DNA of 64,000 bases from Diplonema papillatum (lineage: Eukaryota; Euglenozoa; Diplonemea; Diplonemida; Diplonemidae). Within the stretch, counting starts at the first letter, position 1. Each line of letters starts with the position of its first letter. The stretch is taken from positions 1-64,000 of the forward strand of contig JAPJBO010000769.1 in assembly GCA_030068145.1 (NCBI GenBank), read 5' to 3'. Below are positions 1-64,000 of the stretch, one piece after another. The notes beneath the pieces were generated by a model that saw only the letters and a program-made list of their open reading frames with translations, was not told where the DNA came from and made no database searches. The translations under genes and the position numbers were made by a program.

Positions 1-590
1 GCGGTGGCTGCGCCAATGCCTCCGTGTGCTGCCGGAGTGGCCACCACCGGGCGGGAGACCGGCCGGACGACGCCGACGACGAGAACGAGGCACCTGCACC
101 TCCGGCGGGACCTCAACCGGCACCGGCAGCGCCCCGACGCGGGCTCCGACGCAAACGCGGGGAGACGAGCGAGGAATCCTCCGGCTCCGGCCAGGGAGAC
201 TCACCAACGATCGATCGCGCTGCGCCGCTGCGGCGGCGTGCTGCGGAGGACCCTTCCGTCCCACGCACCCCCCCAGCGCGGCGGCGCCGACGCACTCAAC
301 TGCCAACGCCGCAACTCCGGGCCAACACCCCCGCCCGACGAACGCCGCCCAATGCGCAGCCCCCGGCTGCGTCCATCCGACGCGCGAACCGACGCAAACG
401 CGAAGAAACGAGCGAAGGGTCATCCAACGATGGCTCCGGCCGGGAGGCCACAATGACACCCACTCGTAGGCCGCCTCCGCGGCGACGTAACAGACGCGTT
501 CCATCTGCTGTGACGTAGACACGGAGTGTGCATAGTGCGTTGCTCAGGGTAGTCGGAGGCCTGACAATCACACTAATGCAACAAATTTAC
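1..590 (+). mobile_element. LINE-1 family, copy alpha, 3' end (cut by window start)
   Basis: This is nearly identical to 11832-12421, the 3' end of the long LINE-1 copy beta. It holds the end of the ORF, a 72-bp 3' UTR and a terminus ending in CAACAAATTTAC. No poly(A) tail is present. The sequence passes directly into ankyrin-repeat codons at 591 (Glu-Leu-Leu-Ser-Ala-Gly). The flank differs from that of copy beta, so the two look like separate insertions rather than one duplicated insertion. The 5' part lies outside the window. Confidence 0.88.
3..518 (+). CDS. LINE-1 ORF, C-terminal Cys/His cluster and basic tail (partial)
   Basis: The visible part begins at the last zinc-binding-like module (CCRSGHH). 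It continues as an Ala/Pro/Arg-rich, Ser-rich, low-complexity basic tail to a TAG at 516-518. The reading frame is the one matched by the 1431-codon ORF of copy beta, with which it agrees at almost every residue. The other two frames are also open here because of the GC-rich composition, but they are shadows. The function of the tail is not known; a basic tail after zinc modules suggests nucleic-acid binding, by inference only. Confidence 0.8.
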   Translation, partial: GGCANASVCCRSGHHRAGDRPDDADDENEAPAPPAGPQPAPAAPRRGLRRKRGETSEESSGSGQGDSPTIDRAAPLRRRAAEDPSVPRTPPARRRRRTQLPTPQLRANTPARRTPPNAQPPAASIRRANRRKREETSEGSSNDGSGREATMTPTRRPPPRRRNRRVPSAVT

Positions 591-899
591 GAGCTGTTAT
601 CGGCCGGCGCCGACGCGAATGCGGCGTACTTGATGTTCGGCTTGACGGCTCTCTACTTGGCCAGCGAGAATGGCCACGAAGGCGTCGTGAAGCAGCTGCT
701 GTCAGCGGGTGCCGACGTGAACGCTGAGCACTGCGCCGGTAGGGGTGCCCTTTTCCCCGCCAGTCATCGCGGCCACAAAGGTATCGTGACGGTGCTATTG
801 TCGGCCGGCGCCGACGTGAATGCCGTCGACCACGACTGGGTCACCGCACTCCATCACGCCTGCCGGAGTGGACACAGCCGCGTTGTGAACGAGCTGCTG

Positions 900-959
900 G
901 ATAGTGCGTTGCTCAGGGTAGTCGAAGGCCTGAGAATCACACTAATGCAACAAATTTAC
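900..959 (+). mobile_element. minimal LINE-1 tail (60 bp) with 8-bp target site duplication
   Basis: The sequence matches the last 60 bases of LINE-1 copies alpha and beta, including the CAACAAATTTAC terminus. It is flanked by AGCTGCTG at 892-899 and again at 960-967. Removing the insert and one duplicate restores a continuous ankyrin reading frame (Asn-Glu-Leu-Leu-Ala-Ala-Gly). This is an extremely 5'-truncated LINE insertion. Confidence 0.85.
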
Positions 960-1068
960 AGCTGCTGGCGGCCGGTGCCAACGTGCGTGTGGCCGACCGC
1001 GACGGTAAAACTGCGCTCATGCTCGCCCAAGAGGGCAACTGCGATCCGCCAACCCAACAGCTCTTGGC

Positions 1069-1132
1069 TTACGCGGAGTGCGTTGCTCAGGGTGGTCGAA
1101 GGCCTGTCAAACACACGAATGCGACGATTGCA
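1069..1132 (+). mobile_element. older, diverged LINE-1 tail in an ankyrin repeat
   Basis: This matches the LINE-1 3' tail with many substitutions (GAGTGCGTTGCTCAGGG is conserved). It is bounded by CAGCTCTTGGC at 1058-1068 and CAGCCCTTGGC at 1133-1143, an 11-bp direct repeat with one mismatch. The flanking codons again read Leu-Leu/Pro-Leu-Ala-Ala-Gly, the same place in an ankyrin repeat as the other three LINE-1 junctions. Confidence 0.6.
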
Positions 1133-1194
1133 CAGCCCTTGGCAGCCGGGGCCAGCGGTGCGCGAAGGGGGCGGGGTACTTGTTGTTGCAGTTG

Positions 1195-1511
1195 AAACCG
1201 ACGCGCCAGACGCAACTCCGTCGATGTTTCATGCCTGCACTGTCTGGCGGTGCCGGTCCTCGTTGGGCACTGTCCGCCTCGGCGGTGCCGGCATCACAGA
1301 GCCGTTTCCTCCACTTTGTCATGAGGTCAATCGCACCATTTTTTGTTGCAAAAGCATGGTGTGATCCACAGCAGAAACTTAACATCCCATGAACTTACAC
1401 AGAACTTCCCAAGTACACCCCAAATAGGGGCGATTTCTGCCGATTTTTTGCGTTTTTCTGTTTTTCAATTTCTCAATCGCGATCAGGTGCCGGTGGCAGA
1501 GGAACTGAACC
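1195..1511 (+). promoter_or_regulatory. 5' region of the ankyrin gene
   Basis: No gene is seen here. It is the leader and presumed promoter of the ORF at 1512. The motif ATCAGGTGCCGG about 30 bases before the ATG recurs upstream of the ankyrin start remnant at 6309 and once more near 5862. This suggests a conserved promoter or leader element in the gene family. No TATA box is obvious. Confidence 0.4.
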
Positions 1512-4379
1512 ATGGCGGCTGTCATCGCAGCTATTCCCGAGAGTTGCAAAGCGGGGGCTACGGCGCTCATCATCGCAAGCCGTCAAGGACACGCAGACGT
1601 CGTCGAAAGGTTGCTGCGGACAACTGGGGACTACCCTGCCTACGTGGATGCCGCAAACAACAGCGGTTACACTGCACTCATTTACGCGTGTTGGCCCGGC
1701 GCAGGTGTTCGCGCGGGGGCCGACGTTAGCGCCGCCACAAACGCTGACAGAAAATTTGACAGGACTGTGAAACGATTGCTGTCGGCGGGGGCCGGCGTCA
1801 ATGCCGCAGCCAACGACGGCACGACTGCTCTCTTCGCGGCTTGCAAAGGCCGCGAAGCGGACATCGTGAAAGATTTGCTATCGGCGGGAGCCGACGTCAA
1901 CCGTGCCAGCAAATACGGCAAAACTGCTCTCTTCGCGGCTTGCAAACGAGGCGAAGTGGGCATCGTGAAAGATTTGCTATCGGCGGGAGCCGACGTCAAC
2001 CGTGCCAGCAAATACGGCAAAACTGCTCTCTTCGCGGCTTGCAAACGAGGCGAAGTGGGCATCGTGAAAGATTTGCTGGCGGCGGGGGCCGACGTCAACC
2101 GTGCCAGCAAATACGGCAAAACTGCTCTCTTCGCGGCTTGCAAACGAGGCGAAGTGGGCATCGTGAAAGATTTGCTGGCGGCGGGGGCCGAAGTCAATGC
2201 CGCAGACAGCGACGGCACAACTGCTCTCTTAGCGGCTTGCCAAAAAGGCGAATTGGGCATCGTGAAAGATTTGCTGGCGGCGGGGGCCGAAGTCAATGCC
2301 GCAGACAGCGACGGCAAAACTGCTCTCTTAGCGGCTTGCCAAAAAGGCGAATTGGGCATCGTGAAAGATTTGCTGGCGGCGGGGGCCGAAGTCAATGCCG
2401 CAGACAGCGACGGCAAAACTGCTCTCTTTGAGGCTTGCCAAAAAGGCGAATTGGGCATCGTGAAAGATTTGCTGGCGGCGGGGGCCGAAGTCAATGCCGC
2501 AGACAGGAACGGCAACACTGCTCTCTTAGCGGCTTGCCAACGAGGCGAAGTGGTCATCGTGAAAAATTTGCTGGCGGCGGGGGCCGAAGTCAATGCCGCA
2601 GACATCTTCGGCCGCAGAACTGCTCTCTTAGCGGCTTGCGAACGAGGCGAAGCGGGCATGTTGAAAGATTTGCTGGCGGCGGGTGCCGAAGTCAACCATG
2701 TCGATATCCACGGCCACACTGCTCTCTTAGACGCTTGCCAACGAGGCGAAGCGGTCATCGTGAAAGATTTGCTGGCGGCGGGGGCCGACGTCAATGCCGC
2801 AGACATCAACGGCCACACTGCTCTCTTAGCGGCTTGCCAACGAGGCGAAGCGGGCATCGTGAAAGATTTGCTGGCGGCGGGGGCCGAAGTCAACCATGTC
2901 GATATCCACGGCCACACTGCTCTCTTAGACGCTTGCCAACGAGGCGAAGCGGTCATCGTGAAAGATTTGCTGGCGGCGGGGGCCGACGTCAATGCCGCAG
3001 ACATCAACGGCCACACTGCTCTCTTAGCGGCTTGCCAAGGAGGCGAAGCGGGCATCGTGAAAGATTTGCTATCGGCGGGGGCCGACGTCAACCGTGCCAG
3101 CAAATACGGCAAAACTGCTCTCTTCGCGGCTTGCAAACGAGGCGAAGTGGGCATCGTGAAAGATTTGCTGGCGGCGGGGGCCGAAGTCAATGCCGCAGAC
3201 AGGAACGGCGACACTGCTCTCTTGGTGGCTTGCGAACGAGGCGAAGTGGTCATCGTGAAAGATTTGCTGGCGGCGGGGGCCGAAGTCAATGCCGCAGACA
3301 TTTTCGGCCGCACTGCTCTCTTAGCGGCTTGCGAACGAGGCGAAGCGGGCATCGTGAAAGATTTGCTGGCGGCGGGGGCCGAAGTCAATGCCGCAGACAG
3401 GAACGGCTACACTGCTCTCTTGGTGGCTTGCGAACGAGGCGAAGTGGTCATCGTGAAAGATTTGCTGGCGGCGGGGGCCGAAGTCAATGCCGCAGACAGC
3501 GACGGCACAACTGCTCTCTTAGAGGCTTGCCAAAAAGGCGAAGTGGGCATCGTGAAAGATTTGCTGGCGGCGGGGGCCGAAGTCAATGCCGCAGACAGGA
3601 ACGGCAACACTGCTCTCTTAGCGGCTTGCGAACGAGGCGAAGCGGGCATCGTGAAAGATTTGCTGGCGGCGGGGGCCGAAGTCAATGCCGCAGACATCTT
3701 CGGCCACACTGCTGTCTTTACGGCTTGCCAACGAGGCAAAGCGGGCATCTTGAAAGATTTGCTGGCGGCGGGGGCCGAAGTCAATGCCGCAGACATCAAC
3801 GGCCACACTGCTCTCTTAGCGGCTTGCCAACGAGGCGAAGCGGGCATCGTGAAAGATTTGCTGGCGGCGGGGGCCGAAGTCAATGCCGCAGACATCAACG
3901 GCCACACTGCTCTCTTAGCGGCTTGCCAACGAGGCGAAGCGGGCATCGTGAAAGATTTGCTGGCGGCGGGGGCCGAAGTCAATGCCGCAGACATCAACGG
4001 CCACACTGCTCTCTTAGCGGCTTGCCTACGAGGCGAAGCGGGCATCGTGAAAGATTTGCTGGCGGCGGGGGCCGAAGTCAATGCCGCAGACATCAACGGC
4101 CGCACTGCTCTCTTAGCGGCTTGCCAACGAGGCGAAGTGGGCATCGTGAAAGATTTGCTGGCGGCGGGGGCCGAAGTCAATGCCGCAGACAGCTTCGGCC
4201 ACACTGCTCTCTTAGTGGCTTGCCAACGAGGCGAAGCGGACATCGTGAACGAATTGCTGTCGGCGGGGGCCGACGTCAACGATTTCGGCAGCTTTGGCAA
4301 GGATGCTCTCATAGCGGCTTCACCCAACGCAGCCGTCGTGAAAGTATTGCAGTCCTGGACTCGTGCGACCGGTTGCTGA
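1512..4379 (+). CDS. ankyrin-repeat protein, 955 aa
   Basis: This is a single open frame from an ATG in good context (ACCATGG). After about 90 residues it becomes roughly 26-27 near-identical 33-residue ankyrin repeats of the pattern GADVNAAD-x-x-G-x-TALLAACQRGE-x-GIVKDLLAA. Ankyrin arrays are protein-binding solenoids; no signal peptide, membrane span or second domain is visible, so the partner is unknown. Repeats are nearly identical at DNA level (99-bp units), indicating recent tandem expansion or gene conversion. The last eight residues (SWTRATGC) are read from a captured LINE-1 fragment in a frame other than the LINE's own, so the stop codon is LINE-derived. Remnants of paralogues lie at 591, 6309, 6840 and 12422. 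Confidence 0.88.
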   Translation: MAAVIAAIPESCKAGATALIIASRQGHADVVERLLRTTGDYPAYVDAANNSGYTALIYACWPGAGVRAGADVSAATNADRKFDRTVKRLLSAGAGVNAAANDGTTALFAACKGREADIVKDLLSAGADVNRASKYGKTALFAACKRGEVGIVKDLLSAGADVNRASKYGKTALFAACKRGEVGIVKDLLAAGADVNRASKYGKTALFAACKRGEVGIVKDLLAAGAEVNAADSDGTTALLAACQKGELGIVKDLLAAGAEVNAADSDGKTALLAACQKGELGIVKDLLAAGAEVNAADSDGKTALFEACQKGELGIVKDLLAAGAEVNAADRNGNTALLAACQRGEVVIVKNLLAAGAEVNAADIFGRRTALLAACERGEAGMLKDLLAAGAEVNHVDIHGHTALLDACQRGEAVIVKDLLAAGADVNAADINGHTALLAACQRGEAGIVKDLLAAGAEVNHVDIHGHTALLDACQRGEAVIVKDLLAAGADVNAADINGHTALLAACQGGEAGIVKDLLSAGADVNRASKYGKTALFAACKRGEVGIVKDLLAAGAEVNAADRNGDTALLVACERGEVVIVKDLLAAGAEVNAADIFGRTALLAACERGEAGIVKDLLAAGAEVNAADRNGYTALLVACERGEVVIVKDLLAAGAEVNAADSDGTTALLEACQKGEVGIVKDLLAAGAEVNAADRNGNTALLAACERGEAGIVKDLLAAGAEVNAADIFGHTAVFTACQRGKAGILKDLLAAGAEVNAADINGHTALLAACQRGEAGIVKDLLAAGAEVNAADINGHTALLAACQRGEAGIVKDLLAAGAEVNAADINGHTALLAACLRGEAGIVKDLLAAGAEVNAADINGRTALLAACQRGEVGIVKDLLAAGAEVNAADSFGHTALLVACQRGEADIVNELLSAGADVNDFGSFGKDALIAASPNAAVVKVLQSWTRATGC

Positions 4380-4640
4380 GCGTGCGCGAACGCATGAAGC
4401 GCATCTGCCGGCTGTATGGCAAACGGGGCGGGATGCTCTGACGGGGTCTGGGGCCAGTCGGTATCGCGATCACCGACGGGCTCCCCCCGGTAGGGGCTGA
4501 ATACGACGGGTTTGACCTCGGCACGATGAAGGAGCAAGGGCGGGTCCTGCTGGACATACGACGGGCCGAGCGGCACCATGTGTTGCGGGGGCAGCTGCGA
4601 CAGCCCGCCTGGACGCAGCGTGCTGCGGAGTGCCCGTCTT
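4346..4640 (+). mobile_element. LINE-1 internal fragment fused to the ankyrin gene 3' end
   Basis: This matches LINE-1 copy beta at about 10138-10425, the region just after the reverse transcriptase domain. It begins within the last codons of the ankyrin ORF and supplies its stop codon. The same ankyrin/LINE junction occurs at 12813, so the fusion happened before the two ankyrin loci separated. Confidence 0.85.
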
Positions 4641-4995
4641 GCGATTCATCGAGGGAATTCCGCTAGGCATTACGAACGAACTACAGGTTCCTTTGGGCTG
4701 GCTGGCGGGGAAAATCTTTTTCCTCCCACCCTCCCTGCTGTTTGTATTCGAGGCCGTGCGGCCCCTGTTACCCTCGCGCGAGGGTTATCACTAGCTTTAT
4801 TTCCGCCGCTTTAGTGGCGAGGTCCGGGAGATTCGGGGATGACCTCCTGGGATAGCCTATTCTCTCACACATGGTGGCTATCCCGGGGGGCTACCCCATC
4901 GTACGTTAGACCCTTGTTTTCCCCCTTTTCTGTATTCCAGTGAAACCTGCAGTAGCAGCTTTCTCCTAATGCAGGAGTGAGCAGCCCAACATCCG
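4641..4995. other. no gene seen; contains an 85-bp sequence shared with 12912-12990
   Basis: No coding potential is supported. Bases 4903-4988 are repeated at 12912-12990, again placed between two LINE-1 fragments, so the arrangement was duplicated as a block. An imperfect hairpin (GGGATAGCC pairing with GGCTATCCC) lies at about 4850-4890. Confidence 0.5.
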
Positions 4996-5325
4996 GAGAA
5001 TCGACTGTTTCGCGGCCCTCATGCGGGCTGAACGCTCGCGCTGGCCCTCCTGCACTCGGGTGCACGGTGTCATCACCGTGGGACTGGATATTGATGCCAC
5101 GGCCCTGAACCGCATGGTGAGAACGATCCTTGCGGCCAGGACTGAAGCGAGGCTTGCGCGCTGGAAGTCCGCGCCAGTGGCCCACACTCAGCTTGGTTCG
5201 GAGCCAGCCACAACACCCGAACCGCCGAGAATGCAGGAGACCGCCCACCCTGTCCTCAGCAATTTGCGAATGGGGGGTACACGTGGGATGCCGCTGGAAT
5301 GTGTATGCGAAATACTGCATGGAAT
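4996..5325 (+). mobile_element. LINE-1 fragment with flanking tail repeated at 17215-17425
   Basis: Bases 4996-5195 match LINE-1 copy beta at about 10838-11030 (residues around DCFAALVRADRSRWPSC). The stretch 5125-5325, which includes the end of this fragment plus about 130 bases of unrelated sequence, reappears inverted inside a host intron at 17215-17425. The composite therefore moved or was copied as one piece. Confidence 0.8.
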
Positions 5326-5345
5326 ATTGGACTTGACCTCTTGAG

Positions 5346-6265
5346 TTATCGTGCTGCTGGGGTGTCGGTAAACCGGATGTAACCCGACCCGACCCCAATG
5401 TAGGCAAAAAAACGAATCCTGGAGCAAAAAAACAGCAAAAAAACAAAAACAAAAACAAGGCCCTCCTGGTGAACCCAAATACTCGTGCACACGCCCGGCC
5501 GAACCTTGCTACACCGCACCTAAGCAACCAAAAACGCCCAGCTTTTCACATCCTGCCTGCCAAGACCATTCAGCTACTGCTCAACAATCCTGATAGTTCT
5601 GCAGACTGCTTCAAAAGCTTCTGATAAGTACTCGAATTGCCACCTCACCAGACCGCTGGCCTGCACATGGAAGACCCTGGCTCACCCGAGCCAGCAAGAG
5701 TGCACCAGCAGACCACCAGGGCAAAAAAACACAAACCTCCAGAGCAAAAAAACAGCAAAAAAAAACAAAAAAAACAGGTAGGGTGCCAACATTGCCCGAC
5801 CCCCTCCCTTTCGTGAGGAACAGACGAGAAGATTAAATACTGATTGGCCACGCTCAACCATCAGGTGCCGGGGCCAGTGTTCGCGCTGAGGAAGAAGGCG
5901 GCCGATTTCGGCTGGCAAAAAGAACCTGAAACCCCGACCGGCCGAGAATCGGCCGGCTGACTTTTATAAGAAGGTCTGCCGATCAGTCCAGTAGTCATGC
6001 CAGGGCAACAAAATTCGGACTGAAATCCCCGGACGGGGAAAATAAAAACCCGCCCCTGCAAAATTAATCGGCCGGCAAGCCGGCAGATAGCGCGCACCCT
6101 GGCCGACCAGACTACGAACTTTCTCTGTTGCTGGTAGGAAGCGAAAAAAGCATAGCCCCGAGCAGCGTTGCAATAACAGGCCAGAACCCAGAACAGAGCC
6201 GAAACAAATCCTCCTCGGGTTGCGGGGTTGGCAGGGTTGCTAGCAACGCGGTCGCCGGTGGGGGA
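5346..6265. other. intergenic, no gene supported; A-rich tracts
   Basis: Open frames here are short and of biased composition. Two A-rich stretches (about 5403-5460 and 5720-5782) look like degenerate poly(A) runs. The motif ATTGGCCACGC followed by ATCAGGTGCCGGG at about 5843-5872 matches the ankyrin promoter-like block at 6266, so this may be another displaced ankyrin 5' end. Confidence 0.45.
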
Positions 6266-6308
6266 TTGGCCACGCCCAAACATCAGGTGCCGGGACTGGA
6301 AAAGAATA
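6266..6308 (+). promoter_or_regulatory. ankyrin-family promoter-like block with inverted CCAAT
   Basis: GATTGGCCACGC (an inverted CCAAT core) followed by ATCAGGTGCCGGG lies directly before an ankyrin N-terminal coding start at 6309. Nearly the same block occurs at 5843-5872, and part of it before the intact gene at 1512. Repetition ahead of several starts supports a shared leader or promoter element; function is inferred. Confidence 0.4.
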
Positions 6309-6400
6309 TGGCTGCCATCGCTGCTATTCCCGAGCATGTCAAATCGGGGGCCACGGGCCTCGCTCTAGCAAGCTACCAAGGACACGCAGACATCGTCGGG
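6309..6400 (+). pseudogene. ankyrin gene 5' end, truncated by a SINE-A copy
   Basis: ATG at 6309 opens a frame reading MAAIAAIPEHVKSGATG then ALASYQGHADIVG. This parallels the start of the intact ankyrin protein (MAAVIAAIPESCKAGATA, ASRQGHADVVE). The coding match stops at about 6400, where a SINE-A repeat begins. It is a paralogous first segment cut off by the insertion or by a rearrangement at it. Confidence 0.75.
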
Positions 6401-6556
6401 CGGAAATGCTCGACGATGCTGCCCGACAAAGAACAGAAGGGATCCCAAGTGCTGTAAACTACCGAACCACGTGTTGAACGGACGTGAGGTCATGTAGGTC
6501 TACCCCTACACGACACATCACACGAACACAACAGGTCAAAGTTCTGGCTGAGAAGT
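6401..6556 (+). repeat. SINE-like family A, copy 1 (partial)
   Basis: It shares the core GAAATGCTCGACGATGC and the following about 150 bases with copies at 39773, 40807, 45730, 54256 and 62098 (+) and 52650 (-). This copy lacks the usual 5' head (ACATAAGCGCCAGC) and the 3' part. Its left end coincides with the break in the ankyrin reading frame. Confidence 0.75.
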
Positions 6557-6744
6557 GTGTGTTCCACCAAGTGCGCCACGCCTTGATGCTTTAGTTCGGG
6601 AAATCGGTAGCCACTTGACCCGTAGGCCCGTGGCTCTGCAGTACCGGCGAACACGTGAAGCTTGGCTCCTCCCGTCTAGCAGGCTTTCCCTGGGTACCTA
6701 CCGTTCCCTGGTCTGGGAGATGAGAAACAAAAAGAAGAAATCTA

Positions 6745-6866
6745 GCGGGTAAAGGGTCGCAAGAAGACGCTGAACGAGAACCATCTTCTTTTCGGATTTT
6801 TTGTCGACCACGCAAAGTGCGGCAGCGGCATTGAACCATGACGGCTGTCATCGCAGCAGAATGCTA
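6745..6866 (+). pseudogene. third ankyrin-type start remnant with a leader shared with the cNBD gene
   Basis: Bases 6745-6835 resemble the leader at about 13415-13500 upstream of the cyclic-nucleotide-binding gene (AAAGGGTCGC, GAAGACGC, GAACGAGAAC in order). They are followed at 6838 by ATGACGGCTGTCATCGCAGC, which matches the ankyrin N-terminus (MTAVIAA) and then is lost. A common leader in front of two unrelated genes points to a mobile or recombining 5' module. Confidence 0.45.
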
Positions 6867-6960
6867 GCACTGAAGCGATTGTGATCCTGTTGGCACAACA
6901 AAAGTAAAAGTGCGCAGACGAACAATATACACGACGCACTTGTTAGCTGTTTTTTTTGGG

Positions 6961-7045
6961 ACATAACTAGTTATGTTTCTAACAAGTGATGTAACAAGTG
7001 GTCACTTGTTATATAACAAGTGATTGCTTGTTATAACAAGTGTTT
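6961..7045. repeat. cluster of perfect AT-rich palindromes
   Basis: Three perfect palindromes lie within 80 bases: ACATAACTAGTTATGT at 6961-6976, a 20-bp palindrome built on CACTTGTTAT at 7003-7022, and CTTGTTATAACAAG at 7027-7040. The word AACAAGTG recurs on both sides. The density suggests the end of a small inverted-repeat element or a cruciform-forming site; no coding potential is present. Confidence 0.6.
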
Positions 7046-7634
7046 GGTTGCAATTTCATAAGGAACCTGGGGTTTGTACCTACCTAGGAGAGAAAGTCAC
7101 GTGATCTGCAAGACACTAGGCTTTTGGCAAACAAACGGTTGCTGTAAGCACGCTTGGCATTTGCACACCCGAACCGTTCATTCGGGGTTTTTCTGTGGGT
7201 CGAAGTTTCTTGTCGTGTGAAAAACCCCGAGCCGGGTACCACGGCCCAGCCAAACGAGCGTGATTTCGTGTTATTTGACATTTTCGCCGAAGGCGGTGAC
7301 CGTACTCCGGGTATTACACATCACCTCCACTGCGGCATGACACCGAATTTACGGCCAAAAAGCTGCGGAACTGCGTATTTGCACCAAAGCCAGAAAAGGA
7401 GGGTTTTCGGCCTGTCAACGAAATCAGGGGGTTTTGCCTATTTCGGGGAGCGAGATTGACTGTTACCGTTACGCCTTCCTGAAGCCCGAGACTGCCAGAA
7501 AATTACCCCCACTGGCAGCACACAACACCTGGCGGGCAGAAAAGCACTCAGGGGACCATAATATCCCACCCAGATGCTCCAGAAAAGTCCAAGGTCCGTA
7601 CATGGCGATAATCTGCATCTGCTCTCTTTCGTGA
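7046..7634. other. no gene supported
   Basis: Short open frames only. Nothing here matches the other repeats in the window. Confidence 0.4.
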
Positions 7635-7916
7635 CTACCTCTTCGTGCTACCTCTCTTCGTCACTGGCACCTTATCTCGCACCTCTGTCTTCGATGATGG
7701 CGAGTCCTTACGCCGCCGCTTCGTTGCAGCGGCCGTCCGAGTGTCGTCGCCTTCTGCGGCGTTCTCGATGGCGGTGTTGGCGCCGGCATCCGCCGCTTCC
7801 GTTGTGGCGCTTTGGGCTGATGGTCGCAGCTTGCGTCTCGACTTCGGTGTCGGTTCGGGCGTCCTCCCAGTCTGTCCTTCCTTCTCAGCCTCTATCTTCG
7901 TCTTCGGGGCATAACC
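7635..7916 (-). pseudogene. C-terminal fragment of an unknown ORF with basic low-complexity tail
   Basis: On the - strand the frame reads GYAPKTKIEAE, then an Ala/Thr/Glu-rich stretch ending in a Lys/Arg-rich tail and a stop. The first part lies inside a 120-bp repeat also present at 36803-36928, where the tail is missing. The basic, low-complexity tail resembles the C-terminal tails of the LINE ORFs in this window. It may be the end of a further retroelement, but there is no domain to prove it. Confidence 0.35.
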
Positions 7917-8013
7917 AAACACGGGACCGCTCTGCGCAAGGTAGGGCCGTAATAGCGTAGCCCCCTCCCCGCCATCGCCAAGGCCGGCTGCAGGGAAAGT
8001 GGTCGCCACAAAG
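7893..8013 (-). repeat. dispersed 120-bp repeat, copy 1 (copy 2 at 36803-36928)
   Basis: The two copies differ at only a few positions and share identical outer limits within a few bases. Copy 1 abuts the 5' end of LINE-1 copy beta, and copy 2 abuts a 16-bp minisatellite. Confidence 0.85.
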
Positions 8014-8039
8014 GAAATACCCCGAAACTCCCCGAATTT

Positions 8040-11000
8040 CGCCGGGCAACCAAATGACGCTGCGTTACTCCGTGCCACGTGCGCTCCCTCCGGTGAGCAA
8101 GCCCGACGCCCCTGTGCCTTCGCTGGAGGCGTTCGAGGGGGCACTGGCAGACGGGGACGTAGAGCTGGCTTGGGGTGAGCTTTCGGCGGCATGCGAGCAG
8201 CATCTCCTCGACAGGTGCGATGTGCCGGCGGCAAAGGCACGCCCGTATGTAGGCCGTGGCCTCGCGAGGGAGCCGAGGCGGGTCCGGGCGGTTGCCCGGA
8301 GCTGCCCGGGGAAGGGCGTTACGTGCGAGGCCGAGCTGAAATACGGCAAGGCCATCACACGGCTGATGCACTACGTGCACGCACGAAGCCGCCTGGAGGT
8401 GTCCGGGCCGTTCGTCGTGCCGCAGGATCTGCGCGCTTGTTGGGCGCGGTGCATCCCGGTGCTGACGTGTGAAGGGGAACCTCCGCCGCCGGCTGAACCT
8501 CCGCCTGCCGAGGCCGCCCGGGCTATGCTGCATCGAGTCAGAGCCCGGAGCGCCCAGCACAATGCGGCGGCCAGGCAGAGCCGCGAACGGCAAGCCCGCC
8601 AGGGGCTCCGAGAGAGGTATGCCACGGACCGCAGATCGCTGGTTTCCATGCTGAGGGGTGACACCAAGCCCTCGGCGGACACTCTCAGAGCTGATGGCGG
8701 CCGCCTTACGGCGAACCTCGACGAGATGGATGATGTCCTCCAGCAAGCTTGGGGCCCCATCCTGAGGCTGTACTCGCCGGAGACCCCCGAGCCCAGCTAC
8801 GACGACTTCGCCAAGGCCTTTGGGGAGCACGTCCAACACCGGCCGATGCAAGTCACCGACATCACTGGTGAGGAGCTGCGAACCATCCTTCGAGAGAGGA
8901 AGAAGAAGTCCTCGGCGTGCGGTGTGGACGGGTGGCGCATGGACGAGCTGAAAGCCCTGCCCGTCCCACTGATGGACGCCTTCGCCAGCTTCTTCAACCT
9001 GGTTGAAAAGGAGGGGCGGTGGCCAGAAGGGCTGCTGACGGCGTTGGTGTCGCTCATTCCAAAGAGCGAGGATCCATCGCCCACCAACATGCGGCCCATC
9101 ACGGTCACCAGCTGCGTGTACCGCCTTTGGGCGTGCCGCAGGCTGCGTGACATCATGGCGTGGCAGGAGGAGTGGGCGCTCCCCACCCAGCATGGCTTCC
9201 GGACGGGACACCGCTGCGACGACGCCCTCATGGAGATGGCGACGCTCGTCGAGGAGACGCTGCTCGACGAGACGAAGTCGCTCGTCGTCCTGGCCTTGGA
9301 CTTTGCCAAGTGCTTCGACAGGGTGCCGCAAGGGATTGTTCTGCGACTTGCGGAGGAGATGGGGCTGGACGCCCGCATCCACAAGCCGTTGCAGGCGATG
9401 TACCGCGGGCTGAAGCGGCGGTTCAAGCTGCCGCTAGGCGTTGGGGCCTACTTTGAGGTCACCAACGGCATCCTGCAGGGATGCCCGATCTCGGTCATCC
9501 TGATCAACGCGCTGTTGTCAGTGATGCTGAGGGCGGTGCCGGTGGCGTCGGAGTCGTACGCCGACGACGCCACACTGCACGCGTCCAACGAGCCCGCTGT
9601 GCAGAAGGCGGTCGACGTTGTGAGCCGGTTCTGCGACGTTACGGGCATGCGCCTGAACGTGAAGAAGACGGTAGCGCTCGGGATCCTCGAAGGCAAGACG
9701 CAGCAACGCATGCAGCGCCCCTACCGGTCCACGCTGCACATTGGCGAGGGCGACGGCAAGGAGGTCTTCCCCACCGTGTCGTCCACGAAGGTGCTGAGTG
9801 GCAGGTTGAACACCTCGACCAAGAGGTGCGACCGCACCAACGACGCACGGCTGGAGGCCCAGAGTGGGCTGATGGACGCGTTAGGTCTGTCGCCACTCCC
9901 CTTCGACGAGCGGTGCGAGATCGCGAGCTCCAGCACGCTGGGCAGCGCACTGTCTGGGTGTCAGTACACACCCTTCACGAAAGCGGGCCTGAAGAGTCTC
10001 CGCACGAGGATTGCGCGAGGGGTCTTTGGGCCGGTAAACAGGGGCACCTCCCGGAGCGTTTCTGCGGTGCTGACCGTCCTGGCGAAGGGCCACCGGGTCG
10101 ACCCCGTGCTGGCGCGCCCTTACTGGGTGCTATGCTCACTGCTGGACTCGTGCGAGCGGTTGCCGGGCGTGCGCGAACGCATGAAGCGCATCTGCCGGCT
10201 GTATGGCGAACGGGGCGGGATGCTCGGACGGGGTTTGGGTCCCGTCGGTATCGCGATCACCGACGGGCTCCCCCCGGTCGGGGCCGAATACGACGGGTTT
10301 GACCTCGGCACCATGAAAGTGCAAGGGCGGGTCCTGCTGGACATGCGACGGGCCGAGCGGCACCATGTGTTGCGGGGGCAGCTGCGACAGTCCGCCTGGA
10401 CGCAGCTTGCTGCGGAGCGCCCGTCCTTTGACGGGGTGCAGCACGGTGTAGACTACGTTCGCACCAACGAGGAACGCCGCCGAGCGACGGCGAGTGCTGC
10501 GCTGCGGAAGGCCCTCACGACCATCCTGGCCGGCGGCGTCTACTACGCAACGCGCTGGGGGCGCGGCGCCGGCAACGGAGACCGCCGGGGCGACTCCGGC
10601 GACGGCGGTGACGGTTCGGCCGCGTCCCCCGCCGCCTCCTCCTCCTCTGCTGAAGGGTCCTCCGGGCCCTCCTCCGGCGGCGAAGACGATCGGACCGCAT
10701 CAGCTGATGCTTTCGACGAGGTGACCTCGAGCAGCGAAAGCGCTCCCCGGGCCCGTGGCCGTGACTGCCCCGACTGCGAGCTGCGGGTCCCCGACACCGC
10801 GGAGCACCTGTGGTGGGCATGCCCCGCGTACGACAACATCCGGAGTATGGACTGCTTCGCGGCCCTCGTACGGGCTGACCGCTCGCGCTGGCCCTCCTGC
10901 ACCCGGGTGCACGGTGTCATCACCGTGGGACTGGATATTGATGCCACGGCCCTGCATCGCATGATGGGAACGATCCTTGCAGCCAGGACTGGGGCGAGCC

Positions 11001-12421
11001 TTGCGCGCTGGAAGTCCGCGCCGGTGACCCACGCCTGGGTGCTCGCCGCCTCCACACAGGCGACCGCCCACAGATTTCGGTACAACGACCTACCGGATGC
11101 GCCGCGGAAATGGAACTTTGGCGCCCCGATGATGCGCGCTCTGAAGGGCTGGTTGGCGGCGCTGCGGTGGACCACCTTTGAAGGGGTCTCCAATATCGAG
11201 CTCGCTCTGGACTTCGAGCTGTTCACAGGGATGGATGTCAAGCACTGCCCCAAGAGGCCGAAGGTTCAGCGCCCCGCTGGCCCCGTATCGGTGGCCGAAC
11301 GGGGTCAGCGGCTAGGAGCGATGCTCGCAGTGCTGTGCCGCCTGTGCGAGACTCTGAAGCTGCCCTCGCCGCTGCCGACGGCGAGACTGGAGAGGGTGAA
11401 GAGCCTCCACACGCTCGGTGTGCCGCGGGTGATTGGCGGGCTGCAAGTACGTCCCGTCTTCGCGGCGGGCGCGGAAACGGCGGCTGTCCTGGAGGCCTGT
11501 GCCACGCGTGCCCTGCCCGTCGGTGGGCTGACAAGCCAAGTGTGGGGTAGGGACGTGTTCCCGCAGTACGACTCGGCTCTACGCGCTGAGCGCGCTCAGC
11601 AGTGGGAGGTGCGGAGGCCGGTGCTGACACGCTCTGCGCACCCAGTGCTGGTGCCCGCGTCGCAGGCCATGACGCGAGGGCGTTTTCAGGTCTGCGACAA
11701 GTGCGCGAAGAAGAAGTGTCCGTTGTGCGCCTCGAGCTCACAGCGCACGCCGGAGCAGTGTTGCCGGGACCACCACGAGCCCGGTGACGGTGTCCTCACG
11801 CAATGCTGCGGAGCGCACCACCTGACGCGTTGCGGCGGCTGCGCCAATGCCTCCGTGTGCTGCCGGAGTGGCCACCACCGGGCGGGAGACCGGCCGGACG
11901 ACGCCGACGACGAGAACGAGGCACCTGCACCTCCGGCGGGACCTCAACCGGCACCGGCAGCGCCCCGACGCGGGCTCCGACGCAAACGCGGGGAGACGAG
12001 CGAGGAATCCTCCGGCTCCGGCCAGGGAGACTCACCAACGATCGATCGCGCTGCGCCGCTGCGGCGGCGTGCTGCGGAGGACCCTTCCGTCCCACGCACC
12101 CCCCCAGCGCGGCGGCGCCGACGCACTCAACTGCCAACGCCGCAACTCCGGGCCAACACCCCCGCCCGACGAACGCCGCCCAATGCGCAGCCCCCGGCTG
12201 CGTCCGTCCGACGCGCGAACCGACGCAAACGCGAAGAAACGAGCGAAGGGTCATCCAACGATGGCTCCGGCCGGGAGGCCACAATGACACCCACTCGTAG
12301 GCCGCCTCCGCGGCGACGTAACAGACGCGTTCCATCTGCTGTGACGTAGACACGGAGTGTGCATAGTGCGTTGCTCAGGGTAGTTGGAGGCCTGACAATC
12401 ACACTAATGCAACAAATTTAC
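8040..12421 (+). mobile_element. LINE-1 family, copy beta (5'-truncated, long open ORF)
   Basis: This non-LTR retrotransposon copy holds the reverse transcriptase and C-terminal regions but lacks the endonuclease domain that precedes them in the related LINE-2. Homology to LINE-2 begins at the linker just after its endonuclease (SVPRALPP against KVPREIPT). The 3' UTR is about 72 bp and ends in CAACAAATTTAC without poly(A). The 3' flank from 12422 is ankyrin-repeat coding DNA. The 5' flank is unrelated repeat DNA, so a target duplication cannot be seen; truncation with rearrangement is likely. Confidence 0.9.
8054..12349 (+). CDS. LINE-1 reverse transcriptase ORF, 1431 codons
   Basis: The ORF codes for the RNA-dependent DNA polymerase of a LINE, which copies element RNA into DNA at a nicked target. 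The N-terminal about 290 residues are a linker conserved with LINE-2. The reverse transcriptase spans about residues 285-560, with GVDGWRM, NGILQGCPISVILINAL and the catalytic SYADDA at about 500-505. A zinc-ribbon-like motif CPDC-x8-AEHLWWAC lies at about 905-925. Repeated Cys/His modules (CAKKKCPLC, CCRDHH, CCGAHH, CGGC, CCRSGHH) run from about 1215 to 1285, followed by a basic tail. No RNase H is recognised. No endonuclease is present because the copy is 5'-truncated. The ATG at 8054 is simply the first one in the remaining frame. The frame is intact, suggesting a young copy. Confidence 0.92.
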   Translation: MTLRYSVPRALPPVSKPDAPVPSLEAFEGALADGDVELAWGELSAACEQHLLDRCDVPAAKARPYVGRGLAREPRRVRAVARSCPGKGVTCEAELKYGKAITRLMHYVHARSRLEVSGPFVVPQDLRACWARCIPVLTCEGEPPPPAEPPPAEAARAMLHRVRARSAQHNAAARQSRERQARQGLRERYATDRRSLVSMLRGDTKPSADTLRADGGRLTANLDEMDDVLQQAWGPILRLYSPETPEPSYDDFAKAFGEHVQHRPMQVTDITGEELRTILRERKKKSSACGVDGWRMDELKALPVPLMDAFASFFNLVEKEGRWPEGLLTALVSLIPKSEDPSPTNMRPITVTSCVYRLWACRRLRDIMAWQEEWALPTQHGFRTGHRCDDALMEMATLVEETLLDETKSLVVLALDFAKCFDRVPQGIVLRLAEEMGLDARIHKPLQAMYRGLKRRFKLPLGVGAYFEVTNGILQGCPISVILINALLSVMLRAVPVASESYADDATLHASNEPAVQKAVDVVSRFCDVTGMRLNVKKTVALGILEGKTQQRMQRPYRSTLHIGEGDGKEVFPTVSSTKVLSGRLNTSTKRCDRTNDARLEAQSGLMDALGLSPLPFDERCEIASSSTLGSALSGCQYTPFTKAGLKSLRTRIARGVFGPVNRGTSRSVSAVLTVLAKGHRVDPVLARPYWVLCSLLDSCERLPGVRERMKRICRLYGERGGMLGRGLGPVGIAITDGLPPVGAEYDGFDLGTMKVQGRVLLDMRRAERHHVLRGQLRQSAWTQLAAERPSFDGVQHGVDYVRTNEERRRATASAALRKALTTILAGGVYYATRWGRGAGNGDRRGDSGDGGDGSAASPAASSSSAEGSSGPSSGGEDDRTASADAFDEVTSSSESAPRARGRDCPDCELRVPDTAEHLWWACPAYDNIRSMDCFAALVRADRSRWPSCTRVHGVITVGLDIDATALHRMMGTILAARTGASLARWKSAPVTHAWVLAASTQATAHRFRYNDLPDAPRKWNFGAPMMRALKGWLAALRWTTFEGVSNIELALDFELFTGMDVKHCPKRPKVQRPAGPVSVAERGQRLGAMLAVLCRLCETLKLPSPLPTARLERVKSLHTLGVPRVIGGLQVRPVFAAGAETAAVLEACATRALPVGGLTSQVWGRDVFPQYDSALRAERAQQWEVRRPVLTRSAHPVLVPASQAMTRGRFQVCDKCAKKKCPLCASSSQRTPEQCCRDHHEPGDGVLTQCCGAHHLTRCGGCANASVCCRSGHHRAGDRPDDADDENEAPAPPAGPQPAPAAPRRGLRRKRGETSEESSGSGQGDSPTIDRAAPLRRRAAEDPSVPRTPPARRRRRTQLPTPQLRANTPARRTPPNAQPPAASVRRANRRKREETSEGSSNDGSGREATMTPTRRPPPRRRNRRVPSAVT

Positions 12422-12812
12422 AGTCTGCTGGCGGCGGGGGCCGAAGTCAATGCCGCAGACAGCTACGGCCACACTTTCTTTGGAGCGGACATCATGAAAG
12501 AATTGATGTCGGCGGGAGCCGACGTCGACGACTTCGTCAGCTTTGGCAAAACTGCTCTCTTAGCGGCTTGCCAAAGAGGCGAAGCGGGCATCGTGAAAGA
12601 TTTGCTGGCGGCGGGGGCCGAAGTCAATGCCGCAGACATCTTCGGCGGCACTGCTCTCTTAGCGGCTTGCCAAAGAGGCGAAGCGGGCATCGTGAAAGAT
12701 TTGCTGGCGGCGGGGGCCGAAGTCAATGCCGCAGACCGCTCAGCAGAACTGCTTTGGCAAGGATGCTCTCATAGCGGCTTCAGCCAACGCAGCTGTCGTG
12801 AAAGTATCGCGG
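12422..12812 (+). pseudogene. ankyrin-repeat gene remnant downstream of LINE-1 beta
   Basis: It reads SLLAAGAEVNAAD immediately after the LINE-1 end and continues for about three ankyrin repeats. The repeats are very close in DNA sequence to those of the intact gene at 1512. The end again fuses to the LINE-1 fragment in the same way (SNAAVVKV in the intact gene, altered here). A partial deletion has shortened the first repeat. It is therefore a paralogue that shares the 3' fusion and was later hit by LINE-1 beta. Confidence 0.78.
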
Positions 12813-13200
12813 TGCTGGACTCGTGCGAGCGGTCGCTGAGCGTGCGCGAACGCATGAAGCGCATCTGCCGGCTGTATGGCGAACAGGGGGATGCTCGGAC
12901 GGGGTCTGGGGACGTTAGACTCTTGTTTTCCCCCTTTTCTGTATTCCACTTGCAGTAGCAGCATTTTCCTAATGCAGGAGTGAGTAGCCGACGGAGAATT
13001 CCTTTGATGAGGTGCAGCACGGTGTGACTACGTGCGCACCAACGAGGAACGCCGCCGAAAGACGGCGGGTGCAGCGCTGCGGAAAGGCCCTCACGACCAT
13101 CCTGGCCGGGGGTGTCTACTACGCAACGCGCTGGGGGCCGGCAACGGAGACCGCCGGGGCGACTCCGGCGACAGCGGTGGCGCTTGGGGTGTCCTCCTGT
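12813..13200 (+). mobile_element. two LINE-1 internal fragments separated by a shared 80-bp block
   Basis: Bases 12813-12908 match LINE-1 beta at about 10140-10250, and 13003-13200 match about 10429-10615. Between them lies the block 12912-12990, which also sits between LINE-1 fragments at 4903-4988. This mirrors the arrangement downstream of the intact ankyrin gene, supporting a segmental duplication of ankyrin gene plus LINE debris. Confidence 0.8.
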
Positions 13201-13532
13201 GCTGAAGGGTCGCACGCAGAACGGCAGGCAAAGAGGCGCACCGAAGGCACCGCCAGCAGCAAGCAAAGCAAGCGTCCTGAACCCAAATCCCAGACATAGG
13301 TCGTACTCCTCAGTTTCCTCGCAGCATTTTGGCATTGCGCGCGGCTAAATGTAAAAAGTAAATCGAAATCTCATTCTAAAAATACAGGGGGAAGAAAGAA
13401 GAAAACAAACAAAGCGGGCAAAGGGTCGCGCGAAGACGCCGAACGAGAACTCTTCCTTTCGGATCTTGCCGACGACGCGACAAGTGTGGCAGCGCCTGTG
13501 GATGCGTCCGCGGGCCGGGACGGGGACGAGGG
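13201..13532 (+). promoter_or_regulatory. 5' region of the cNBD gene, with a displaced exon-1 fragment
   Basis: Bases 13207-13262 are a diverged copy of part of exon 1 (compare 13765-13830; both contain CGCAGAACGGCAGGCAAAGA). Bases about 13390-13500 resemble the leader at 6720-6835 upstream of an ankyrin start remnant. The start codon at 13533 follows. No TATA box is clear. Confidence 0.45.
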
Positions 13533-14334
13533 ATGCTCGCACCTAAGACGCTGCAAAAGCGGAAGAGCCTGGTGAGCGACGGGGGCAACGATGAGGCGCA
13601 GCAGCTGCAGCAGCAGCAGCAGCTGCAGCAGCAACAAGAGCTCGCTCGGAACGTGTCGCTGCGGGACCGGTCTTCGGCCGTGGCGGTCGACGTGGCTGGG
13701 GGGCGTCCCGTTGAATCGCCCGCCGGCAGCCACTCGCCCGCGCGGCGCGTCGTGACGAGCCCCCCGCGCACGCAGAACGGCAGGCAAAGAGGCGCGCCGA
13801 ACACAGCCAGCAGCCGGCAGGGCAAACGGCCGTCCGCCACCCCCACTGCAACCCGCCCGGGCAAGCCGAAGCCGCCGGCACCGCTTACGCCCGACAAGGA
13901 CCAGCCTCCCCCTGCCATCCTCACCCGCAACTCCCTGGCGGAAACCGACGCTCGCGCCTCGACCAAGCAAGAAGCCAGCCGGCTGCAAGACGCGTGGCTG
14001 TCGATGCCGCTCAAAAAGTACGGCAGCGTCGTCGATTCGGTCGTTCTGTCGCCCAAGTCGCAAGGGGCCCCTGAGGCGGGGTTCGCGGTGGAGTCACCGA
14101 CGTGCAGAAAGGGCACGCTGCAGAGCATCACGCACGTGGTGTCGCTGGAGGTCAGCATCAACAGAGAGGACGACGTGCTCTTCTCCGGGAAGACGAGCCC
14201 AGCGGTGCAGCGGGAGCCTTCCAGCTCGCTCGTGCGCGACAGCTTGCAGCGCGACTCGTCCTTCTTCGGCATCCGGCACGAAAGCATCTCGCATCCCGAA
14301 GCCAGCGACTCGCCCAAAGCGATCGACCACACAG
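13533..14334 (+). CDS. cNBD gene exon 1 (low-complexity N-terminus)
   Basis: ATG at 13533 opens MLAPKTLQKRKSLVSDGG. A Gln-rich run encoded by CAG/CAA follows, then Pro/Ser/Arg-rich sequence. The frame stays open to a donor ACAG|GTACGC at 14334/14335. The single trailing G joins AC of exon 2 to give Asp. An upstream start in the same leader cannot be excluded. Confidence 0.72.
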
Positions 14335-17300
14335 GTACGCGTCTACTGGCCTCATGACACTGGTCATGACACTGGTCATGACACTGGTCATGACACTGGT
14401 CATGACACTGGTCATGACACTGGTCATGACACTGGTCATGACACTGGTCATGACACTGGTCATGACACTGGTCATGACACTGGTCATGACACTGGTCATG
14501 ACACTGGTCATGACACTGGTCATGACACTGGTCATGACACTGGTCATGACACTGGTCATGACACTGGTCATGACACTGGTCATGACACTGGTCATGACAC
14601 TGGTCATGACACTGGTCATGACACTGGTCATGACACTGGTCATGACACTGGTCATGACACTGGTCATGACACTGGTCAGGACACTGGTGGTAGTGACACT
14701 GGTCATGACACTGGTCATGACACTGGTCATGACACTGGTCATGACACTGGTCATGACACTGGTCATGAAACTGGTCATGGCACTGGTCATGACACTGGTC
14801 ATGGCACTGGTCAGGACACTGGTGGTAGTGACACTGGTCATGACACTGGTCATGACACTGGTCTTTAACTGCTGAGTCGACCCTTTCCCGGGTCGAGTTC
14901 CCTGTTTTCGCGAGCATCTCCATATAGAAGCCAACCGGTAAGCTCGAAGCCGGATACTGACATACACATATTCCATTGCCAGTTTCTTGTCAGTACTACA
15001 CACCCGAGTGGTTGTGAAGGATTCCAGGGCTTGCCCCCCATGGCAAGTGCACTCGGAAGGCCCGTTTAAGTAGCCAACAGTCAAATGTTCATAATTCTGA
15101 GCTGAAGACTTCGACTAATTTGACCGCTCACTAATAAACCCCTTCACCAATAGGTAGGAGCGAAAGTTTACACCAAAGAAACAATGCCCTCTTTTGACAG
15201 TACGTATCTTCTGTAAAAGGACCCATTGTTGATAATAAGGTTACTCGGAGACTCTCACATCGCAGATTCTCGAGTGAGCTTCAACTCTAAACAGACGGTT
15301 GCCTGAAGCCGGGCGGAGCGCCGCGGGAGAAGAAGCTGTCGTTCGTTTTCGACAACGAGCCTGAACAGCGGTCGCTGGACACGTTTGAAGGAGGCGGACG
15401 GGCCCTTCCGCAGCACCGGCTTCGCCGAGACGAGCGACGGCGACCACGCGTAGAAGCTCGCCCATGCGCACGCCGGCGGCGGCGACGGCCCGCCCCTCGA
15501 AAAGCGGCCGAGCTACTCTCGCGGCCGCCGCGACTCTCTCTCCCACCCGAAACGACTCCCCGAAACAAATGGTCCAGAACGAAAGGGTACACCAAAGCAG
15601 CAACTTCCCTTGCTACCATTGCCTATCTTCTTCAAAATATCCCATTTATCAACGGTCACCCGGAAATATTTTAAGCGAACTATCATCAGCTACTATGACT
15701 CTAAAGAAGAGGTCCAAAAAGACGTCGGATACTCAAAGAAAGCATCGAGTTTTTCACTCTAGGAAATCGGATTTTCAAGCGAACTTTTAACCCTAAAAAC
15801 AGACGGTTGCCTGAAGCCGGGCGGGGCGCCGCGGGAGAAGAAGCTGTCGTTCGTTTTTGACAACGAGCCTGACCAGCGGTCGCTGGACACGTCGTTGAAG
15901 GAGGCGGACGGGCCCTTCCGCAGCACCGGCTTCGCCGAGACGAGCGACGGCGACCACGCGTCGGTCAACGCGAGCTTCGACCGGAAGGGCAGCACGGTGT
16001 GGTCGCGGAACCGGCTGCACAGCCTCGCCCAGCCTGGCGTGCTCGGGCTCATCACGCCCTCGGGGCAGAAGCTCGCCCACGCGCACGCCGGCGGCGGCGA
16101 CGGCCCGCCCCTCGAAAAGCGGCCGAGCTACTCTCGCGGCCGCCTTGACTCCCTGGCCCACCCCAAACGACCCCCGCCCGACGGGCCTCCCCCCGCTTCC
16201 TCCGCGCCGAACCCGTCCCCCGACGACCTGCTCGGGCACCAGCGCCCGTCTCTCCGCGCAGTCTCCGCCCGCCCAGGGCAAGGGGGGGCCTCCCGGCTGG
16301 GTTCGAAGCCGGCGGAGTCGAGTGCGAGGCGGGCGTCGTCGGCGCGCAGGGGGTCGAAGCTCTCGGTGCTCGAGCCCGCGGAGCTGGCGCCGCGGCGGGC
16401 GTCTCGGCTGGACGACGAACCGGACGGCAGGAAGATGTCCATGACCGGACGACGCGCCTCTGGCAGGTTTGAAGCCGAACGCGACCGGAAGATGAGCGTC
16501 GCACTCGCGAGGAAGGAGGAGGCCGAGGCGATGAACCGTGACCTGCGCGAAGAGCTGTTCACCGAGCGGGAGCACCGCCGGGAGCTCGCGTCCGAAGAGC
16601 GGAAAACGCGCGCGAAGCGCGAGCTGCTGTGCAACCGAGTCGCACTGTGGGTCCGCGTGGTCTGTGCGGTCGCGCCGTCGTACATCATCCGGAGCAACGT
16701 GTTCAAAACGCGGTCCCTCGCGATCCTCCGGCTGCTGTTCAACCCCGTCCTGCACAAGTGGCGCGCCCTGTTCAAACTCCGCAAGGCGAAGGCCGTCACC
16801 GCCGAGGCCGTGCGCCGCCGCGTTGCGACGGACAAGTTCCCGCTGCCTAGCATCGCGCACCTCGCCAAAATCGACTTCTTCAACGGGTGGAAGCAGCACG
16901 CGCTCGAGAGCCTGCGCAAGGCCATGTGGCCGGTCACCTTCGCGAAGGACGAGTTCATCCTCATGGAGGGCCACTGGGGTTCGTGCATGTACTTCCTGCA
17001 GGTCGGCAAAGTCGAGATCAGCGTCCGCAATCCGGCCAAACGCGCGAAGTCCCTCCGCGACCCCGCCCGCATGGTCGTCGCTGCCATCGACGCCCAGTCG
17101 TCGAAGCCGTTCTTTGGCGAGTTCGCAGTCCTGTCCAACGAGCCGAGGTCCGTTATTTTACGCTGCGAGGGTTTGTTGAACGCTTACGCCCGCCACTAAA
17201 CCCAGATTCACCTGTGTTTCGTGTGGGCTACAGCACATTTAGCATACACATTCCAGCGGCATCCCACGTGTACCCCCCATTCGCAAAGGGCTGAGGACAG

Positions 17301-20300
17301 GGTGGGCGGTCTCCTGTATTCTCGGCGGTTCGGGTGTTGTGGCTGGCTCCGAACCAAGCTACTGGCGCGGACTTCCAGCGCGCAAGCCTCGCTTCAGTCC
17401 TGACCGCAAGGATCTCCTCAAGCATTTCCTACAAAGCAGGTGCTTATACAAAAGAAATTACCACCTACAGCCCCTTCACGTGCCTTGCAAGTAATTGTTG
17501 GTCGGAACACAATTGGTGGACAAGTCTGGTGCCAACACCCGCGGTAATTCCAGCACCAACAGCGTACATTGATGCTGCAGCTGTTGAAAAGCACGTAGTT
17601 GGATCCAGAGCTCAGGTTGCAAGGCGGCCCAGTTTGCTGGGGGCACCAGCCCCCATTTATTTTGTATGAGCACCTGCTTTGTAGGAAATGCTTGAGGAGG
17701 CTGCCAGTTACGAAGTCTCGAAGTGGTGCATCGTGTGGTATTCATCATGCCGGGGACTCCCCACTATCGCAACAGTATTCCAAATATCAAGAAGGTAAAC
17801 GTGCTCTAGCCCACACGAAACACAGGTAAATCTGGGGTTTAGGCCGGTGTAAGCGCTGTAGCTGATCGTGGTCACAAACCACCGGTGAAGCTTAGCGAGG
17901 CTGTGCTGAGGGCCGTGTTATGCGCAAGTAGTTGGGTAAAAGCAAACTTTTACTCTTAAAAGAGTTTCTCGACACCCCTAAGCAAGGTACGGCTACGGAA
18001 GAACTACAGATAGCTGGGGATCAATCAGGGCTTACGCAGCTCTTTTGTCTTGGAGCTGAATACCTACTGAAAGTCAGTACGTAGGGTCAGGCAAAAAAAA
18101 CGAACAGAGCACAGGGGGCACCTGCCAGTGTTGCCTGGCTTTGCCTCTGCCTCCTCTCCGGCCTCAGCCCTCCAGTGGCGCAGTGGTAAGCAACAGCAGG
18201 ATCTGCCGACCGGAATCCCCGGTACTGCGGTTGATTCCCCAGATGAATCTGCAGAAAAAAAAAAAAGATAGTACGTGCTGATAACGTACTGATTTCAGCA
18301 TGTGTACAACAAAGAAACTAAGAAAATTAACGTGCTGAAATCAGTACGTTCAGCATGCTGAACGTAAGGCCTGAGTACTCCTTCCGAGTTTGTCATTGCT
18401 TGCTACAACGAAAATGATTGTCCTTCGGGATCGACGGTAACACAAATTTGCAGGTCGGCCTCGGTGCTGGCCACGACGGAGTGCGACCTGTGGGTGATCG
18501 ACAAGCACGTGGTGGACGGCATTCTGCCGACGCTGCAGCCTTCGGTGCGCCGGTACCTCCGGGAGGTCGCGGACAGCAGGAGGACGGCCATTCTCGCTCG
18601 CATCTACCCCCTTTCCGCCGACATGCTCCGGCAGGGCAACGCGATCTTCGACTGCTGGGACCAGGACACCCTCCTCTCGCTGTGCAGCAAGTTCGAGGCC
18701 CGCGTCGTGCAAGCGGGGACCGTGCTGGTGTCGCAAGGGGGCGGGGGCGATTACTTCTTCTTCGTCGCCAACGGCGTCGTGTCCATCCGCGTGAAGAAAC
18801 AAGTCGAGCCCATAGCCGTAGGCTCGCCCGCATCACCAAAGGGCAGCGATCGTCGTATGCTTCCTTTTTTTTGTTGCATAAGAACCTGCTTTGTAGGAAA
18901 TGCTTGAGGAGACTGCCAGTTGCGACAATAAAACCTCGGAGGGAAAAAGACTGCGTGTTTATCCCACTCAATAAAAAAAGCACAGAGTGTACAGACTAAA
19001 CCGTGCGAAGTGTTTAGGCAGCAAAACACAAATGGGGATGGCGGAACGGGAGCAGAACACCGTAGGTAGAGTACGAAACCTTGAGGGACTAGTCATCTGC
19101 ATCCTTTTTTCACTGCGCACCCCGTTATTCGTCTCCGTAGGAAATACTTGACGAGACTACCAGTTGCAAAAGATCAAAGGAGGTAAATATGCAGTAAAGT
19201 GGTACTCATCGGCATGCCGATGACTCCCCACTATCGCAACAATATTCCAAGACCAAAGGAGGTAAATGTGCTGTAGCCCACACGAAACACAAGTAAATCT
19301 GGGTTTAGTGGCGGGCGTAAGCGTTCAACAAAAAAGACCCACTTTGTAGTTGTATTGTTTTCTCCCCCTCTAGCCTCCTTCGAAATGAGCACAAGGCAGT
19401 CCCTCGAGTATTTTACTACCTACCTCCCCCCGTGTATAAGATCGGGGTTTTTGAGAAATGAGGGCGATCTTATACACGGGGGAAAATGTTTCATGGGTTT
19501 GAAGAGCGCGTGGTGCTTGCACCACTGAGGCCAGGTTATTTAACCGCGGATTTAGTGAAGGATTGTTCAGGAAACGGTCGCGAGCGAAACCCGAAAAGGC
19601 AACGACCATTTCACTGTCTTCTTTGTTTTGTGATGCGAACATCACGAGGTGCTGTCCGAAGACACCGCCCACGTGAGCACTGTTAAGCATTGAGTTCTTT
19701 TAAGTACATGAACCACATGGATTAGCATGCACTGCCTTGAAAGTCAGGTTATCGGATGACGTCGTCACCTGCCATTGCGTCGTCAAGGTCGAGCATTTGT
19801 GGAGCTAGCGGGGTTTGGCTTTCTTGCGATTCCAGAGACTGAGTCGGCGAGTACGAGGGCGGGCACGTGTGTCCGTTTTTCACTTTCGAGGGCATTGGTG
19901 TGCCCGTGGTCCCCGGTCGTTTCTGAGAGCTGCTTGCCCTCGGTACCTTCTTCTTCCTTCGATGCACCCCTGAGTCGGGGGTGGTCGCCTTCGTCTTCTT
20001 CCGCTTGCGGCCGGCGATCGGGCCTTCCTTCGGGGTGCCTAGCACCCTCTTCTTCAGCGCTGGTCGTTCGCTGGTTCCTGGCGTTGGTGGCGGCCTCTTG
20101 GTCGCCCGTCCGGTCGTCGCCGTCTCCTTTTTCGTTGCCGCGGGCGGCGCTTGCGCCGCTCGCTTTCCTACTGGCGTTCCCCGTTGTACGCCCACCTGGG
20201 TGGGTGAGGAGGGCCTCTTCTTCTTGTTGCGTCCGGGGGTTGACGGGACGTTCGGTTCGTTGGACTGGTGGTGGCCGCGGCGGCAACATGCCGCCGGTCG

Positions 20301-23300
20301 CCTCTGCGTCAGCGTAGGGAGCCTCTTGCACTCTTGGCAGGTTCCTCTGCCATGCGTGCGGCAGGCATGATGCCCGCTGCGGCAACACGCCGCCGCCGTC
20401 TTGCACTCGCCGCACTTCGTCGTGCTGTGCTCTGTGCACACCGCGATCGGCTGCCCATCGTTCGCGTGGTGATGGTGCCGGCAGCACATCTCTACCGTGG
20501 GAACGTCCCTTCGGACGAGTGCTCTGCACGCCTCACACTTCCCTTTGTGATGGGTCGCGCACGTGACGAGTGCCTTCTCTATATCGACACCCGGCATATG
20601 CACGGGGTCTGGGTGCAGTTGTGGTGGGGCAGGCAGGGCCCACCTCGCCGCTCTCCCGATCGTCCAGTCAGGGTACGTCGGGCACTGCGTCCCTACATCG
20701 CTTCCTTTCACTTGTTCCTCAAGTATCGTCCCCGTGTGTGCCTCGCGAAAGCGTGGCCTGGGCCGTACACCCGATATCCCCGAGATGCCCATGAACGACA
20801 GCGACGTCGTCGGGCACACCCTCTCCCCTCTCATGCAGCTTCCCAGCCCTTGCTGTGCCGCCAGCTTGTCCAACGCGCTCATCATGCAGCGCAGGACGTT
20901 TCCCCGTTCTCTCACCCCCTTCGGCGCATTCCCGTGCAGCGGCATGCTGAGGCCCGAGAAGAGTTCAAAGTCGATCGCAAGCTCTAGCATTGACGCCTGC
21001 CCGCTCTCGGTCCACTGCATGTCAGACAGCCACGCTACCAACGCATAAAACGTCGGTAGTCCCCAGGTCTTGTTTCGCTCCCACGTCCATGCCGGGGCAA
21101 TCCGCGCAAAGGGGTGGTCAAATTTCTCGGCAGGCATCGCATCCGCTCTCGACCAGGGGGTCGTGGGGTTCCTGGCTACCCAGCCACGTGCTTCGAGCCC
21201 TGCACGTTCCGCAAGGATTTCAGCCATCATCTCCTGGAGCCGCCTCGATAAGTGGGCGTTCCCCGGTACAACCACACCATGTTCCAGCGTGCATCGGGGC
21301 CACTCGGTTCGGTTGGCCGCCATCAGCCCGGCGTGTGCTTCCCGCCGGCGAATGTGTGAGTATGCGTCGCAGTCCCAGTAGATATGCTGTTCGTTCTCCG
21401 TCACGCCGCTCCCACAGTGCTTGCAGCTGGGCGCCTGCGGCTCAGCTCCAGCCTGCCTCATCCGCGACGTGAACTCCGCCGTGTTCACACCCCCCGCAAT
21501 CGCAACTCGAATTAGCTTCGCCGTGTGCGCGGAACATTCCCTCGTCTTCCAGAACGCATTCGTGCGCTCCAAGTCGGCTCTTTCCAGCCCCTGATATCCT
21601 GGCCTTCTCGCCATCAGTCGGGCCCACGTCCTCGTTCTCAGGTCCGCCCTCACTTCGTGCCCCCTCTTCGAGGGCGACGAGGCCAGCGGGTCGAACACTG
21701 CACCATTCCGTCGTAGCGTGCGAGATAGGGGCCCAGGCTCCCATATGTGTCCACACTCCTCCATGCTCCTCATCGCCAGCCCGACTGGGCCGAGGGGTTG
21801 GTCCCCCTCGGCGTACCGCCCCCGGATACTCTCCATCAGAGGTAGCAGTCGCGGCAGCCTCTCGCACGCCGCGTAGAACGCCGTCGTCACCCGGTACGCT
21901 AAACACGTACCGGGGTCCGTCAGGTGGCCCTTCTCCTGGAAGTTCAGGACCATTTCTCTCGCGCGCTTCGGGTTTGCTCCACCCCAGATCAGACCCATCA
22001 CCGACGTCGTCAACCGCTTCATCGCCACCTTTGACACCGGCGCGAAGGAGCAGCCCGATAGCGCTGCCGGCAACACATTCGACTGCACAATACGGACCCG
22101 CTTTTCGTACCGGAATGGCGCGTGGCGGAGGCCCTCCGCTAGGGCCGCCGCCCTCTCTACCCTCTTAGAGTCGGACCTCTCCTTTCTGTTCTTCGCCGTT
22201 GAGACTAGGGCCCCCAGACACGTGACGGACTTGCTAAATCGCAGCAGCGCATTTCCGCTTCGGAGTCTGAGCGTCGACTGGTGCCTCTGCCTCGTCGAGA
22301 ATGCGATGGTCTTCTCGAGGTTTAGCTGCATTCCGGTGAGTGTGCAGAACTCGTCAACAATGTCGACTCCCTTTTGCAGTGCGGCCTCCGACAGCCTGGA
22401 CAGTAGTGTGGCATCATCCGCGTACGACTTAGGACTCACACCCTCAGCTTCTTTTTTGACCGCTTTCATCACTACCGACAGCAGGGCATTGATGAGTATG
22501 ACGGACACAGGGCACCCTTGAAGGATACCGTTGGTCACACTAAACTCCCTGCCCACCCCTAGCGGCAACTTGAAGCGTCTTGCGAGCAGACTGTAAATCG
22601 CCCTCAGCGGCTTGAGAACCCGACCGTGCAGTCCTAAGTCCTCAGCCAGGCGTAGCACTACCTCTCGCGGGACCATGTCGAAACACTTCCGGAAGTCCAG
22701 CGCCACTCCGTAGAGCGGCTCTCCGTCCAGCAAGGCGTCCTCCACCTCGAGCCCTATCTCCATCAAGACGTCCTCGATCCGGTGGCCCGGCCGAAAGCCT
22801 TTCTGTCCTTCTTCGATCCACCCCTCCTGCCACAGGACAATGTCCGCAAGCCTGCGGCAGGCCCACAAGCGGTACACGGCGGACGTGACGGTTATCGGCC
22901 TCGTGTGCAGCGGGTCTTGGCTCTCATCTTTCGGCACCATCGACACCAGCGCAGTTGTCATGCTTGCCGGCCAGTCCCCAGTCGCTTCGACCAGGTTCAT
23001 GACGTCTGCAAGTGCATTCAGCAGGGGGAGCGGCAACTCCCGCAGTTCAGCCATGCGCCAGCCATCCACCCCTGACGCGCTTTTCTTCGGCTTCTTCCTC
23101 AGCAGAATTCGCAGCTCCTCCCCCGTGATTGTTCCGGCTTCCATCAAGTGTGGGCCGATGTGATCCTGGAACCGATCCCGAAACGGCTCGTACTCCGGCT
23201 CTGGCCCGTCCTTGTACTTACGCAGGATAGGGTCCCACGCAGTGTTCAGCGCCTCGTCCATCTCGTCAACATTTGCAGTCACTCCCGCCCCCGTTCGCAA

Positions 23301-26300
23301 CACCCCCGACGGCTCAGCGCGTCCGGCGCAGATGGTTGTCAGACATCGTCTGCTCGCATCGGCCCTCTCGTTCAGCTTGTCTCGGTACTTCGTAAACCTG
23401 GCCGCCGATCCTTCCCTTCCGAGCCTACTCGTCTCTTCCCGCAATGCCGTGAGAAGCTGCTTCGCCTCCTCATGATCCGGGAATCCTTCTGTCCCTTGGC
23501 CACCTTTCATGCACGCCTGTGCCAGCCGTCTGCTGTTCTGCCAGCAACGGGATACTTCATGCGGAACTGCCTCCGGCCCGCGTCGCTGCGCAAGGTAGCT
23601 GCAGATGCGTTCCATCCTGTGGATGGCCTTCCGGAGCCGTAGCTGTCTGCTGTTCGCCGCCCCCGACCCGTCGCTCGCAGTGCTTGCCGTGATACAGACT
23701 CTCTTAGGCGACGTCTTTATCCCCCGGCCGGTACTCCTTCCCCTTTCTTCCGCAGGGATTCCGAAGGCATCCTGCAAGTACTGCTCACTGACTCGTGACC
23801 ACTCGAGCCAGGCCTCTTCCACTCGCTGTGCTGCCAGCCGTTCTGCGAAATCGGAGTTGGTCAGTCTCTGTACGGCTTCCCTGTTAGCTTCTGTGTCCGA
23901 GAGGCCCCACTTGGGTCCCCCCTCGGTAGGGATTTCCCGCGGTACTTTAAATCGCCACACGATTTGGCGCAGCGCCGCAATGTCCAGGGTCATTGTCACG
24001 AGCCGGTGTCCCGGTACGTTCACCGCGGTGGTGACGCATTGACGGAAAGCTCCCGTCGTTATTCGGTTGAGGAGTATGCGGTCGATCCTCGTGCCTGTCG
24101 TCCGGGCGCTGGTAAAGGTCGGTGGTGGCGGTGTGTCACCGGTACGCGCATGGTGCAGTTCCGCTGCGTCGGACCATCCGTTCCTTAGTGCCTTCCGCAG
24201 CACAGGGGACCGGTCTTCTTCCGTGTTCAGGTCACCCATCACCATTATGGGGACGTCACCGAGGCTATCTGCCGCTGCGAAGAGGATCTTCTCCAGCATG
24301 TCCTCACGCTCCTCGCTCTCCGCCCTCCCGTTTCCGGAAGGGCAGTAGACATTGAACACGTGCACGAACGTGTTGCCGGCCCCTGTTGCTACTACCGTAT
24401 GGCTCACTCGGTCCGGGGACCGTATTGCTGCGTGCGAGAGCGCCGTCATCGTATCGTACGCAGGTATCGGTCTCAGTACTAGAGTGGAGAGCCCCCCGTT
24501 CGCGGCGTTCACCGTCGAGCGACTACCGGAGTTTCTACAGAGTCTTCCGGGAGGCGGCAGGCCCCAGTGGCAGCACCATTTCCGCAGGTATTCCTCCGCC
24601 TGCGCCCGTTTGCACGGAAGGAGTGTCACCTCCTGGCAGCAGAGAAGATCCGCTTCCACCGCGTCGGCCGCTGGGAGATATTGAAGTAAGCTAGTTACGT
24701 TCAACGTCGCGAACTTCATCTCCGTGCGGCCGGGGCCCGGGTTCTGTTCGATGTCTCCAGCGCTTAACAGCTGCTGTCTAGTAGTTTCCTTAATAGATAT
24801 AAGAGTTCTTTGGCGATTACACAAGTCAGTACGTGGCGCGGGGCTGAACTGTTGCTGGGGGGGTGGGGAGGACGCCTGAGGGCGGGGCGGGGGGGGCATG
24901 GGGGGAGTTTCTTGCGGGGTGTCCCGGCCTTGCAAACGTTGGGAGGCGGCCTCGCGCACGGCCCTGTAGGTGAGCGAGACCCGGTCGCGTGCGACATCAT
25001 CGGGACGAATCCCGTGTGTCCACAGGCTCCTGGCCTCGCCTTCCATGTGGCACAGTGTGCCGACCGGCAGGGGGGTTCTCACTCTCCGGCTCCCCCTCTC
25101 CCACTCCATGACCGTGTCGCTCAAGAGCGATATGGTCGCTACCCTCGGACCCAGTTCTCTCTGGTCTTTGTGGGGGTTGATCCCCACTCCCCTCCGGTAC
25201 CAGTTGGCCAGCAACTGGTCCGGTTCCCACCCGAGACGGTCACGTATGAGATCCGCCGCTTCTTTCAGGGGCCCCTCGGGGATACCCCGTTCCAGTCTGA
25301 CCGGGGGTCCGCCCTGTCGGTAGGCGTGTCCCCACTGCTGGGTCTCTCTGCTTTGTTCTCCCCCCAGCCTCCTCCAAGTGGCTTTCGGCCCAAGCTCGGG
25401 TACTCGGCTCAGTCTGTCCAGAAGATCCCGAGGGATCGTCTGGAAGCTTAGTCCGGGGATTGCTCCCTCCACCCTGACAGGGCCCCCCCCGCAGGCACGC
25501 TGGCCTTTGTGGGGGGATTGTTTGTGCGCTGCGGGTAAATTTCCCGGGCTAATGAGGCCTGGCGCATTGTGGGAGAGAGGGGGGCAAAAAGAAGAAGAAG
25601 AAGAAGAGGGATCGCCACCACCTTCGCCTGCTCCATCGTCGAACTGCGTGCTGGGACTCACGCGCTGGGCGGCCTGCACCGGCCTGGCGGGGCCACAACT
25701 GGCGCCGGGGACGGGTCGCGGTTTTGCCGTGTCCGAAGTCTCCCTCTCACCAGCGAAAGAAGCAAACAAGCCAGAGCCTCTCCTTGCGCGCCATTCCGAC
25801 ACTCCAATCCCTCTTGGGTTTGGGCAAGAAGGTGATCCGCAATCACGTTCAGAAGCCCAGGTGGCGTTTGCATCAGCTCCTCCACTCTTCAGCGCTGGTC
25901 GTTCGCTGGTTCCTGGCGTTGGTGGCGGCCTCTTGGTCGCCCGTCCGGTCGTCGCCGTCTCCTTTTTCGTTGCCGCGAGCGGCGCTCGCGCCGCTCGCTT
26001 TCCTACTGGCGTTTCCCGTTGTACGTCCACCTGGGTGGGTGAGGAGGGCCTCTTCTTGTTGCGTCCGGGGGTTGACTGGACGTTCGGCTTGTTGGACTGG
26101 TGGTGGCCGCGGCTGCAACATGCCGCCGGTCGCCTCTGCGTCAGCGTAGGGAGCCTTTTGCACTCTTGGCAGGTTCCTCTGCCATGCGTGCGGCAGGCAT
26201 GATGCCCGCTGCGGCAACACGCCGCCGCCGTCTTGCACTCGCCGCACTTCGTCGTGCTGTGCTCTGTGCACACCGCGATCGGCTGCCCATCGTTCGCGTG

Positions 26301-29300
26301 GTGATGGTGCCGGCAGCACATCTCTACCGTGGGAACGTCCCTTCGGACGAGTGCTCTGCACGCCTCACACTTCCCTTTGTGATGGGTCGCGCACGTGACG
26401 AGTGCCTTCTCTATACCGACACCCGGCATATGCACGGGGTCTGGGTGCAGTTGTGGTGGGGCAGGCAGGGCCCACCTCGCCGCTCTCCCGATCGTCCAGT
26501 CAGGGTACGCCGGGCACTGCGTCCCTACATCGCTTCCTTTCACTTGTTCCTCAAGTATCGTCCCCGTGTGTGCCTCGCGAAAGCGTGGCCTGGGCCGTAT
26601 ACCCGATATCCCCGAGATGCCCATGAACGACAGCGACGTCGTCGGGCACACCCTCTCCCCTCTCATGCAGCTTCCCAGCCCTTGCTGTGCCGCCAGCTTG
26701 TCCAACGCGCTCATCATGCAGCGCAGGACGTTTCCCCGTTCTCTCACCCCCTTCGGCGCATTCCCGTGCAGCGGCATGCTGAGGCCCGAGAAGAGTTCAA
26801 AGTCGATCGCAAGCTCTAGCATTGACGCCTGCCCGCTCTCGGTCCACTGCATGTCAGACAGCCACGCTACCAACGCATAAAACGTCGGTAGTCCCCAGGT
26901 CTTGTTTCGCTCCCACGTCCATGCCGGGGCAATCCGCGCAAAGGGGTGGTCAAATTTCTCGGCAGGCATCGCATCCGCTCTCGACCAGGGGGTCGTGGGG
27001 TTCCTGGCTACCCAGCCACGTGCTTCGAGCCCTGCCCGTTCCGCAAGGATTTCAGCCATCATCTCCTGGAGCCGCCTCGATAAGTGGGCGTTCTCCGGTA
27101 CAACCACACCATGTTCCAGCGTGCATCGGGGCCACTCGGTTCGGTTGGCCGCCATCAGCCCGGCGTGTGCTTCCCGCCGGCGAATGTGTGAGTATGCGTC
27201 GCAGTCCCAGTAGATATGCTGTTCGTTCTCCGTCACGCCGCTCCCACAGTGCTTGCAGCTGGGCGCCTGCGGCTCAGCTCCGGCCTGCCTCATCCGCGAC
27301 GTGAACTCCGCCGTGTTCACACCCCCCGCAATCGCGACTCGAATTAGCTTCGCCGTGTGCGCGGAACATTCCCTCGTCTTCCAGAACGCATTCGTGCGCT
27401 CCAAGTCGGCTCTTTCCAGCCCCTGATATCCTGGCCTTCTCGCCATCAGTCGGGCCCACGTCCTCGTTCTCAGGTCCGCCCTCACTTCGTGCCCCCTCTT
27501 CGAGGGCGACGAGGCCAGCGGGTCGAACACTGCACCATTCCGTCGTAGCGTGCGAGATAGGGGCCCAGGTTCCCATATGTGTCCACACTCCTCCATGCTC
27601 CTCATCGCCAGCCCGACTGGGCCGAGGGGTTGGTCCCCCTCGGCGTACCGCCCCCGGATACTCTCCATCAGAGGTAGCAGTCGCGGCAGCCTCTCGCACG
27701 CCGCGTAGAACGCCGTCGTCACCCGGTACGCTAAACACGTACCGGGGTCCGTCAGGTGGCCCTTCTCCTGGAAGTTCAGGACCATTTCTCTCGCGCGCTT
27801 CGGGTTTGCTCCACCCCAGATCAGACCCATCACCGACGTCGTCAACCGCTTCATCGCCACCTTCGACACCGGCGCGAAGGAGCAGCCTGATAGCGCTGCC
27901 GGCAACACATTCGACTGCACAATACGGACCCGCTTTTCGTACCGGAACGGCGCGTGGCGGAGGCCTTCCGCTAGGGCCGCCGCCCTCTCTACCCTCTTAG
28001 AGTCGGACCTCTCCTTTCTGTTCTTCGCCGTTGAGACTAGGGCCCCCAGACACGTGACGGACTTGCTAAATCGAAGCAGCGCATTTCCGCTTCGGAGTCT
28101 GAGCGTCGACTGGTGCCTCTGCCTCGTCGAGAATGCGATGGTCTTCTCGAGGTTTAGCTGCATTCCGGTGAGTGTGCAGAACTCGTCAACAATGTCGACT
28201 CCCTTTTGCAATGCGGCCTCTGACAGCCTGGACAGTAGTGTGGCATCATCCGCGTACGACTTAGGACTCACACCCTCAGCTTCTTTCTTGACCGTACCGA
28301 CTGTAGGGCATTGATGAGTATGACGGACAAAGGGCACCCTTGAAGGATCCCGTTGGTCACACTAAACTCCCTGCCCACCCCTAGCGGCAACTTGAAGCGT
28401 CTCGCGAGCAGGCTGTAAATCGCCCTCAGCGGCTTGAGAACCCGACCGTGCAGTCCTAAGTCCTCAGCCAAGCGTAGCACTACCTCTCGCGGGACCATGT
28501 CGAAACACTTCCGGAAGTCCAGCGCCACTCCGTAGAGCGGCTCTCCGTCCAGCAAGGCGTCCTCCACCTCGAGCCCTATCTCCATCAAGACGTCCTCGAT
28601 CCGGTGGCCCGGCCGAAAGCCTTTCTGTCCTTCTTCGATCCACCCCTCGAATGACATACCACGTGCTCGAAAGACATGGAGGGAATGCAAAATGAATCGG
28701 TCATGTGCCAATGAAAATGCAAAAGTCAATACCGTTCCTCTCCCATGGACTCGTTCCAGATCCGAGTTAGCATACTCGTATGCGCTCGATCAAATGTTCA
28801 AGGTAATCGGGAACAACCTGCCACAGGACAATGTCCGCAAGCCTGCGGCAGGCCCACAAGCGGTACACGGCGGATGTGACGGTTATCGGCCTCGTGTGCA
28901 GCGGGTCTTGGCTCTCATCTTTCGGCACCATCGACACCAGCGCAGTTGTCATGCTTGCCGGCCAGTCCCCAGTCGCTTCGACCAGGTTCATGACGTCTGC
29001 AAGTGCATTCAGCAGGGGGAGCGGCAACTCCCGCAGTTCAGCCATACGCCAGCCATCCACCCCTGACGCGCTTTTCTTCGGCTTCTTCCTCAGCAGAATT
29101 CGCAGCTCCTCCCCCGTGATTGTTCCGGCTTCCATCAAGTGTGGGCCGATGTGATCCTGGAACCGATCCCGAAACGGCTCGTACTCCGGCTCTGGCCCGT
29201 CCTTGTACTTACGCAGGATAGGGTCCCACGCAGTGTTCAGCGCCTCGTCCATCTCGTCAACATTTGCAGTCACTCCCGCCCCCGTTCGCAACACCCCCGA

Positions 29301-32300
29301 CGGCTCAGCGCGTCCGGCGCAGATGGTTGTCAGACATCGTCTGCTCGCATCGGCCCTCTCGTTCAGCTTGTCTCGGTACTTCGTAAACCTGGCCGCCGAT
29401 CCTTCCCTTCCGAGCCTACTCGTCTCTTCCCGCAATGCCGTGAGAAGCTGCTTCGCCTCCTCATGATCCGGGAATCCTTCTGTCCCTTGGCCACCTTTCA
29501 TGCACGCCTGTGCCAGCCGTCTGCTGTTCTGCCAGCAACGGGATACTTCATGCGGAACTGCCTCCGGCCCGCGTCGCTGCGCAAGGTAGCTGCAGATGCG
29601 TTCCATCCTGTGGATGGCCTTCCGGAGCCGTAGCTGTCTGCTGTTCGCCGCCCCCGACCCGTCGCTCGCAGTGCTTGCCGTGATACAGACTCTCTTAGGC
29701 GACGTCTTTATCCCCCGGCCGGTACTCCTTCCCCTTTCTTCCGCAGGGATTCCGAAGGCATCCTGCAAGTACTGCTCACTGACTCGTGACCACTCGAGCC
29801 AGGCCTCTTCCACTCGCTGTGCTGCCAGCCGTTCTGCGAAATCGGAGTTGGTCAGTCTCTGTACGGCTTCCCTGTTAGCTTCTGTGTCCGAGAGGCCCCA
29901 CTTGGGTCCCCCCTCGGTAGGGATTTCCCGCGGTACTTTAAATCGCCACACGATTTGGCGCAGCGCCGCAATGTCCAGGGTCATTGTCACGAGCCGGTGT
30001 CCCGGTACGTTCACCGCGGTGGTGACGCATTGACGGAAAGCTCCCGTCGTTATTCGGTTGAGGAGTATGCGGTCGATCCTCGTGCCTGTCGTCCGGGCGC
30101 TGGTAAAGGTCGGTGGTGGCGGTGTGTCACCGGTACGCGCATGGTGCAGTTCCGCTGCGTCGGACCATCCGTTCCTTAGTGCCTTCCGCAGCACAGGGGA
30201 CCGGTCTTCTTCCGTGTTCAGGTCACCCATCACCATTATGGGGACGTCACCGAGGCTATCTGCCGCTGCGAAGAGGATCTTCTCCAGCATGTCCTCACGC
30301 TCCTCGCTCTCCGCCCTCCCGTTTCCGGAAGGGCAGTAGACATTGAACACGTGCACGAACGTGTTGCCGGCCCCTGTTGCTACTACCGTATGGCTCACTC
30401 GGTCCGGGGACCGTATTGCTGCGTGCGAGAGCGCCGTCATCGTATCGTACGCAGGTATCGGTCTCAGTACTAGAGTGGAGAGCCCCCCGTTCGCGGCGTT
30501 CACCGTCGAGCGACTACCGGAGTTTCTACAGAGTCTTCCGGGAGGCGGCAGGCCCCAGTGGCAGCACCATTTCCGCAGGTATTCCTCCGCCTGCGCCCGT
30601 TTGCACGGAAGGAGTGTCACCTCCTGGCAGCAGAGAAGATCCGCTTCCACCGCGTCGGCCGCTGGGAGATATTGAAGTAAGCTAGTTACGTTCAACGTCG
30701 CGAACTTCATCTCCGTGCGGCCGGGGCCCGGGTTCTGTTCGATGTCTCCAGCGCTTAACAGCTGCTGTCTAGTAGTTTCCTTAATAGATATAAGAGTTCT
30801 TTGGCGATTACACAAGTCAGTACGTGGCGCGGGGCTGAACTGTTGCTGGGGGGGTGGGGAGGACGCCTGAGGGCGGGGCGGGGGGGGCATGGGGGGAGTT
30901 TCTTGCGGGGTGTCCCGGCCTTGCAAACGTTGGGAGGCGGCCTCGCGCACGGCCCTGTAGGTGAGCGAGACCCGGTCGCGTGCGACATCATCGGGACGAA
31001 TCCCGTGTGTCCACAGGCTCCTGGCCTCGCCTTCCATGTGGCACAGTGTGCCGACCGGCAGGGGGGTTCTCACTCTCCGGCTCCCCCTCTCCCACTCCAT
31101 GACCGTGTCGCTCAAGAGCGATATGGTCGCTACCCTCGGACCCAGTTCTCTCTGGTCTTTGTGGGGGTTGATCCCCACTCCCCTCCGGTACCAGTTGGCC
31201 AGCAACTGGTCCGGTTCCCACCCGAGACGGTCACGTATGAGATCCGCCGCTTCTTTCAGGGGCCCCTCGGGGATACCCCGTTCCAGTCTGACCGGGGGTC
31301 CGCCCTGTCGGTAGGCGTGTCCCCACTGCTGGGTCTCTCTGCTTTGTTCTCCCCCCAGCCTCCTCCAAGTGGCTTTCGGCCCAAGCTCGGGTACTCGGCT
31401 CAGTCTGTCCAGAAGATCCCGAGGGATCGTCTGGAAGCTTAGTCCGGGGATTGCTCCCTCCACCCTGACAGGGCCCCCCCCGCAGGCACGCTGGCCTTTG
31501 TGGGGGGATTGTTTGTGCGCTGCGGGTAAATTTCCCGGGCTAATGAGGCCTGGCGCATTGTGGGAGAGAGGGGGGCAAAAAGAAGAAGAAGAAGAAGAGG
31601 GATCGCCACCACCTTCGCCTGCTCCATCGTCGAACTGCGTGCTGGGACTCACGCGCTGGGCGGCCTGCACCGGCCTGGCGGGGCCACAACTGGCGCCGGG
31701 GACGGGTCGCGGTTTTGCCGTGTCCGAAGTCTCCCTCTCACCAGCGAAAGAAGCAAACAAGCCAGAGCCTCTCCTTGCGCGCCATTCCGACACTCCAATC
31801 CCTCTTGGGTTTGGGCAAGAAGGTGATCCGCAATCACGTTCAGAAGCCCAGGTGGCGTTTGCATCAGCTCCTCTACTCCTGGGAGAAACCGGAAGCTGTC
31901 CGGAGATGGTACCTGCATTCCAACTCGTCCTCTTGGGAAAGGCCAGTCGACGGCTGTATGCAAGTGGGCGGGGGTCTTGGGACTGTGAAGGCGTGACTAC
32001 CCCACAAGAAGGACTCGCTGTCTCTCTGTTCTGCCCCTGCCGCCATAGCCATCTTATCCTCGGCCAAGCACCAGTTTCTTCTCCTGCAACGCAACCTTGC
32101 CTTCGGCATGGCCATTATGACTGCCATTCTGGTTATCAACCTTACTCCTCGCGCGGGTTGCCGTCTTCGACCGCGACCGCCCAATACAAATAATCTGTGG
32201 CGATTTGCGGTGTCGCGGGTATCTCTTAGTACGTGATGTGTCATGCTTTCGCCTCTTTAGCTCGACTTGATCGTCGCGCTCAAGCGCGCGTTTGGTGCCT

Positions 32301-34435
32301 CGCTTCTTTAGGGTGGGTTTGCAGGGGTAAAAAGGAGGGGGGGGGTCCCGCGCAGCGGATAATTGTATTGTGGGTGTTTTTCACTATGGGGGGGCCCGCG
32401 CAGCGGAAAAAAAAAATGGAGGTGTTTTGGAGGTGTTTCCCCCCCCCACCGATTTTCTATCTTCTTTCCCCCTCCCCCTTTTCGACGTTGATGTTGACTA
32501 ACGGTTAGGTCGGACCCTTCCCCGGTGAACATCCCATGAAAGTAACAGTGTTGACTTAGACCGATACGGGCTACATGGCAACCCCTGCTCAACATGTATG
32601 CACGTGGGGGGCCCAGGGCCACATTCATTGCGAATGTGTTCGTGGTGTCGGTCGCAGAAGTCTTTTGTTTTGGCTAGCCAAAGAGAGAAAAAGAGCGAAA
32701 GAGTACGTACAGTAGTGAGTAGAGAAGAGAACGAGTGTAAAAGAAAGGAGGTAGCACGGACTACCAGGCCAGCGGAGACCACCGCAAAAAGAAATTTTCT
32801 TTCCCCTACTTCATCCCACAAAACCATCACCAACAACAACGACCCCCCCCCCCCCGTTTTCGATCGTCCCCCCCCGTGTTAAGATGGCGATCTTAAACAC
32901 GGAAAAACGCGATCTTAAACACGGGGGGGGGGGGGGGGGGGTGGGGGGTAGGTAACAATCTTGCGGGTTGCCCTTAAATGTATTGTGCAGGCTAAAAAGA
33001 CGTAGGCAGCGTGTTTTGGTGGTTGATCAGAATTCCTCACCTGAATATACACAGGGTAAATACAAGTGGGAAAACGATGACCCGGCACGCACAAACAAAA
33101 CGAAGCGCCTGTCTTTTTTAGCACAAGCACCCGCGGTTTGCAAGGTGTCGTGCGTCAGGAGAACCCCGGAAATGACTAGAGACAATAGTCGCCGACGGAC
33201 CTGGCAGCTGCCCCGCGCCGTGCTGCTCGACACTCTGATGGCCAAGTCAGCCTGGATCATGACCGCGAAGGAGATTCAGGAGACGGTGGCGGCGAACGTG
33301 CTGGTGGCGGACAACGAGGTGGAGGTCGAGCGGCTGACCCGCGGCGGCACCTTCGGCGAGACGCCGATGCTCTTCCTCGAGCACCGCAGCGCGAGCGCTG
33401 TCGCCTCGACGCCGACGGACCTGTGGCACCTGCCCCGCGCCGTGCTGCTCGACACTCAGCCTGGTTCATGACTAACTGGCAGCGTACTACATGAAACTGA
33501 CGAAAGCGCAGATAAGTTCTGCCAGTTTGCACAAACTGATGAAAGCGCTGCCCTAACTTCTTTTCGAAATGACTGTATGGCACCCGGCCGTAGACTAACT
33601 ACTGGCTTTGTAGTAACACTCTAACTACTGGCTTTGTAGTAACACTCTAACTGCTGGCTTTGTAGTAACACTCTAACTACTGGCTTTGTAGTAACACTCT
33701 AACTACTGGCTTTGTAGTAACACTCTATCTGCTGGCTTTGTCGTAACACTCTAACTACTGGCTTTGTAGTAACACTCTATCTGCTGGCTTTGAAGTAACA
33801 CTCTAATTACTGGCTTTGTAAAAATCGAAACACTCACAAAAATAAAATGTGCAGGTAAATCTGATTCGTTCGCGAGCCTGTCCAGCCCGAGGGGCGGTAA
33901 GAAGCGGGTCGAAAAGGACGCGCCGGCAGCCGGAGCTGAGCCCCCGCTCTCGCAGACGGTGGCGGCGAACGTGCTGGTGGCGGACAACGAGGTGGAGGTC
34001 GAGCGGCTGACCCGCGGCGGCACCTTCGGCGAGACGTCGATGCTCTTCCTCGAGCACCGCAGCGCGAGCGCTGTCGCCTCGACGCCGACGGACCTGTGGC
34101 AGCTGCCCCGCGCCGTGCTGCTCGACACTCTGATGGCCAACCCAGCCTGGTTCATGACCGCGAAGGAGCTCATCAACGAGCGGCGCGCCAAGTGGCTCAA
34201 GCCATCGACCCCAGCAGCGTGGTTGAAGAACCCTGTGCTGTCCCGGTTCATTCCGCTGAAGCTGATGCGCGAGCTGGTGGGCAAGGCAAAGCCCCGGGTT
34301 GTTGAGCAGACCAATTGCATCACGAGCCTTGGACACCCTGCCGACACGGTCTTCTTCCTGCTCAACGGCAGCGCGTCTCAACCCCGCGACAAGCAGAACG
34401 CGTACGCAGCGGGCGACATCATCGGCGTCCCAGAG

Positions 34436-34466
<31 letters not shown>

Positions 34467-37400
34467 TGTGGAATTCAATGATGGGTAACACCTGTGTATG
34501 CGGAGTATAGCCCAGGTTTTCAGCTATATTACGTTACGGCTGAAGGTCCTGCCGGCTGCTCGCGGTGATCACGCGCTGTTCGGAACTGTAGCCCTGTTTG
34601 GTTCAGGCTTCCTGCTTCGTGCCCCGTGTGCTGCTGGTTGCAGCATGTGCCCGGGGGTAGTCGCCTCTTTTTACACGTGGCGCAGCGGCGGGCGTCGTGC
34701 TTCTCGCATTTGACCGCTGTATTACCTGATCGCCTCGCCGTTGGTGGGCGGCGAGACCGTTGGCCGCTTGCGCCTCTCTCCTGCTCTCTGCCCTTCCCAC
34801 TCTGCTGTTTCCTTCCAAGTCGCATCGTACAACTGCTCGGGGTGTATTGTGTGTGTTTGTGTGTGATCTCAGTAATGGGTACCCCCTGAGCGGAGTCTAG
34901 CCCAGCGTGTGTGTTTGTGTGTGTTTAGGTTCAGGGCTTTAAGTGAAGAACGGCGTGAGTCGAAGTATAGCCCGCTTGTCACTTTCAAACAGTCGGCGTT
35001 GAGTTTCCGACACGCTGCTTTTGGGTCCTGCGACTCCTCTCCGAAGGGTTGGTGGGGCGGGATCCCTCGGGAACGGATAGAGCGTGGGAGGCTGTCTGCT
35101 TCTCCATCCGGCACTCGGCTCAAGACTTTTGTTTTCATCTTGCGGTGTTAGCTGCACGGGGGTTTCGGCCCCGTGCAACAGCTGAGTGTCTTTACACAGG
35201 CGGCACATCTCACCCGAGGATGTGGCAAGCTCTCTCTCTATGCAATGAGCTTGGCCTGACTAGCTGTTGAGAACCTACCCTCCCCTATCCAAAGGACCAC
35301 TGATGAGCTCTGACTTTGGAGTCTGCGTTCAAGAGCGAAACATGAGACGAAGAACGAGGTGCACACAACACCGCGGTGAAAAAAACACAGGGGGCTAGTC
35401 CCTGAAGGTTTCATACCCCATTTTTGGGAGCCGTACACTCCCCTCTATACAACTTTCTATTTTCTATTTTGCATCCCTTTCCTAGACGACATTTTCCTCG
35501 AAGAAGACTTGATGCTAGCATCAACCATGCATGAGAGGCAGTGCTCTGCTTAAACATTAAACTAAGATTTTCCCCCGAAAAAACACAGGGAGCTAGTCCC
35601 TCAAGGTTTCATTCCCCACTATGACTCCCCTTTTTTACAATTTCTATTTTCTATTGTGCATCCCTTTCCTAGACGACATCTTCCTCGAAGAAGACGTGAT
35701 GCTAGCAGCAACCATGCATGAGAGGCAGTGTGCCTAATCATTAAACTAAGATTTCCCCCCGTGTAATTGAGACACTTTTGGGGTTGAGGGCGGGGTGTCT
35801 CAATTACCGCGTTTAGGTTAATGGACATGCACCAATGGGAGTACCACTGTGTCCGGGCTCGCTTTGTTAGGCACAGGTGTCACAGTGCCACAATAGAAGT
35901 ACATAGGCGCTTGAAATTGGGACACTTGTGGGAAGATTACGAAAATAGCTGTCTCGGGGGGTTAGGTAACATCGACGATGCCCGCGCGCTGTTCGACACG
36001 ATTGCTGCAGGTTCGTACAGCAATCTTGTTACGACGGTTGCTTCCTCTTCCTCTGGCCGCATGACCAGGCAATGAAATTTGAGAAATTGAAGCCTCATTT
36101 TGGAGGTAAACGCAGCCTCAGATTTGGAATTCTTTTTGTTTCAACGGCACCGAACGTCCCCAAATAGTCAGATTCACCTGGGCGTTTTTTTCAAAAGTGT
36201 TTCAACTTTTACAAAGCCGGTTTGAGTTATTCCAAAACCAGTAGTTAGAGTTAAACCTCTGCGGACTGGCGACATTCAGGCATTTTCGAAAAGGAAGTTA
36301 GGGCAGCGCTATCTTTAGTCTGGACATTGATGAGACCGCTTCCATCCAGCGGCGCGAGATGACAGAACACGCGTGCCACATCTCGGCGCTGACGAACGCC
36401 AGAGTCAGCGAAATGGTCGTCGAGTTCAAGCAGCGGGAAGGACAGACTGGGAGGTACAGGTTGACACGGTCTGACAGGGTAGCGACAGGATCCACCAGAG
36501 GTCGTGCGGGTACAGCCATAGGGCGTAGTTAATTCAAGCTAATTCGCGGGTATCTGCAAAGAGGCCACGGGTGCCCGTCCTGCGTCACTTCCATGCGTAT
36601 TCATTCAGCGCCGAGGTGCGCATTTGAAAGACCTGCCACGAAATCTTTCAAATGCGCCCCTTTTTGACCCACGAAGCCCCCTTTTGGGTATGACCCAAGG
36701 CTTGACCTGAAACGTCCATTTTCCCGAAATTAACACCCACCCTCCGTCCGTATGTGGTTAATTTCCCATGAATGTGCTTAACTTTCGGTGCGGTGCACGT
36801 TCTCAGCCTCTATCTTCGTCTTCGGGGCATAGCCAAACACGGGACCGCTCTGCGCAAGGTAGGGCCATAATAGCGTAGCCCCCTCCCCACCTTCGCCAAG
36901 GCCGGCTGCAGGGAAAGTAGTTCGTCCCCGTGTGGCAAGTACACCGTGTGACAAGTACACCGTGTGACAAGTACACCGTGTGGCAAGTACACCGTGTGGC
37001 AAGTACACGCAAGTACACCGTGTGACAAGTACACCGTGTGACAAGTACACCGTGTGGCAAGTACACCGTGTGGCAAGTACACCGTGTGGCAAGTACACCG
37101 TGTGGCAAGTACACCGTGTGACAAGTACACCGTGTGGCAAGTACACCGTGTGACAAGTACACCGTGTGGCAAGTACACCGTGTGGCAAGTACACGCAAGT
37201 GTATGCGGTTAAGGTTTCTACTGTGGATCACGCCAACAGTTGCCGAAAAACTAAGCTAAAAAGCAACCCCCCCCCCACACGACAGGTGTTCACGTTCCAG
37301 ACTGCGTGGATGGCGACCATCGCTGCGGACACGCGATGCGACGTTTGGGGCGTGCCGGTCGCCCAGCTGTGGAAGCTGCTGCACGGGACGAAGGAGTTCA

Positions 37401-37630
37401 CGGACCTGGTCTCCGACACGCGGCAGAACGAGCTGTGCCTCGAGTTCAACCTGCCCGAGACAAACCCCAGCGGGGTCCTCGACCCGCTTTTTCTCGGCGC
37501 CCAGCCCGCGGAGGGCAAGCCGGGGCGCGACTTGCTCACTTCTCGCAATCCGGACGCTGACAAAGGCACGACGCGCCGTCTCGTAGGGGCTCGAAGGTCG
37601 CGTAGCACAGCCAGTCAAGGGCATGACTAG
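13533..37630 (+). CDS. triple cyclic-nucleotide-binding-domain protein (five exons, about 1157 aa)
   Basis: Exons are 13533-14334, 15803-17147, 18454-18854, 33855-34435 and 37286-37630, each joined by GT-AG with agreeing phase (1, 2, 1, 0). The N-terminal about 600 residues are low-complexity, Ser/Pro/Arg/Gln-rich. A Lys/Arg/Glu-rich helical stretch follows. Three cNMP-binding beta-barrels lie at about 620-745, 770-935 and 975-1078. Domains 1 and 2 keep the phosphate-binding cassette (FGEFAVLSNEPRSASVLA; FGETSMLFLEHRSASAVA) with the Glu and Arg that hold the cyclic nucleotide. Domain 3 has lost both and is probably non-binding. No kinase, channel or membrane segment is seen, so it resembles a stand-alone sensor or PKA-regulatory-like protein. 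Intron 3 is 15 kb and carries antisense LINE-2. The 3' end is uncertain: translation could stop at 37628-37630, or exon 5 could end at a GTAGGG donor at 37583. Confidence 0.8.
14351..14868. repeat. 12-bp minisatellite, about 43 units
   Basis: The unit is TGACACTGGTCA, almost perfectly repeated, with a few variants (TGAAACTGGTCA, TGGCACTGGTCA, and GGACACTGGTGGTAG twice near 14685 and 14810). It lies in intron 1, 17 bases after the donor site. Each unit junction creates the perfect palindrome GTCATGAC. Open frames on both strands through it are artefacts of the 12-bp period. Confidence 0.95.
15287..15580 (+). pseudogene. partial degraded copy of cNBD exon 2 inside intron 1
   Basis: From CTAAACAG at 15282-15289 the sequence repeats the acceptor and first part of exon 2 (compare 15795-15960). 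It then jumps over about 110 bases and resumes matching 16070-16150. An internal deletion and base losses break the frame. About 120 bases of upstream intron are also duplicated. It is a tandem duplication of intron end plus exon start. Confidence 0.85.
15803..17147 (+). CDS. cNBD gene exon 2 (linker, helix, most of cNBD 1)
   Basis: The acceptor AAACAG|AC at 15802/15803 opens DGCLKPGGAPREKKLSFVFDN. A Ser/Arg/Pro-rich region with many RRxS-like sites (RRAS, RRGS, RKMS) follows, typical of basophilic-kinase targets; phosphorylation is inferred. A charged helical region (KEEAEAMNRDLREEL) precedes cNBD 1, whose beta strands read FAKDEFILMEGHWGSCMYFLQVGKVEISV and end FGEFAVLSNEP. The donor AG|GTCCGT at 17147/17148 splits the Arg codon of the phosphate-binding cassette. 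Confidence 0.82.
17164..17456 (-). repeat. SINE-like family B copy interrupted by a LINE-1-derived composite
   Basis: Bases 17164-17236 and 17408-17456 are the two ends of one inverted family-B repeat (TACAAAGCAGGTGCTTATAC at the far end). Between them, 17237-17407 is the inverted composite also found at 5125-5325. This is a nested insertion in intron 2. Confidence 0.75.
17505..17615 (+). rRNA. 18S rRNA fragment (displaced, diverged)
   Basis: The sequence matches the universal 530-loop region of small-subunit rRNA: AAGTCTGGTGCCA, CCGCGGTAATTCCAGC and AGCACGTAGTTGGATC in the right order and spacing. There are several substitutions at normally invariant bases. Only about 110 bases are present, inside an intron of a protein gene, so it is a non-functional insertion of rDNA or of reverse-transcribed rRNA. 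Confidence 0.85.
17660..17855 (+). repeat. SINE-like family B copy in intron 2
   Basis: It shares TGTATGAGCACCTGCTTTG, GGAAATGCTTGAGGAG and CCACACGAAACACAGGTAAA with other B copies. It contains an extra internal segment of about 60 bases that is also found in the copy at 19104. Confidence 0.75.
17856..18171. other. intronic sequence, nothing recognised
   Basis: No coding or RNA feature is supported between the family B copy and the tRNA-like repeat. Confidence 0.4.
18172..18270 (+). repeat. tRNA-derived SINE-like sequence with A-tail
   Basis: A good A-box (TGGCGCAGTGG) is followed about 45 bases later by a damaged B-box (GGTTGATTCCCC, lacking one C of the consensus). An A-run starts at about 18255. 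The cloverleaf is imperfect, so it is a retroposed tRNA-like sequence rather than a functional tRNA gene. Confidence 0.55.
18454..18854 (+). CDS. cNBD gene exon 3 (end of cNBD 1, first half of cNBD 2)
   Basis: The acceptor CAG|G at 18453/18454 completes the Arg codon and gives SASVLATTECDLWVIDKH. That is the last strand and hinge helix of cNBD 1. Then cNBD 2 begins (DTLLSLCSKFEARVV, DYFFFVANGVVSIRVKK). The donor CGTC|GTATGC at 18854/18855 has the phase needed by exon 4. Alternative in-frame donors (18803, 18818) would not match that phase. Confidence 0.78.
18862..18925 (+). repeat. SINE-like family B fragment eight bases after the exon 3 donor
   Basis: It matches the first about 60 bases of family B (ACCTGCTTTGTAGGAAATGC). 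Its closeness to a splice donor is noted. Confidence 0.7.
19104..19392 (+). repeat. SINE-like family B, long copy
   Basis: This is a complete B unit with the roughly 60-base internal insertion also seen at 17660. It ends with TAGTTGTATTGTTTTCTCCC and CCCTCGAGTATTT, the usual 3' end of the family. Confidence 0.8.
19423..19487. repeat. short inverted-repeat element with C/G-run ends
   Basis: Arms CCCCCGTGTATAAGATCG and its reverse complement flank a 20-base centre. Similar arms occur at 32864-32946, where the arm reads GTGTTAAGATGG. It resembles a minimal MITE or foldback element. Confidence 0.7.
19488..19748 (-). other. presumed 3' UTR and flank of LINE-2 copy B
   Basis: Downstream (on the - strand) of the stop at 19749. 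No poly(A), simple repeat tail or missing 3' part of copy A is seen here, so the 3' end of the element is not placed. Confidence 0.35.
19749..25885 (-). mobile_element. LINE-2 family, copy B (complete coding region)
   Basis: This non-LTR retrotransposon lies antisense in intron 3 of the cNBD gene. It starts at the same point as copy A (the junction AGTGGAGGAGCTGATGC on the - strand) and runs to a TAA at 19749-19751. Copy A lies directly upstream, head-to-tail. Across about 5.9 kb the two copies differ at only scattered bases, so both are recent. The complete C-terminus is present only in this copy. Confidence 0.88.
19749..28337 (-). CDS. LINE-2 fused ORF, 2862 codons: copy A RT/C-terminus joined in frame to copy B AlkB-2A-EN-RT
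   Basis: Residues 1-about 815 are the last part of copy A: RT from SYADDA onward, CKHCGSGVTENEQHIYWDC zinc ribbon, Cys/His modules and tail cut at SERPALK. From about 820 it passes without a stop into copy B. Copy B holds the AlkB-like dioxygenase (about 960-1130; His1056, Asp1058, His1108, Arg1119, Arg1125), 2A peptide (about 1190-1202), APE endonuclease (about 1208-1453), reverse transcriptase (about 1735-2000; SYADDA near 1972), zinc ribbon, and Cys/His modules such as CCRHHHH and CCRSGHH (from about 2590). A basic tail ends the protein. The first residues of the open frame follow a small deletion in copy A. Translation of the fused frame as one product is doubtful; it reflects tandem arrangement. 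Confidence 0.88.
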   Translation of the reverse strand: MPFVRHTHQCPTVGTVKKEAEGVSPKSYADDATLLSRLSEAALQKGVDIVDEFCTLTGMQLNLEKTIAFSTRQRHQSTLRLRSGNALLRFSKSVTCLGALVSTAKNRKERSDSKRVERAAALAEGLRHAPFRYEKRVRIVQSNVLPAALSGCSFAPVSKVAMKRLTTSVMGLIWGGANPKRAREMVLNFQEKGHLTDPGTCLAYRVTTAFYAACERLPRLLPLMESIRGRYAEGDQPLGPVGLAMRSMEECGHIWEPGPLSRTLRRNGAVFDPLASSPSKRGHEVRADLRTRTWARLMARRPGYQGLERADLERTNAFWKTRECSAHTAKLIRVAIAGGVNTAEFTSRMRQAGAEPQAPSCKHCGSGVTENEQHIYWDCDAYSHIRRREAHAGLMAANRTEWPRCTLEHGVVVPENAHLSRRLQEMMAEILAERAGLEARGWVARNPTTPWSRADAMPAEKFDHPFARIAPAWTWERNKTWGLPTFYALVAWLSDMQWTESGQASMLELAIDFELFSGLSMPLHGNAPKGVRERGNVLRCMMSALDKLAAQQGLGSCMRGERVCPTTSLSFMGISGISGIRPRPRFREAHTGTILEEQVKGSDVGTQCPAYPDWTIGRAARWALPAPPQLHPDPVHMPGVGIEKALVTCATHHKGKCEACRALVRRDVPTVEMCCRHHHHANDGQPIAVCTEHSTTKCGECKTAAACCRSGHHACRTHGRGTCQECKRLPTLTQRRPAACCSRGHHQSNKPNVQSTPGRNKKRPSSPTQVDVQRETPVGKRAARAPLAATKKETATTGRATKRPPPTPGTSERPALKSGGADANATWASERDCGSPSCPNPRGIGVSEWRARRGSGLFASFAGERETSDTAKPRPVPGASCGPARPVQAAQRVSPSTQFDDGAGEGGGDPSSSSSSFCPPLSHNAPGLISPGNLPAAHKQSPHKGQRACGGGPVRVEGAIPGLSFQTIPRDLLDRLSRVPELGPKATWRRLGGEQSRETQQWGHAYRQGGPPVRLERGIPEGPLKEAADLIRDRLGWEPDQLLANWYRRGVGINPHKDQRELGPRVATISLLSDTVMEWERGSRRVRTPLPVGTLCHMEGEARSLWTHGIRPDDVARDRVSLTYRAVREAASQRLQGRDTPQETPPMPPPPRPQASSPPPQQQFSPAPRTDLCNRQRTLISIKETTRQQLLSAGDIEQNPGPGRTEMKFATLNVTSLLQYLPAADAVEADLLCCQEVTLLPCKRAQAEEYLRKWCCHWGLPPPGRLCRNSGSRSTVNAANGGLSTLVLRPIPAYDTMTALSHAAIRSPDRVSHTVVATGAGNTFVHVFNVYCPSGNGRAESEEREDMLEKILFAAADSLGDVPIMVMGDLNTEEDRSPVLRKALRNGWSDAAELHHARTGDTPPPPTFTSARTTGTRIDRILLNRITTGAFRQCVTTAVNVPGHRLVTMTLDIAALRQIVWRFKVPREIPTEGGPKWGLSDTEANREAVQRLTNSDFAERLAAQRVEEAWLEWSRVSEQYLQDAFGIPAEERGRSTGRGIKTSPKRVCITASTASDGSGAANSRQLRLRKAIHRMERICSYLAQRRGPEAVPHEVSRCWQNSRRLAQACMKGGQGTEGFPDHEEAKQLLTALREETSRLGREGSAARFTKYRDKLNERADASRRCLTTICAGRAEPSGVLRTGAGVTANVDEMDEALNTAWDPILRKYKDGPEPEYEPFRDRFQDHIGPHLMEAGTITGEELRILLRKKPKKSASGVDGWRMAELRELPLPLLNALADVMNLVEATGDWPASMTTALVSMVPKDESQDPLHTRPITVTSAVYRLWACRRLADIVLWQEGWIEEGQKGFRPGHRIEDVLMEIGLEVEDALLDGEPLYGVALDFRKCFDMVPREVVLRLAEDLGLHGRVLKPLRAIYSLLARRFKLPLGVGREFSVTNGILQGCPVSVILINALLSVVMKAVKKEAEGVSPKSYADDATLLSRLSEAALQKGVDIVDEFCTLTGMQLNLEKTIAFSTRQRHQSTLRLRSGNALLRFSKSVTCLGALVSTAKNRKERSDSKRVERAAALAEGLRHAPFRYEKRVRIVQSNVLPAALSGCSFAPVSKVAMKRLTTSVMGLIWGGANPKRAREMVLNFQEKGHLTDPGTCLAYRVTTAFYAACERLPRLLPLMESIRGRYAEGDQPLGPVGLAMRSMEECGHIWEPGPLSRTLRRNGAVFDPLASSPSKRGHEVRADLRTRTWARLMARRPGYQGLERADLERTNAFWKTRECSAHTAKLIRVAIAGGVNTAEFTSRMRQAGAEPQAPSCKHCGSGVTENEQHIYWDCDAYSHIRRREAHAGLMAANRTEWPRCTLEHGVVVPGNAHLSRRLQEMMAEILAERAGLEARGWVARNPTTPWSRADAMPAEKFDHPFARIAPAWTWERNKTWGLPTFYALVAWLSDMQWTESGQASMLELAIDFELFSGLSMPLHGNAPKGVRERGNVLRCMMSALDKLAAQQGLGSCMRGERVCPTTSLSFMGISGISGVRPRPRFREAHTGTILEEQVKGSDVGTQCPTYPDWTIGRAARWALPAPPQLHPDPVHMPGVDIEKALVTCATHHKGKCEACRALVRRDVPTVEMCCRHHHHANDGQPIAVCTEHSTTKCGECKTAAACCRSGHHACRTHGRGTCQECKRLPTLTQRRPAACCRRGHHQSNEPNVPSTPGRNKKKRPSSPTQVGVQRGTPVGKRAAQAPPAATKKETATTGRATKRPPPTPGTSERPALKKRVLGTPKEGPIAGRKRKKTKATTPDSGVHRRKKKVPRASSSQKRPGTTGTPMPSKVKNGHTCPPSYSPTQSLESQESQTPLAPQMLDLDDAMAGDDVIR
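24732..24770 (-). other. 2A ribosome-skipping motif, LINE-2 copy B
   Basis: It codes for LLSAGDIEQNPGP, which fits the 2A consensus D-(V/I)-E-x-N-P-G-P. Skipping would separate the AlkB part from an EN-RT protein beginning with the final Pro. 2A-like peptides are established in some non-LTR retrotransposons (trypanosome L1Tc, sea urchin elements). The motif is unchanged in copy A at 30723-30761. Confidence 0.88.
28649..28817 (-). other. 169-bp insertion in LINE-2 copy A (intron-like or unknown element)
   Basis: This sequence is absent from copy B at the equivalent place (22829). It is less GC-rich than the element. Read on the - strand it starts GTTGTTCC directly after CAG and is followed by GAG, so a GT...AG excision of 172 bases would be possible and would leave the frame open minus one Glu. 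It matches nothing else in the window. Confidence 0.65.
28768..31793 (-). CDS. LINE-2 copy A polyprotein: AlkB-2A-endonuclease-RT (N-terminal part)
   Basis: Counting from the GTG at 31793, residues about 115-285 are an AlkB-like 2OG/Fe(II) dioxygenase. It shows NWY at 200-202, iron ligands His211, Asp213 and His263, and the Arg274-x5-Arg280 pair within RVSLTYR. Such enzymes remove alkyl groups from nucleic acids. A Pro-rich linker and 2A peptide follow (345-357). The APE-type endonuclease spans 363-608 (Asn368, Glu391, Asp524 and Asn526 in GDLNTE, Asp574 in RIDRIL, His599). A long linker leads to the RT from about 890 (GVDGWRM). The frame is cut by the 169-bp insertion. No in-frame ATG precedes the AlkB domain, although the frame is open further upstream, so the true start is unknown. 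Confidence 0.9.
30723..30761 (-). other. 2A ribosome-skipping motif, LINE-2 copy A
   Basis: Same 13 residues as in copy B. The predicted break lies between Gly356 and Pro357, six residues before the endonuclease fold begins (EMKFATLNV). Confidence 0.88.
31879..32863. other. intron 3 sequence with G-run direct repeats; no gene supported
   Basis: A - strand frame of 123 codons (31873-32244) is open but has no recognisable domain and begins outside the LINE. Two copies of a G-run followed by CCCGCGCAGCGG lie at about 32335-32360 and 32390-32407. Bases 32690-32850 belong to a dispersed family also seen at 47410-47580 and 47690-47760 (GAGAACGAG, GGAGGTAGCAC, GGAGACCACC). Confidence 0.45.
32864..32946. 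repeat. inverted-repeat element with long C and G runs
   Basis: CCCCCCCGTGTTAAGATGG is answered twice by its near reverse complement, ending in a run of about 20 G. It is related to the element at 19423-19487. Confidence 0.65.
32964..33110 (+). repeat. dispersed repeat family C, copy 1
   Basis: Copies at 52173-52330 and 61731-61895 share GGCTAAAAAGACGTAG, GTGTTTTGGTGGTTGATCAG and TACAAGTGGGAAAACGAT. A more diverged relative lies at 50993-51130. Confidence 0.8.
33195..33468 (+). pseudogene. two partial copies of cNBD exon 4 placed back to back
   Basis: Bases 33195-33275 repeat the end of cNBD 2 and what follows (WQLPRAVLLDTLMA, compare 34095-34175). Bases 33278-33466 repeat its middle (TVAANVLVADNEVEVERL, FGETPMLFLEHRSASAV). 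The order is permuted relative to the real exon, and no good splice sites bound them. Confidence 0.82.
33596..33835. repeat. 26-bp tandem repeat, about nine units, just before exon 4
   Basis: The unit is ACTGGCTTTGTAGTAACACT plus CTAACT, with variants TCTGCTGGC. It ends about 20 bases before the exon 4 acceptor, in the region where a branch point and polypyrimidine tract would be expected. Confidence 0.9.
33855..34435 (+). CDS. cNBD gene exon 4 (cNBD 2 core and start of cNBD 3)
   Basis: The acceptor GTGCAG|GTAAAT at 33854/33855 gives a 45-residue Ser/Lys/Ala-rich insertion within the barrel of domain 2. Then come the EVEVERLTRGG strand and the cassette FGETSMLFLEHRSASAVA. Domain 3 starts at LSRFIPLKLM. 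The donor CCAGAG|GTGTGT at 34435/34436 runs straight into a GT microsatellite. Confidence 0.82.
34436..34463 (+). repeat. GT microsatellite overlapping the exon 4 splice donor
   Basis: About 13 GT units follow the last exon base directly, so any of several phases of the repeat provides a GT. Length variation here would alter the donor context. Confidence 0.9.
34960..35275 (+). repeat. dispersed repeat family E, copy 1
   Basis: It shares TTTCCGACACGCTG, GGAACGGATAGAGCGTGGG-like and CTCACCCGAGGATGTGGCAA with 60465-60670, 60865-61010 and 61228-61325, in the same order. Confidence 0.7.
35383..35758 (+). repeat. dispersed repeat family G, two tandem copies
   Basis: Units at 35383-35576 and 35577-35758 share CTAGTCCCTCAAGGTTTCAT, GAAGAAGACTTGATGCTAGC and CATGCATGAGAGGCAGTG. 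Another copy lies at 51680-51845; short pieces are at 40490-40570 and 44845-44890. Confidence 0.75.
35755..35816. repeat. short inverted-repeat element (GTAATTGAGACAC arms)
   Basis: Thirteen-base arms flank a G/T-rich centre of about 25 bases, with a C-run before the left arm. Confidence 0.6.
35966..36010 (+). other. possible orphan exon fragment (GNIDDARALFDTIAAG)
   Basis: A short GC-rich, coding-like stretch lies between an AG (GGTTAG) and a GCAG|GTTCGT donor-like site. The residues fit the pattern of a PPR/TPR-type helix, but it is too short to assign. Confidence 0.2.
36319..36453 (+). CDS. orphan exon candidate, 135 bp
   Basis: The frame reads LDIDETASIQRREMTEHAC then HISALTNARVSEMVVEFKQREGQTG. 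It is amphipathic and charged and stands out in GC content from its surroundings. TTTAG precedes it and GGGAG|GTACAG ends it, giving a symmetric phase-2 exon. It lies in intron 4 of the cNBD gene, but its phase is incompatible with insertion between exons 4 and 5 (phase 0), and it would interrupt domain 3. It may be a stranded exon of another gene. No function is recognised. Confidence 0.4.
36803..36928 (-). repeat. dispersed 120-bp repeat, copy 2
   Basis: Nearly identical to 7893-8013. On the - strand it codes for the same stretch ending GYAPKTKIEAE before diverging. Confidence 0.85.
36929..37205. repeat. 16-bp minisatellite, about 17 units
   Basis: The unit is CAAGTACACCGTGTGR with R alternating A/G. 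Because 16 is not a multiple of three, all three - strand frames carry the same peptide pattern; these frames are not genes. The array ends about 80 bases before the exon 5 acceptor. Confidence 0.93.
37286..37630 (+). CDS. cNBD gene exon 5 (end of cNBD 3 and C-terminus)
   Basis: The acceptor ACAG|GTGTTC at 37285/37286 continues domain 3 as VFTFQTAWMATIAADTRCDVW. The cassette Glu and Arg are absent. A helical region (QLWKLLHGTKEF) follows, then a polar tail. The frame stops at 37628-37630 inside a tandem repeat. If the GTAGGG donor at 37583 is used, more exons must exist downstream. Confidence 0.75.
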   Translation: MFTFQTAWMATIAADTRCDVWGVPVAQLWKLLHGTKEFTDLVSDTRQNELCLEFNLPETNPSGVLDPLFLGAQPAEGKPGRDLLTSRNPDADKGTTRRLVGARRSRSTASQGHD

Positions 37631-37900
37631 CTCCCTCATGTTGTTACATCCGCCAACTATGATGAACTGGCGTGATGCGGCAATTGACCAGTCAAGGGCA
37701 TGACTAGCTCCCTCATGTTGTTACATCCGCCAACTATGATGAACTGGCGTGATGCGGCAATTGACCAGTCAAGGGCATGACTAGCCCCCTCATGTTGTTA
37801 CATCCGCCCGTGATGCGGCAATTGACCAGTCAAGGGCATGACCAGCTTCCTCAGTATGTCGGGCGTCGGCCTATTATGGTGGACTGTCATGATGCGGCAA
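37612..37900. repeat. 77-bp tandem repeat, about three and a half units
   Basis: Units start CAGTCAAGGGCATGACTAGC at 37612, 37689 and 37766; a shortened one starts at 37826. Scattered relatives continue to about 38240. The first unit overlaps the last codons of exon 5. Confidence 0.85.
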
Positions 37901-38004
37901 TCGATCAATCAGGTTCTCAAGATCTGCTAACTATGATGGATGCGGCAATCGATCAGTCAAGGGCATGGCTATCCACGATTGCGTCTAACTATGATGAACT
38001 GACG

Positions 38005-38147
38005 TTTGCGGCGTGGCAGTCGCCCAGCTGGGGAAGCTGCTGCACGGGACGAAGGAGTTCACGGACCTGGTCTCCGACACGCGGCAGAACGAGCTGTGCC
38101 TCGAGTTTCAACCGCCTGAAGACGAACCCCAGCGGGGTCCTCGACGA
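38005..38147 (+). pseudogene. degraded copy of cNBD exon 5
   Basis: Matches 37340-37490 (VAQLWKLLHGTKEFTDLVSD) with a base gained in the Phe-Asn codons and no splice site of its own. It is embedded in diverged 77-bp repeat sequence. Confidence 0.85.
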
Positions 38148-38149
38148 GG

Positions 38150-38992
38150 CATGATGCGGCAATCGATCAGTCAAGGGCATGAGTAGCTCATTGTGTCGCG
38201 TCTGTCTACAAAGGTGAGCTACCATGCCGCGGCCAGCCAGGGCATGGTTAGCTTCCTTGTGCACTGGCACGATGCGGCGTTCGACTGGCGTGTGATTCGT
38301 TCCCATTTCCATAGGGATGAATACCCCCCCCCCTCCGTGGCCGTGCGGGTGCCGGCGGGTTTGTGTTGGGAGGAAGGGCTTCCTCCTGGCGCAAAGAAAC
38401 CGTCGTCGTTATAAGCACCGGACGGTCCTTCTCCAAGTATTTTCAGTACCAACAGTCCCTGCGGATCGCCCTGCAATGTAGAGCACTAAGAAGGCTTGGG
38501 GTGTCGAAACCCACAAGCCGCACCGACAGGAAGACAAGTGAACTTCTCTTGCGAAAGGTCAACAGAAACTGAAGTATTTTGGGCTCGACGAATGGCCGCG
38601 AGGCTCCCCCGTGCCCGAGCAGAACAGGGAACAAAAGAAGTTCAAAAGAACGCAGAAAGGAACTACAGAGGAGTTTGCTCCGGGGCGACGGAACCCAGTC
38701 GACCGCACAGCAAGCGTTTTCTTTCAGAACGGCACTTTTTCGCACCGGCCTCACGATCCCAGTTCTGAAGTGCGTTCATAGGGTGATGGTATTTGGCCTG
38801 GTGAAGCGAGGTGCAAAAGGAGGGGCCATGGAGGCCATCCTTTTTTGGGATCCGAGGTGGTATTTTGACTCGTGACCGATCTTTCCATTGACGATATCTC
38901 AAAGTAAGGGGCCAGAGTGGAATGACGCAGTGCACCCCCCGTGTAGAAGGCCATCGTCCGAGGGCCGAACAAAAAATGCACTTAATATACAA
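38150..38992. other. repeat-like sequence, no gene supported
   Basis: Contains diverged 77-bp units to about 38240 and a weak relative of family C near 38448-38500. Open frames here lack coding character. Confidence 0.4.
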
Positions 38993-39100
38993 ACCGAAAC
39001 CATAAAGCCCTTTCTTGCTCTAAGAGAACCCATTCATGAACGGTCACACGGAGACCCTAAAACCCCGGTATTTCAAGCGAACTTTAACTCTAAAAAAGGA
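38993..39100 (+). repeat. dispersed repeat family F, copy 1
   Basis: Shares AGCCCTTTCTTGCTCTAAGA, CATTCATGAACGGTCACACG and CAAGCGAACTTTAACTCT with 43755-43875 and 51367-51480. Confidence 0.8.
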
Positions 39101-39115
39101 AGTATTGGCTACATT

Positions 39116-39139
39116 AGATTCGGACCGCGGTCCGAATCT
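39116..39139. repeat. perfect 24-bp palindrome centred on CCGCGG
   Basis: The arm AGATTCGGACCG is followed immediately by its exact reverse complement. It follows a family F copy. Confidence 0.85.
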
Positions 39140-39772
39140 GGAACTAGTCCTAAAAAGTAGGGTAGAAGCAAGAAATGGCGTACGACTACTAACTAGGTGG
39201 CAGACCCCGTTTGTGGACAAGAATATGTGAAAGCTGTAATATTGCTCTTTCAGAGTTGAGGTTCCAACGAGTTTGCCACATCGTGCCTGCCGCGAGTCCA
39301 AAGTGGACCTAAGACCCTACTGTGTTTTCCCTCCACACACCGCCCGGTCCGAATCCGAATCTAGCAGCGCCCAAACGACTTGTAGCTAGTGGAAAAAGAA
39401 GATTTGTTTGTACGTGCCGGGGGAGGCTTAGCCTGTTAGTGAGTGATAGTGAGTGAATATGATCGGTAGGCTGAACTTCTCCCAAACACGCTGCCAGCGT
39501 TCTCTTTCGTGTTTACAATTAATTGTTATTACGAAAAAAAAAAAAAAAAACGAAACGAATCTGAAAGAAACAGTCTCGAAAAAAAAGGAGACCAAGCAAC
39601 ATCGAAAACGCAGGGAGAAGACGTCAACAAAAGGAACGAACCCCACCCCAGGTGGACTTGTCCGACACAAGCTGTCGTCGGGGGGGAGCAAGAAGAAAAG
39701 AAACGGTCTATAAGAAAAGGGTTGAACAACGCAGACTCGCAACACCGTTTTGCTTCCTCGTCTTCCAACATG
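39140..39772. other. no gene supported; A-run
   Basis: A run of about 17 A at 39534-39551 may be an old retroposon tail. A CACACACCGCCCG match to 18S rRNA near 39338 is too short to call. Confidence 0.35.
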
Positions 39773-40070
39773 TTTTACAGAAGCGCCAGCTTGAAAGGAA
39801 ATGCTCGACGATGCTGCCCGACAAAGAACAGAAGGGATCCCAAGTGCTGTAACTACCGAACCACGTGTTGAACGGACGTGAGATCATGCGGGTCTCCCCC
39901 TACACGAAAAATCACACAACACAACAGGTCAAAAGTCCTGAGTGAGAAAACAACACACGGTGGTGTAAGCGAAGAACAAGTCAGATTGTGTTTGTATTGT
40001 ATTTGCCCATTACCTCTATATTTCCCCCCTTCCATTCGGAGTCGAAGCAGCTACGTCGAGTATTTTCGGC
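39773..40070 (+). repeat. SINE-like family A, copy 2
   Basis: A full-length copy from the ACAGAAGCGCCAGCTTG head to the ACGTCGAGTATTTTCG end. Conserved landmarks include CCGAACCACGTGTTGAACGG and AACACACGGTGGTGTAAGCG. Confidence 0.85.
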
Positions 40071-40564
40071 CACGTGCAATGTGCGAGGAAACTGAACCGC
40101 CCAAGTAGGACCTTCTGATCATGATGATTTGCCAGTTTGCCACCTGAAACCACGTCCAGGATTCGGGCTCAGTGTAGTGCGGTCACCGAAAACTCTAGTT
40201 TTCCCTTTCCATTTTCTCCTACTACTCACGCGGCATACGGTTTTTTTTGTTCTGTGATGCAGGGAAACTGATTACTACTACTTTGTGCAGTCCATCGTCA
40301 CAGATTGTTGCTGCAATATCAAGTTCAAACTACTACTATTATTGTTGTTCTGCGCTCCCCACCTGTCCCCCCCGCTGTACGAAGCACCACCGGAGCAAGC
40401 ACGTGCCGCCACCAACCAAAGCCTCCGAATCCAAGCCTATTTTACTGTAGGAAAGCCTCCCCACCCTCCCACCCACTCTCACCGTTCTTCTTCGACGAAG
40501 ACTTGATGCTAGCGTCAAGCGTGCATGAGGCAGTGTTGCCCATACATTGAAGTATGATTATTAC

Positions 40565-40735
40565 CCCCCCGACACCAGACTCGCCCGCTGTCCGGTCTGC
40601 AGGCACTCCGGTTCCGAGCTGAGTGATGGTCTGTCCGTGGCTTACAGGACCGAAACACGGCGCAGACGGGACCGGTGCGGTGTTGAGCACGTATCCATTG
40701 CAAGCACGTTCATGCAAATCCCACCCACCCCCACT
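40565..40735 (+). repeat. dispersed repeat family D, copy 1
   Basis: Shares ACAGGACCGAAACACGGCGC-like, GTGTTGAGCACGTATCCATT-like and CAAGCACGTTC with 46795-46975. Shorter pieces lie at 44336-44410 and near 59178. Confidence 0.7.
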
Positions 40736-40806
40736 CGTACAAGAAACCGTCTAGAAGATCGCCGGTCGGTCTGACAAGTCGCCAAGTCCAGCAGTGGCGC
40801 TGTTTC

Positions 40807-41103
40807 TTTTACATAAGCGCCAGCTTGAAAGGAAATGCTCGACGATGCTGCCCGACAAAGAACAGAAGGGAACCCAAGTGCTGTAACTACCGAACCACGT
40901 GTTGAACGGACGTGAGGTCATGCGGGTCTTCCCCGACACGACAATTCACAAAAACACAACAGGTCAAAGTCCTGAGTGAGAAAGCAACACACGGTGGTGT
41001 AAGCGAAGAACAAATCAGATTGTGTTTGTATTGTATTTGCCCCTTACCTCTATATTTCCTCCCTTCCATTCGGAGTCGAAGCAGCAACGTCGAGTATTTT
41101 CGC
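40807..41103 (+). repeat. SINE-like family A, copy 3
   Basis: Full-length; same limits as copy 2, with which it agrees at most positions. Confidence 0.85.
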
Positions 41104-41418
41104 CCGCTGCACACAGGGGGAAAGGTTTCCGCCAATTTTCGGCTCGTGGCTCGGGGTTTCAAACCCCCTCGGGCCTCCCTCGGGACTAAAATACCGACAC
41201 CTCGACGCAAAATAAACGGAAATTATCTTGCCGAATGAATGCTTATTAATCCCTCTAACCTTGAGCGTCCGCACGGGGACCACACATATTTTTCTTGAAA
41301 GTATGCTAATACTGCAGGGTATAGTTGACTAGACCTCTTGAGTTTGTGAGAAAAAGCGAAGAATAAAAACACCTTCTTTTTTCCATCTATCTTTGCCAAG
41401 AGCTGCAACTCAACTATT

Positions 41419-41638
41419 CTTTGTATAAGCACCTGCTGTGTAGGAAATACTTGAGGAGGCTGCCAGCTGCAAAAGATCAAAGGAGGTACATGTGCTGTAG
41501 CCCACACGAAACACAGGTGAATCTGGGTTCAGTGGCGGGCGTAAGCGTTCAACAAAAAAGACCCATTTTGTAGTTGTATTGTTTCCTCCCCCTCTAGCCT
41601 CCTTCGAAGTAAGCACAAGGCAGCCCCTCGAGTATTTC
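41419..41638 (+). repeat. SINE-like family B copy
   Basis: Complete unit from TGTATAAGCACCTGC to CCCCTCGAGTATTTC. Confidence 0.8.
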
Positions 41639-41652
41639 TCGAGACCGAAAAC

Positions 41653-41839
41653 GGGACGTATGCCCCCTGCCCGGAGCAACCAACGACAACAAAAAAGAAA
41701 GCCGTGCGAAGAAGAAGCATGCGCTGCCGGTTAACGCGGTGTGCAGCCCTTCCGTGTGCACACCGCCCCCGTGTGGCCCAGCATTTGGGGCGGAACGGCC
41801 TGCGCCTGACTTCGGGCGTTATTTGCGTGCATTCGGCCG
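41653..41839 (+). CDS. possible exon ending in a perfect GTGAGT donor
   Basis: One frame reads ESRAKKKHALPVNAVCSPSV then CTPPPCGPAFGAERPAPDFG and RYLRAFGR, followed by CCG|GTGAGT. The stretch is GC-rich like exons of this region. However, GAGTTGTTACACAC right after it is the beginning of a 28S rRNA fragment, so the donor-like match may be chance. No acceptor is clear and no function is recognised. Confidence 0.25.
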
Positions 41840-41841
41840 GT

Positions 41842-42110
41842 GAGTTGTTACACACTTATTATCGGATGCCGACTTCCATGGCCACCGTCCTGCTGTCAAG
41901 ATGAACCGACACCCTTGTGGGATCTGATGAGCGATCACTCGGACACCTTAAGTCAGCTCTCGGTTCATCCCGCGTCGCCAGTCCTGCTTACCAGAAGTGG
42001 CCTACTTAGAACCAGGATTCTACGTCAGGCTCACATTTAAAGTTTGAGAACAGGTCGAGGAAGCGTTTTCCCCAATGCCTCCAATCATTCGCTTCACCTG
42101 GCGTAACTCC
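41842..42110 (-). rRNA. 28S rRNA fragment, antisense, copy 1
   Basis: The + strand reads the reverse complement of large-subunit rRNA: GAGTTGTTACACAC, CCGACTTCCATGGCCACCGT, GGTTCATCCCGC, GTTTGAGAACAGG in the expected order. Part of the middle is missing relative to copy 2. Divergence and a truncated extent show it is not functional. Confidence 0.88.
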
Positions 42111-42127
42111 TGTTTTGGTTCTAGGCA

Positions 42128-42530
42128 GGTGAGTTGTTACACACTCATTATCGGATGCCGACTTCCATGGCCACCGTCCTGCTGTCAAGATGAACCGACA
42201 CCCTTGTGGGATCTGATGAGCGATCACTCGGACACCTTAAGTCAGCTCTCGGTTCATCCCGCGTCGCCAGTCCTGCTTACCAGAAGTGGCCCACTTAGAA
42301 CCAGGATTCTACGTCAGGGTTCGATGAAGTAACCCCGAGCTCACGCCCACTTAAAGTTTGAGAATAGGTCGAGGAAGCGATTTCCGCAATGCCTCCAACC
42401 ATTCGCTTTACCTGGCGTAACTCCCTGTTTTGGTTCTAGCTATCCTGAGGGAAACTTCGGAGTGAACCAGCTACTAGATGGTTCGATGGGTCTTTCGCCC
42501 CTATGCCCAGCTTTGACGAGCGACTGCACG
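42128..42530 (-). rRNA. 28S rRNA fragment, antisense, copy 2 (longer)
   Basis: It repeats copy 1 and continues with TGAAGTAACCCCGAGCTCAC, ATTCGCTTTACC, and CTATCCTGAGGGAAACTTCG through ACCAGCTACTAGATGGTTCG, the classical 28S order. The two copies are tandem, so the rDNA piece was inserted and then duplicated, or inserted as a partial dimer. Confidence 0.9.
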
Positions 42531-42537
42531 GCGGGGT

Positions 42538-42625
42538 CCAAACAGCTGGAGTCAAAAGCTGGCGTTACAAAAAGCGGGCGCCGCACCCACCTCTTCGGGT
42601 GTGACTCGGGCACGCCCACTTTTTT
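42538..42625 (+). repeat. hairpin-array element, short copy
   Basis: An AGCTGGAGTCAAAAG-like left end is followed by AAAAAGCGGGCGCCGCACCC and TTCGGGTGTGACTCGGG. This parallels the elements at 57985 and 59745 with one hairpin unit. Confidence 0.55.
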
Positions 42626-42637
42626 TAGAGTAAAATT

Positions 42638-42804
42638 TTTTGTATAAGCACCTGCTTTGTAGGAAAGGCTTGAGGAGACTGCCAGTTGCGATAGATCAAA
42701 GGAGGTAAATGTGCTGTATCCCACACGGAACACAGGAGCGTTCAACAAAAAAGACCCACTTTGTAGTTGTATTGTTTTCTAAGGCAGTCTCTCGAGTATT
42801 TCTC
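42638..42804 (+). repeat. SINE-like family B copy
   Basis: Complete 5' part with an internal deletion (the AATCTGGGTTTAGTGG segment is missing). Confidence 0.75.
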
Positions 42805-43754
42805 CGGCTACTCTGGGGGGCGGCTTCCTCGCTGTGTGTGTATAGCAGGTCGGTAGTTCTATGAGGCTTTTGGTCGACTGCGAAGGCTATGATGGCAAGC
42901 AACTGTTCGTTTTCCGTGGTAACAATGCATTGTACAACACGAAAGAGAACGCTGGGAGCGAGTGTGTCTTTTTTTTTTTGCTTGGGAGAAGATATGCCTA
43001 ACGATCATGTTCACACATCATTCACCAGGAGGCTAATCTTCCCTTCCCCCGGCACGTACAAACAAACACACGCCTATTCTTTATTCTTTAGGCAAACTAT
43101 GGGGATATCTGTAATTTCCCCTTCTCTTTTTGTATCACCTGCTTTGTAGGAAATGCTTGAGGAGACTGCCAGTGGCGAAAGATCAAAGAAGGTAAATGCG
43201 CTGTAGCCGAGGACAAGGCAGCCCCGGGCTTCAACGAACGAGCTCTCCCTCCTTCCTTTTTGCTCTTTCAGGCTCGCTCGTGTCTTTCGAGCAAGTGGTA
43301 CTGTCATTCGTACTCATTGTAATCAGCATCCCTCACCTTGAAATCGCGAACGATTCTTTCTGTGGAATGTGAACGCCACCATTTGAGATTATCGAGACGA
43401 GGTCATGTCAGATTAGTTAGCTAGGTCACTAGCGCGGAGTGCTGTGCTCTGCTTCAGAACGAAGCCTGTATCAAAGACCGGGAGACATCTCCACCTTGGT
43501 CGGTTGGTATGTACGGTAAAACAGCCAATATCCGACGCCTTACGAACCCCCATATCGCCGATGCGGGGACCCGAAGAAAATGCAGCCTTCCAGGATGGTT
43601 GAAGGAGGAGAAGAGTATTAAATCTTACCACGTACAAACAAAAAAAGAGCCACACACCCGGTAAGGGGAGAGTGGAAGCGTTTGCCAATTGTTGGTGTTT
43701 ATCGCGGTCGTAAAGGTCGTGACACTAAAATACCGACCTTCTAATCCACAAATA
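42805..43754. other. no gene supported; family B fragment at 43130-43222
   Basis: Bases 43130-43222 carry a partial family B unit (TTTGTAGGAAATGCTTGAGG). Nothing else is recognised. Confidence 0.4.
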
Positions 43755-43875
43755 ACGCTAAAATACAAACCGTAGCCACGTAGCCCTTTCTTGCTCTAAG
43801 AGAACCCATTCATGAACGGTCACACGGAGACCCTAAAACCCCGGAATTTCAAGCGAACTTTAACTCTGAAAAGCG
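43755..43875 (+). repeat. dispersed repeat family F, copy 2
   Basis: Same order of conserved words as copy 1. The sequence AAAATACCGACCTTCTAATC before it recurs at 44040, so part of this region is locally duplicated. Confidence 0.75.
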
Positions 43876-44464
43876 TCAAGCCGTAGCAGAACGACCACAC
43901 CCTACCCAATCCCAAACACCCCTCTGCACGCGTTAGGGGACTTCACAACGGAGTGACACATCACCCGAAACGAGCGGCACCCTCACACTTTTCTCAACCC
44001 CCCTCCATACCCAAGCCTCTGCGGTCAACCGGAGACTTTAAAATACCGACCTTCTAATCCACAAATAACGCTAAAGAGGAAAATGTGGGACTTCTGCAGG
44101 CTTCGATATGGTCCTGTTGGAGAAACACCCAATCTGTAGAAAGTATGCAAGCACTGCAGGGAACAGTTTCGGCTCGACTTCTTTTCGTGCTGTTTCGCGT
44201 TCGCGGGAGTCTGAATACGTAACGGAACCTGTAGCGAGACCGACCCTTCCCTTCGTCGAGAAAAAGCGAAGCAGAAAGGCACCTCCTGTCTTCCATCGGT
44301 GCTGTCAAGAGCTGCGACTCAACTAGTAGTAGTTGTTCGGCGCAGACCGTGCAGTGTTGAGCACATGTCCATTCGTTCAGTACACGTTCCCTGCAGTATC
44401 AATTCCCCGTGTATGCACCTGTTTCCCGTTGGTGCGTCAACCATCGTCGGTGCTTGCTCACACC
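43876..44464. other. no gene supported
   Basis: A short family D piece is at 44336-44410. Open frames lack coding character. Confidence 0.35.
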
Positions 44465-44600
44465 CCGGACTCCCACTCCGGATTGCGGGAGTGGTTTTGC
44501 GGTCGTTTGTGGTCGGCCTCACTCCCTCAATGCGGGAGTGGGACCGACATAGGAGTGAGAGCAGTGGGACTCCCTCAATGAGGGAGTGAGGCCGACATCA
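44465..44600. repeat. hairpin element, CACTCCC type, copy 1
   Basis: Several nested inverted repeats of ACTCCC...GGGAGT with centres such as TCAATGC. The 3' flank (GACTTAGTATATGGCTGCTG) is shared with the copy at 47575. Confidence 0.7.
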
Positions 44601-44901
44601 CGTGAGATCCCGCATTTTTGACTTAGTATATGGCTGCTGAGGTCCGGGTGCAGTGTTCTGCATGGAGTCTGCCTCGCAGGTCGCCGCCCCACTTTTAAGA
44701 ATGAAGACACGCCAGCAGCGCGTGTCCGCAGGCAAGCATGCGCCCTTGGCGTCTTGAGCTGATTGTGCAGACACGGTCTTCGATGCCATCTTCCTTTCCC
44801 GAGACGATTTTCCCTGTGCTGGAGGCTGCCAAGGCTGCCGAGTGTCTTCTTGATGCTAGCATCAATCAAAACATGCACGAGAAGCCGTGTCTGCCTCTAC
44901 T

Positions 44902-45128
44902 GGTGGAGTCCGCCCCAGAAGCTGCAGTTAAAAAAGCGGGTGGCACACCTGCCTTTCGGGTGTGGGTTTACACGCGTTTTGATCGTAGCACACCCGCTTT
45001 TCAGGTGTGGATTTACACGCGTTTTGATTGTAGCACGCCCGCTTACCGGGTGTGCTACAATCATGGTGTGAACCCCGGCACACCCTCTTTACCTCCAGCT
45101 TCTGAGGCTGGACCTCACCTGTGTGTGC
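44902..45128 (+). repeat. hairpin-array element with three units and terminal inverted repeats
   Basis: The left end GTGGAGTCCGCCCCAGAAGC and right end CTCCAGCTTCTGAGGCTGG are imperfect inverted repeats. Inside are three hairpins of the CACACCCG/CGGGTGTG type (partly degraded) separated by TTTACACGCGTTTTGAT spacers. Confidence 0.75.
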
Positions 45129-45729
45129 AAGGATTTACCCCCCCCCTTCTACTAACTAAGATTTTTCCCCCCGCCCCCTTCTTTTTCCGCCCCCCAGCTT
45201 CAGCGATCAACCGGAAACTCAGAAATAGTATTGTACTGGTCCAAAACCTCCAAGGTTCTCTAAATGCGTCGCTTTATTGGACGAACATCGTCCGTTGAGC
45301 ACGCGGCCGCATTTGCTGCCATCGGCAGAGCAAAACACAGCAATTCGAAGCAAAAAAAAGAAAGAAAACGGGATCGTCGGAAACACAAAAAAGGTATGTT
45401 TGCATTCTCTGAAGAAAACAGAAGCAAGACACGAATTTTTCCAACTCGGAGGGTAGAAGAGGAGGGCGGGAGTCTGCGAGTGACGCATTGAGCTCGTGTG
45501 GAAAGGCGTACGTTTCCTCCCTAGGCTCCCAGAGAACCTAGATCCCTGCAAAGGTCCCTCAGTAAGAGGAGAAAGAAGAAAGATGTGCATATGGTCGACG
45601 CAAAACGGGGTGGGGGTGAGAGCGCGAAAGGTCAAACAAAGCCAACCACAGAAGAAAAAAAAAAGGTACTAACACACGCAAGAGGGAGGGATAGAGCGCG
45701 AAGATAAAACGAGTCTTTCGCCTTTTTTA
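45129..45729. other. no gene supported
   Basis: Lys/Arg-rich short frames only; purine-rich stretch at 45345-45400. Confidence 0.35.
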
Positions 45730-46042
45730 TTTTACATAAGCGCCAGCTTGAAAGGAAATGCTCGACGATGCTGCCCGACAAAGAACAGAAGGGATCCCAA
45801 GTGCTGTAACTACCGAACCACGTGTTGAAAGGACGTGAGGTACCCCTACACGACAAATCACACAAACACAACAGGTCAAAGTCCTGAGTGAGAAACAACA
45901 CACGGTGGTGTAAGCAAAGAACAAAGCAGATTGTGTTTGTATTGTATTTGCCCCAGTGCGTAGCTAATATCCTGCTGTGGATCAGGGGATCCACAGCAGG
46001 ATCCCACAAGACCCACAAGCAAAGTGGCGAAGCAGCAACACT
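45730..46042 (+). repeat. SINE-like family A, copy 4 (variant 3' end)
   Basis: A typical head and body to TATTTGCCCC, then a different tail shared with copy 6 (GTAGCTAATATCCTGC, AAGACCCACAAG). The tail contains a perfect hairpin: CCTGCTGTGGATC, four bases, and its reverse complement at 45971-46000. Confidence 0.8.
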
Positions 46043-46423
46043 CCCACGAAGGTCGCATACCAGCATTACAGGTCATTGAAAAGACCTCGCTCAAGAGGCG
46101 GATCGTCCGTCGCTTCGTTCATCAGCGCAAGCCCTTTTCCCTTGCTATTCCGCTGGGCGGGTTGGTCCTCTTGCACTCGTTTCCCGACATTGACACCTCT
46201 AGAACAAGTTGTCGACACCGAACAAAGTAGAAAAGAGCAACCTCCAACTGTGCTTTTTTTTTTCTTCCTTTTCTTCTTTAGTTGTTTCATTTCCCTTTTT
46301 TCCCCCTCAGTTTTTTTAGTATACGATTTCATGAGGAGTCTAGGGTCAAGAAGAGGGTGCCTGAGAGCCAACACATAAAACGCGTGTACGCGCAGAACCC
46401 GAAACCTGGCAGAGCTTCGTTTA

Positions 46424-46530
46424 GAAAAGCACCTGCTTTGTAGGAAATATTGAGAAGACTGCCCGTTGCGGAATCTCAAAGGAGGTGAATGTGCTGTAGC
46501 CCACACGAAACACAGGTGAAGGACCCACTT
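46424..46530 (+). repeat. SINE-like family B copy (partial)
   Basis: Matches the first about 105 bases of the family to CACACGAAACACAGGTGAA. Confidence 0.75.
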
Positions 46531-46536
46531 TGTAAA

Positions 46537-46697
46537 CGGAGGGGGTCGAAAAATGACGTTTATTTGACACACGTCTGGTTGTCTAAAAACACTGCCACTA
46601 TTTGATCCTGCTACTGTTCGGCCACATGGAACTTTTTTAGTACTCGACAAATCGAAGAATAACGCAGGAGTATTATTCGACCCCCCCCTTTAGTTGT
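46537..46697. repeat. MITE-like element with G-run terminal inverted repeats, copy 1
   Basis: Ends GGGGGTCGAA and TTATTCGACCCCCCC flank about 130 bases that match 61345-61515 in inverse orientation (CACTGCCACTATTTGATCCT and GCTACTGTTCGGC shared). Flanking TTTA/TAAA may be a target duplication. Confidence 0.8.
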
Positions 46698-46794
46698 GGT
46701 GATTGCTCAGACACGGTTGTAGGGGCCTTCTCCCCGTGACGGATTCGCCTGTGCTCTAGTAACACGGGTGGTCCTGGCTGTGACGAGCTACGAA

Positions 46795-46975
46795 CAGCCG
46801 CCTGACAAACCAGACTCACACCGCTGTCCTGTCTGCAGACACTCAGGTTCCGTGCTGATGATGGTCCGCCTTATGTGTCCGTGGCTTAAAGGACCGAAAC
46901 ACGGCGCAGACGGGACCAGTGCGATGTTGAGCACATACCCATTCCAAGATTCCAAGCACGTTCTTGCAATCCCCC
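46795..46975 (+). repeat. dispersed repeat family D, copy 2
   Basis: Same conserved words as copy 1. Followed by a 3' fragment of family B at 46978-47072. Confidence 0.7.
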
Positions 46976-47074
46976 TTTAGTTGTACGTCGTATTGTTTTC
47001 TCCCTCTAGCGGCTGGAAAGACTAGCCTCCGTCGAAATAAGCACAAGGCAGTCCTTTGAGTATTTGTCGATGTC

Positions 47075-47574
47075 TTGCTACACAATAGTCGCAGCACCCC
47101 ACCCACAATACGATGTAGCAGCAGGATACTCTACCGGCGCAAACCATAAGCAGCACCAAAAGGTACACGAAAAGAGACGGTCATATGGTACCCATAAGAT
47201 AGACAGTCAACTACTCCGGCGCCATGCTTGGGCCTACCGTAAGCCAGGCATGTGGATCATGGCCGAAACCACCAGTTATCAACAACAAAGGTACACACCG
47301 ATTCTCTTACCTCGTGTAACCACCACGAAGGACTCGCGGTGCACAAACACGTCTTCCCACATTGCCGAAGGTCGCCCGGCGACTTTAAAACCCCTGAAGA
47401 ACCCCCCTCCAAAGTGAGCGAAAGAGTGAAAAAGAGTACGTACAGTGGTTGAGCAGAAAAGAGAACGAGGGCGTAAAAGAACAGAGGTAGCGCAAACTGC
47501 CGAACCGACGGAGACCACCCGCAAAAGATTTTCCATTGCCTTTCCTGATTTCTCAAAACCAGCACCATCTACAA
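47075..47574. other. no gene supported; dispersed repeat at 47410-47580
   Basis: An open frame of 117 codons (47064-47417) shows no domain. Bases 47410-47580 match the family at 32690-32850. Confidence 0.35.
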
Positions 47575-47680
47575 CGACCTCAATGCGGGAGTGGCACTCC
47601 CTCAATCCGGGAGTGACTGAGTGCGAGTGGCCACTCCCGCACCTTCGCATTGACTTAGTATACGGCTGCTGAAGTCCGGT
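47575..47680. repeat. hairpin element, CACTCCC type, copy 2
   Basis: GGGAGTGGCACTCCC and neighbouring ACTCCC/GGGAGT pairs, followed by the flank GACTTAGTATACGGCTGCTG shared with copy 1. Confidence 0.7.
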
Positions 47681-47763
47681 GTGAGAGTAAAGAACGAGTC
47701 TAAAAGAACGGAGGTAGCACAAACTACCATATATACCAACGGACCACTGCAGAATTTCTTGTT

Positions 47764-47902
47764 TTTTTGTATAAGCACCTGCTTTGTAGGAAATACTTGA
47801 GGAGGCTGCCCAGCTGCAAAAGATCAAAGGAGGTAAATGTGCTGTAGCCCACACGAAACACAGGTGAATCTGGGTTTGGTGGCGGGCGTAAGCGTTCAAC
47901 AA
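47764..47902 (+). repeat. SINE-like family B copy
   Basis: From TGTATAAGCACCTGCTTTG to GGGCGTAAGCGTTCAAC. Confidence 0.8.
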
Positions 47903-48099
47903 AACCCCTCAAAAACCAGCACCATCAACAACGACCCCTCCCTCCACCCAACAACGCAAAAACGGAGCTTCACGCAAACTTCCACTCTAAATGAAACCCG
48001 GCTGGAGCCCCTTAGCCCCTCGAAGCGCCTTCCCAGCTCTCATTGTTTCGGTACTCTTCAGGTTTCGCACTACACTTCGTGCAGTTCGGATGGCCACGG

Positions 48100-48956
48100 G
48101 CACATTTTCCCTTTTTCTTTTTATATGTCTCCCCCTTCTTCTCCATCCGACCGCGAACAAGAAGAAGTGAAGCCTAAGTGCTTCGGCAGCAGAGGGGCTC
48201 TCGCGAGTTTGTTTGATCGCATGTGCTGTCTGGCATCACCTGTCCTCAACAATGAGTCCTTCGATCCGGTTGGAGACGACCAGCAACACGATACCGAGAC
48301 CCCGAGCCGAGCGAGAGGAACCCTGCACTCACAACCCAGCTGGGTGACAAAATGCTGTTTGTGCGCTTGACTCGTACGACAATTTTTATCTTAATAAGCT
48401 AGGTGAGAAGCGAGCAGCCAAGTGGCTGCGGGCCAGAACATCAGAAACCAATGCTGCGTGGGCTTGGCGGTGAGGCTGCCCCTATCCAGGAGCATCCTTT
48501 GGACCCCGAGCCAAGCGAGAGGAACCCTGCACTCACAACCCAGCTGGGTGACAAAATGCTTTGTGCGCTTGACTCGTACGACAAATTTTATCTGAATAAG
48601 CTACGTGAGAAGCGAGCAGCCAAGTGGCTCGGGCAGACTCACTCACCCCCAGAACATCAGAAACCAATGCTGCGGGGGCTTGGCGGTGAGGCTGCCCCTA
48701 TCCAGGAGCATCCTTTGGACCCCGAGCCAAGCGAGAGGAACCCTGCACCACAACCCAGTTGGGTGACACTGAAGTTACAAACAAAACCCTGGCGTGAAAA
48801 TTCTTTGTGCGCTACAACCCAGTTGGGTGACACTGAAGTTACAAACAAAACCCTGGCGTGAAAATTCTTTGTGCGCTACAACCCAGTTGGGTGACACTGA
48901 AGTTACAAACAAAACCCTGGCGTGAAAATTCTTTGTGCGCTACAACCCAGTTGGGT
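48100..48956 (+). repeat. tandem, partly degraded copies of membrane-protein gene exons
   Basis: Stretches coding for DSYDNFYLNKL, EKRAAKWL and EHQKPMLRGLGGEAAPIQEH recur at about 48365-48480 and 48540-48720 before the presumed functional copy at 48957-49090. A 64-bp subrepeat (GAAGTTACAAACAAAACCCT plus TTCTTTGTGCGC) occurs at 48767, 48831 and 48895. A possible upstream exon reads SDREQEEVKPKCFGSRGALA at about 48150-48210. Confidence 0.7.
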
Positions 48957-51900
48957 GACAAAATGCTTTGTGCGCTTGACTCGTACGACAATTTTTATCT
49001 TAATAAGCTAGGTGAGAAGCGAGCAGCCAAGTGGCTGCCAGGGGGGACACCTACTCACCTCCAGAACATCAGAAAGTAATGCTGCGGGGGCTGGCGGTGA
49101 GGCTGCCTGTGGGCGGGCGGCGGCTGAAGGCCGGGCCGCGAACCCAGAAGCAGCAGCGGCGCCGGGTGACCGAGGGTGACGTGCGCGACTACGCGTCAAA
49201 GACGGCGGAGAAGGAGCGCACGAACAGCTTCGGGATGCTGATCCTCGCTGCGCTGTTCCTCGCGGCCGCGGTGGCGCCGTGGGTGCTGGCAGCCGCGGGG
49301 ATTGCATCCTCCTCCGACATCAGCCACCCCATCGAAGGCGTGCTGCAACAACGCGCAGCGAGGCAACAGCAGGGTCTGCATGCCATGGAGCAGGAGATTC
49401 TTTCGCGAAAGCGGTAGGAGTGGTATAGTCCTTTGACAGAGTGAGCCAATGCCTCTCATCTCACCTTTAAAACACGGCTGAGTCGCGCATGCTCGTGACA
49501 GACGCTAGCGTCCGAAATGCGAAAGCGGTAGGAGTGGCGGTGCGACTCGGCTATTCGAGGAGGCCAAGCACCTGTAGCAACTTGTGCAGTTGCTTTCCTT
49601 GGCTCGGCAACAACACTAAAGATTGCCCGCGCTGATTTTTCAGGATCTGCGACCCGACGGCTCGGGACACATTCTGGCGGGATGTCCAAAAAAGACGATT
49701 CCGTGGCAAAGCAGTCGGCAGAAAGCAAGGCTCTGCATGTCAACAGGGCAACGAACAACAAGGCATCGAAATGCTGAAAGGACGTGTTAACAGTATGCAT
49801 TCGGAAGGGGCGTGCGCTGTTGTTACGAAGGCGTGAGCGACTACGCGTCGAAGACGGCGGAGAAGGAGCACACGAACAGCTTCGTAGCCATGCAGTCGGC
49901 ATGCTCCTGCTGATGCGCAGCAAGCACTGGGTCTGCATGCCATGGAGCAGGAGGTTCTTTCGCGATAGCGGAAGCATCAGCAGAGCAACCCGACGGCTCA
50001 CATTCGAAAGGATCTACAACGAAGACGTTCCCGTAGCAAAGCAGTCGGCATGCTCCAGCTGATGCGCCTAAGCACTGGGTCTGCATGCCATGGAGCAGGA
50101 GGTTCTTTCGCGAAAGCGGTAGGAGTAGCGGTGCGACTCGGCTATTCGAGTGGCCAAGCACCTGATGCAACTTGTGCGCAGTTGCTTTCCTTGGCTCGGC
50201 AGACACCTCCTGTGAACATGGGTACCAGCTTTGTCCAGTTGCAGCTCGTATTAGCCTTGGCAGGGGGACGCCTGCCTATTAGCTCGGCACTCCCACCAAG
50301 CCGAACGAGAATTGAAGCTTCGGAGTCTGGCCGCAAACCCCAAGATACCTACGCAAAACGAACCATTTTCGAACAGGCGCGGTTTTCCACCAACTTCTGG
50401 TGCCACATGCATCGTGTGGACTTTTTCCATCCACCCTCGGCTTGTGGTATCCCATTATTACGTGCTGCGTTCTTTGGCTACGGCAGACACCTCCTGTGAA
50501 CATGGGTACCAGCATTCGCCGTCTGTTGTTTCATGCTGTTTCACTATCCGAGGAGTCGCCAAGCGCCAGGGTCCAGCAGAGAGAGAGAGAGAGAGAACCT
50601 TTCCCCACTGATTATGGGCCCGACCTGCAGAGGTCGTTGGAGTGAGAGATCCTCCCTTCCTCGCCATGTCTGGCTCTGGACACCGACCAGCAAACCCGGG
50701 CAAACCTGAAGTGCCCACCGCAATGGAAAAAGAGCGGGGTTGTCCAGGTGCAGCTCGTAATAGCCTTGGCAGGGGGACGCCTGCGGATTAGCTCGGCACT
50801 CCCATCAAGCCGAACGAGAATTGAAGCTTCGGAGTCTGGCCGCAACCCCCAAGTTGCTTACGCAAAACGAATCATTTCGAACACGGTGCCCCACCAACTT
50901 CTGGCCGGGACGACGTATTCGCGCAGAATCGGGAAGGCTCGCCGCCTATTCCGCCAGAGTTTGACGTGCTGGCGGTATGTTCTTAGTTAGTTAGGACAAA
51001 TCTTGCGGATTGCCCTGCAATGTATTGGAAGGCAACCACGACTCAAGTACGGGCGTAGCGTGTTTTGGTGGTCGAACGGAGTTTCTAACCTGAAGAAAGA
51101 AGCAGCGGAAACGAGCCACTGGGAAGGTCGAACGCTACGCACAAAACGAAACGTAGAGACTGTCCTCTTTTCTTCGCTTCTCCTTCCATGGCTGTGGTGC
51201 TTTGTTTTCAACAGAGGAACGGTTCGGGAAAGCCTACGAAAAGGTAGATAAGAGGGTTGTAGAACGTGGGGGGCCCAAGACTACACTCCACGAAGGAGTG
51301 TACTTGGTGTCGGTCACAAACAGTCCCGGACATGGCTAGCCATAACCCATAACGAAAGCGTGCACCAAGTATACAACCCGTAACCATATAGCCCTTTCTT
51401 GCTGTGAGAGAACCCGTTCATGACGGTCACACGGAAACCCTAAAACCCCGGAATTTCAAGCGAACTTTAACTCTGAAAAAGGTGGATAAGAGGCGGTGTA
51501 GCTTCCAAGCTGACATCGCGTTTGAACACTACACTGAGATCCCATCCCGTGTTAGCACTGGGACAGGACCGAAAGTCCCCTTACAAAGGACCCACCGATG
51601 AGCTCTAACTTTGAATTGGTCTGTGCGTTCACGAGCGAAACCCGAGACGAAGAACGAGGTGCACACAACACCGCGGGTGAAAAATAATACCGCGGGACTA
51701 GTCCCTCAAGGTTTCATACCCTACCTGCGGGAGCCTTACACTCTCTTTTTGAACACTTTCTTCGAAGAAGACTTGCTGCTCGCATCAAACATGCATGAGA
51801 AGCGGTGTCCTGCCTGATCATCAAACTAAGATTTCCCCCCCGAAATTTTCCCCCCCGAAACTCCGTTGATCCATTCAGGTCCTCAGGGCACCTTATAGGG

Positions 51901-53295
51901 GGGGAGTGGAGGCGGGGTGAGACCAGCCGGCGTGTGCCCTCCCCTGAGCTGAAACGCGGCCGTCTGGGGCCGGAAAAAAGGGAAGAAAGCTGCTTTTATC
52001 GAAGGCGCAGACCCCCGCCGCGCGGCCCGTTTTGCCAACCGCGTGTCAGCATGCTGGAGGAGAGTCGAAACGTGGTCTCAATGGCTGTCACGGGCCTCAT
52101 GCTGCTCGGGCTGTACTAGTATGTTTTGTTAGTTGTATAAAACTTATTACGTACTTGCTTTGTAGGAATTTTTAGTACTAACAATCTTGTGGGTTGCCCT
52201 TCAATGTATTGTGCAGGCTAAAAAGACGTAGGCAGCGTGTTTTGGTGGTTGATCAGAATTCCGTACCTGAATGCACACAGGGTAAATATAAGTGGGAAAA
52301 CGATCAACCGGCACGCACAAACAAAGAAATAATCTCAGAAATAGCGGAGACCGCCAGTTGCGAAAGATCGAAGGAGGTAAAGGTGCTGTAGCCCACACGA
52401 AACACAGGTAAATCTGGGTTTAGTGGCGGGCGTAAGCGCTCAACAAAAAGGACCCACTTTGTAGTTGTATCGTTTTCTCCCCCTCCAACCTCCTTCGAAA
52501 TGAGCACAAGGCAGTCCCTCGAGTATTTTTGTACACGACGGAAGATCTTTCTCATCAGGAGATGAATACTATTCCGACGAGAACTGACGCTTGTGCAAGG
52601 TTGTCAACCGAAAAACATCCAGGCTTGTCCCGGAAACCCTGCTCTAGATCTGCAGGTTGAAACATACTCGACGTAGTTGCTTGACTCCGAATGGAAGGGA
52701 GGAAATGAGAGGTACAATACAAACACAATCTGATTTGTTCTTTGCTTACACCACCGTGTGTTGTTTTCTCACTCAGGATTTTGACCTGCTGTGTTTGGGA
52801 CCACAAAGGACCCACTATTGCCGAAGAAAGCAACCTCCCAGGTGGTCCCACAACGCTCCGAAAATCCAGAAATAGTGGTCGGAGGCTCGAATAATGCTCG
52901 CAGAATGCGAAAGTTAGGAAGAATCACCTCTACGGTGCAAATCCTTTTGAAACCTCTTCGATGCGAGTGTGAACGCTAGAAGCCGTGCACGTCTGCAATG
53001 AAGACACCCCCTCAACCCACACAGCACGTTGCTGAGTCCCACGGGAACCTACGGCATCATTGCGTTCTATGCCGGGTGCCTGCTGCTAGTGCCCTTCGGT
53101 TTCCGAGTGTTGGACATCTTCTGCTTTGTGCCCCGCATCGTGCTGGTCAATCTGTACGCGACATACTGCGGGCACGACCAGCTGCCTACTCCGGCAGACA
53201 CCCCGTCGGACTTTCGGTACACCGAAGTGAGAGTTTCCGACGAGAGCACGCCCCTCAAGTACAACCTTAGCCAGTCGTATCACAGCGGGGACTGA
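48957..53295 (+). CDS. multi-pass membrane protein of unknown function (3' exons)
   Basis: Exons ending in matched phases are: up to 49011 (DSYDNFYLNKL; donor CTAG|GTGAGA), 49065-49413, 52050-52118 and 53025-53295 (TGA at 53293). The joined product has a basic segment (RTQKQQRRRVTEGDVRDYAS), TM1 (NSFGMLILAALFLAAAVAPW onward), an amphipathic Gln/Arg-rich helix, TM2 (NVVSMAVTGLMLLGLYY), TM3 (GIIAFYAGCLLLVPFGF with FCFVPRIVL after it) and a polar C-terminus (TPLKYNLSQSYHSGD). I do not recognise the family. The N-terminal part is not placed because upstream exons lie in a field of duplicates. The 53-bp intron 49012-49064 is unusually short beside introns of 2.6 and 0.9 kb. Confidence 0.65.
49065..49413 (+). 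CDS. membrane protein gene exon with TM1
   Basis: The acceptor CTCCAG|AA opens EHQKVMLRGLAVRLPVGGRR. A basic stretch, TM1 and a Gln-rich helix (EGVLQQRAARQQQGLHAMEQ) follow. The donor AAAGCG|GTAGGA leaves two bases (CG) that join C of the next exon to give Arg. Confidence 0.7.
49495..50135 (+). pseudogene. scrambled fragments of the TM1 exon within its downstream intron
   Basis: Copies of the exon end plus intron start (GCGAAAGCGGTAGGAGT) lie at about 49517 and 50110. Copies of VSDYASKTAEKEHTNSF at 49832-49890 and of LHAMEQEVLSR at 49931-49970 and 50080-50115 occur in altered order. None has a complete frame. Confidence 0.75.
50195..50890. repeat. local direct duplication of about 150-bp blocks
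   Basis: CAGACACCTCCTGTGAACAT plus flank occurs at 50198 and 50484. The block GTAATAGCCTTGGCAGGGGG-like through GGAGTCTGGCCGCAA occurs at 50245-50390 and 50755-50890. The block is intronic or intergenic; no gene is supported. Confidence 0.75.
51367..51480 (+). repeat. dispersed repeat family F, copy 3
   Basis: Same conserved words as copies 1 and 2. Confidence 0.75.
51680..51845 (+). repeat. dispersed repeat family G, further copy
   Basis: CTAGTCCCTCAAGGTTTCAT, GAAGAAGACTTGCTGCTCGC and CTAAGATTTCCCCCC in the usual order. Confidence 0.7.
52050..52118 (+). CDS. membrane protein gene exon with TM2
   Basis: The acceptor GTGTCAG|C and strong donor CTA|GTATGT bound 69 bases coding for MLEESRNVVSMAVTGLMLLG and LY. 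Both ends are phase 2, and the codons formed across junctions are Arg and Tyr. The in-frame TAG right after TAC is avoided only if the intron is spliced. Confidence 0.68.
52173..52330 (+). repeat. dispersed repeat family C, copy 2
   Basis: Same conserved words as 32964-33110; followed directly by a family B copy at 52345-52532. Confidence 0.8.
52345..52532 (+). repeat. SINE-like family B copy (5' part replaced by family C)
   Basis: Starts at GGAGACCGCCAGTTGCG and runs to the CCCTCGAGTATTTTTG end. Confidence 0.75.
52650..52802 (-). repeat. SINE-like family A, copy 5 (inverted, 3' part)
   Basis: Reverse complement of the family 3' half, including CTTACACCACCGTGTGTTGT and GTAGTTGCTTGACTCCG. 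Confidence 0.75.
53025..53295 (+). CDS. membrane protein gene terminal exon with TM3
   Basis: The acceptor CACACAG|C completes Tyr and gives TLLSPTGTYGIIAFYAGCLL. A second hydrophobic stretch (VLDIFCFVPRIVLVNLYATY) may be a re-entrant or fourth span. A polar tail ends GD, stop. Confidence 0.7.
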
Positions 53296-54010
53296 TCCGG
53301 CGTCAGTGCAACCTCAGCCAGTCGCATCCGAGACGTGCAGTCTTTCATCGTTGACTCATTCGCGTGCAGATGACTCGCCTCGAACGCTACAAGAGCAGTG
53401 TCCGATGAACCTCCTTGTCAACACCACCCAGCGACTGTGACGCTGTGCTGAACCTACAGCGCATTGCGTTCTAGTTACGGGCCTGCTGCTAGTGCCTCAT
53501 GGCTTCCGAGTGTTGGACATTCTGCTTTGTGCCCCGCATCGTGCTGGTCAATCTGTACGCGACATACTGCGGGCACGACCAGCTGCCTACACCGGCAGAC
53601 ACCCCGTCGGACTCTCGGTCCACCGAAGTGAGAGTTGCCGACGAGAGCACGCCCCTCAAGCACAACCTTAGCCAGTCGTACTACAGCGGGGACTGATCCG
53701 GCGTCAGTGCAACCTCAGTCAGTTCGCATCCAAGACGCGCAGTCTTTCATCGTGCAGTGTGGTGACTCATTTGCGTGCAGATGACTCGCCACGAACGCTA
53801 CAAGAGCAGTGTCCGATGAGCCCCTGTCAATACCACCCAACGACTGTGACGCTGTGCTGAACCTACAGCACCATTGCGTTCTACTTGGGTGCCTGCTGCT
53901 AGTGCCCCATGGCTTCCGAGTGTTGGACATCTTCTGCTTCGTGCCCCGCATCGTGCTGGTCATTCTGGACACGACACACTGCGCGTACGAGTGTCCGATG
54001 AACCTCCTTG
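53296..54010 (+). pseudogene. two degraded tandem copies of the terminal exon
   Basis: Copies at about 53449-53696 and 53860-54000 repeat CLLLVPxGFRVLDI and the following residues. Each is preceded by a duplicated spacer (CTACAAGAGCAGTGTCCGAT at 53388 and 53803), giving a unit of about 415 bp. The first copy keeps the C-terminus but has lost frame; the second is also truncated. Confidence 0.82.
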
Positions 54011-54255
54011 TCAATACAACCGACCACTCGTTTTCCAGTGGCCGCCCATGGGCCAGGCAGTGAACGGGAGCTAGCGCCTTCTGGCCGCATGGCACTGGGC
54101 CCACGTCTTAATAAAAGGCGGTACACGATACCTTCCGCGTGTCTTTCGGGGGAAGCGGCTGACATCTTGCTCGCTTGTGTGCTGTGTGTCCCTCGGAGAC
54201 TGCGAATGCCACTAAGAAGAGCCGAAGCCAAACGAGCACATTCTTCCTTCCTTTT

Positions 54256-54578
54256 TCTTTTACATAACCACCAGCTTGGAAGGAAATGCTCGACGATGCT
54301 GCCTGACAAAGAACCGAAGGGGTTCCCAAGTGCTGTAACTGCCGAACCACGTGTTGAACGGACGTGAGGTCATGCGGGTCTACCCCCACACGATCAATCA
54401 CACAAGCACAGCAGGTCAAAGTCCTGAGTGAGCAACCAACACACGGTGGTGTAAGCGAAGAACAAATCAGATTGTGTTTGTATTGCATTTTCCCCAGTGT
54501 GTAGCTAATATCCTGCGTGTGATCCACAGCAGGATCCCGCAAGACCCACAAGTACAGTGGCGAAGCAGCAGCACTCCC
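54256..54578 (+). repeat. SINE-like family A, copy 6 (variant 3' end)
   Basis: Head ACATAACCACCAGCTTGG; the tail is the variant shared with copy 4 (GTAGCTAATATCCTGCG, GATCCACAGCAGGATCCC). Confidence 0.8.
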
Positions 54579-55187
54579 TATTATTAGTCCTGGCTATTCT
54601 GACCACATTGTGGGAAAGTTGTGGGTGCACAGTACTGACCCCGAGTGCCCCGGGCAATGGCCGGGATGAATGTCGTGGGGATAAATCTTGCCGGGATCAA
54701 TATCAATGCCATCAGCAAAAGAAAGCTCCCAAAGAGCCGGAGGGTCGGCTCGTGGACTTTGCCGCCCTGTGCGTACTAACCAAGGATTCCTGGCTTGTGG
54801 AAGTATCCACGACCGCACCTTCAAAGATCCTAGCGTGTGAAACTGCAGCATGTTGGAACAATACCATCGCTGGGAGGAATCTCACTTGGATCAATCACCT
54901 GGATGAATCTCGCCGGTATCAATCACCTGGATGAATCTCGCCGGTATCAATCACCTGGATGAATCTCGCCGGATCAATCACCGGGATGAATCTCGCCGGA
55001 ATGACCGAGATGAATCTCGCCGGGGTCATCGCCGGGATGGATCTCACCACCTAGCTCAATCACATGTGTCTGGTGTGCTGGACTTTCGGCGTGAACCAGC
55101 CTCTGGCTGGCCGCATTCAATGGAAAACCCACCCAGGACCCCCTGAGAACACACGGACACCCGCCTGCCCCAGGCAAGGCGAGAATA
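54579..55187. other. minisatellite-like GGATGAATCTCGCCGG repeats; no gene supported
   Basis: Units of 15-28 bases built on GATGAATCTCGCCGG fill 54900-55040, with degenerate relatives from 54655. An open frame from 54557 starts inside the SINE tail and has a signal-peptide-like run, but its composition follows the repeats. Confidence 0.55.
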
Positions 55188-55233
55188 ATGTCGTCGATCT
55201 CGTCGGTCCCGAAGGACGTGCTCTTGCTTGGCG
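55188..55233 (+). CDS. possible first exon (MSSISSVPKDVLLLG)
   Basis: ATG at 55188 and a donor-like GGCG|GTATGC. Short and unassigned. Its phase does not fit the terminal exon at 55586, so I do not join them. The frame also stays open to 55370. Confidence 0.25.
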
Positions 55234-55585
55234 GTATGCAGGCTGCGTTTTGTTCCGGCTTTGACGCTTTGAGAAAGGGCGAAGCAATACCAATCGTGGG
55301 TGGTCTTCGTGTGGACAGAGAAGTTGGACTCTACCTGTTCAACAGAGCCTTCGGCTCGTTTATGTCTTAGTTCCGGTGCACAGAACCCGGACGCCTCTCG
55401 TGCAGCAAGGCACCACGTGGAGGTGGTACAAAGCCACACACATACGCACAGTGAAGTAGCGGTCGTCAAGAGCGCACAATGCTGGCGAACTTCAACACCC
55501 GCAAACACACATACCCACAGCAATTCTTGGTCTGGGCTGCTCTTACTACACGTGGCGCCCGTTGCTGAACGACCCACACTTTCAG

Positions 55586-55663
55586 AATCCAGAAGGGTCT
55601 TCGCGGTTGGAAGAGGAGAAGAACGAGCTCAAAGAAAAGATCCGCGTGCGGCAAGAGCTGCTT

Positions 55664-55698
<35 letters not shown>

Positions 55699-55711
55699 GA
55701 AAGGCGAGTGA
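55586..55711 (+). CDS. terminal exon: coiled coil and polyglutamine
   Basis: After TTTCAG the frame reads NPEGSSRLEEEKNELKEKIR and VRQELLK, then about 11 Gln encoded by CAG repeats, PKGE and TGA. The Leu/Glu/Lys heptads predict a coiled coil. The frame is open upstream to about 55507 (SYYTWRPLLNDPHF), so the exon could be longer. The parent gene is not recognised. Confidence 0.45.
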
Positions 55712-56149
55712 CAACCCCCTTCTCGCGACGAATCGCGCTTACAGCCGTCTGCATTCGTCTTGGCAGAGTCGCTTGGCGCCTCTGCGCCATGGAGCCCCTT
55801 GGCTTCTTTTGCTTGAGTTCTCGATCATGGCGACGGCAACGTCATATAAAGGGGCCTGGCCCGTGAGAAACTGCGTGCTTTTTCATGTTGGCGCTCAAAA
55901 GATCCGGTACGTGTAGTAGTACAGAGCGTGCTGACACATGATGCAGGCGTGGATGCCATAGCGGCCGTACTGTGAGCCGGTCCGTCCCTATCTCTTGAAA
56001 CTGCATCGAAGTGCCTGCCGCTGTTTATCAGTGAATCACGGTCCTATCAGGTCCATCCCTATCCCCTAGAGCTGCATCGAATTGCCCGGTGCTGTATTAT
56101 TCGGTCTATCACGGTCTATCAAGAGGGATGGACCGGCTCATACTGGACG
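55712..56149. other. no gene supported
   Basis: The words GTCCATCCCTATC and TGCATCGAA recur at about 55982 and 56050, a local duplication. Confidence 0.35.
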
Positions 56150-57440
56150 AAGAGGCCCTGGTGCGGCGTCATCGTTCTGTTGCTTCTCCGGTCTCTTACC
56201 CCGCAACGAATCGCGCCTGCGCCGTCTGTTCTCGTGTTGGTCGTGTCGCCTCTGCACCATGGGGTGCCACACGCGAGGCAGCAGCTGCACGACAACAAGT
56301 GACATCCTCAGAGGATGGCAGCTCGCTCAGATTCAACGCAGTAGTGCACGCGAGGGACACACTTGACGGAGGAGTATGGACTGGCGAAGGATGCTCATGC
56401 GGCGCCATCGTTCTGTCGCTTCTCCTGTCGCTTACCTCGCAATCGCGTCTCTGCGCCGTCTGTCCTCGTTTTTGTCGTGTCGCCTCTGCACCATAGGACC
56501 CCTTGGCTTCGCTATGTAGCAGATCACGCAGTTTGCTAACACGATGCATGATGAAGGGTGCCGCAAGCGAAGCGGAAAGGATGAGCTTCGTGTGAAGCAG
56601 CAGCTGCACGACAGCAAGTGACATCCTCAGAGGATGGCAGCTCGCTCAGATTCAACACACTAGTGCACGCGAGGGTCACACTGGACGGAGGAGTATGGAC
56701 TGGCGAAGGATGCTCATGCGGCGCCATCGTTCTGTCGCTTCTCCTGTCGCTTACCCCGCAATCGCGTCTCTGCGCCGTCTGTCCTCGTTTTGGTCGTGTC
56801 GCCTCTGCACCATAGGACCCCTTGGCTTCTCTATGTAGCAGATCACGCAGTTTGCTAACACGATGCATGATGAAGGGTGCCGCAAGCGAAGCCGAAAGGA
56901 TGAGCTTCGTGTGAAGCAGCAGCTGCACGACAGCAAGTGACATCCTCAGAGGATGGCAGCTCGCTCAGATTCAACACACTAGTGCACGCGAGGGTCACAC
57001 TGGACGGAGGAGTATGGACTGGCGAAGGATGCTCATGCGGCGACATCGTTCTGTTGCTTCTGCTCTTGTCGCTTACCCCGCAATCGCGTCTGCGCCGTCT
57101 GTCCTCGTTTTGGTCGTGTCGCCAGTACCATAGGACTCCTTGGCTTCTCTTTGCGTCTGTAGCAGATCACGCAGTTTCGCTAACACGATGCATGATGGAG
57201 GGTGCCACAAGCGAAGAGGAAGGATGAGCTGCGAGACAACAAGCGATATCCTCAGAGGATGGTGGTGGGTGGCGCACTGGCAGCTCGCTCAGATTCAACA
57301 CAGTAGTGCCACACGAGGGACACGCGCTGGGGGGAGGTGTATGGACTGGCGAAGGATGTTGATGAGCCGCACCGTTCCCCGCAACGACTCGTGCTCGTTC
57401 TGTGGGGCTCGTTGGGGCCTCTGCGCCATAGAACCCCTTG
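56150..57440. repeat. about 320-bp tandem repeat, roughly four units
   Basis: Units are marked by GACATCCTCAGAGGATGGCA at 56299, 56619 and 56939 and a variant at 57245, a spacing of 320, 320 and about 306 bases. Each unit also holds CTGCGCCGTCTGTCCTCGTT. Open frames inside repeat with the unit and are not conserved as protein between units. Confidence 0.9.
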
Positions 57441-57984
57441 GGTGACTTTGCTTGAGTAGCAGGCCGTGGTTGACACGGGCTGCAGGCTTTGGATTCCCGA
57501 TACGACCCACTTGTAACGTTAAGAATGCTCTGCATCGGTTGATATGCAGAGTCATCTGGAAGGTGCCTTGGGGCCGAGTTAGATTGCAGTAGTACCTCCG
57601 GGGCTAGCCTTCGTTCGCGAGTACCTGTCTGTCTCGTTCCTCTCGAGAATGCTGCGCGGCTGATGCTGCAACTGTCTCTTCTCCAGCCTCTTTTCTTCGA
57701 GCTGCAATGCGTGAGGAAACTAGAACCGTCCGTGTAAGGACCATCTGATCGTGGTGATTTTGCCTCGTTTTCGCATTCTGCAGCCACTATTTCAGCCTAA
57801 ACGAGCATCCGACCAGTTATTTTGCATTTCCCGAGCAGTTTAGGAGCACCCGAGTGGTAGGTTTCAAGTTTCGGGCTCCCCTTTTTTCGGAAAAACAGGG
57901 GTCTTGCCACCTCATACTACGTCGTAGGACTTCGGCTGAGGGCTCCTGCGGTCAGCGAAAAGCTGTTCCACGTTTTCTTTGCTC
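57441..57984. other. no gene supported
   Basis: Short frames only. The sequence leads to the hairpin-array element. Confidence 0.35.
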
Positions 57985-58937
57985 GAGGTGGAGTCCAGCC
58001 TCAGAAGCTGGAGTTAAAAAGCGGGTGCCGCACCCGCTTTTCGGGTGTGAATTTACACGTGTTTTGGTTGTAGCACACCCGCTTTTCGGGTGTGGATTTA
58101 CACACGTTTTTGGTCGCAACACACACCCGCTTTTCGGGTGTGAATTTACACGCGTTTTGGTTGTAGCACACCCGCTTTTCGGGTGTGGATTTACACACGT
58201 TTCTGGTTGCAACACGCACCCGCTTTTCGGGTGTGAATTTACACGTGTTTTGGTTGTAGCACACCCGCTTTTCGGGTGTGGATTTACACACGTTTTTGGT
58301 CGCAACACACACCCGCTTTTCGGGTGTGAATTTACACGTGTTTTGGTTGTAGCACACCCGCTTTTCGGGTGTGGATTTACACACGTTTCTGGTTGCAACA
58401 CGCACCCGCTTTTCGGGTGTGGATTTACACACGTTTCTGGTTGCAACACACACCCGCTTTTCGGGTGTGGATTTACACACGTTTCTGGTTGCAACACGCA
58501 CCCGCTTTTCGGGTGTGAATTTACACGTGTTTTGGTTGTAGCACACCCGCTTTTCGGGTGTGGATTTACACACGTTTCTGGTTGCAACACGCACCCGCTT
58601 TTCGGGTGTGGATTTACACACGTTTCTGGTTGCAACACGCACCCGCTTTTCGGGTGTGAATTTACACGTGTTTTGGTTGTAGCACACCCGCTTTTCGGGT
58701 GTGGATTTACACACGTTTCTGGTTGCAACACGCACCCGCTTTTCGGGTGTGAATTTACACGTGTTTTGGTTGTAGCACACCCGCTTTTCGGGTGTGGATT
58801 TACACACGTTTTTGGTCGCAACACACACCCGCTTTTCGGGTGTGAATTTACACGTGTTTTGGTTGTAGCACACCCGCTTTTCGGGTGTGGCTTGGGCACA
58901 CCCTCTTTGTCTCCAGCTTCTGAGGCTGGGCCTCACC
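57985..58937 (+). repeat. large hairpin-array element (about 19 hairpins) with terminal inverted repeats
   Basis: The left end GTGGAGTCCAGCCTCAGAAG continues CTGGAG; the right end CTCCAGCTTCTGAGGCTGGG is its near-perfect inverse. The interior alternates two units, of 45 and 48 bases, each carrying the hairpin CACCCG-CTTTT-CGGGTG. Spacers are TTTACACGTGTTTTGGTTGT and TTTACACACGTTTCTGGTTG. Smaller relatives lie at 42538, 44902, 59290, 59565 and 59745. Unit lengths divisible by three create long open frames on both strands, which are not genes. Confidence 0.88.
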
Positions 58938-59131
58938 GTGTGCGGGTGTTTCGGGGGAGGAGGGATCATCCGTGCGCACCAACTTCTCAGAAAAGTGCGC
59001 ATGGCCGCATGTACGGCGCACGCGCGGCTGACTCGTGCAGCCAAAGAGTGAGGGGCGGTAGTTAACATTGTCTACACACGGTCAAACTTCTGAGGTTGTG
59101 TGAAGTGTGGATAGGCCGATGTATACGCGGG

Positions 59132-59360
59132 TGTTGAGGCCCGTGCTTGAGGTGGAGACGCGGGTGCTCGGGAAGAAGCACGTGTCCATTTCAAGCACGT
59201 TCTTCAAGTGCGTTCCCCCCGACGGGCAGCAAACTCGAAAAAGCAAGGAAAGAGCTTCGAAATCGAAGCAGGTGTGGGGGAGGGGTCAGCCTCGCACGTG
59301 TCACAGAAGCTGGAGTTAAGGCTGGAGCTGTAAAAGCGGGTGCCACACCTTTTCGGGTGT
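59132..59360 (+). pseudogene. GNAT gene 5' fragment plus hairpin-element left end (duplicated block)
   Basis: Bases 59132-59176 repeat GNAT codons (EVETRVLGKK). Bases 59210-59290 and 59665-59745 are duplicates coding for KSKERASKSKQVWG. Bases 59290-59360 hold a hairpin-element left part. Confidence 0.65.
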
Positions 59361-59379
59361 AAGTGAACTTGCACTCTAC

Positions 59380-59575
59380 AAACACAGGCAAGTTGTACAA
59401 GGACCACCAGCCCGGCAACGAGGCGTTCCTGCGGGTCGCACGACGCGGTCGCCCGCTCCCTTTTCATGCAGGCCGTCGAAACGCTGCCGGTGGTCAAGGA
59501 AAAGCTGCAGGAAACCTTCCCCGAAGAGCCCGTGCTGGGCCGCGCCGAGGAGACGTTCGAGCACTGCGTTTTTGG
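59380..59575 (+). CDS. possible exon fragment, unassigned
   Basis: One frame reads GKLYKDHQPGNEAFLR to about 59432; a second then gives SHDAVARSLFMQAVETLPVV and KEKLQETFPEEPVLGRAEET. Both have coding character, but the frame changes between them. The second runs straight into a hairpin-element copy at 59565. Unrecognised; probably exon debris. Confidence 0.3.
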
Positions 59576-59655
59576 TTGCAACACACACCCGCTTTTTGGG
59601 TGTGCCTTGAGCGCACCCTTGTACTCCAGCTGCTGAGGCTGGACCTCACCGTGTG
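59565..59655 (+). repeat. hairpin-array element, right-end copy
   Basis: One hairpin (CACCCGCTTTTTGGGTG) and the right end CTCCAGCTGCTGAGGCTGG. Confidence 0.7.
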
Positions 59656-59744
59656 GAGGCCTGTTGATGCAGCAAACACGAAAAGTAAGGAAAGAGCTTC
59701 GAAATCGAAGCAGGTGTGGGGGGGAGGGTCAGCCTCGCATGCAC

Positions 59745-59845
59745 GGAGGAGTCCAGCCTCAGAAGCCAGCTGGAGTTGTAAAAGCGGGTGACACACCCGC
59801 TTTTTCGGGTGTGACTGGGGCGCACCCTCTTGAACTCCATGGCTG
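59745..59845 (+). repeat. hairpin-array element, single-hairpin copy touching the GNAT start codon
   Basis: The left end GAGTCCAGCCTCAGAAG, one hairpin, then CACCCTCTTGAACTCC. The expected right end CTCCAGCTGCTGAGG is represented by CTCCATGGCTGCCGAGG, which includes the ATG of the acetyltransferase gene. Confidence 0.65.
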
Positions 59846-60420
59846 CCGAGGAGCCGTCGTACTGTGACCCGTACAGTCGCAGCGATGCCGTGGCCGAGGC
59901 CCGTGTTGAGGTGGAGACGCGGGTGCTCGGGAAGAAGGACAAGGGCGCGTGGGAGGCGATCCTCGCGCGTTTGAAGTCGATCGAGAAGCAGTCCTTCAAC
60001 AAGGAGGACAGCATGATCGACACCCTGCACAAGGAAGCGGCGAAGGTGTCCAACCGCGTTCTGGTGGCGGAGGCCACTACGAGAAGCCGCCGCTTTGCCG
60101 GAGAAGGCATCGTAGGCTACCTCATCTACAGCAACAACCTGAAGCAGGAAGGGTGCTCCCGCATCCTGAAGGTCGCGGTAGCAAAAGCCAACCGGCGCCA
60201 GGGCGTGGGCCGCGCGCTGCTAACGGCGGCGTGCCGGCTGAGCAAGGCGGAGAGGAGCCCCAGCATGCAGCTGCACGTCGCGCTCGCAAGGGACGCGGCC
60301 TACAACCTGTATCTCTCAGAAGGCTTCAAAGTCTTGTCGTTGCTGCCAGACTACTACGCCCCTGGGCGGCATGCATACTTGATGGAGAACCTCTACAATG
60401 ATGCACGGAGAAACAGCTAG
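59839..60420 (+). CDS. GNAT-family N-acetyltransferase, 193 aa
   Basis: It transfers an acetyl group from acetyl-CoA to an amine, most likely a protein N-terminus judging by its layout. The N-terminal part carries a basic helix (LKSIEKQSFNKEDSM, the segment that starts the fold in N-terminal acetyltransferases). Strand VGYLIYSNN leads to the acetyl-CoA loop VAKANRRQGVGRALLTAACR (motif R/Q-x-x-G-x-G/A). The C-terminal part AAYNLYLSEGFKVLSLLPDY and YYAP...AYLMENLY matches the usual GF and Tyr-Met ends. At 193 aa it is a normal single-domain length. ATG at 59839 is chosen because upstream sequence is a repeat. Closest subfamily (RimI or Naa-type) cannot be fixed by eye. Confidence 0.82.
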   Translation: MAAEEPSYCDPYSRSDAVAEARVEVETRVLGKKDKGAWEAILARLKSIEKQSFNKEDSMIDTLHKEAAKVSNRVLVAEATTRSRRFAGEGIVGYLIYSNNLKQEGCSRILKVAVAKANRRQGVGRALLTAACRLSKAERSPSMQLHVALARDAAYNLYLSEGFKVLSLLPDYYAPGRHAYLMENLYNDARRNS

Positions 60421-60464
60421 GTAGAAGGACAGTCTCACGACGAAGGTCAAGGTGTAACGTCTGA

Positions 60465-60670
60465 GAGGCGAAGTTTAGCCCACTTTCCACGTTCACCAGT
60501 CGGTATTGAGTTTTCCGACACGCTGTTTTTTGGGTGACTCCTGTTCCTTCGGGGGACGGATAGAGCGTGGGCGTTTGTCGGCTTCTCCATGCGGTGTTCG
60601 CAACAGCTGACAGCCTTTAGCCACATCTCACCCGAGGATGTGGCAATGCAATGAACTTCGCCTGACTCGC
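60465..60670 (+). repeat. dispersed repeat family E, copy 2
   Basis: TTTTCCGACACGCTGTTTTT, GGACGGATAGAGCGTGGG and CTCACCCGAGGATGTGGCAA, as at 34960. Confidence 0.7.
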
Positions 60671-60694
60671 ATTTCGAAAACCATCATCTATATG

Positions 60695-60862
60695 CGCTGC
60701 TAACGGCGGCGTGCCGGCTGAGCAAGGCGGAGAGGAGCCCCAGCATGCAGCTGCATATCGCGCTCGCAAGGGCTTCAAAGTCTTGTCGTTGCTGCCAGAC
60801 TACTACGCCCCTGGGCGGCATGCGTACCTGATGGAGAACCTCTACGGCGATGCTGAAGGGTG
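60695..60862 (+). pseudogene. degraded GNAT gene 3' copy
   Basis: Repeats CGCTGCTAACGGCGGCGTGC through GGAGAACCTCTAC of the gene, with an internal deletion that removes the DAAYNLYL codons. It starts and ends inside family E sequence. Confidence 0.85.
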
Positions 60863-60864
60863 AT

Positions 60865-61010
60865 CCTTCGGGGGACGGATAGAGCGTTTGGCAGCTTCCA
60901 TCCGGCACGCGGCTCAAGACTTCTGCTTTCCCGTTCGTTTGCACAGGCGCCACACTCTCACCCGAGGATGTGGCAATGCAATGAGCTTGGCCGGACTAGC
61001 CTTTCCAAAC
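60865..61010 (+). repeat. dispersed repeat family E, copy 3
   Basis: Contains GGGGGACGGATAGAGCG and TCTCACCCGAGGATGTGGCA between two GNAT gene fragments. Confidence 0.65.
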
Positions 61011-61011
61011 C

Positions 61012-61228
61012 CGTCATCTACAGCAACAACCTGAAGCAGGAAGGGTGCTCCCGCATCCTGAAGGTCGCGGGGGGAGAAGCCAACCGGCGCCACAGCTGAG
61101 CAAGGCGGAGAGGAGCCCCAGCATGTAGCTGCACGTCGCGCTCGTAAGGGACGCGGCCTACAACCTGTATCTCTCAGAAGGCTTCAAGGTCTTGTCATTG
61201 CTGCCAGACTACTACGCCCCTGGGCGGC
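61012..61228 (+). pseudogene. second degraded GNAT gene copy
   Basis: Starts ATCTACAGCAACAACCTGAA, loses part of the acetyl-CoA loop, and continues to DYYAPGR, where it joins family E sequence (61228-61325). Confidence 0.85.
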
Positions 61229-61344
61229 GGTATTGAGTTTTCCGACACGCTGTTTTTTGGGTCCTGTGACTCCTCTCCTTTGGGTGACGGATAGAGCGTC
61301 AGCTCCATCCGGCACTCGGCTCTATCATGATCCGTGAAATGTTC

Positions 61345-61515
61345 AGGGTAAAGGGGGGGGGGGTCGAATAATAACACTGTGTTATTATTCGATTTGTCGA
61401 ATAATAAAAAAAGTTCCGGGTAGCCGAACAGTAGCAGGATCAAATAGTGGCAGTGTTTTTTAGACAACAAGACGTGTTTCAAATAACTGTTATTATGCGA
61501 CCCCCCCCCTTTACC
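61345..61515. repeat. MITE-like element with G-run terminal inverted repeats, copy 2
   Basis: TAAAGGGGGG...GTCGAATAATA at the left and TTATTATGCGACCCCCCCCC-TTTA at the right. The interior matches 46537-46697 inverted. An extra nested palindrome (TCGAATAATA/TATTATTCGA) lies at the left end. Confidence 0.85.
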
Positions 61516-61529
61516 AAATCGCAAATGAA

Positions 61530-61612
61530 AGACGCTCATCAGATCCCACAAAGGGTGTCGGGTTCATCTTGACAGCAGGACGGTGGCCATGGAAGTCGGC
61601 ATCCGATAATGA
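61530..61612 (+). rRNA. 28S rRNA fragment, sense, short
   Basis: Reads GCTCATCAGATCCCACAA, GACAGCAGGACGGTGGCCAT and GGAAGTCGGCATCCGATAA, the inverse of 42130-42230. It belongs to the same part of large-subunit rRNA. Confidence 0.85.
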
Positions 61613-61730
61613 GTGTGCAGCAACTCCCTGCCGATGCACCGGTCCCGAAGATGGATGATGCGCGTGGAATGCCCGACCCCGTGTGATGCTGAAGTTTACG
61701 ACCCAAGGGGCCCCTGCATTTTTTAGTACA

Positions 61731-61895
61731 ACAATCTTGCGGGTTGCCCTTCAATGTGTGTATTGTGCAGGCTAAAAAGACGTAGACAGCGTGTTTTGGT
61801 GGTTGATCAGAATTCCTTACCTGAATATACACAAGGTAAATACAAGTGGGAAAACGATCAACCGGCACGCACAAACAAAACGAAGCGCCTGCCCC
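61731..61895 (+). repeat. dispersed repeat family C, copy 3
   Basis: Same conserved words as 32964-33110, with a TGTG insertion near the start. Confidence 0.8.
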
Positions 61896-62097
61896 TTTGG
61901 AAAGGGAGACTCTTCCGTTTTCACGCCCCCCTTTGCGTGCCTGGAGGAACTCTCGACAACCTAGCCCTTCGGGTTCCGCATTCATCATAAAGAAGCTCCG
62001 TGGCCCCGACGCGCCATTTCTCTGTCTAAGCACCCTCTTCAAGAAAGTACTTGAGGAGAAGGCTGCCAGTTGCGAAGTCTCCAACCAAGCAATTGTG

Positions 62098-62298
62098 TTA
62101 CATAAGCGCCAGCTTGGAAGGAAATGCTCGACGAAGCTGCCAGACAAAGAACCGAAGGGATTCCCAAGTGCTGTAACTACCGAACCACGTGTTGAACGGA
62201 TGTGAGGTCATGCGGGTCTACCTTCACGACAAGACACACAAACACAACAGGTCAAAGTCCTGAGTGAGAAAACAACACACGGATGGTGTAAGCGACCA
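62098..62298 (+). repeat. SINE-like family A, copy 7
   Basis: From TACATAAGCGCCAGCTTGG to ACACACGGATGGTGTAAGCG. Its end abuts the LRR fragment. A small piece of family B (TACTTGAGGAGAAGGCTGCC) precedes it at 62035-62075. Confidence 0.8.
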
Positions 62299-62497
62299 AG
62301 GTCGACGACGGCCAACGTATTGTTTTGGTACACGGCTTCCACGATGGGCATGGCCGTTTCGTCTCTCAATCGGCAACCATATAACCGGATTGATACGAGA
62401 CCGCAAGAAGGCTGGGAGATCAGGTCCGCCAGCAGGAGGCAGCCCGGGTTCGTGTGCCGAATAAGCACCCCCCCAACAAAAAACGGTCCAGAAACCT
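62299..62497 (-). pseudogene. leucine-rich-repeat (RI/NLR type) exon fragment
   Basis: On the - strand the frame reads LISQPSCGLVSIRLYGCRL then RDETAMPIVEAVYQNNTLAV and VDLG. This fits the ribonuclease-inhibitor-type LRR pattern L-x-x-L-x-L-x-x-C/N-x-L-x-D...N-x-x-L-x-x-L-x-L for one and a half repeats. It stops abruptly at the end of a SINE-A copy. With no further repeats found nearby it is most likely a stranded exon. Confidence 0.5.
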
Positions 62498-62605
62498 GGC
62501 GACCTGTGTTTTCCCGCGAATTATGGTGGCTTGCCTGCAGCCATGGCACCCCGCACTTTACTGATCTGATGCCTTGTAGGGTAGACCCGGGGGGGTGGGG
62601 CGGCG

Positions 62606-62934
62606 ATGGCGCAAGATTCTTGGTCTCTGCCCGACTCGGATGACGGGCGACCCGATGAGAAGGACGACGCCATGTCGGCGGACGGCGGCGGTGCGGGTGA
62701 AGACGACGACGACTGCGACGAGGAGCGGTACAACACGTGGCGCGCCCATTGGAAGTACCTGTACAGCATCCAACACCGTCGCGTGGCTGCCCGACGTCGC
62801 TTCGAAGCAGCACACGATCGAATCCCGCTTCGTGGCCAGCACGTGCGGTGCTCAGAATCAGCATAACAAACTGGAGTTCTACGGATATCCGGAATGTGGC
62901 GCAAGCTGCTTGGAGACACAACTGGCCTCGAGGT
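62606..62934 (+). pseudogene. acidic first-exon copy 1 (frame broken) with strong GTAAGT donor
   Basis: Starts MAQDSWSLPDSDDGRPDEKD like copy 3 but lacks 29 bases after YLYS, which shifts the frame to an early TAA. Downstream sequence then differs from copy 3 and ends ACTGGCCTCGAG|GTAAGT, a near-perfect donor, so this copy may keep the original exon end. Confidence 0.6.
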
Positions 62935-62992
62935 AAGTCTCCTGGAATGGGGTGGGTGAGAGTCCCGGATTTCCATGTTGGTTCTTTTATGG

Positions 62993-63297
62993 CACCTTGA
63001 CTTCGCTGGGGGCTTGCAAAGGGCAGACCTGTGCGGGACTCCTCTCCTCCGGCGGATGAGACACTCAAACAATACTAGCTGCTTGCAGCTGCACTTCTTT
63101 ACCAATATCACGCCTCGCAGGGTAGACCCGTGGGGGTGGCCAGGGGGGGTGGGAAAGGGCGGCGATGGCTCAAGATTCTTGGTCTCTGCCCGACTCGGAT
63201 GACGGGCGACCCGATGAGAAGGACGACGCCATGTCGGCGGACGGCGGCGGTGCGGGTGAAGACGACGACGACTGCGACGAGGAGCGGTACAACACGG
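62993..63297 (+). pseudogene. acidic first-exon copy 2 (truncated) in a 305-bp tandem duplication
   Basis: The block from GCACCTTGACTTCGCTGG to AACACG contains about 170 bases of upstream sequence plus the first 44 codons, then starts again at 63298. Confidence 0.85.
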
Positions 63298-63479
63298 CAC
63301 CTTGACTTCGCTGGGGCTTGCAAAGGGCAGACCTGTGCGGGACTCCTCCCCTCCGGCGGATGAAACACTCACACAATACTAGCTGCTTGCCTTCCTTCAC
63401 GGCAGCTGCACTTCATTACCAATATCACGTTTCGCAGGGTAGACCCGTGGGGGTGGCCAGGGGGGGAGAAAGGGCGGCG

Positions 63480-63871
63480 ATGGCTCAAGATTCTTGGTCT
63501 CTGCCCGACTCGGATGACGGGCGACCCGATGAGAAGGACGACGCCATGTCGGCGGACGGCGGCGGTGCGGGTGAAGACGACGACGACTGCGACGAGGAAC
63601 GGTACAACACGTGGCGCGCCCATTGGAAGTACCTGTACAGCACCATCGTCGTCGAGCGGGCGGACGCACCTTCCAACACCGTCGCGTGGCTGCCCGACGT
63701 CGCTTCGAAGCAGCACACGATTGAATCCCGCATCGTGGCCAGCACGTGCGGAACTCGGAAGCAGCATTACGTCACCATTTTCAAGGTGCGGCTCCCGTGC
63801 AGGACAGACGACCTTCCGTGGCTGCCGGGGTACGACGAATCGACAGGTCCGCCCGACCCCCTCTTCTCCCA
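63480..63871 (+). CDS. acidic protein, first exon (copy 3, most complete)
   Basis: ATG at 63480 gives a very acidic N-terminus (DSDDGRPDEKDDAMSADGGG, then GEDDDDCDEERYNTW). A folded-looking segment follows: WKYLYSTIVVERADAPSNTV, AWLPDVASKQHTIESRIVAS, TCGTRKQHYVTIFKVRLPCR. A possible donor is TTCAAG|GTGCGG at 63785/63786; otherwise the frame continues to a family B repeat at 63876. I do not recognise the family. Its upstream region (63298-63479) is duplicated before copy 2. Confidence 0.5.
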
Positions 63872-63875
63872 CTTT

Positions 63876-64000
63876 TTTTTGTATCAGCACCTGCTTTGTA
63901 GGAAATGCTTGAGGAGTTGCGATAGATCAAAGGAGGTAAAATGTGCTGTAGCCCACACGAAACACAGGTAAATCCGGGTTTAATGGCGGGCGTAAGCGTT
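63876..64000 (+). repeat. SINE-like family B copy (cut by window end)
   Basis: From TTGTATCAGCACCTGCTTTG to GGCGGGCGTAAGCGTT, with the AGACTGCCA segment missing. Confidence 0.8.

Follow-up and report, generated by a model that had tools for sequence, protein, structure and literature searches.

Why would a LINE retrotransposon carry a dioxygenase domain of the AlkB family ahead of its endonuclease, and on what could such a domain act? The question is raised by two LINE copies on the minus strand of the window, that is, of the whole stretch of 64,000 nucleotides of Diplonema papillatum DNA (contig JAPJBO010000769.1) analysed in this work. The initial annotation of this DNA had described an AlkB domain upstream of the APE endonuclease in both copies, on the strength of three motifs, and had proposed a profile search and a comparison of copies.

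The AlkB domain of the two LINE copies

We read the motifs NPHKDQRELGP, WTHGI and RVSLTYR in the minus-strand domains of both copies, at 24951..25466 in copy 1 (172 aa) and at 30942..31457 in copy 2, and the profile match is significant. PF13532 (2OG-FeII_Oxy_2) was found with E 1.5e-13 for the copy 1 domain alone and with E 3.9e-12 for copy 2; in the two reading frames it scored 47.2 and 46.3 bits against the Pfam cut-off of 31.2, far beyond chance. The cut-off is also exceeded at all 150 listed AlkB places of the genome, and with E<=0.01 as the limit PF13532 was found in all eight element AlkBs examined. In the PDB the copy 1 domain had a profile match to ALKBH8 (5.1e-10), which was also the best match of the profile of the eight element AlkBs (9e-17), followed by S. 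pombe P8A3.02c (1.8e-9), which we take to be Ofd2, and the 6mA demethylase NMAD-1 was matched at 1.3e-7. ALKBH8 is a tRNA enzyme. The AlkB family is marked by HxD, a distal His, Arg-x5-Arg and Asn-x-Tyr. HxD..H..Rx5R is kept in all 43 extracted LINE and R2-like domains, representing 37 distinct places, and also in both Helitron-like AlkBs, and the residues N88, Y90, H99, D101, H151, R162 and R168 are invariant across 11 alignment rows. The predicted structure has a mean pLDDT of 66, a weak model for judging the double-stranded beta-helix, or jelly roll. Judged by its sequence, the membership of the LINE domain in the AlkB family is real, and AlkB catalysis is predicted.

The element-homologous part of copy 1 (19690..25722, minus strand, its 3' end approximate) is 5'-truncated and without ORF1, and consists of ORF2 (AlkB-2A-APE-RT-Cys/His) and a short 3' UTR; the boundary at 25722 was set from the start of homology to L011 at 31713 in copy 2, minus the offset of 5991 bp. 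The 3' end motif was present in 21 of the 21 copies looked at. Translation and the order of the Pfam domains confirm that AlkB lies upstream of the APE endonuclease (Exo_endo_phos), which occupies 24063..24704 in copy 1 (E 2.3e-8, P0002 residues 1220-1433) and 30054..30695 in copy 2 (E 5.6e-9, P0001 residues 474-687), both on the minus strand. On the same strand copy 1 has the reverse transcriptase (RVT_1, 22296..22910, E 4e-24, P0002 residues 1818-2022) and a Cys/His-rich C-terminal region, recognized by eye in the translation (20054..20561). Copy 2 (25888..31713, minus strand) is 3'-truncated where copy 1 begins and its RT is broken by an insertion of 168 bp (28649..28816, minus strand). The claim that AlkB is in frame with both APE and RT holds for APE in both copies and for RT in copy 1 alone. 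Both copies start 5 nt past the position of the ORF1 stop and are preceded by a foreign minus-strand segment of about 168 bp (25720-25887 in copy 1, 31711..31878 in copy 2), a dispersed repeat with 40 scoring places among 518 candidates, two of which are those of the window copies. With 99.90% identity across 3062 bp, the two copies do not amount to independent evidence and were counted once. With an APE endonuclease and an RT in one ORF and a short 3' UTR, the element has the layout of an APE-type LINE. According to PMC12278014, members of the ingi clade (L1Tc, Tbingi) have an RNase H domain after the RT; the full ORF2 had no Pfam match to RNase H at E<=1 and differs in this feature from that clade.

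A leaky-type stop codon and a 2A-like peptide

How would the domain be made? Fuller elements have, in a single frame, ORF1 - UGA-CUN - AlkB - 2A - APE - RT. This ORF1 was invisible to the initial annotation, as the window copies lack it, and the annotation did not mention the 2A-like peptide that lies after AlkB and ahead of APE. Among 131 scored matches which reach the ORF1 stop, 124 contain a single stop codon, which is TGA, and a TGA ends even those ORF1s which are about 25% identical. All 20 AlkB copies have TGA-CTN (CTG in 10, CTA in 6 and CTC in 4), and in 16 of the 20 there is no Met between the TGA and the HxD iron motif; by eye, no common stem-loop was seen. Stop codons are known to be leaky where UGA is followed by C, above all in UGA CUA (PMC4359377, PMC12233894, PMC11166343), and type II stop-codon readthrough is described for UGA with 3' CGG or CUA (PMC11166343). 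As in type II viral readthrough, the LINE has an in-frame extension without a conserved AUG and, in 6 of the 20 copies, UGA CUA, but it is a retrotransposon and uses CUG and CUC besides CUA.

The 2A-like peptide GDIEQNPGPG is translated from 24729..24758 in copy 1, with its counterpart at 30720..30749 in copy 2 (both minus strand), and GD(I/V)EQNPGPG precedes APE in 20 of 20 fetched AlkB copies. The core of 2A, or StopGo, peptides is D-x-E-x-NPGP, which these AlkB copies have and from which the variant GDVHPNPGP of L045-L048 departs at the E. We infer from these sequences that UGA readthrough yields ORF1-AlkB and that the 2A-like peptide separates this product from APE-RT. Because the peptide should split them, AlkB and APE-RT are probably separate proteins, so that the supposed unity of AlkB, APE and RT is one of reading frame and probably not of protein. 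A fusion of AlkB to ORF1 by readthrough is more likely than one to APE-RT.

Selection on the domain and its relatives

In the genome, 150 loci matching the LINE AlkB were scored (of 308 candidates), with identities of 86-100%, and none of the 150 has a stop inside the domain. The dN/dS of AlkB (NG86, 172 codons) was 0.15-0.27 in most pairs, 0.15-0.23 between LINE families and 0.25-0.31 (NG86) against the R2-like element, with a Fisher p of 8e-13 for A-E; the two linkers had higher values, the N-terminal one 0.52-0.85 and the Pro-rich one 0.51-0.73. The pair L016-L015 alone had 1.18, on 9 changes. The domain is under purifying selection, and the comparison across copies suggested at the outset gave a segment which is not decaying neutrally between families. 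Relatives without the segment, which the initial annotation had considered an argument against its reading, do exist, but outside the AlkB clade; in the sequences read, AlkB marks one RT clade. The window itself contains a 5'-truncated LINE of an AlkB-less sister family (8054..12349, plus strand), whose RT is 56% identical to that of copy 1. Six AlkB-less relatives which we read retain UGA-CUN (TGA-CTN in six of six) and 2A-like motifs. P0026 has an OTU domain before APE, and NPGP was not seen in it.

Is the domain confined to APE-type LINEs? The AlkB of a LINE with RVT_1 (E 2.6e-21), termed R2-like because the layout of L041-L042 looks so by eye, is 76-79% identical to the LINE AlkB, and those of Helitron-like ORFs 43-50%; for 6 of 19 other AlkB loci, which were compared, identity was at most 34%. 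The assignment as Helitron-like rests on the Helitron_like_N (Rep) domain, which follows AlkB in L056 (E 5e-38) and in L055, a partial sequence, stays below the cut-off (3e-5). It seems that a single AlkB cassette circulates between elements of three classes.

Possible roles of the domain and comparable systems

In the reading which we favour, and on balance hold to be probable, the APE-LINE cassette is made as ORF1-AlkB by readthrough, split from APE-RT by 2A and acts on element RNA. The cassette occupies the slot between the ORF1 stop codon and the 2A-like peptide. The majority of ribosomes would terminate at the UGA and give the ORF1 protein, a minority would read UGA-CUN and give ORF1-AlkB, and, with a bond skipped at 2A, translation would continue into a separate APE-RT protein. 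Readthrough and 2A would therefore fix the AlkB:RT ratio and tether AlkB, via ORF1, to the RNA-protein particle, a scheme which, if true, parallels retroviral Gag-Pol. ORF1 presumably binds the element RNA, and AlkB could demethylate this RNA, removing lesions that block reverse transcription or m6A-type silencing marks. Demethylation of the element's own RNA is our best guess and the most likely putative activity; the initial suggestion of methyl marks on its own RNA or on target DNA was a reasonable one.

Could the domain act on DNA instead, stripping a silencing methyl mark of the host, so that any class of carrier element gets expressed? Helitrons have no RNA replication step, and what is common to the APE-LINE, R2-like LINE and Helitron-like ORFs sharing one AlkB lineage would be DNA. 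The match to NMAD-1 points the same way, as do the DNA methyltransferase and AlkB-type genes reported in the Diplonema papillatum genome paper (PMC10161547). However, an RNA mark fits as well, because all three classes need mRNA, and both the best profile, ALKBH8, and the ORF1 fusion, which suggests an RNA particle, speak against a DNA target; we regard it as possible but rather unlikely. It is improbable, in our opinion, that AlkB is left unfused because ORF1 and ORF2 are joined otherwise, by restart after termination, a non-AUG start or splicing. Termination-reinitiation is used by some LINEs, a Met precedes AlkB in 4 of the 20 copies and the window copies do entirely without ORF1, but the frame is the same, TGA-CTN is present in 26 of 26 loci read and no AUG is conserved.

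Some members of the AlkB family are thought to work outside base repair, and with P8A3.02c as the second-best profile match the domain might hydroxylate a protein (ORF1, a histone or a translation factor) or serve as a binding scaffold. We find a role without a base substrate quite improbable, and the conservation of its metal and 2OG residues, at every one of the 37 distinct places and in both Helitron-like AlkBs, argues against a pure scaffold. Mobile elements commonly capture pieces of host genes, and the value of the pair L016-L015 might be taken as a sign of a functionless passenger or a decayed host gene fragment; with purifying selection between families, a domain open in all scored loci and its spread across three classes against it, we disfavour this as very improbable.

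Returning to demethylation, an eraser cassette in APE-LINE, R2-like LINE and Helitron may help all three to evade the host, as a common counter-defence directed at a methyl mark which the host places on mobile DNA or on the transcripts of such DNA, with the LINE delivering its own copy to the particle via UGA readthrough and 2A. We propose this tentatively, with the chances somewhat against it. If this holds, dioxygenases serve eukaryotic mobile elements as erasers, in the manner of phage anti-defence genes, a single module passes between RNA- and DNA-based elements, and a methyl mark restraining mobile DNA is predicted in diplonemids, a group described as ranking with the most abundant microeukaryotes of the sea (PMC10161547). 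Gene replacement has been achieved in Diplonema papillatum, according to the same source, making it an organism in which counter-defence is testable.

The nearest published system in our search is that of Phalaenopsis Ty3/Gypsy elements, likewise retrotransposons with an AlkB domain, which carry a 2-ODD/AlkB ORF whose product was shown in vitro to bind RNA and to have m6A demethylase activity (PMC9289625). There, the carrier is an LTR element of one orchid genus and the domain an additional, ALKBH5-like ORF, whereas in Diplonema it is a LINE (with an R2-like LINE and Helitron-like ORFs), the nearest solved chain is ALKBH8, and UGA-CUN and 2A flank the domain. Our literature search, by titles and the beginnings of abstracts and with subscription papers mostly outside it, found no AlkB-bearing LINE or Helitron, which is no proof of absence. 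L1Tc is an APE-type non-LTR element with a 2A peptide, and such peptides were reportedly treated by Odon et al. in 2013. These elements also have the 2A motif just before APE-RT, but in the Diplonema LINE a leaky-type stop comes first, and between this stop and 2A there is AlkB or, in relatives, some other sequence; we know of no AlkB in 2A-bearing APE-type non-LTR elements. Some plant RNA viruses carry AlkB domains, likewise in a replicating RNA parasite, but a virus, and two peptide patterns found no relative of the LINE AlkB in IMG/VR. TET/JBP-type dioxygenases, which accompany fungal DNA transposons, also link 2OG dioxygenases to mobile DNA, but belong to another family. Lastly, the Diplonema AlkB proteins P0004 and P0006 appear to derive from the R2-like element, as the lengths of their contigs, 100100 and 37156, match those of C845 and C1585, and carry the annotation tRNA (carboxymethyluridine(34)-5-O)-methyltransferase, so that the AlkB of a mobile element has apparently been named as a tRNA methyltransferase.

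Copies of the LINE and selection on its AlkB domain

In the window, the minus strand from 31878 to about 19690 is occupied by two partial, head-to-tail copies of one LINE, with Pfam matches to 2OG-FeII_Oxy_2, Exo_endo_phos and RVT_1. ORF2 of copy 1 (minus strand) is open and encodes AlkB, a 2A-like peptide, the APE endonuclease, RT and a Cys/His-rich tail; a 2870-codon frame is this ORF2 frame continuing out of the tail of copy 2. Copy 2 aligns with copy 1 at 99.90% identity across 3062 bp and at 98.4% across 2776 bp, its RT holds a 168-bp insertion and its 3' end is cut off. Both copies are without ORF1, and each carries a foreign piece of about 168 bp at its 5' end. The other LINE of the window (8054–12349) is a 5'-truncated member of the AlkB-less L045 family, and positions 1512–4379 contain a frame for an ankyrin-repeat protein (Ank_2, E 5e-244).

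An AlkB search of the D. papillatum genome gave 308 candidates, and the 150 that were scored are all 86–100% identical, with no stop within the domain in any of them. Their identities cluster near 99–100, 93–95 and 86–87%, and we named the groups A (that of the window), C and E. A further family, F (L015, L020–L022), has a C-group AlkB and ORF2 joined to another ORF1. These copy counts are lower bounds from a single genome, and the loci have families and ORF1s in common and so are not independent of one another. The predicted protein P0003 (DIPPA_14024) ends in a piece of the LINE AlkB (97% identical), which points either to exonisation of the element or to an erroneous gene model.

By the NG86 method, dN/dS of the AlkB region was 0.18–0.27 in six of seven pairs and 1.18 in the seventh, L016–L015, where it rests on nine changes. 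For APE it was 0.07–0.17 in these pairs (0.34 for L016–L015), for RT 0.06–0.10, for the 2A stretch 0.17–0.41 where defined and for the Cys/His tail 0.05–0.56. The N-terminal linker gave 0.52–0.85 and the Pro-rich linker 0.51–0.73 (undefined in one pair). Over the 172-codon AlkB domain, dN/dS between A and E was 0.151 (Fisher p 8e-13); Fisher p was 2e-5 for A–C and 2e-8 for A against the R2-like element described below.

ORF1, its TGA and the 2A motif

We fetched 20 AlkB copies, one stretch each, picked for long open frames and hence uninformative on the share of dead copies. In all 20, ORF2 spans 1987–2046 codons and keeps WTHGI and NPGP together, the latter within GD(I/V)EQNPGPG; it is preceded in frame by ORF1, which a single TGA terminates. 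The next codon is CTG in ten copies, CTA in six and CTC in four. The C-terminal part of ORF1 is Cys-rich where read; additional 5' ORF1 sequence was fetched for two copies only. A genome query spanning the ORF1 stop gave 150 scored matches out of 367 candidates, 131 of which reached the stop position and 19 did not. Exactly one stop, a TGA, was found in 124 of the 131. Five family F matches have no stop at the query position because theirs lies further upstream, as seen for L015, L020 and L021. Of the remaining two, the C825 match has two TGA and one TAA in the stop region, and that on C2630 starts at the stop position, within a repeat that replaced this region; at C2630:7600–7720 (L064) a GPAS repeat stands in place of the ORF1 end and TGA of an AlkB-LINE copy. 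Since 16 of the 20 copies lack a Met anywhere from the TGA to the HxD motif, AlkB would in most copies hardly be translated from an AUG of its own; the exceptions are L009 and L012 (Met 17) and L025 and L026 (Met 32).

On contigs C1063 and C1128, 276-aa frames holding the ORF1 end, TGA and ORF2 start are repeated four and five times, respectively, at 88% identity. At the 3' end, ACGTGGG lies 12–13 nt past the end motif CTCAATGC in 19 of 21 copies (3' flanks of L009–L028 and window 19674), and because of this the element looks site-specific. Window position 32602 carries a comparable sequence with no insert.

AlkB-less relatives and proposed exchange between element classes

In six further D. 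papillatum loci (L045–L050), ORF1 is followed by TGA-CTN, by one or two NPGP motifs and then by APE, with no AlkB; L047 has a single intact NPGP, and ORF1 is broken in L047 and L046. The two GDVHPNPGP motifs of L045, L046 and L048, with 84–112 residues between them, could free a small extra peptide. Upstream of the LINE, L045:1–400 resembles, by eye, a piece of 28S rRNA, a kind of piece of which PMC10161547 reports about 3600.

The ORF1s form two sets only 24–33% identical to each other, A and C in one, E and F in the other, and despite this the ORF2s are 83–93% identical. The ORF1 of AlkB-less L050 is that of L015 and L022 (100% over 368 and 372 residues), and L050 shares the beginning of ORF2 with L022 until the linker leading to AlkB, where they diverge. 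AlkB-ORF2 has therefore become attached to more than one kind of ORF1. In an RT tree of 29 rows, whose bootstrap had not settled, the five AlkB rows form one clade (100/100), and its sister is P0012 with P0034 (90/83), P0012 being of the AlkB-less L049 type. The simplest reading of this small tree is that AlkB was gained once. Two relatives from other sources have an OTU domain before APE (P0026, E 4e-10; P0040, E 1.6e-4, below cut-off).

Where else does this AlkB occur? With the AlkB of P0004 as query, 23 rows at 80–100% ranked above the LINE rows. One of them, read whole at C6:2094–14357 (L041, L042), is a 4088-codon frame with AlkB, RVT_1 (2.6e-21), a UCH deubiquitinase (6.8e-8), zinc-finger-like motifs and an OTU match below its cut-off; we label this retroelement R2-like by eye. 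Some of its copies sit close to the end of a contig, toward which their 3' end faces, and may be telomeric or broken assembly arrays. A scan with PF13532, in which 150 of 250 candidates were scored, also placed AlkB within frames of 1767–3249 codons. Two of these are Helitron-like ORFs with AlkB at the start: L056 (C166:25894, 2986 codons; Helitron_like_N 5e-38) and L055 (C1735:10668, 3249 codons; 3e-5, below cut-off in an incompletely fetched stretch). Four further places, on C65, C249 and C930 (two), score equally; L056 and L055 are the two of these six that were read.

AlkB identity is 76–79% between LINE and R2-like and 43–50% between either and Helitron-like, and at most 34% between these element AlkBs and six other loci (C232, C1171, C216, C40, C129, C341), three of which gave no match at E 1e-3. 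As these six were drawn from 19 PF13532 places not assigned to any element, a nearer host gene may exist among the other 13. A small AlkB tree groups LINE with R2-like (92/93) and nests the former in the latter (92/92), and does not settle the Helitron-like rows. Because LINE to R2-like dS (0.44–0.55) is close to that of LINE A/C–E (0.42–0.43), the exchange would be about as old as the A/C–E split in these terms. We read the pattern as probable cassette exchange between element classes, in either direction.

Possible function of the AlkB domain

A dozen AlkB-type genes have been taken as a sign of gene regulation by methylation and demethylation in D. papillatum (PMC10161547). Mobile elements carry part of the AlkB in D. 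papillatum, a point absent from the passage concerned. The best match to a profile of eight element AlkBs was ALKBH8 (9e-17), followed by S. pombe P8A3.02c, NMAD-1, ALKBH6, ALKBH3, ALKBH2 and ALKBH5, an order that names no substrate; the predicted structure model is weak. Readthrough would attach AlkB to ORF1 and keep its output in step with RT, which favours action within the element's own particle, and the existence of Helitron-like relatives speaks for a mark that DNA and RNA elements share. As putative roles we weigh demethylation of the element's own RNA first and DNA demethylation second. Another possible case of an RNA-methyl enzyme on a LINE is P0055, a distant LINE-like protein of 2523 aa for which PF12237 (PCIF1, an m6Am writer family) is listed alongside RT, RNase H and APE.
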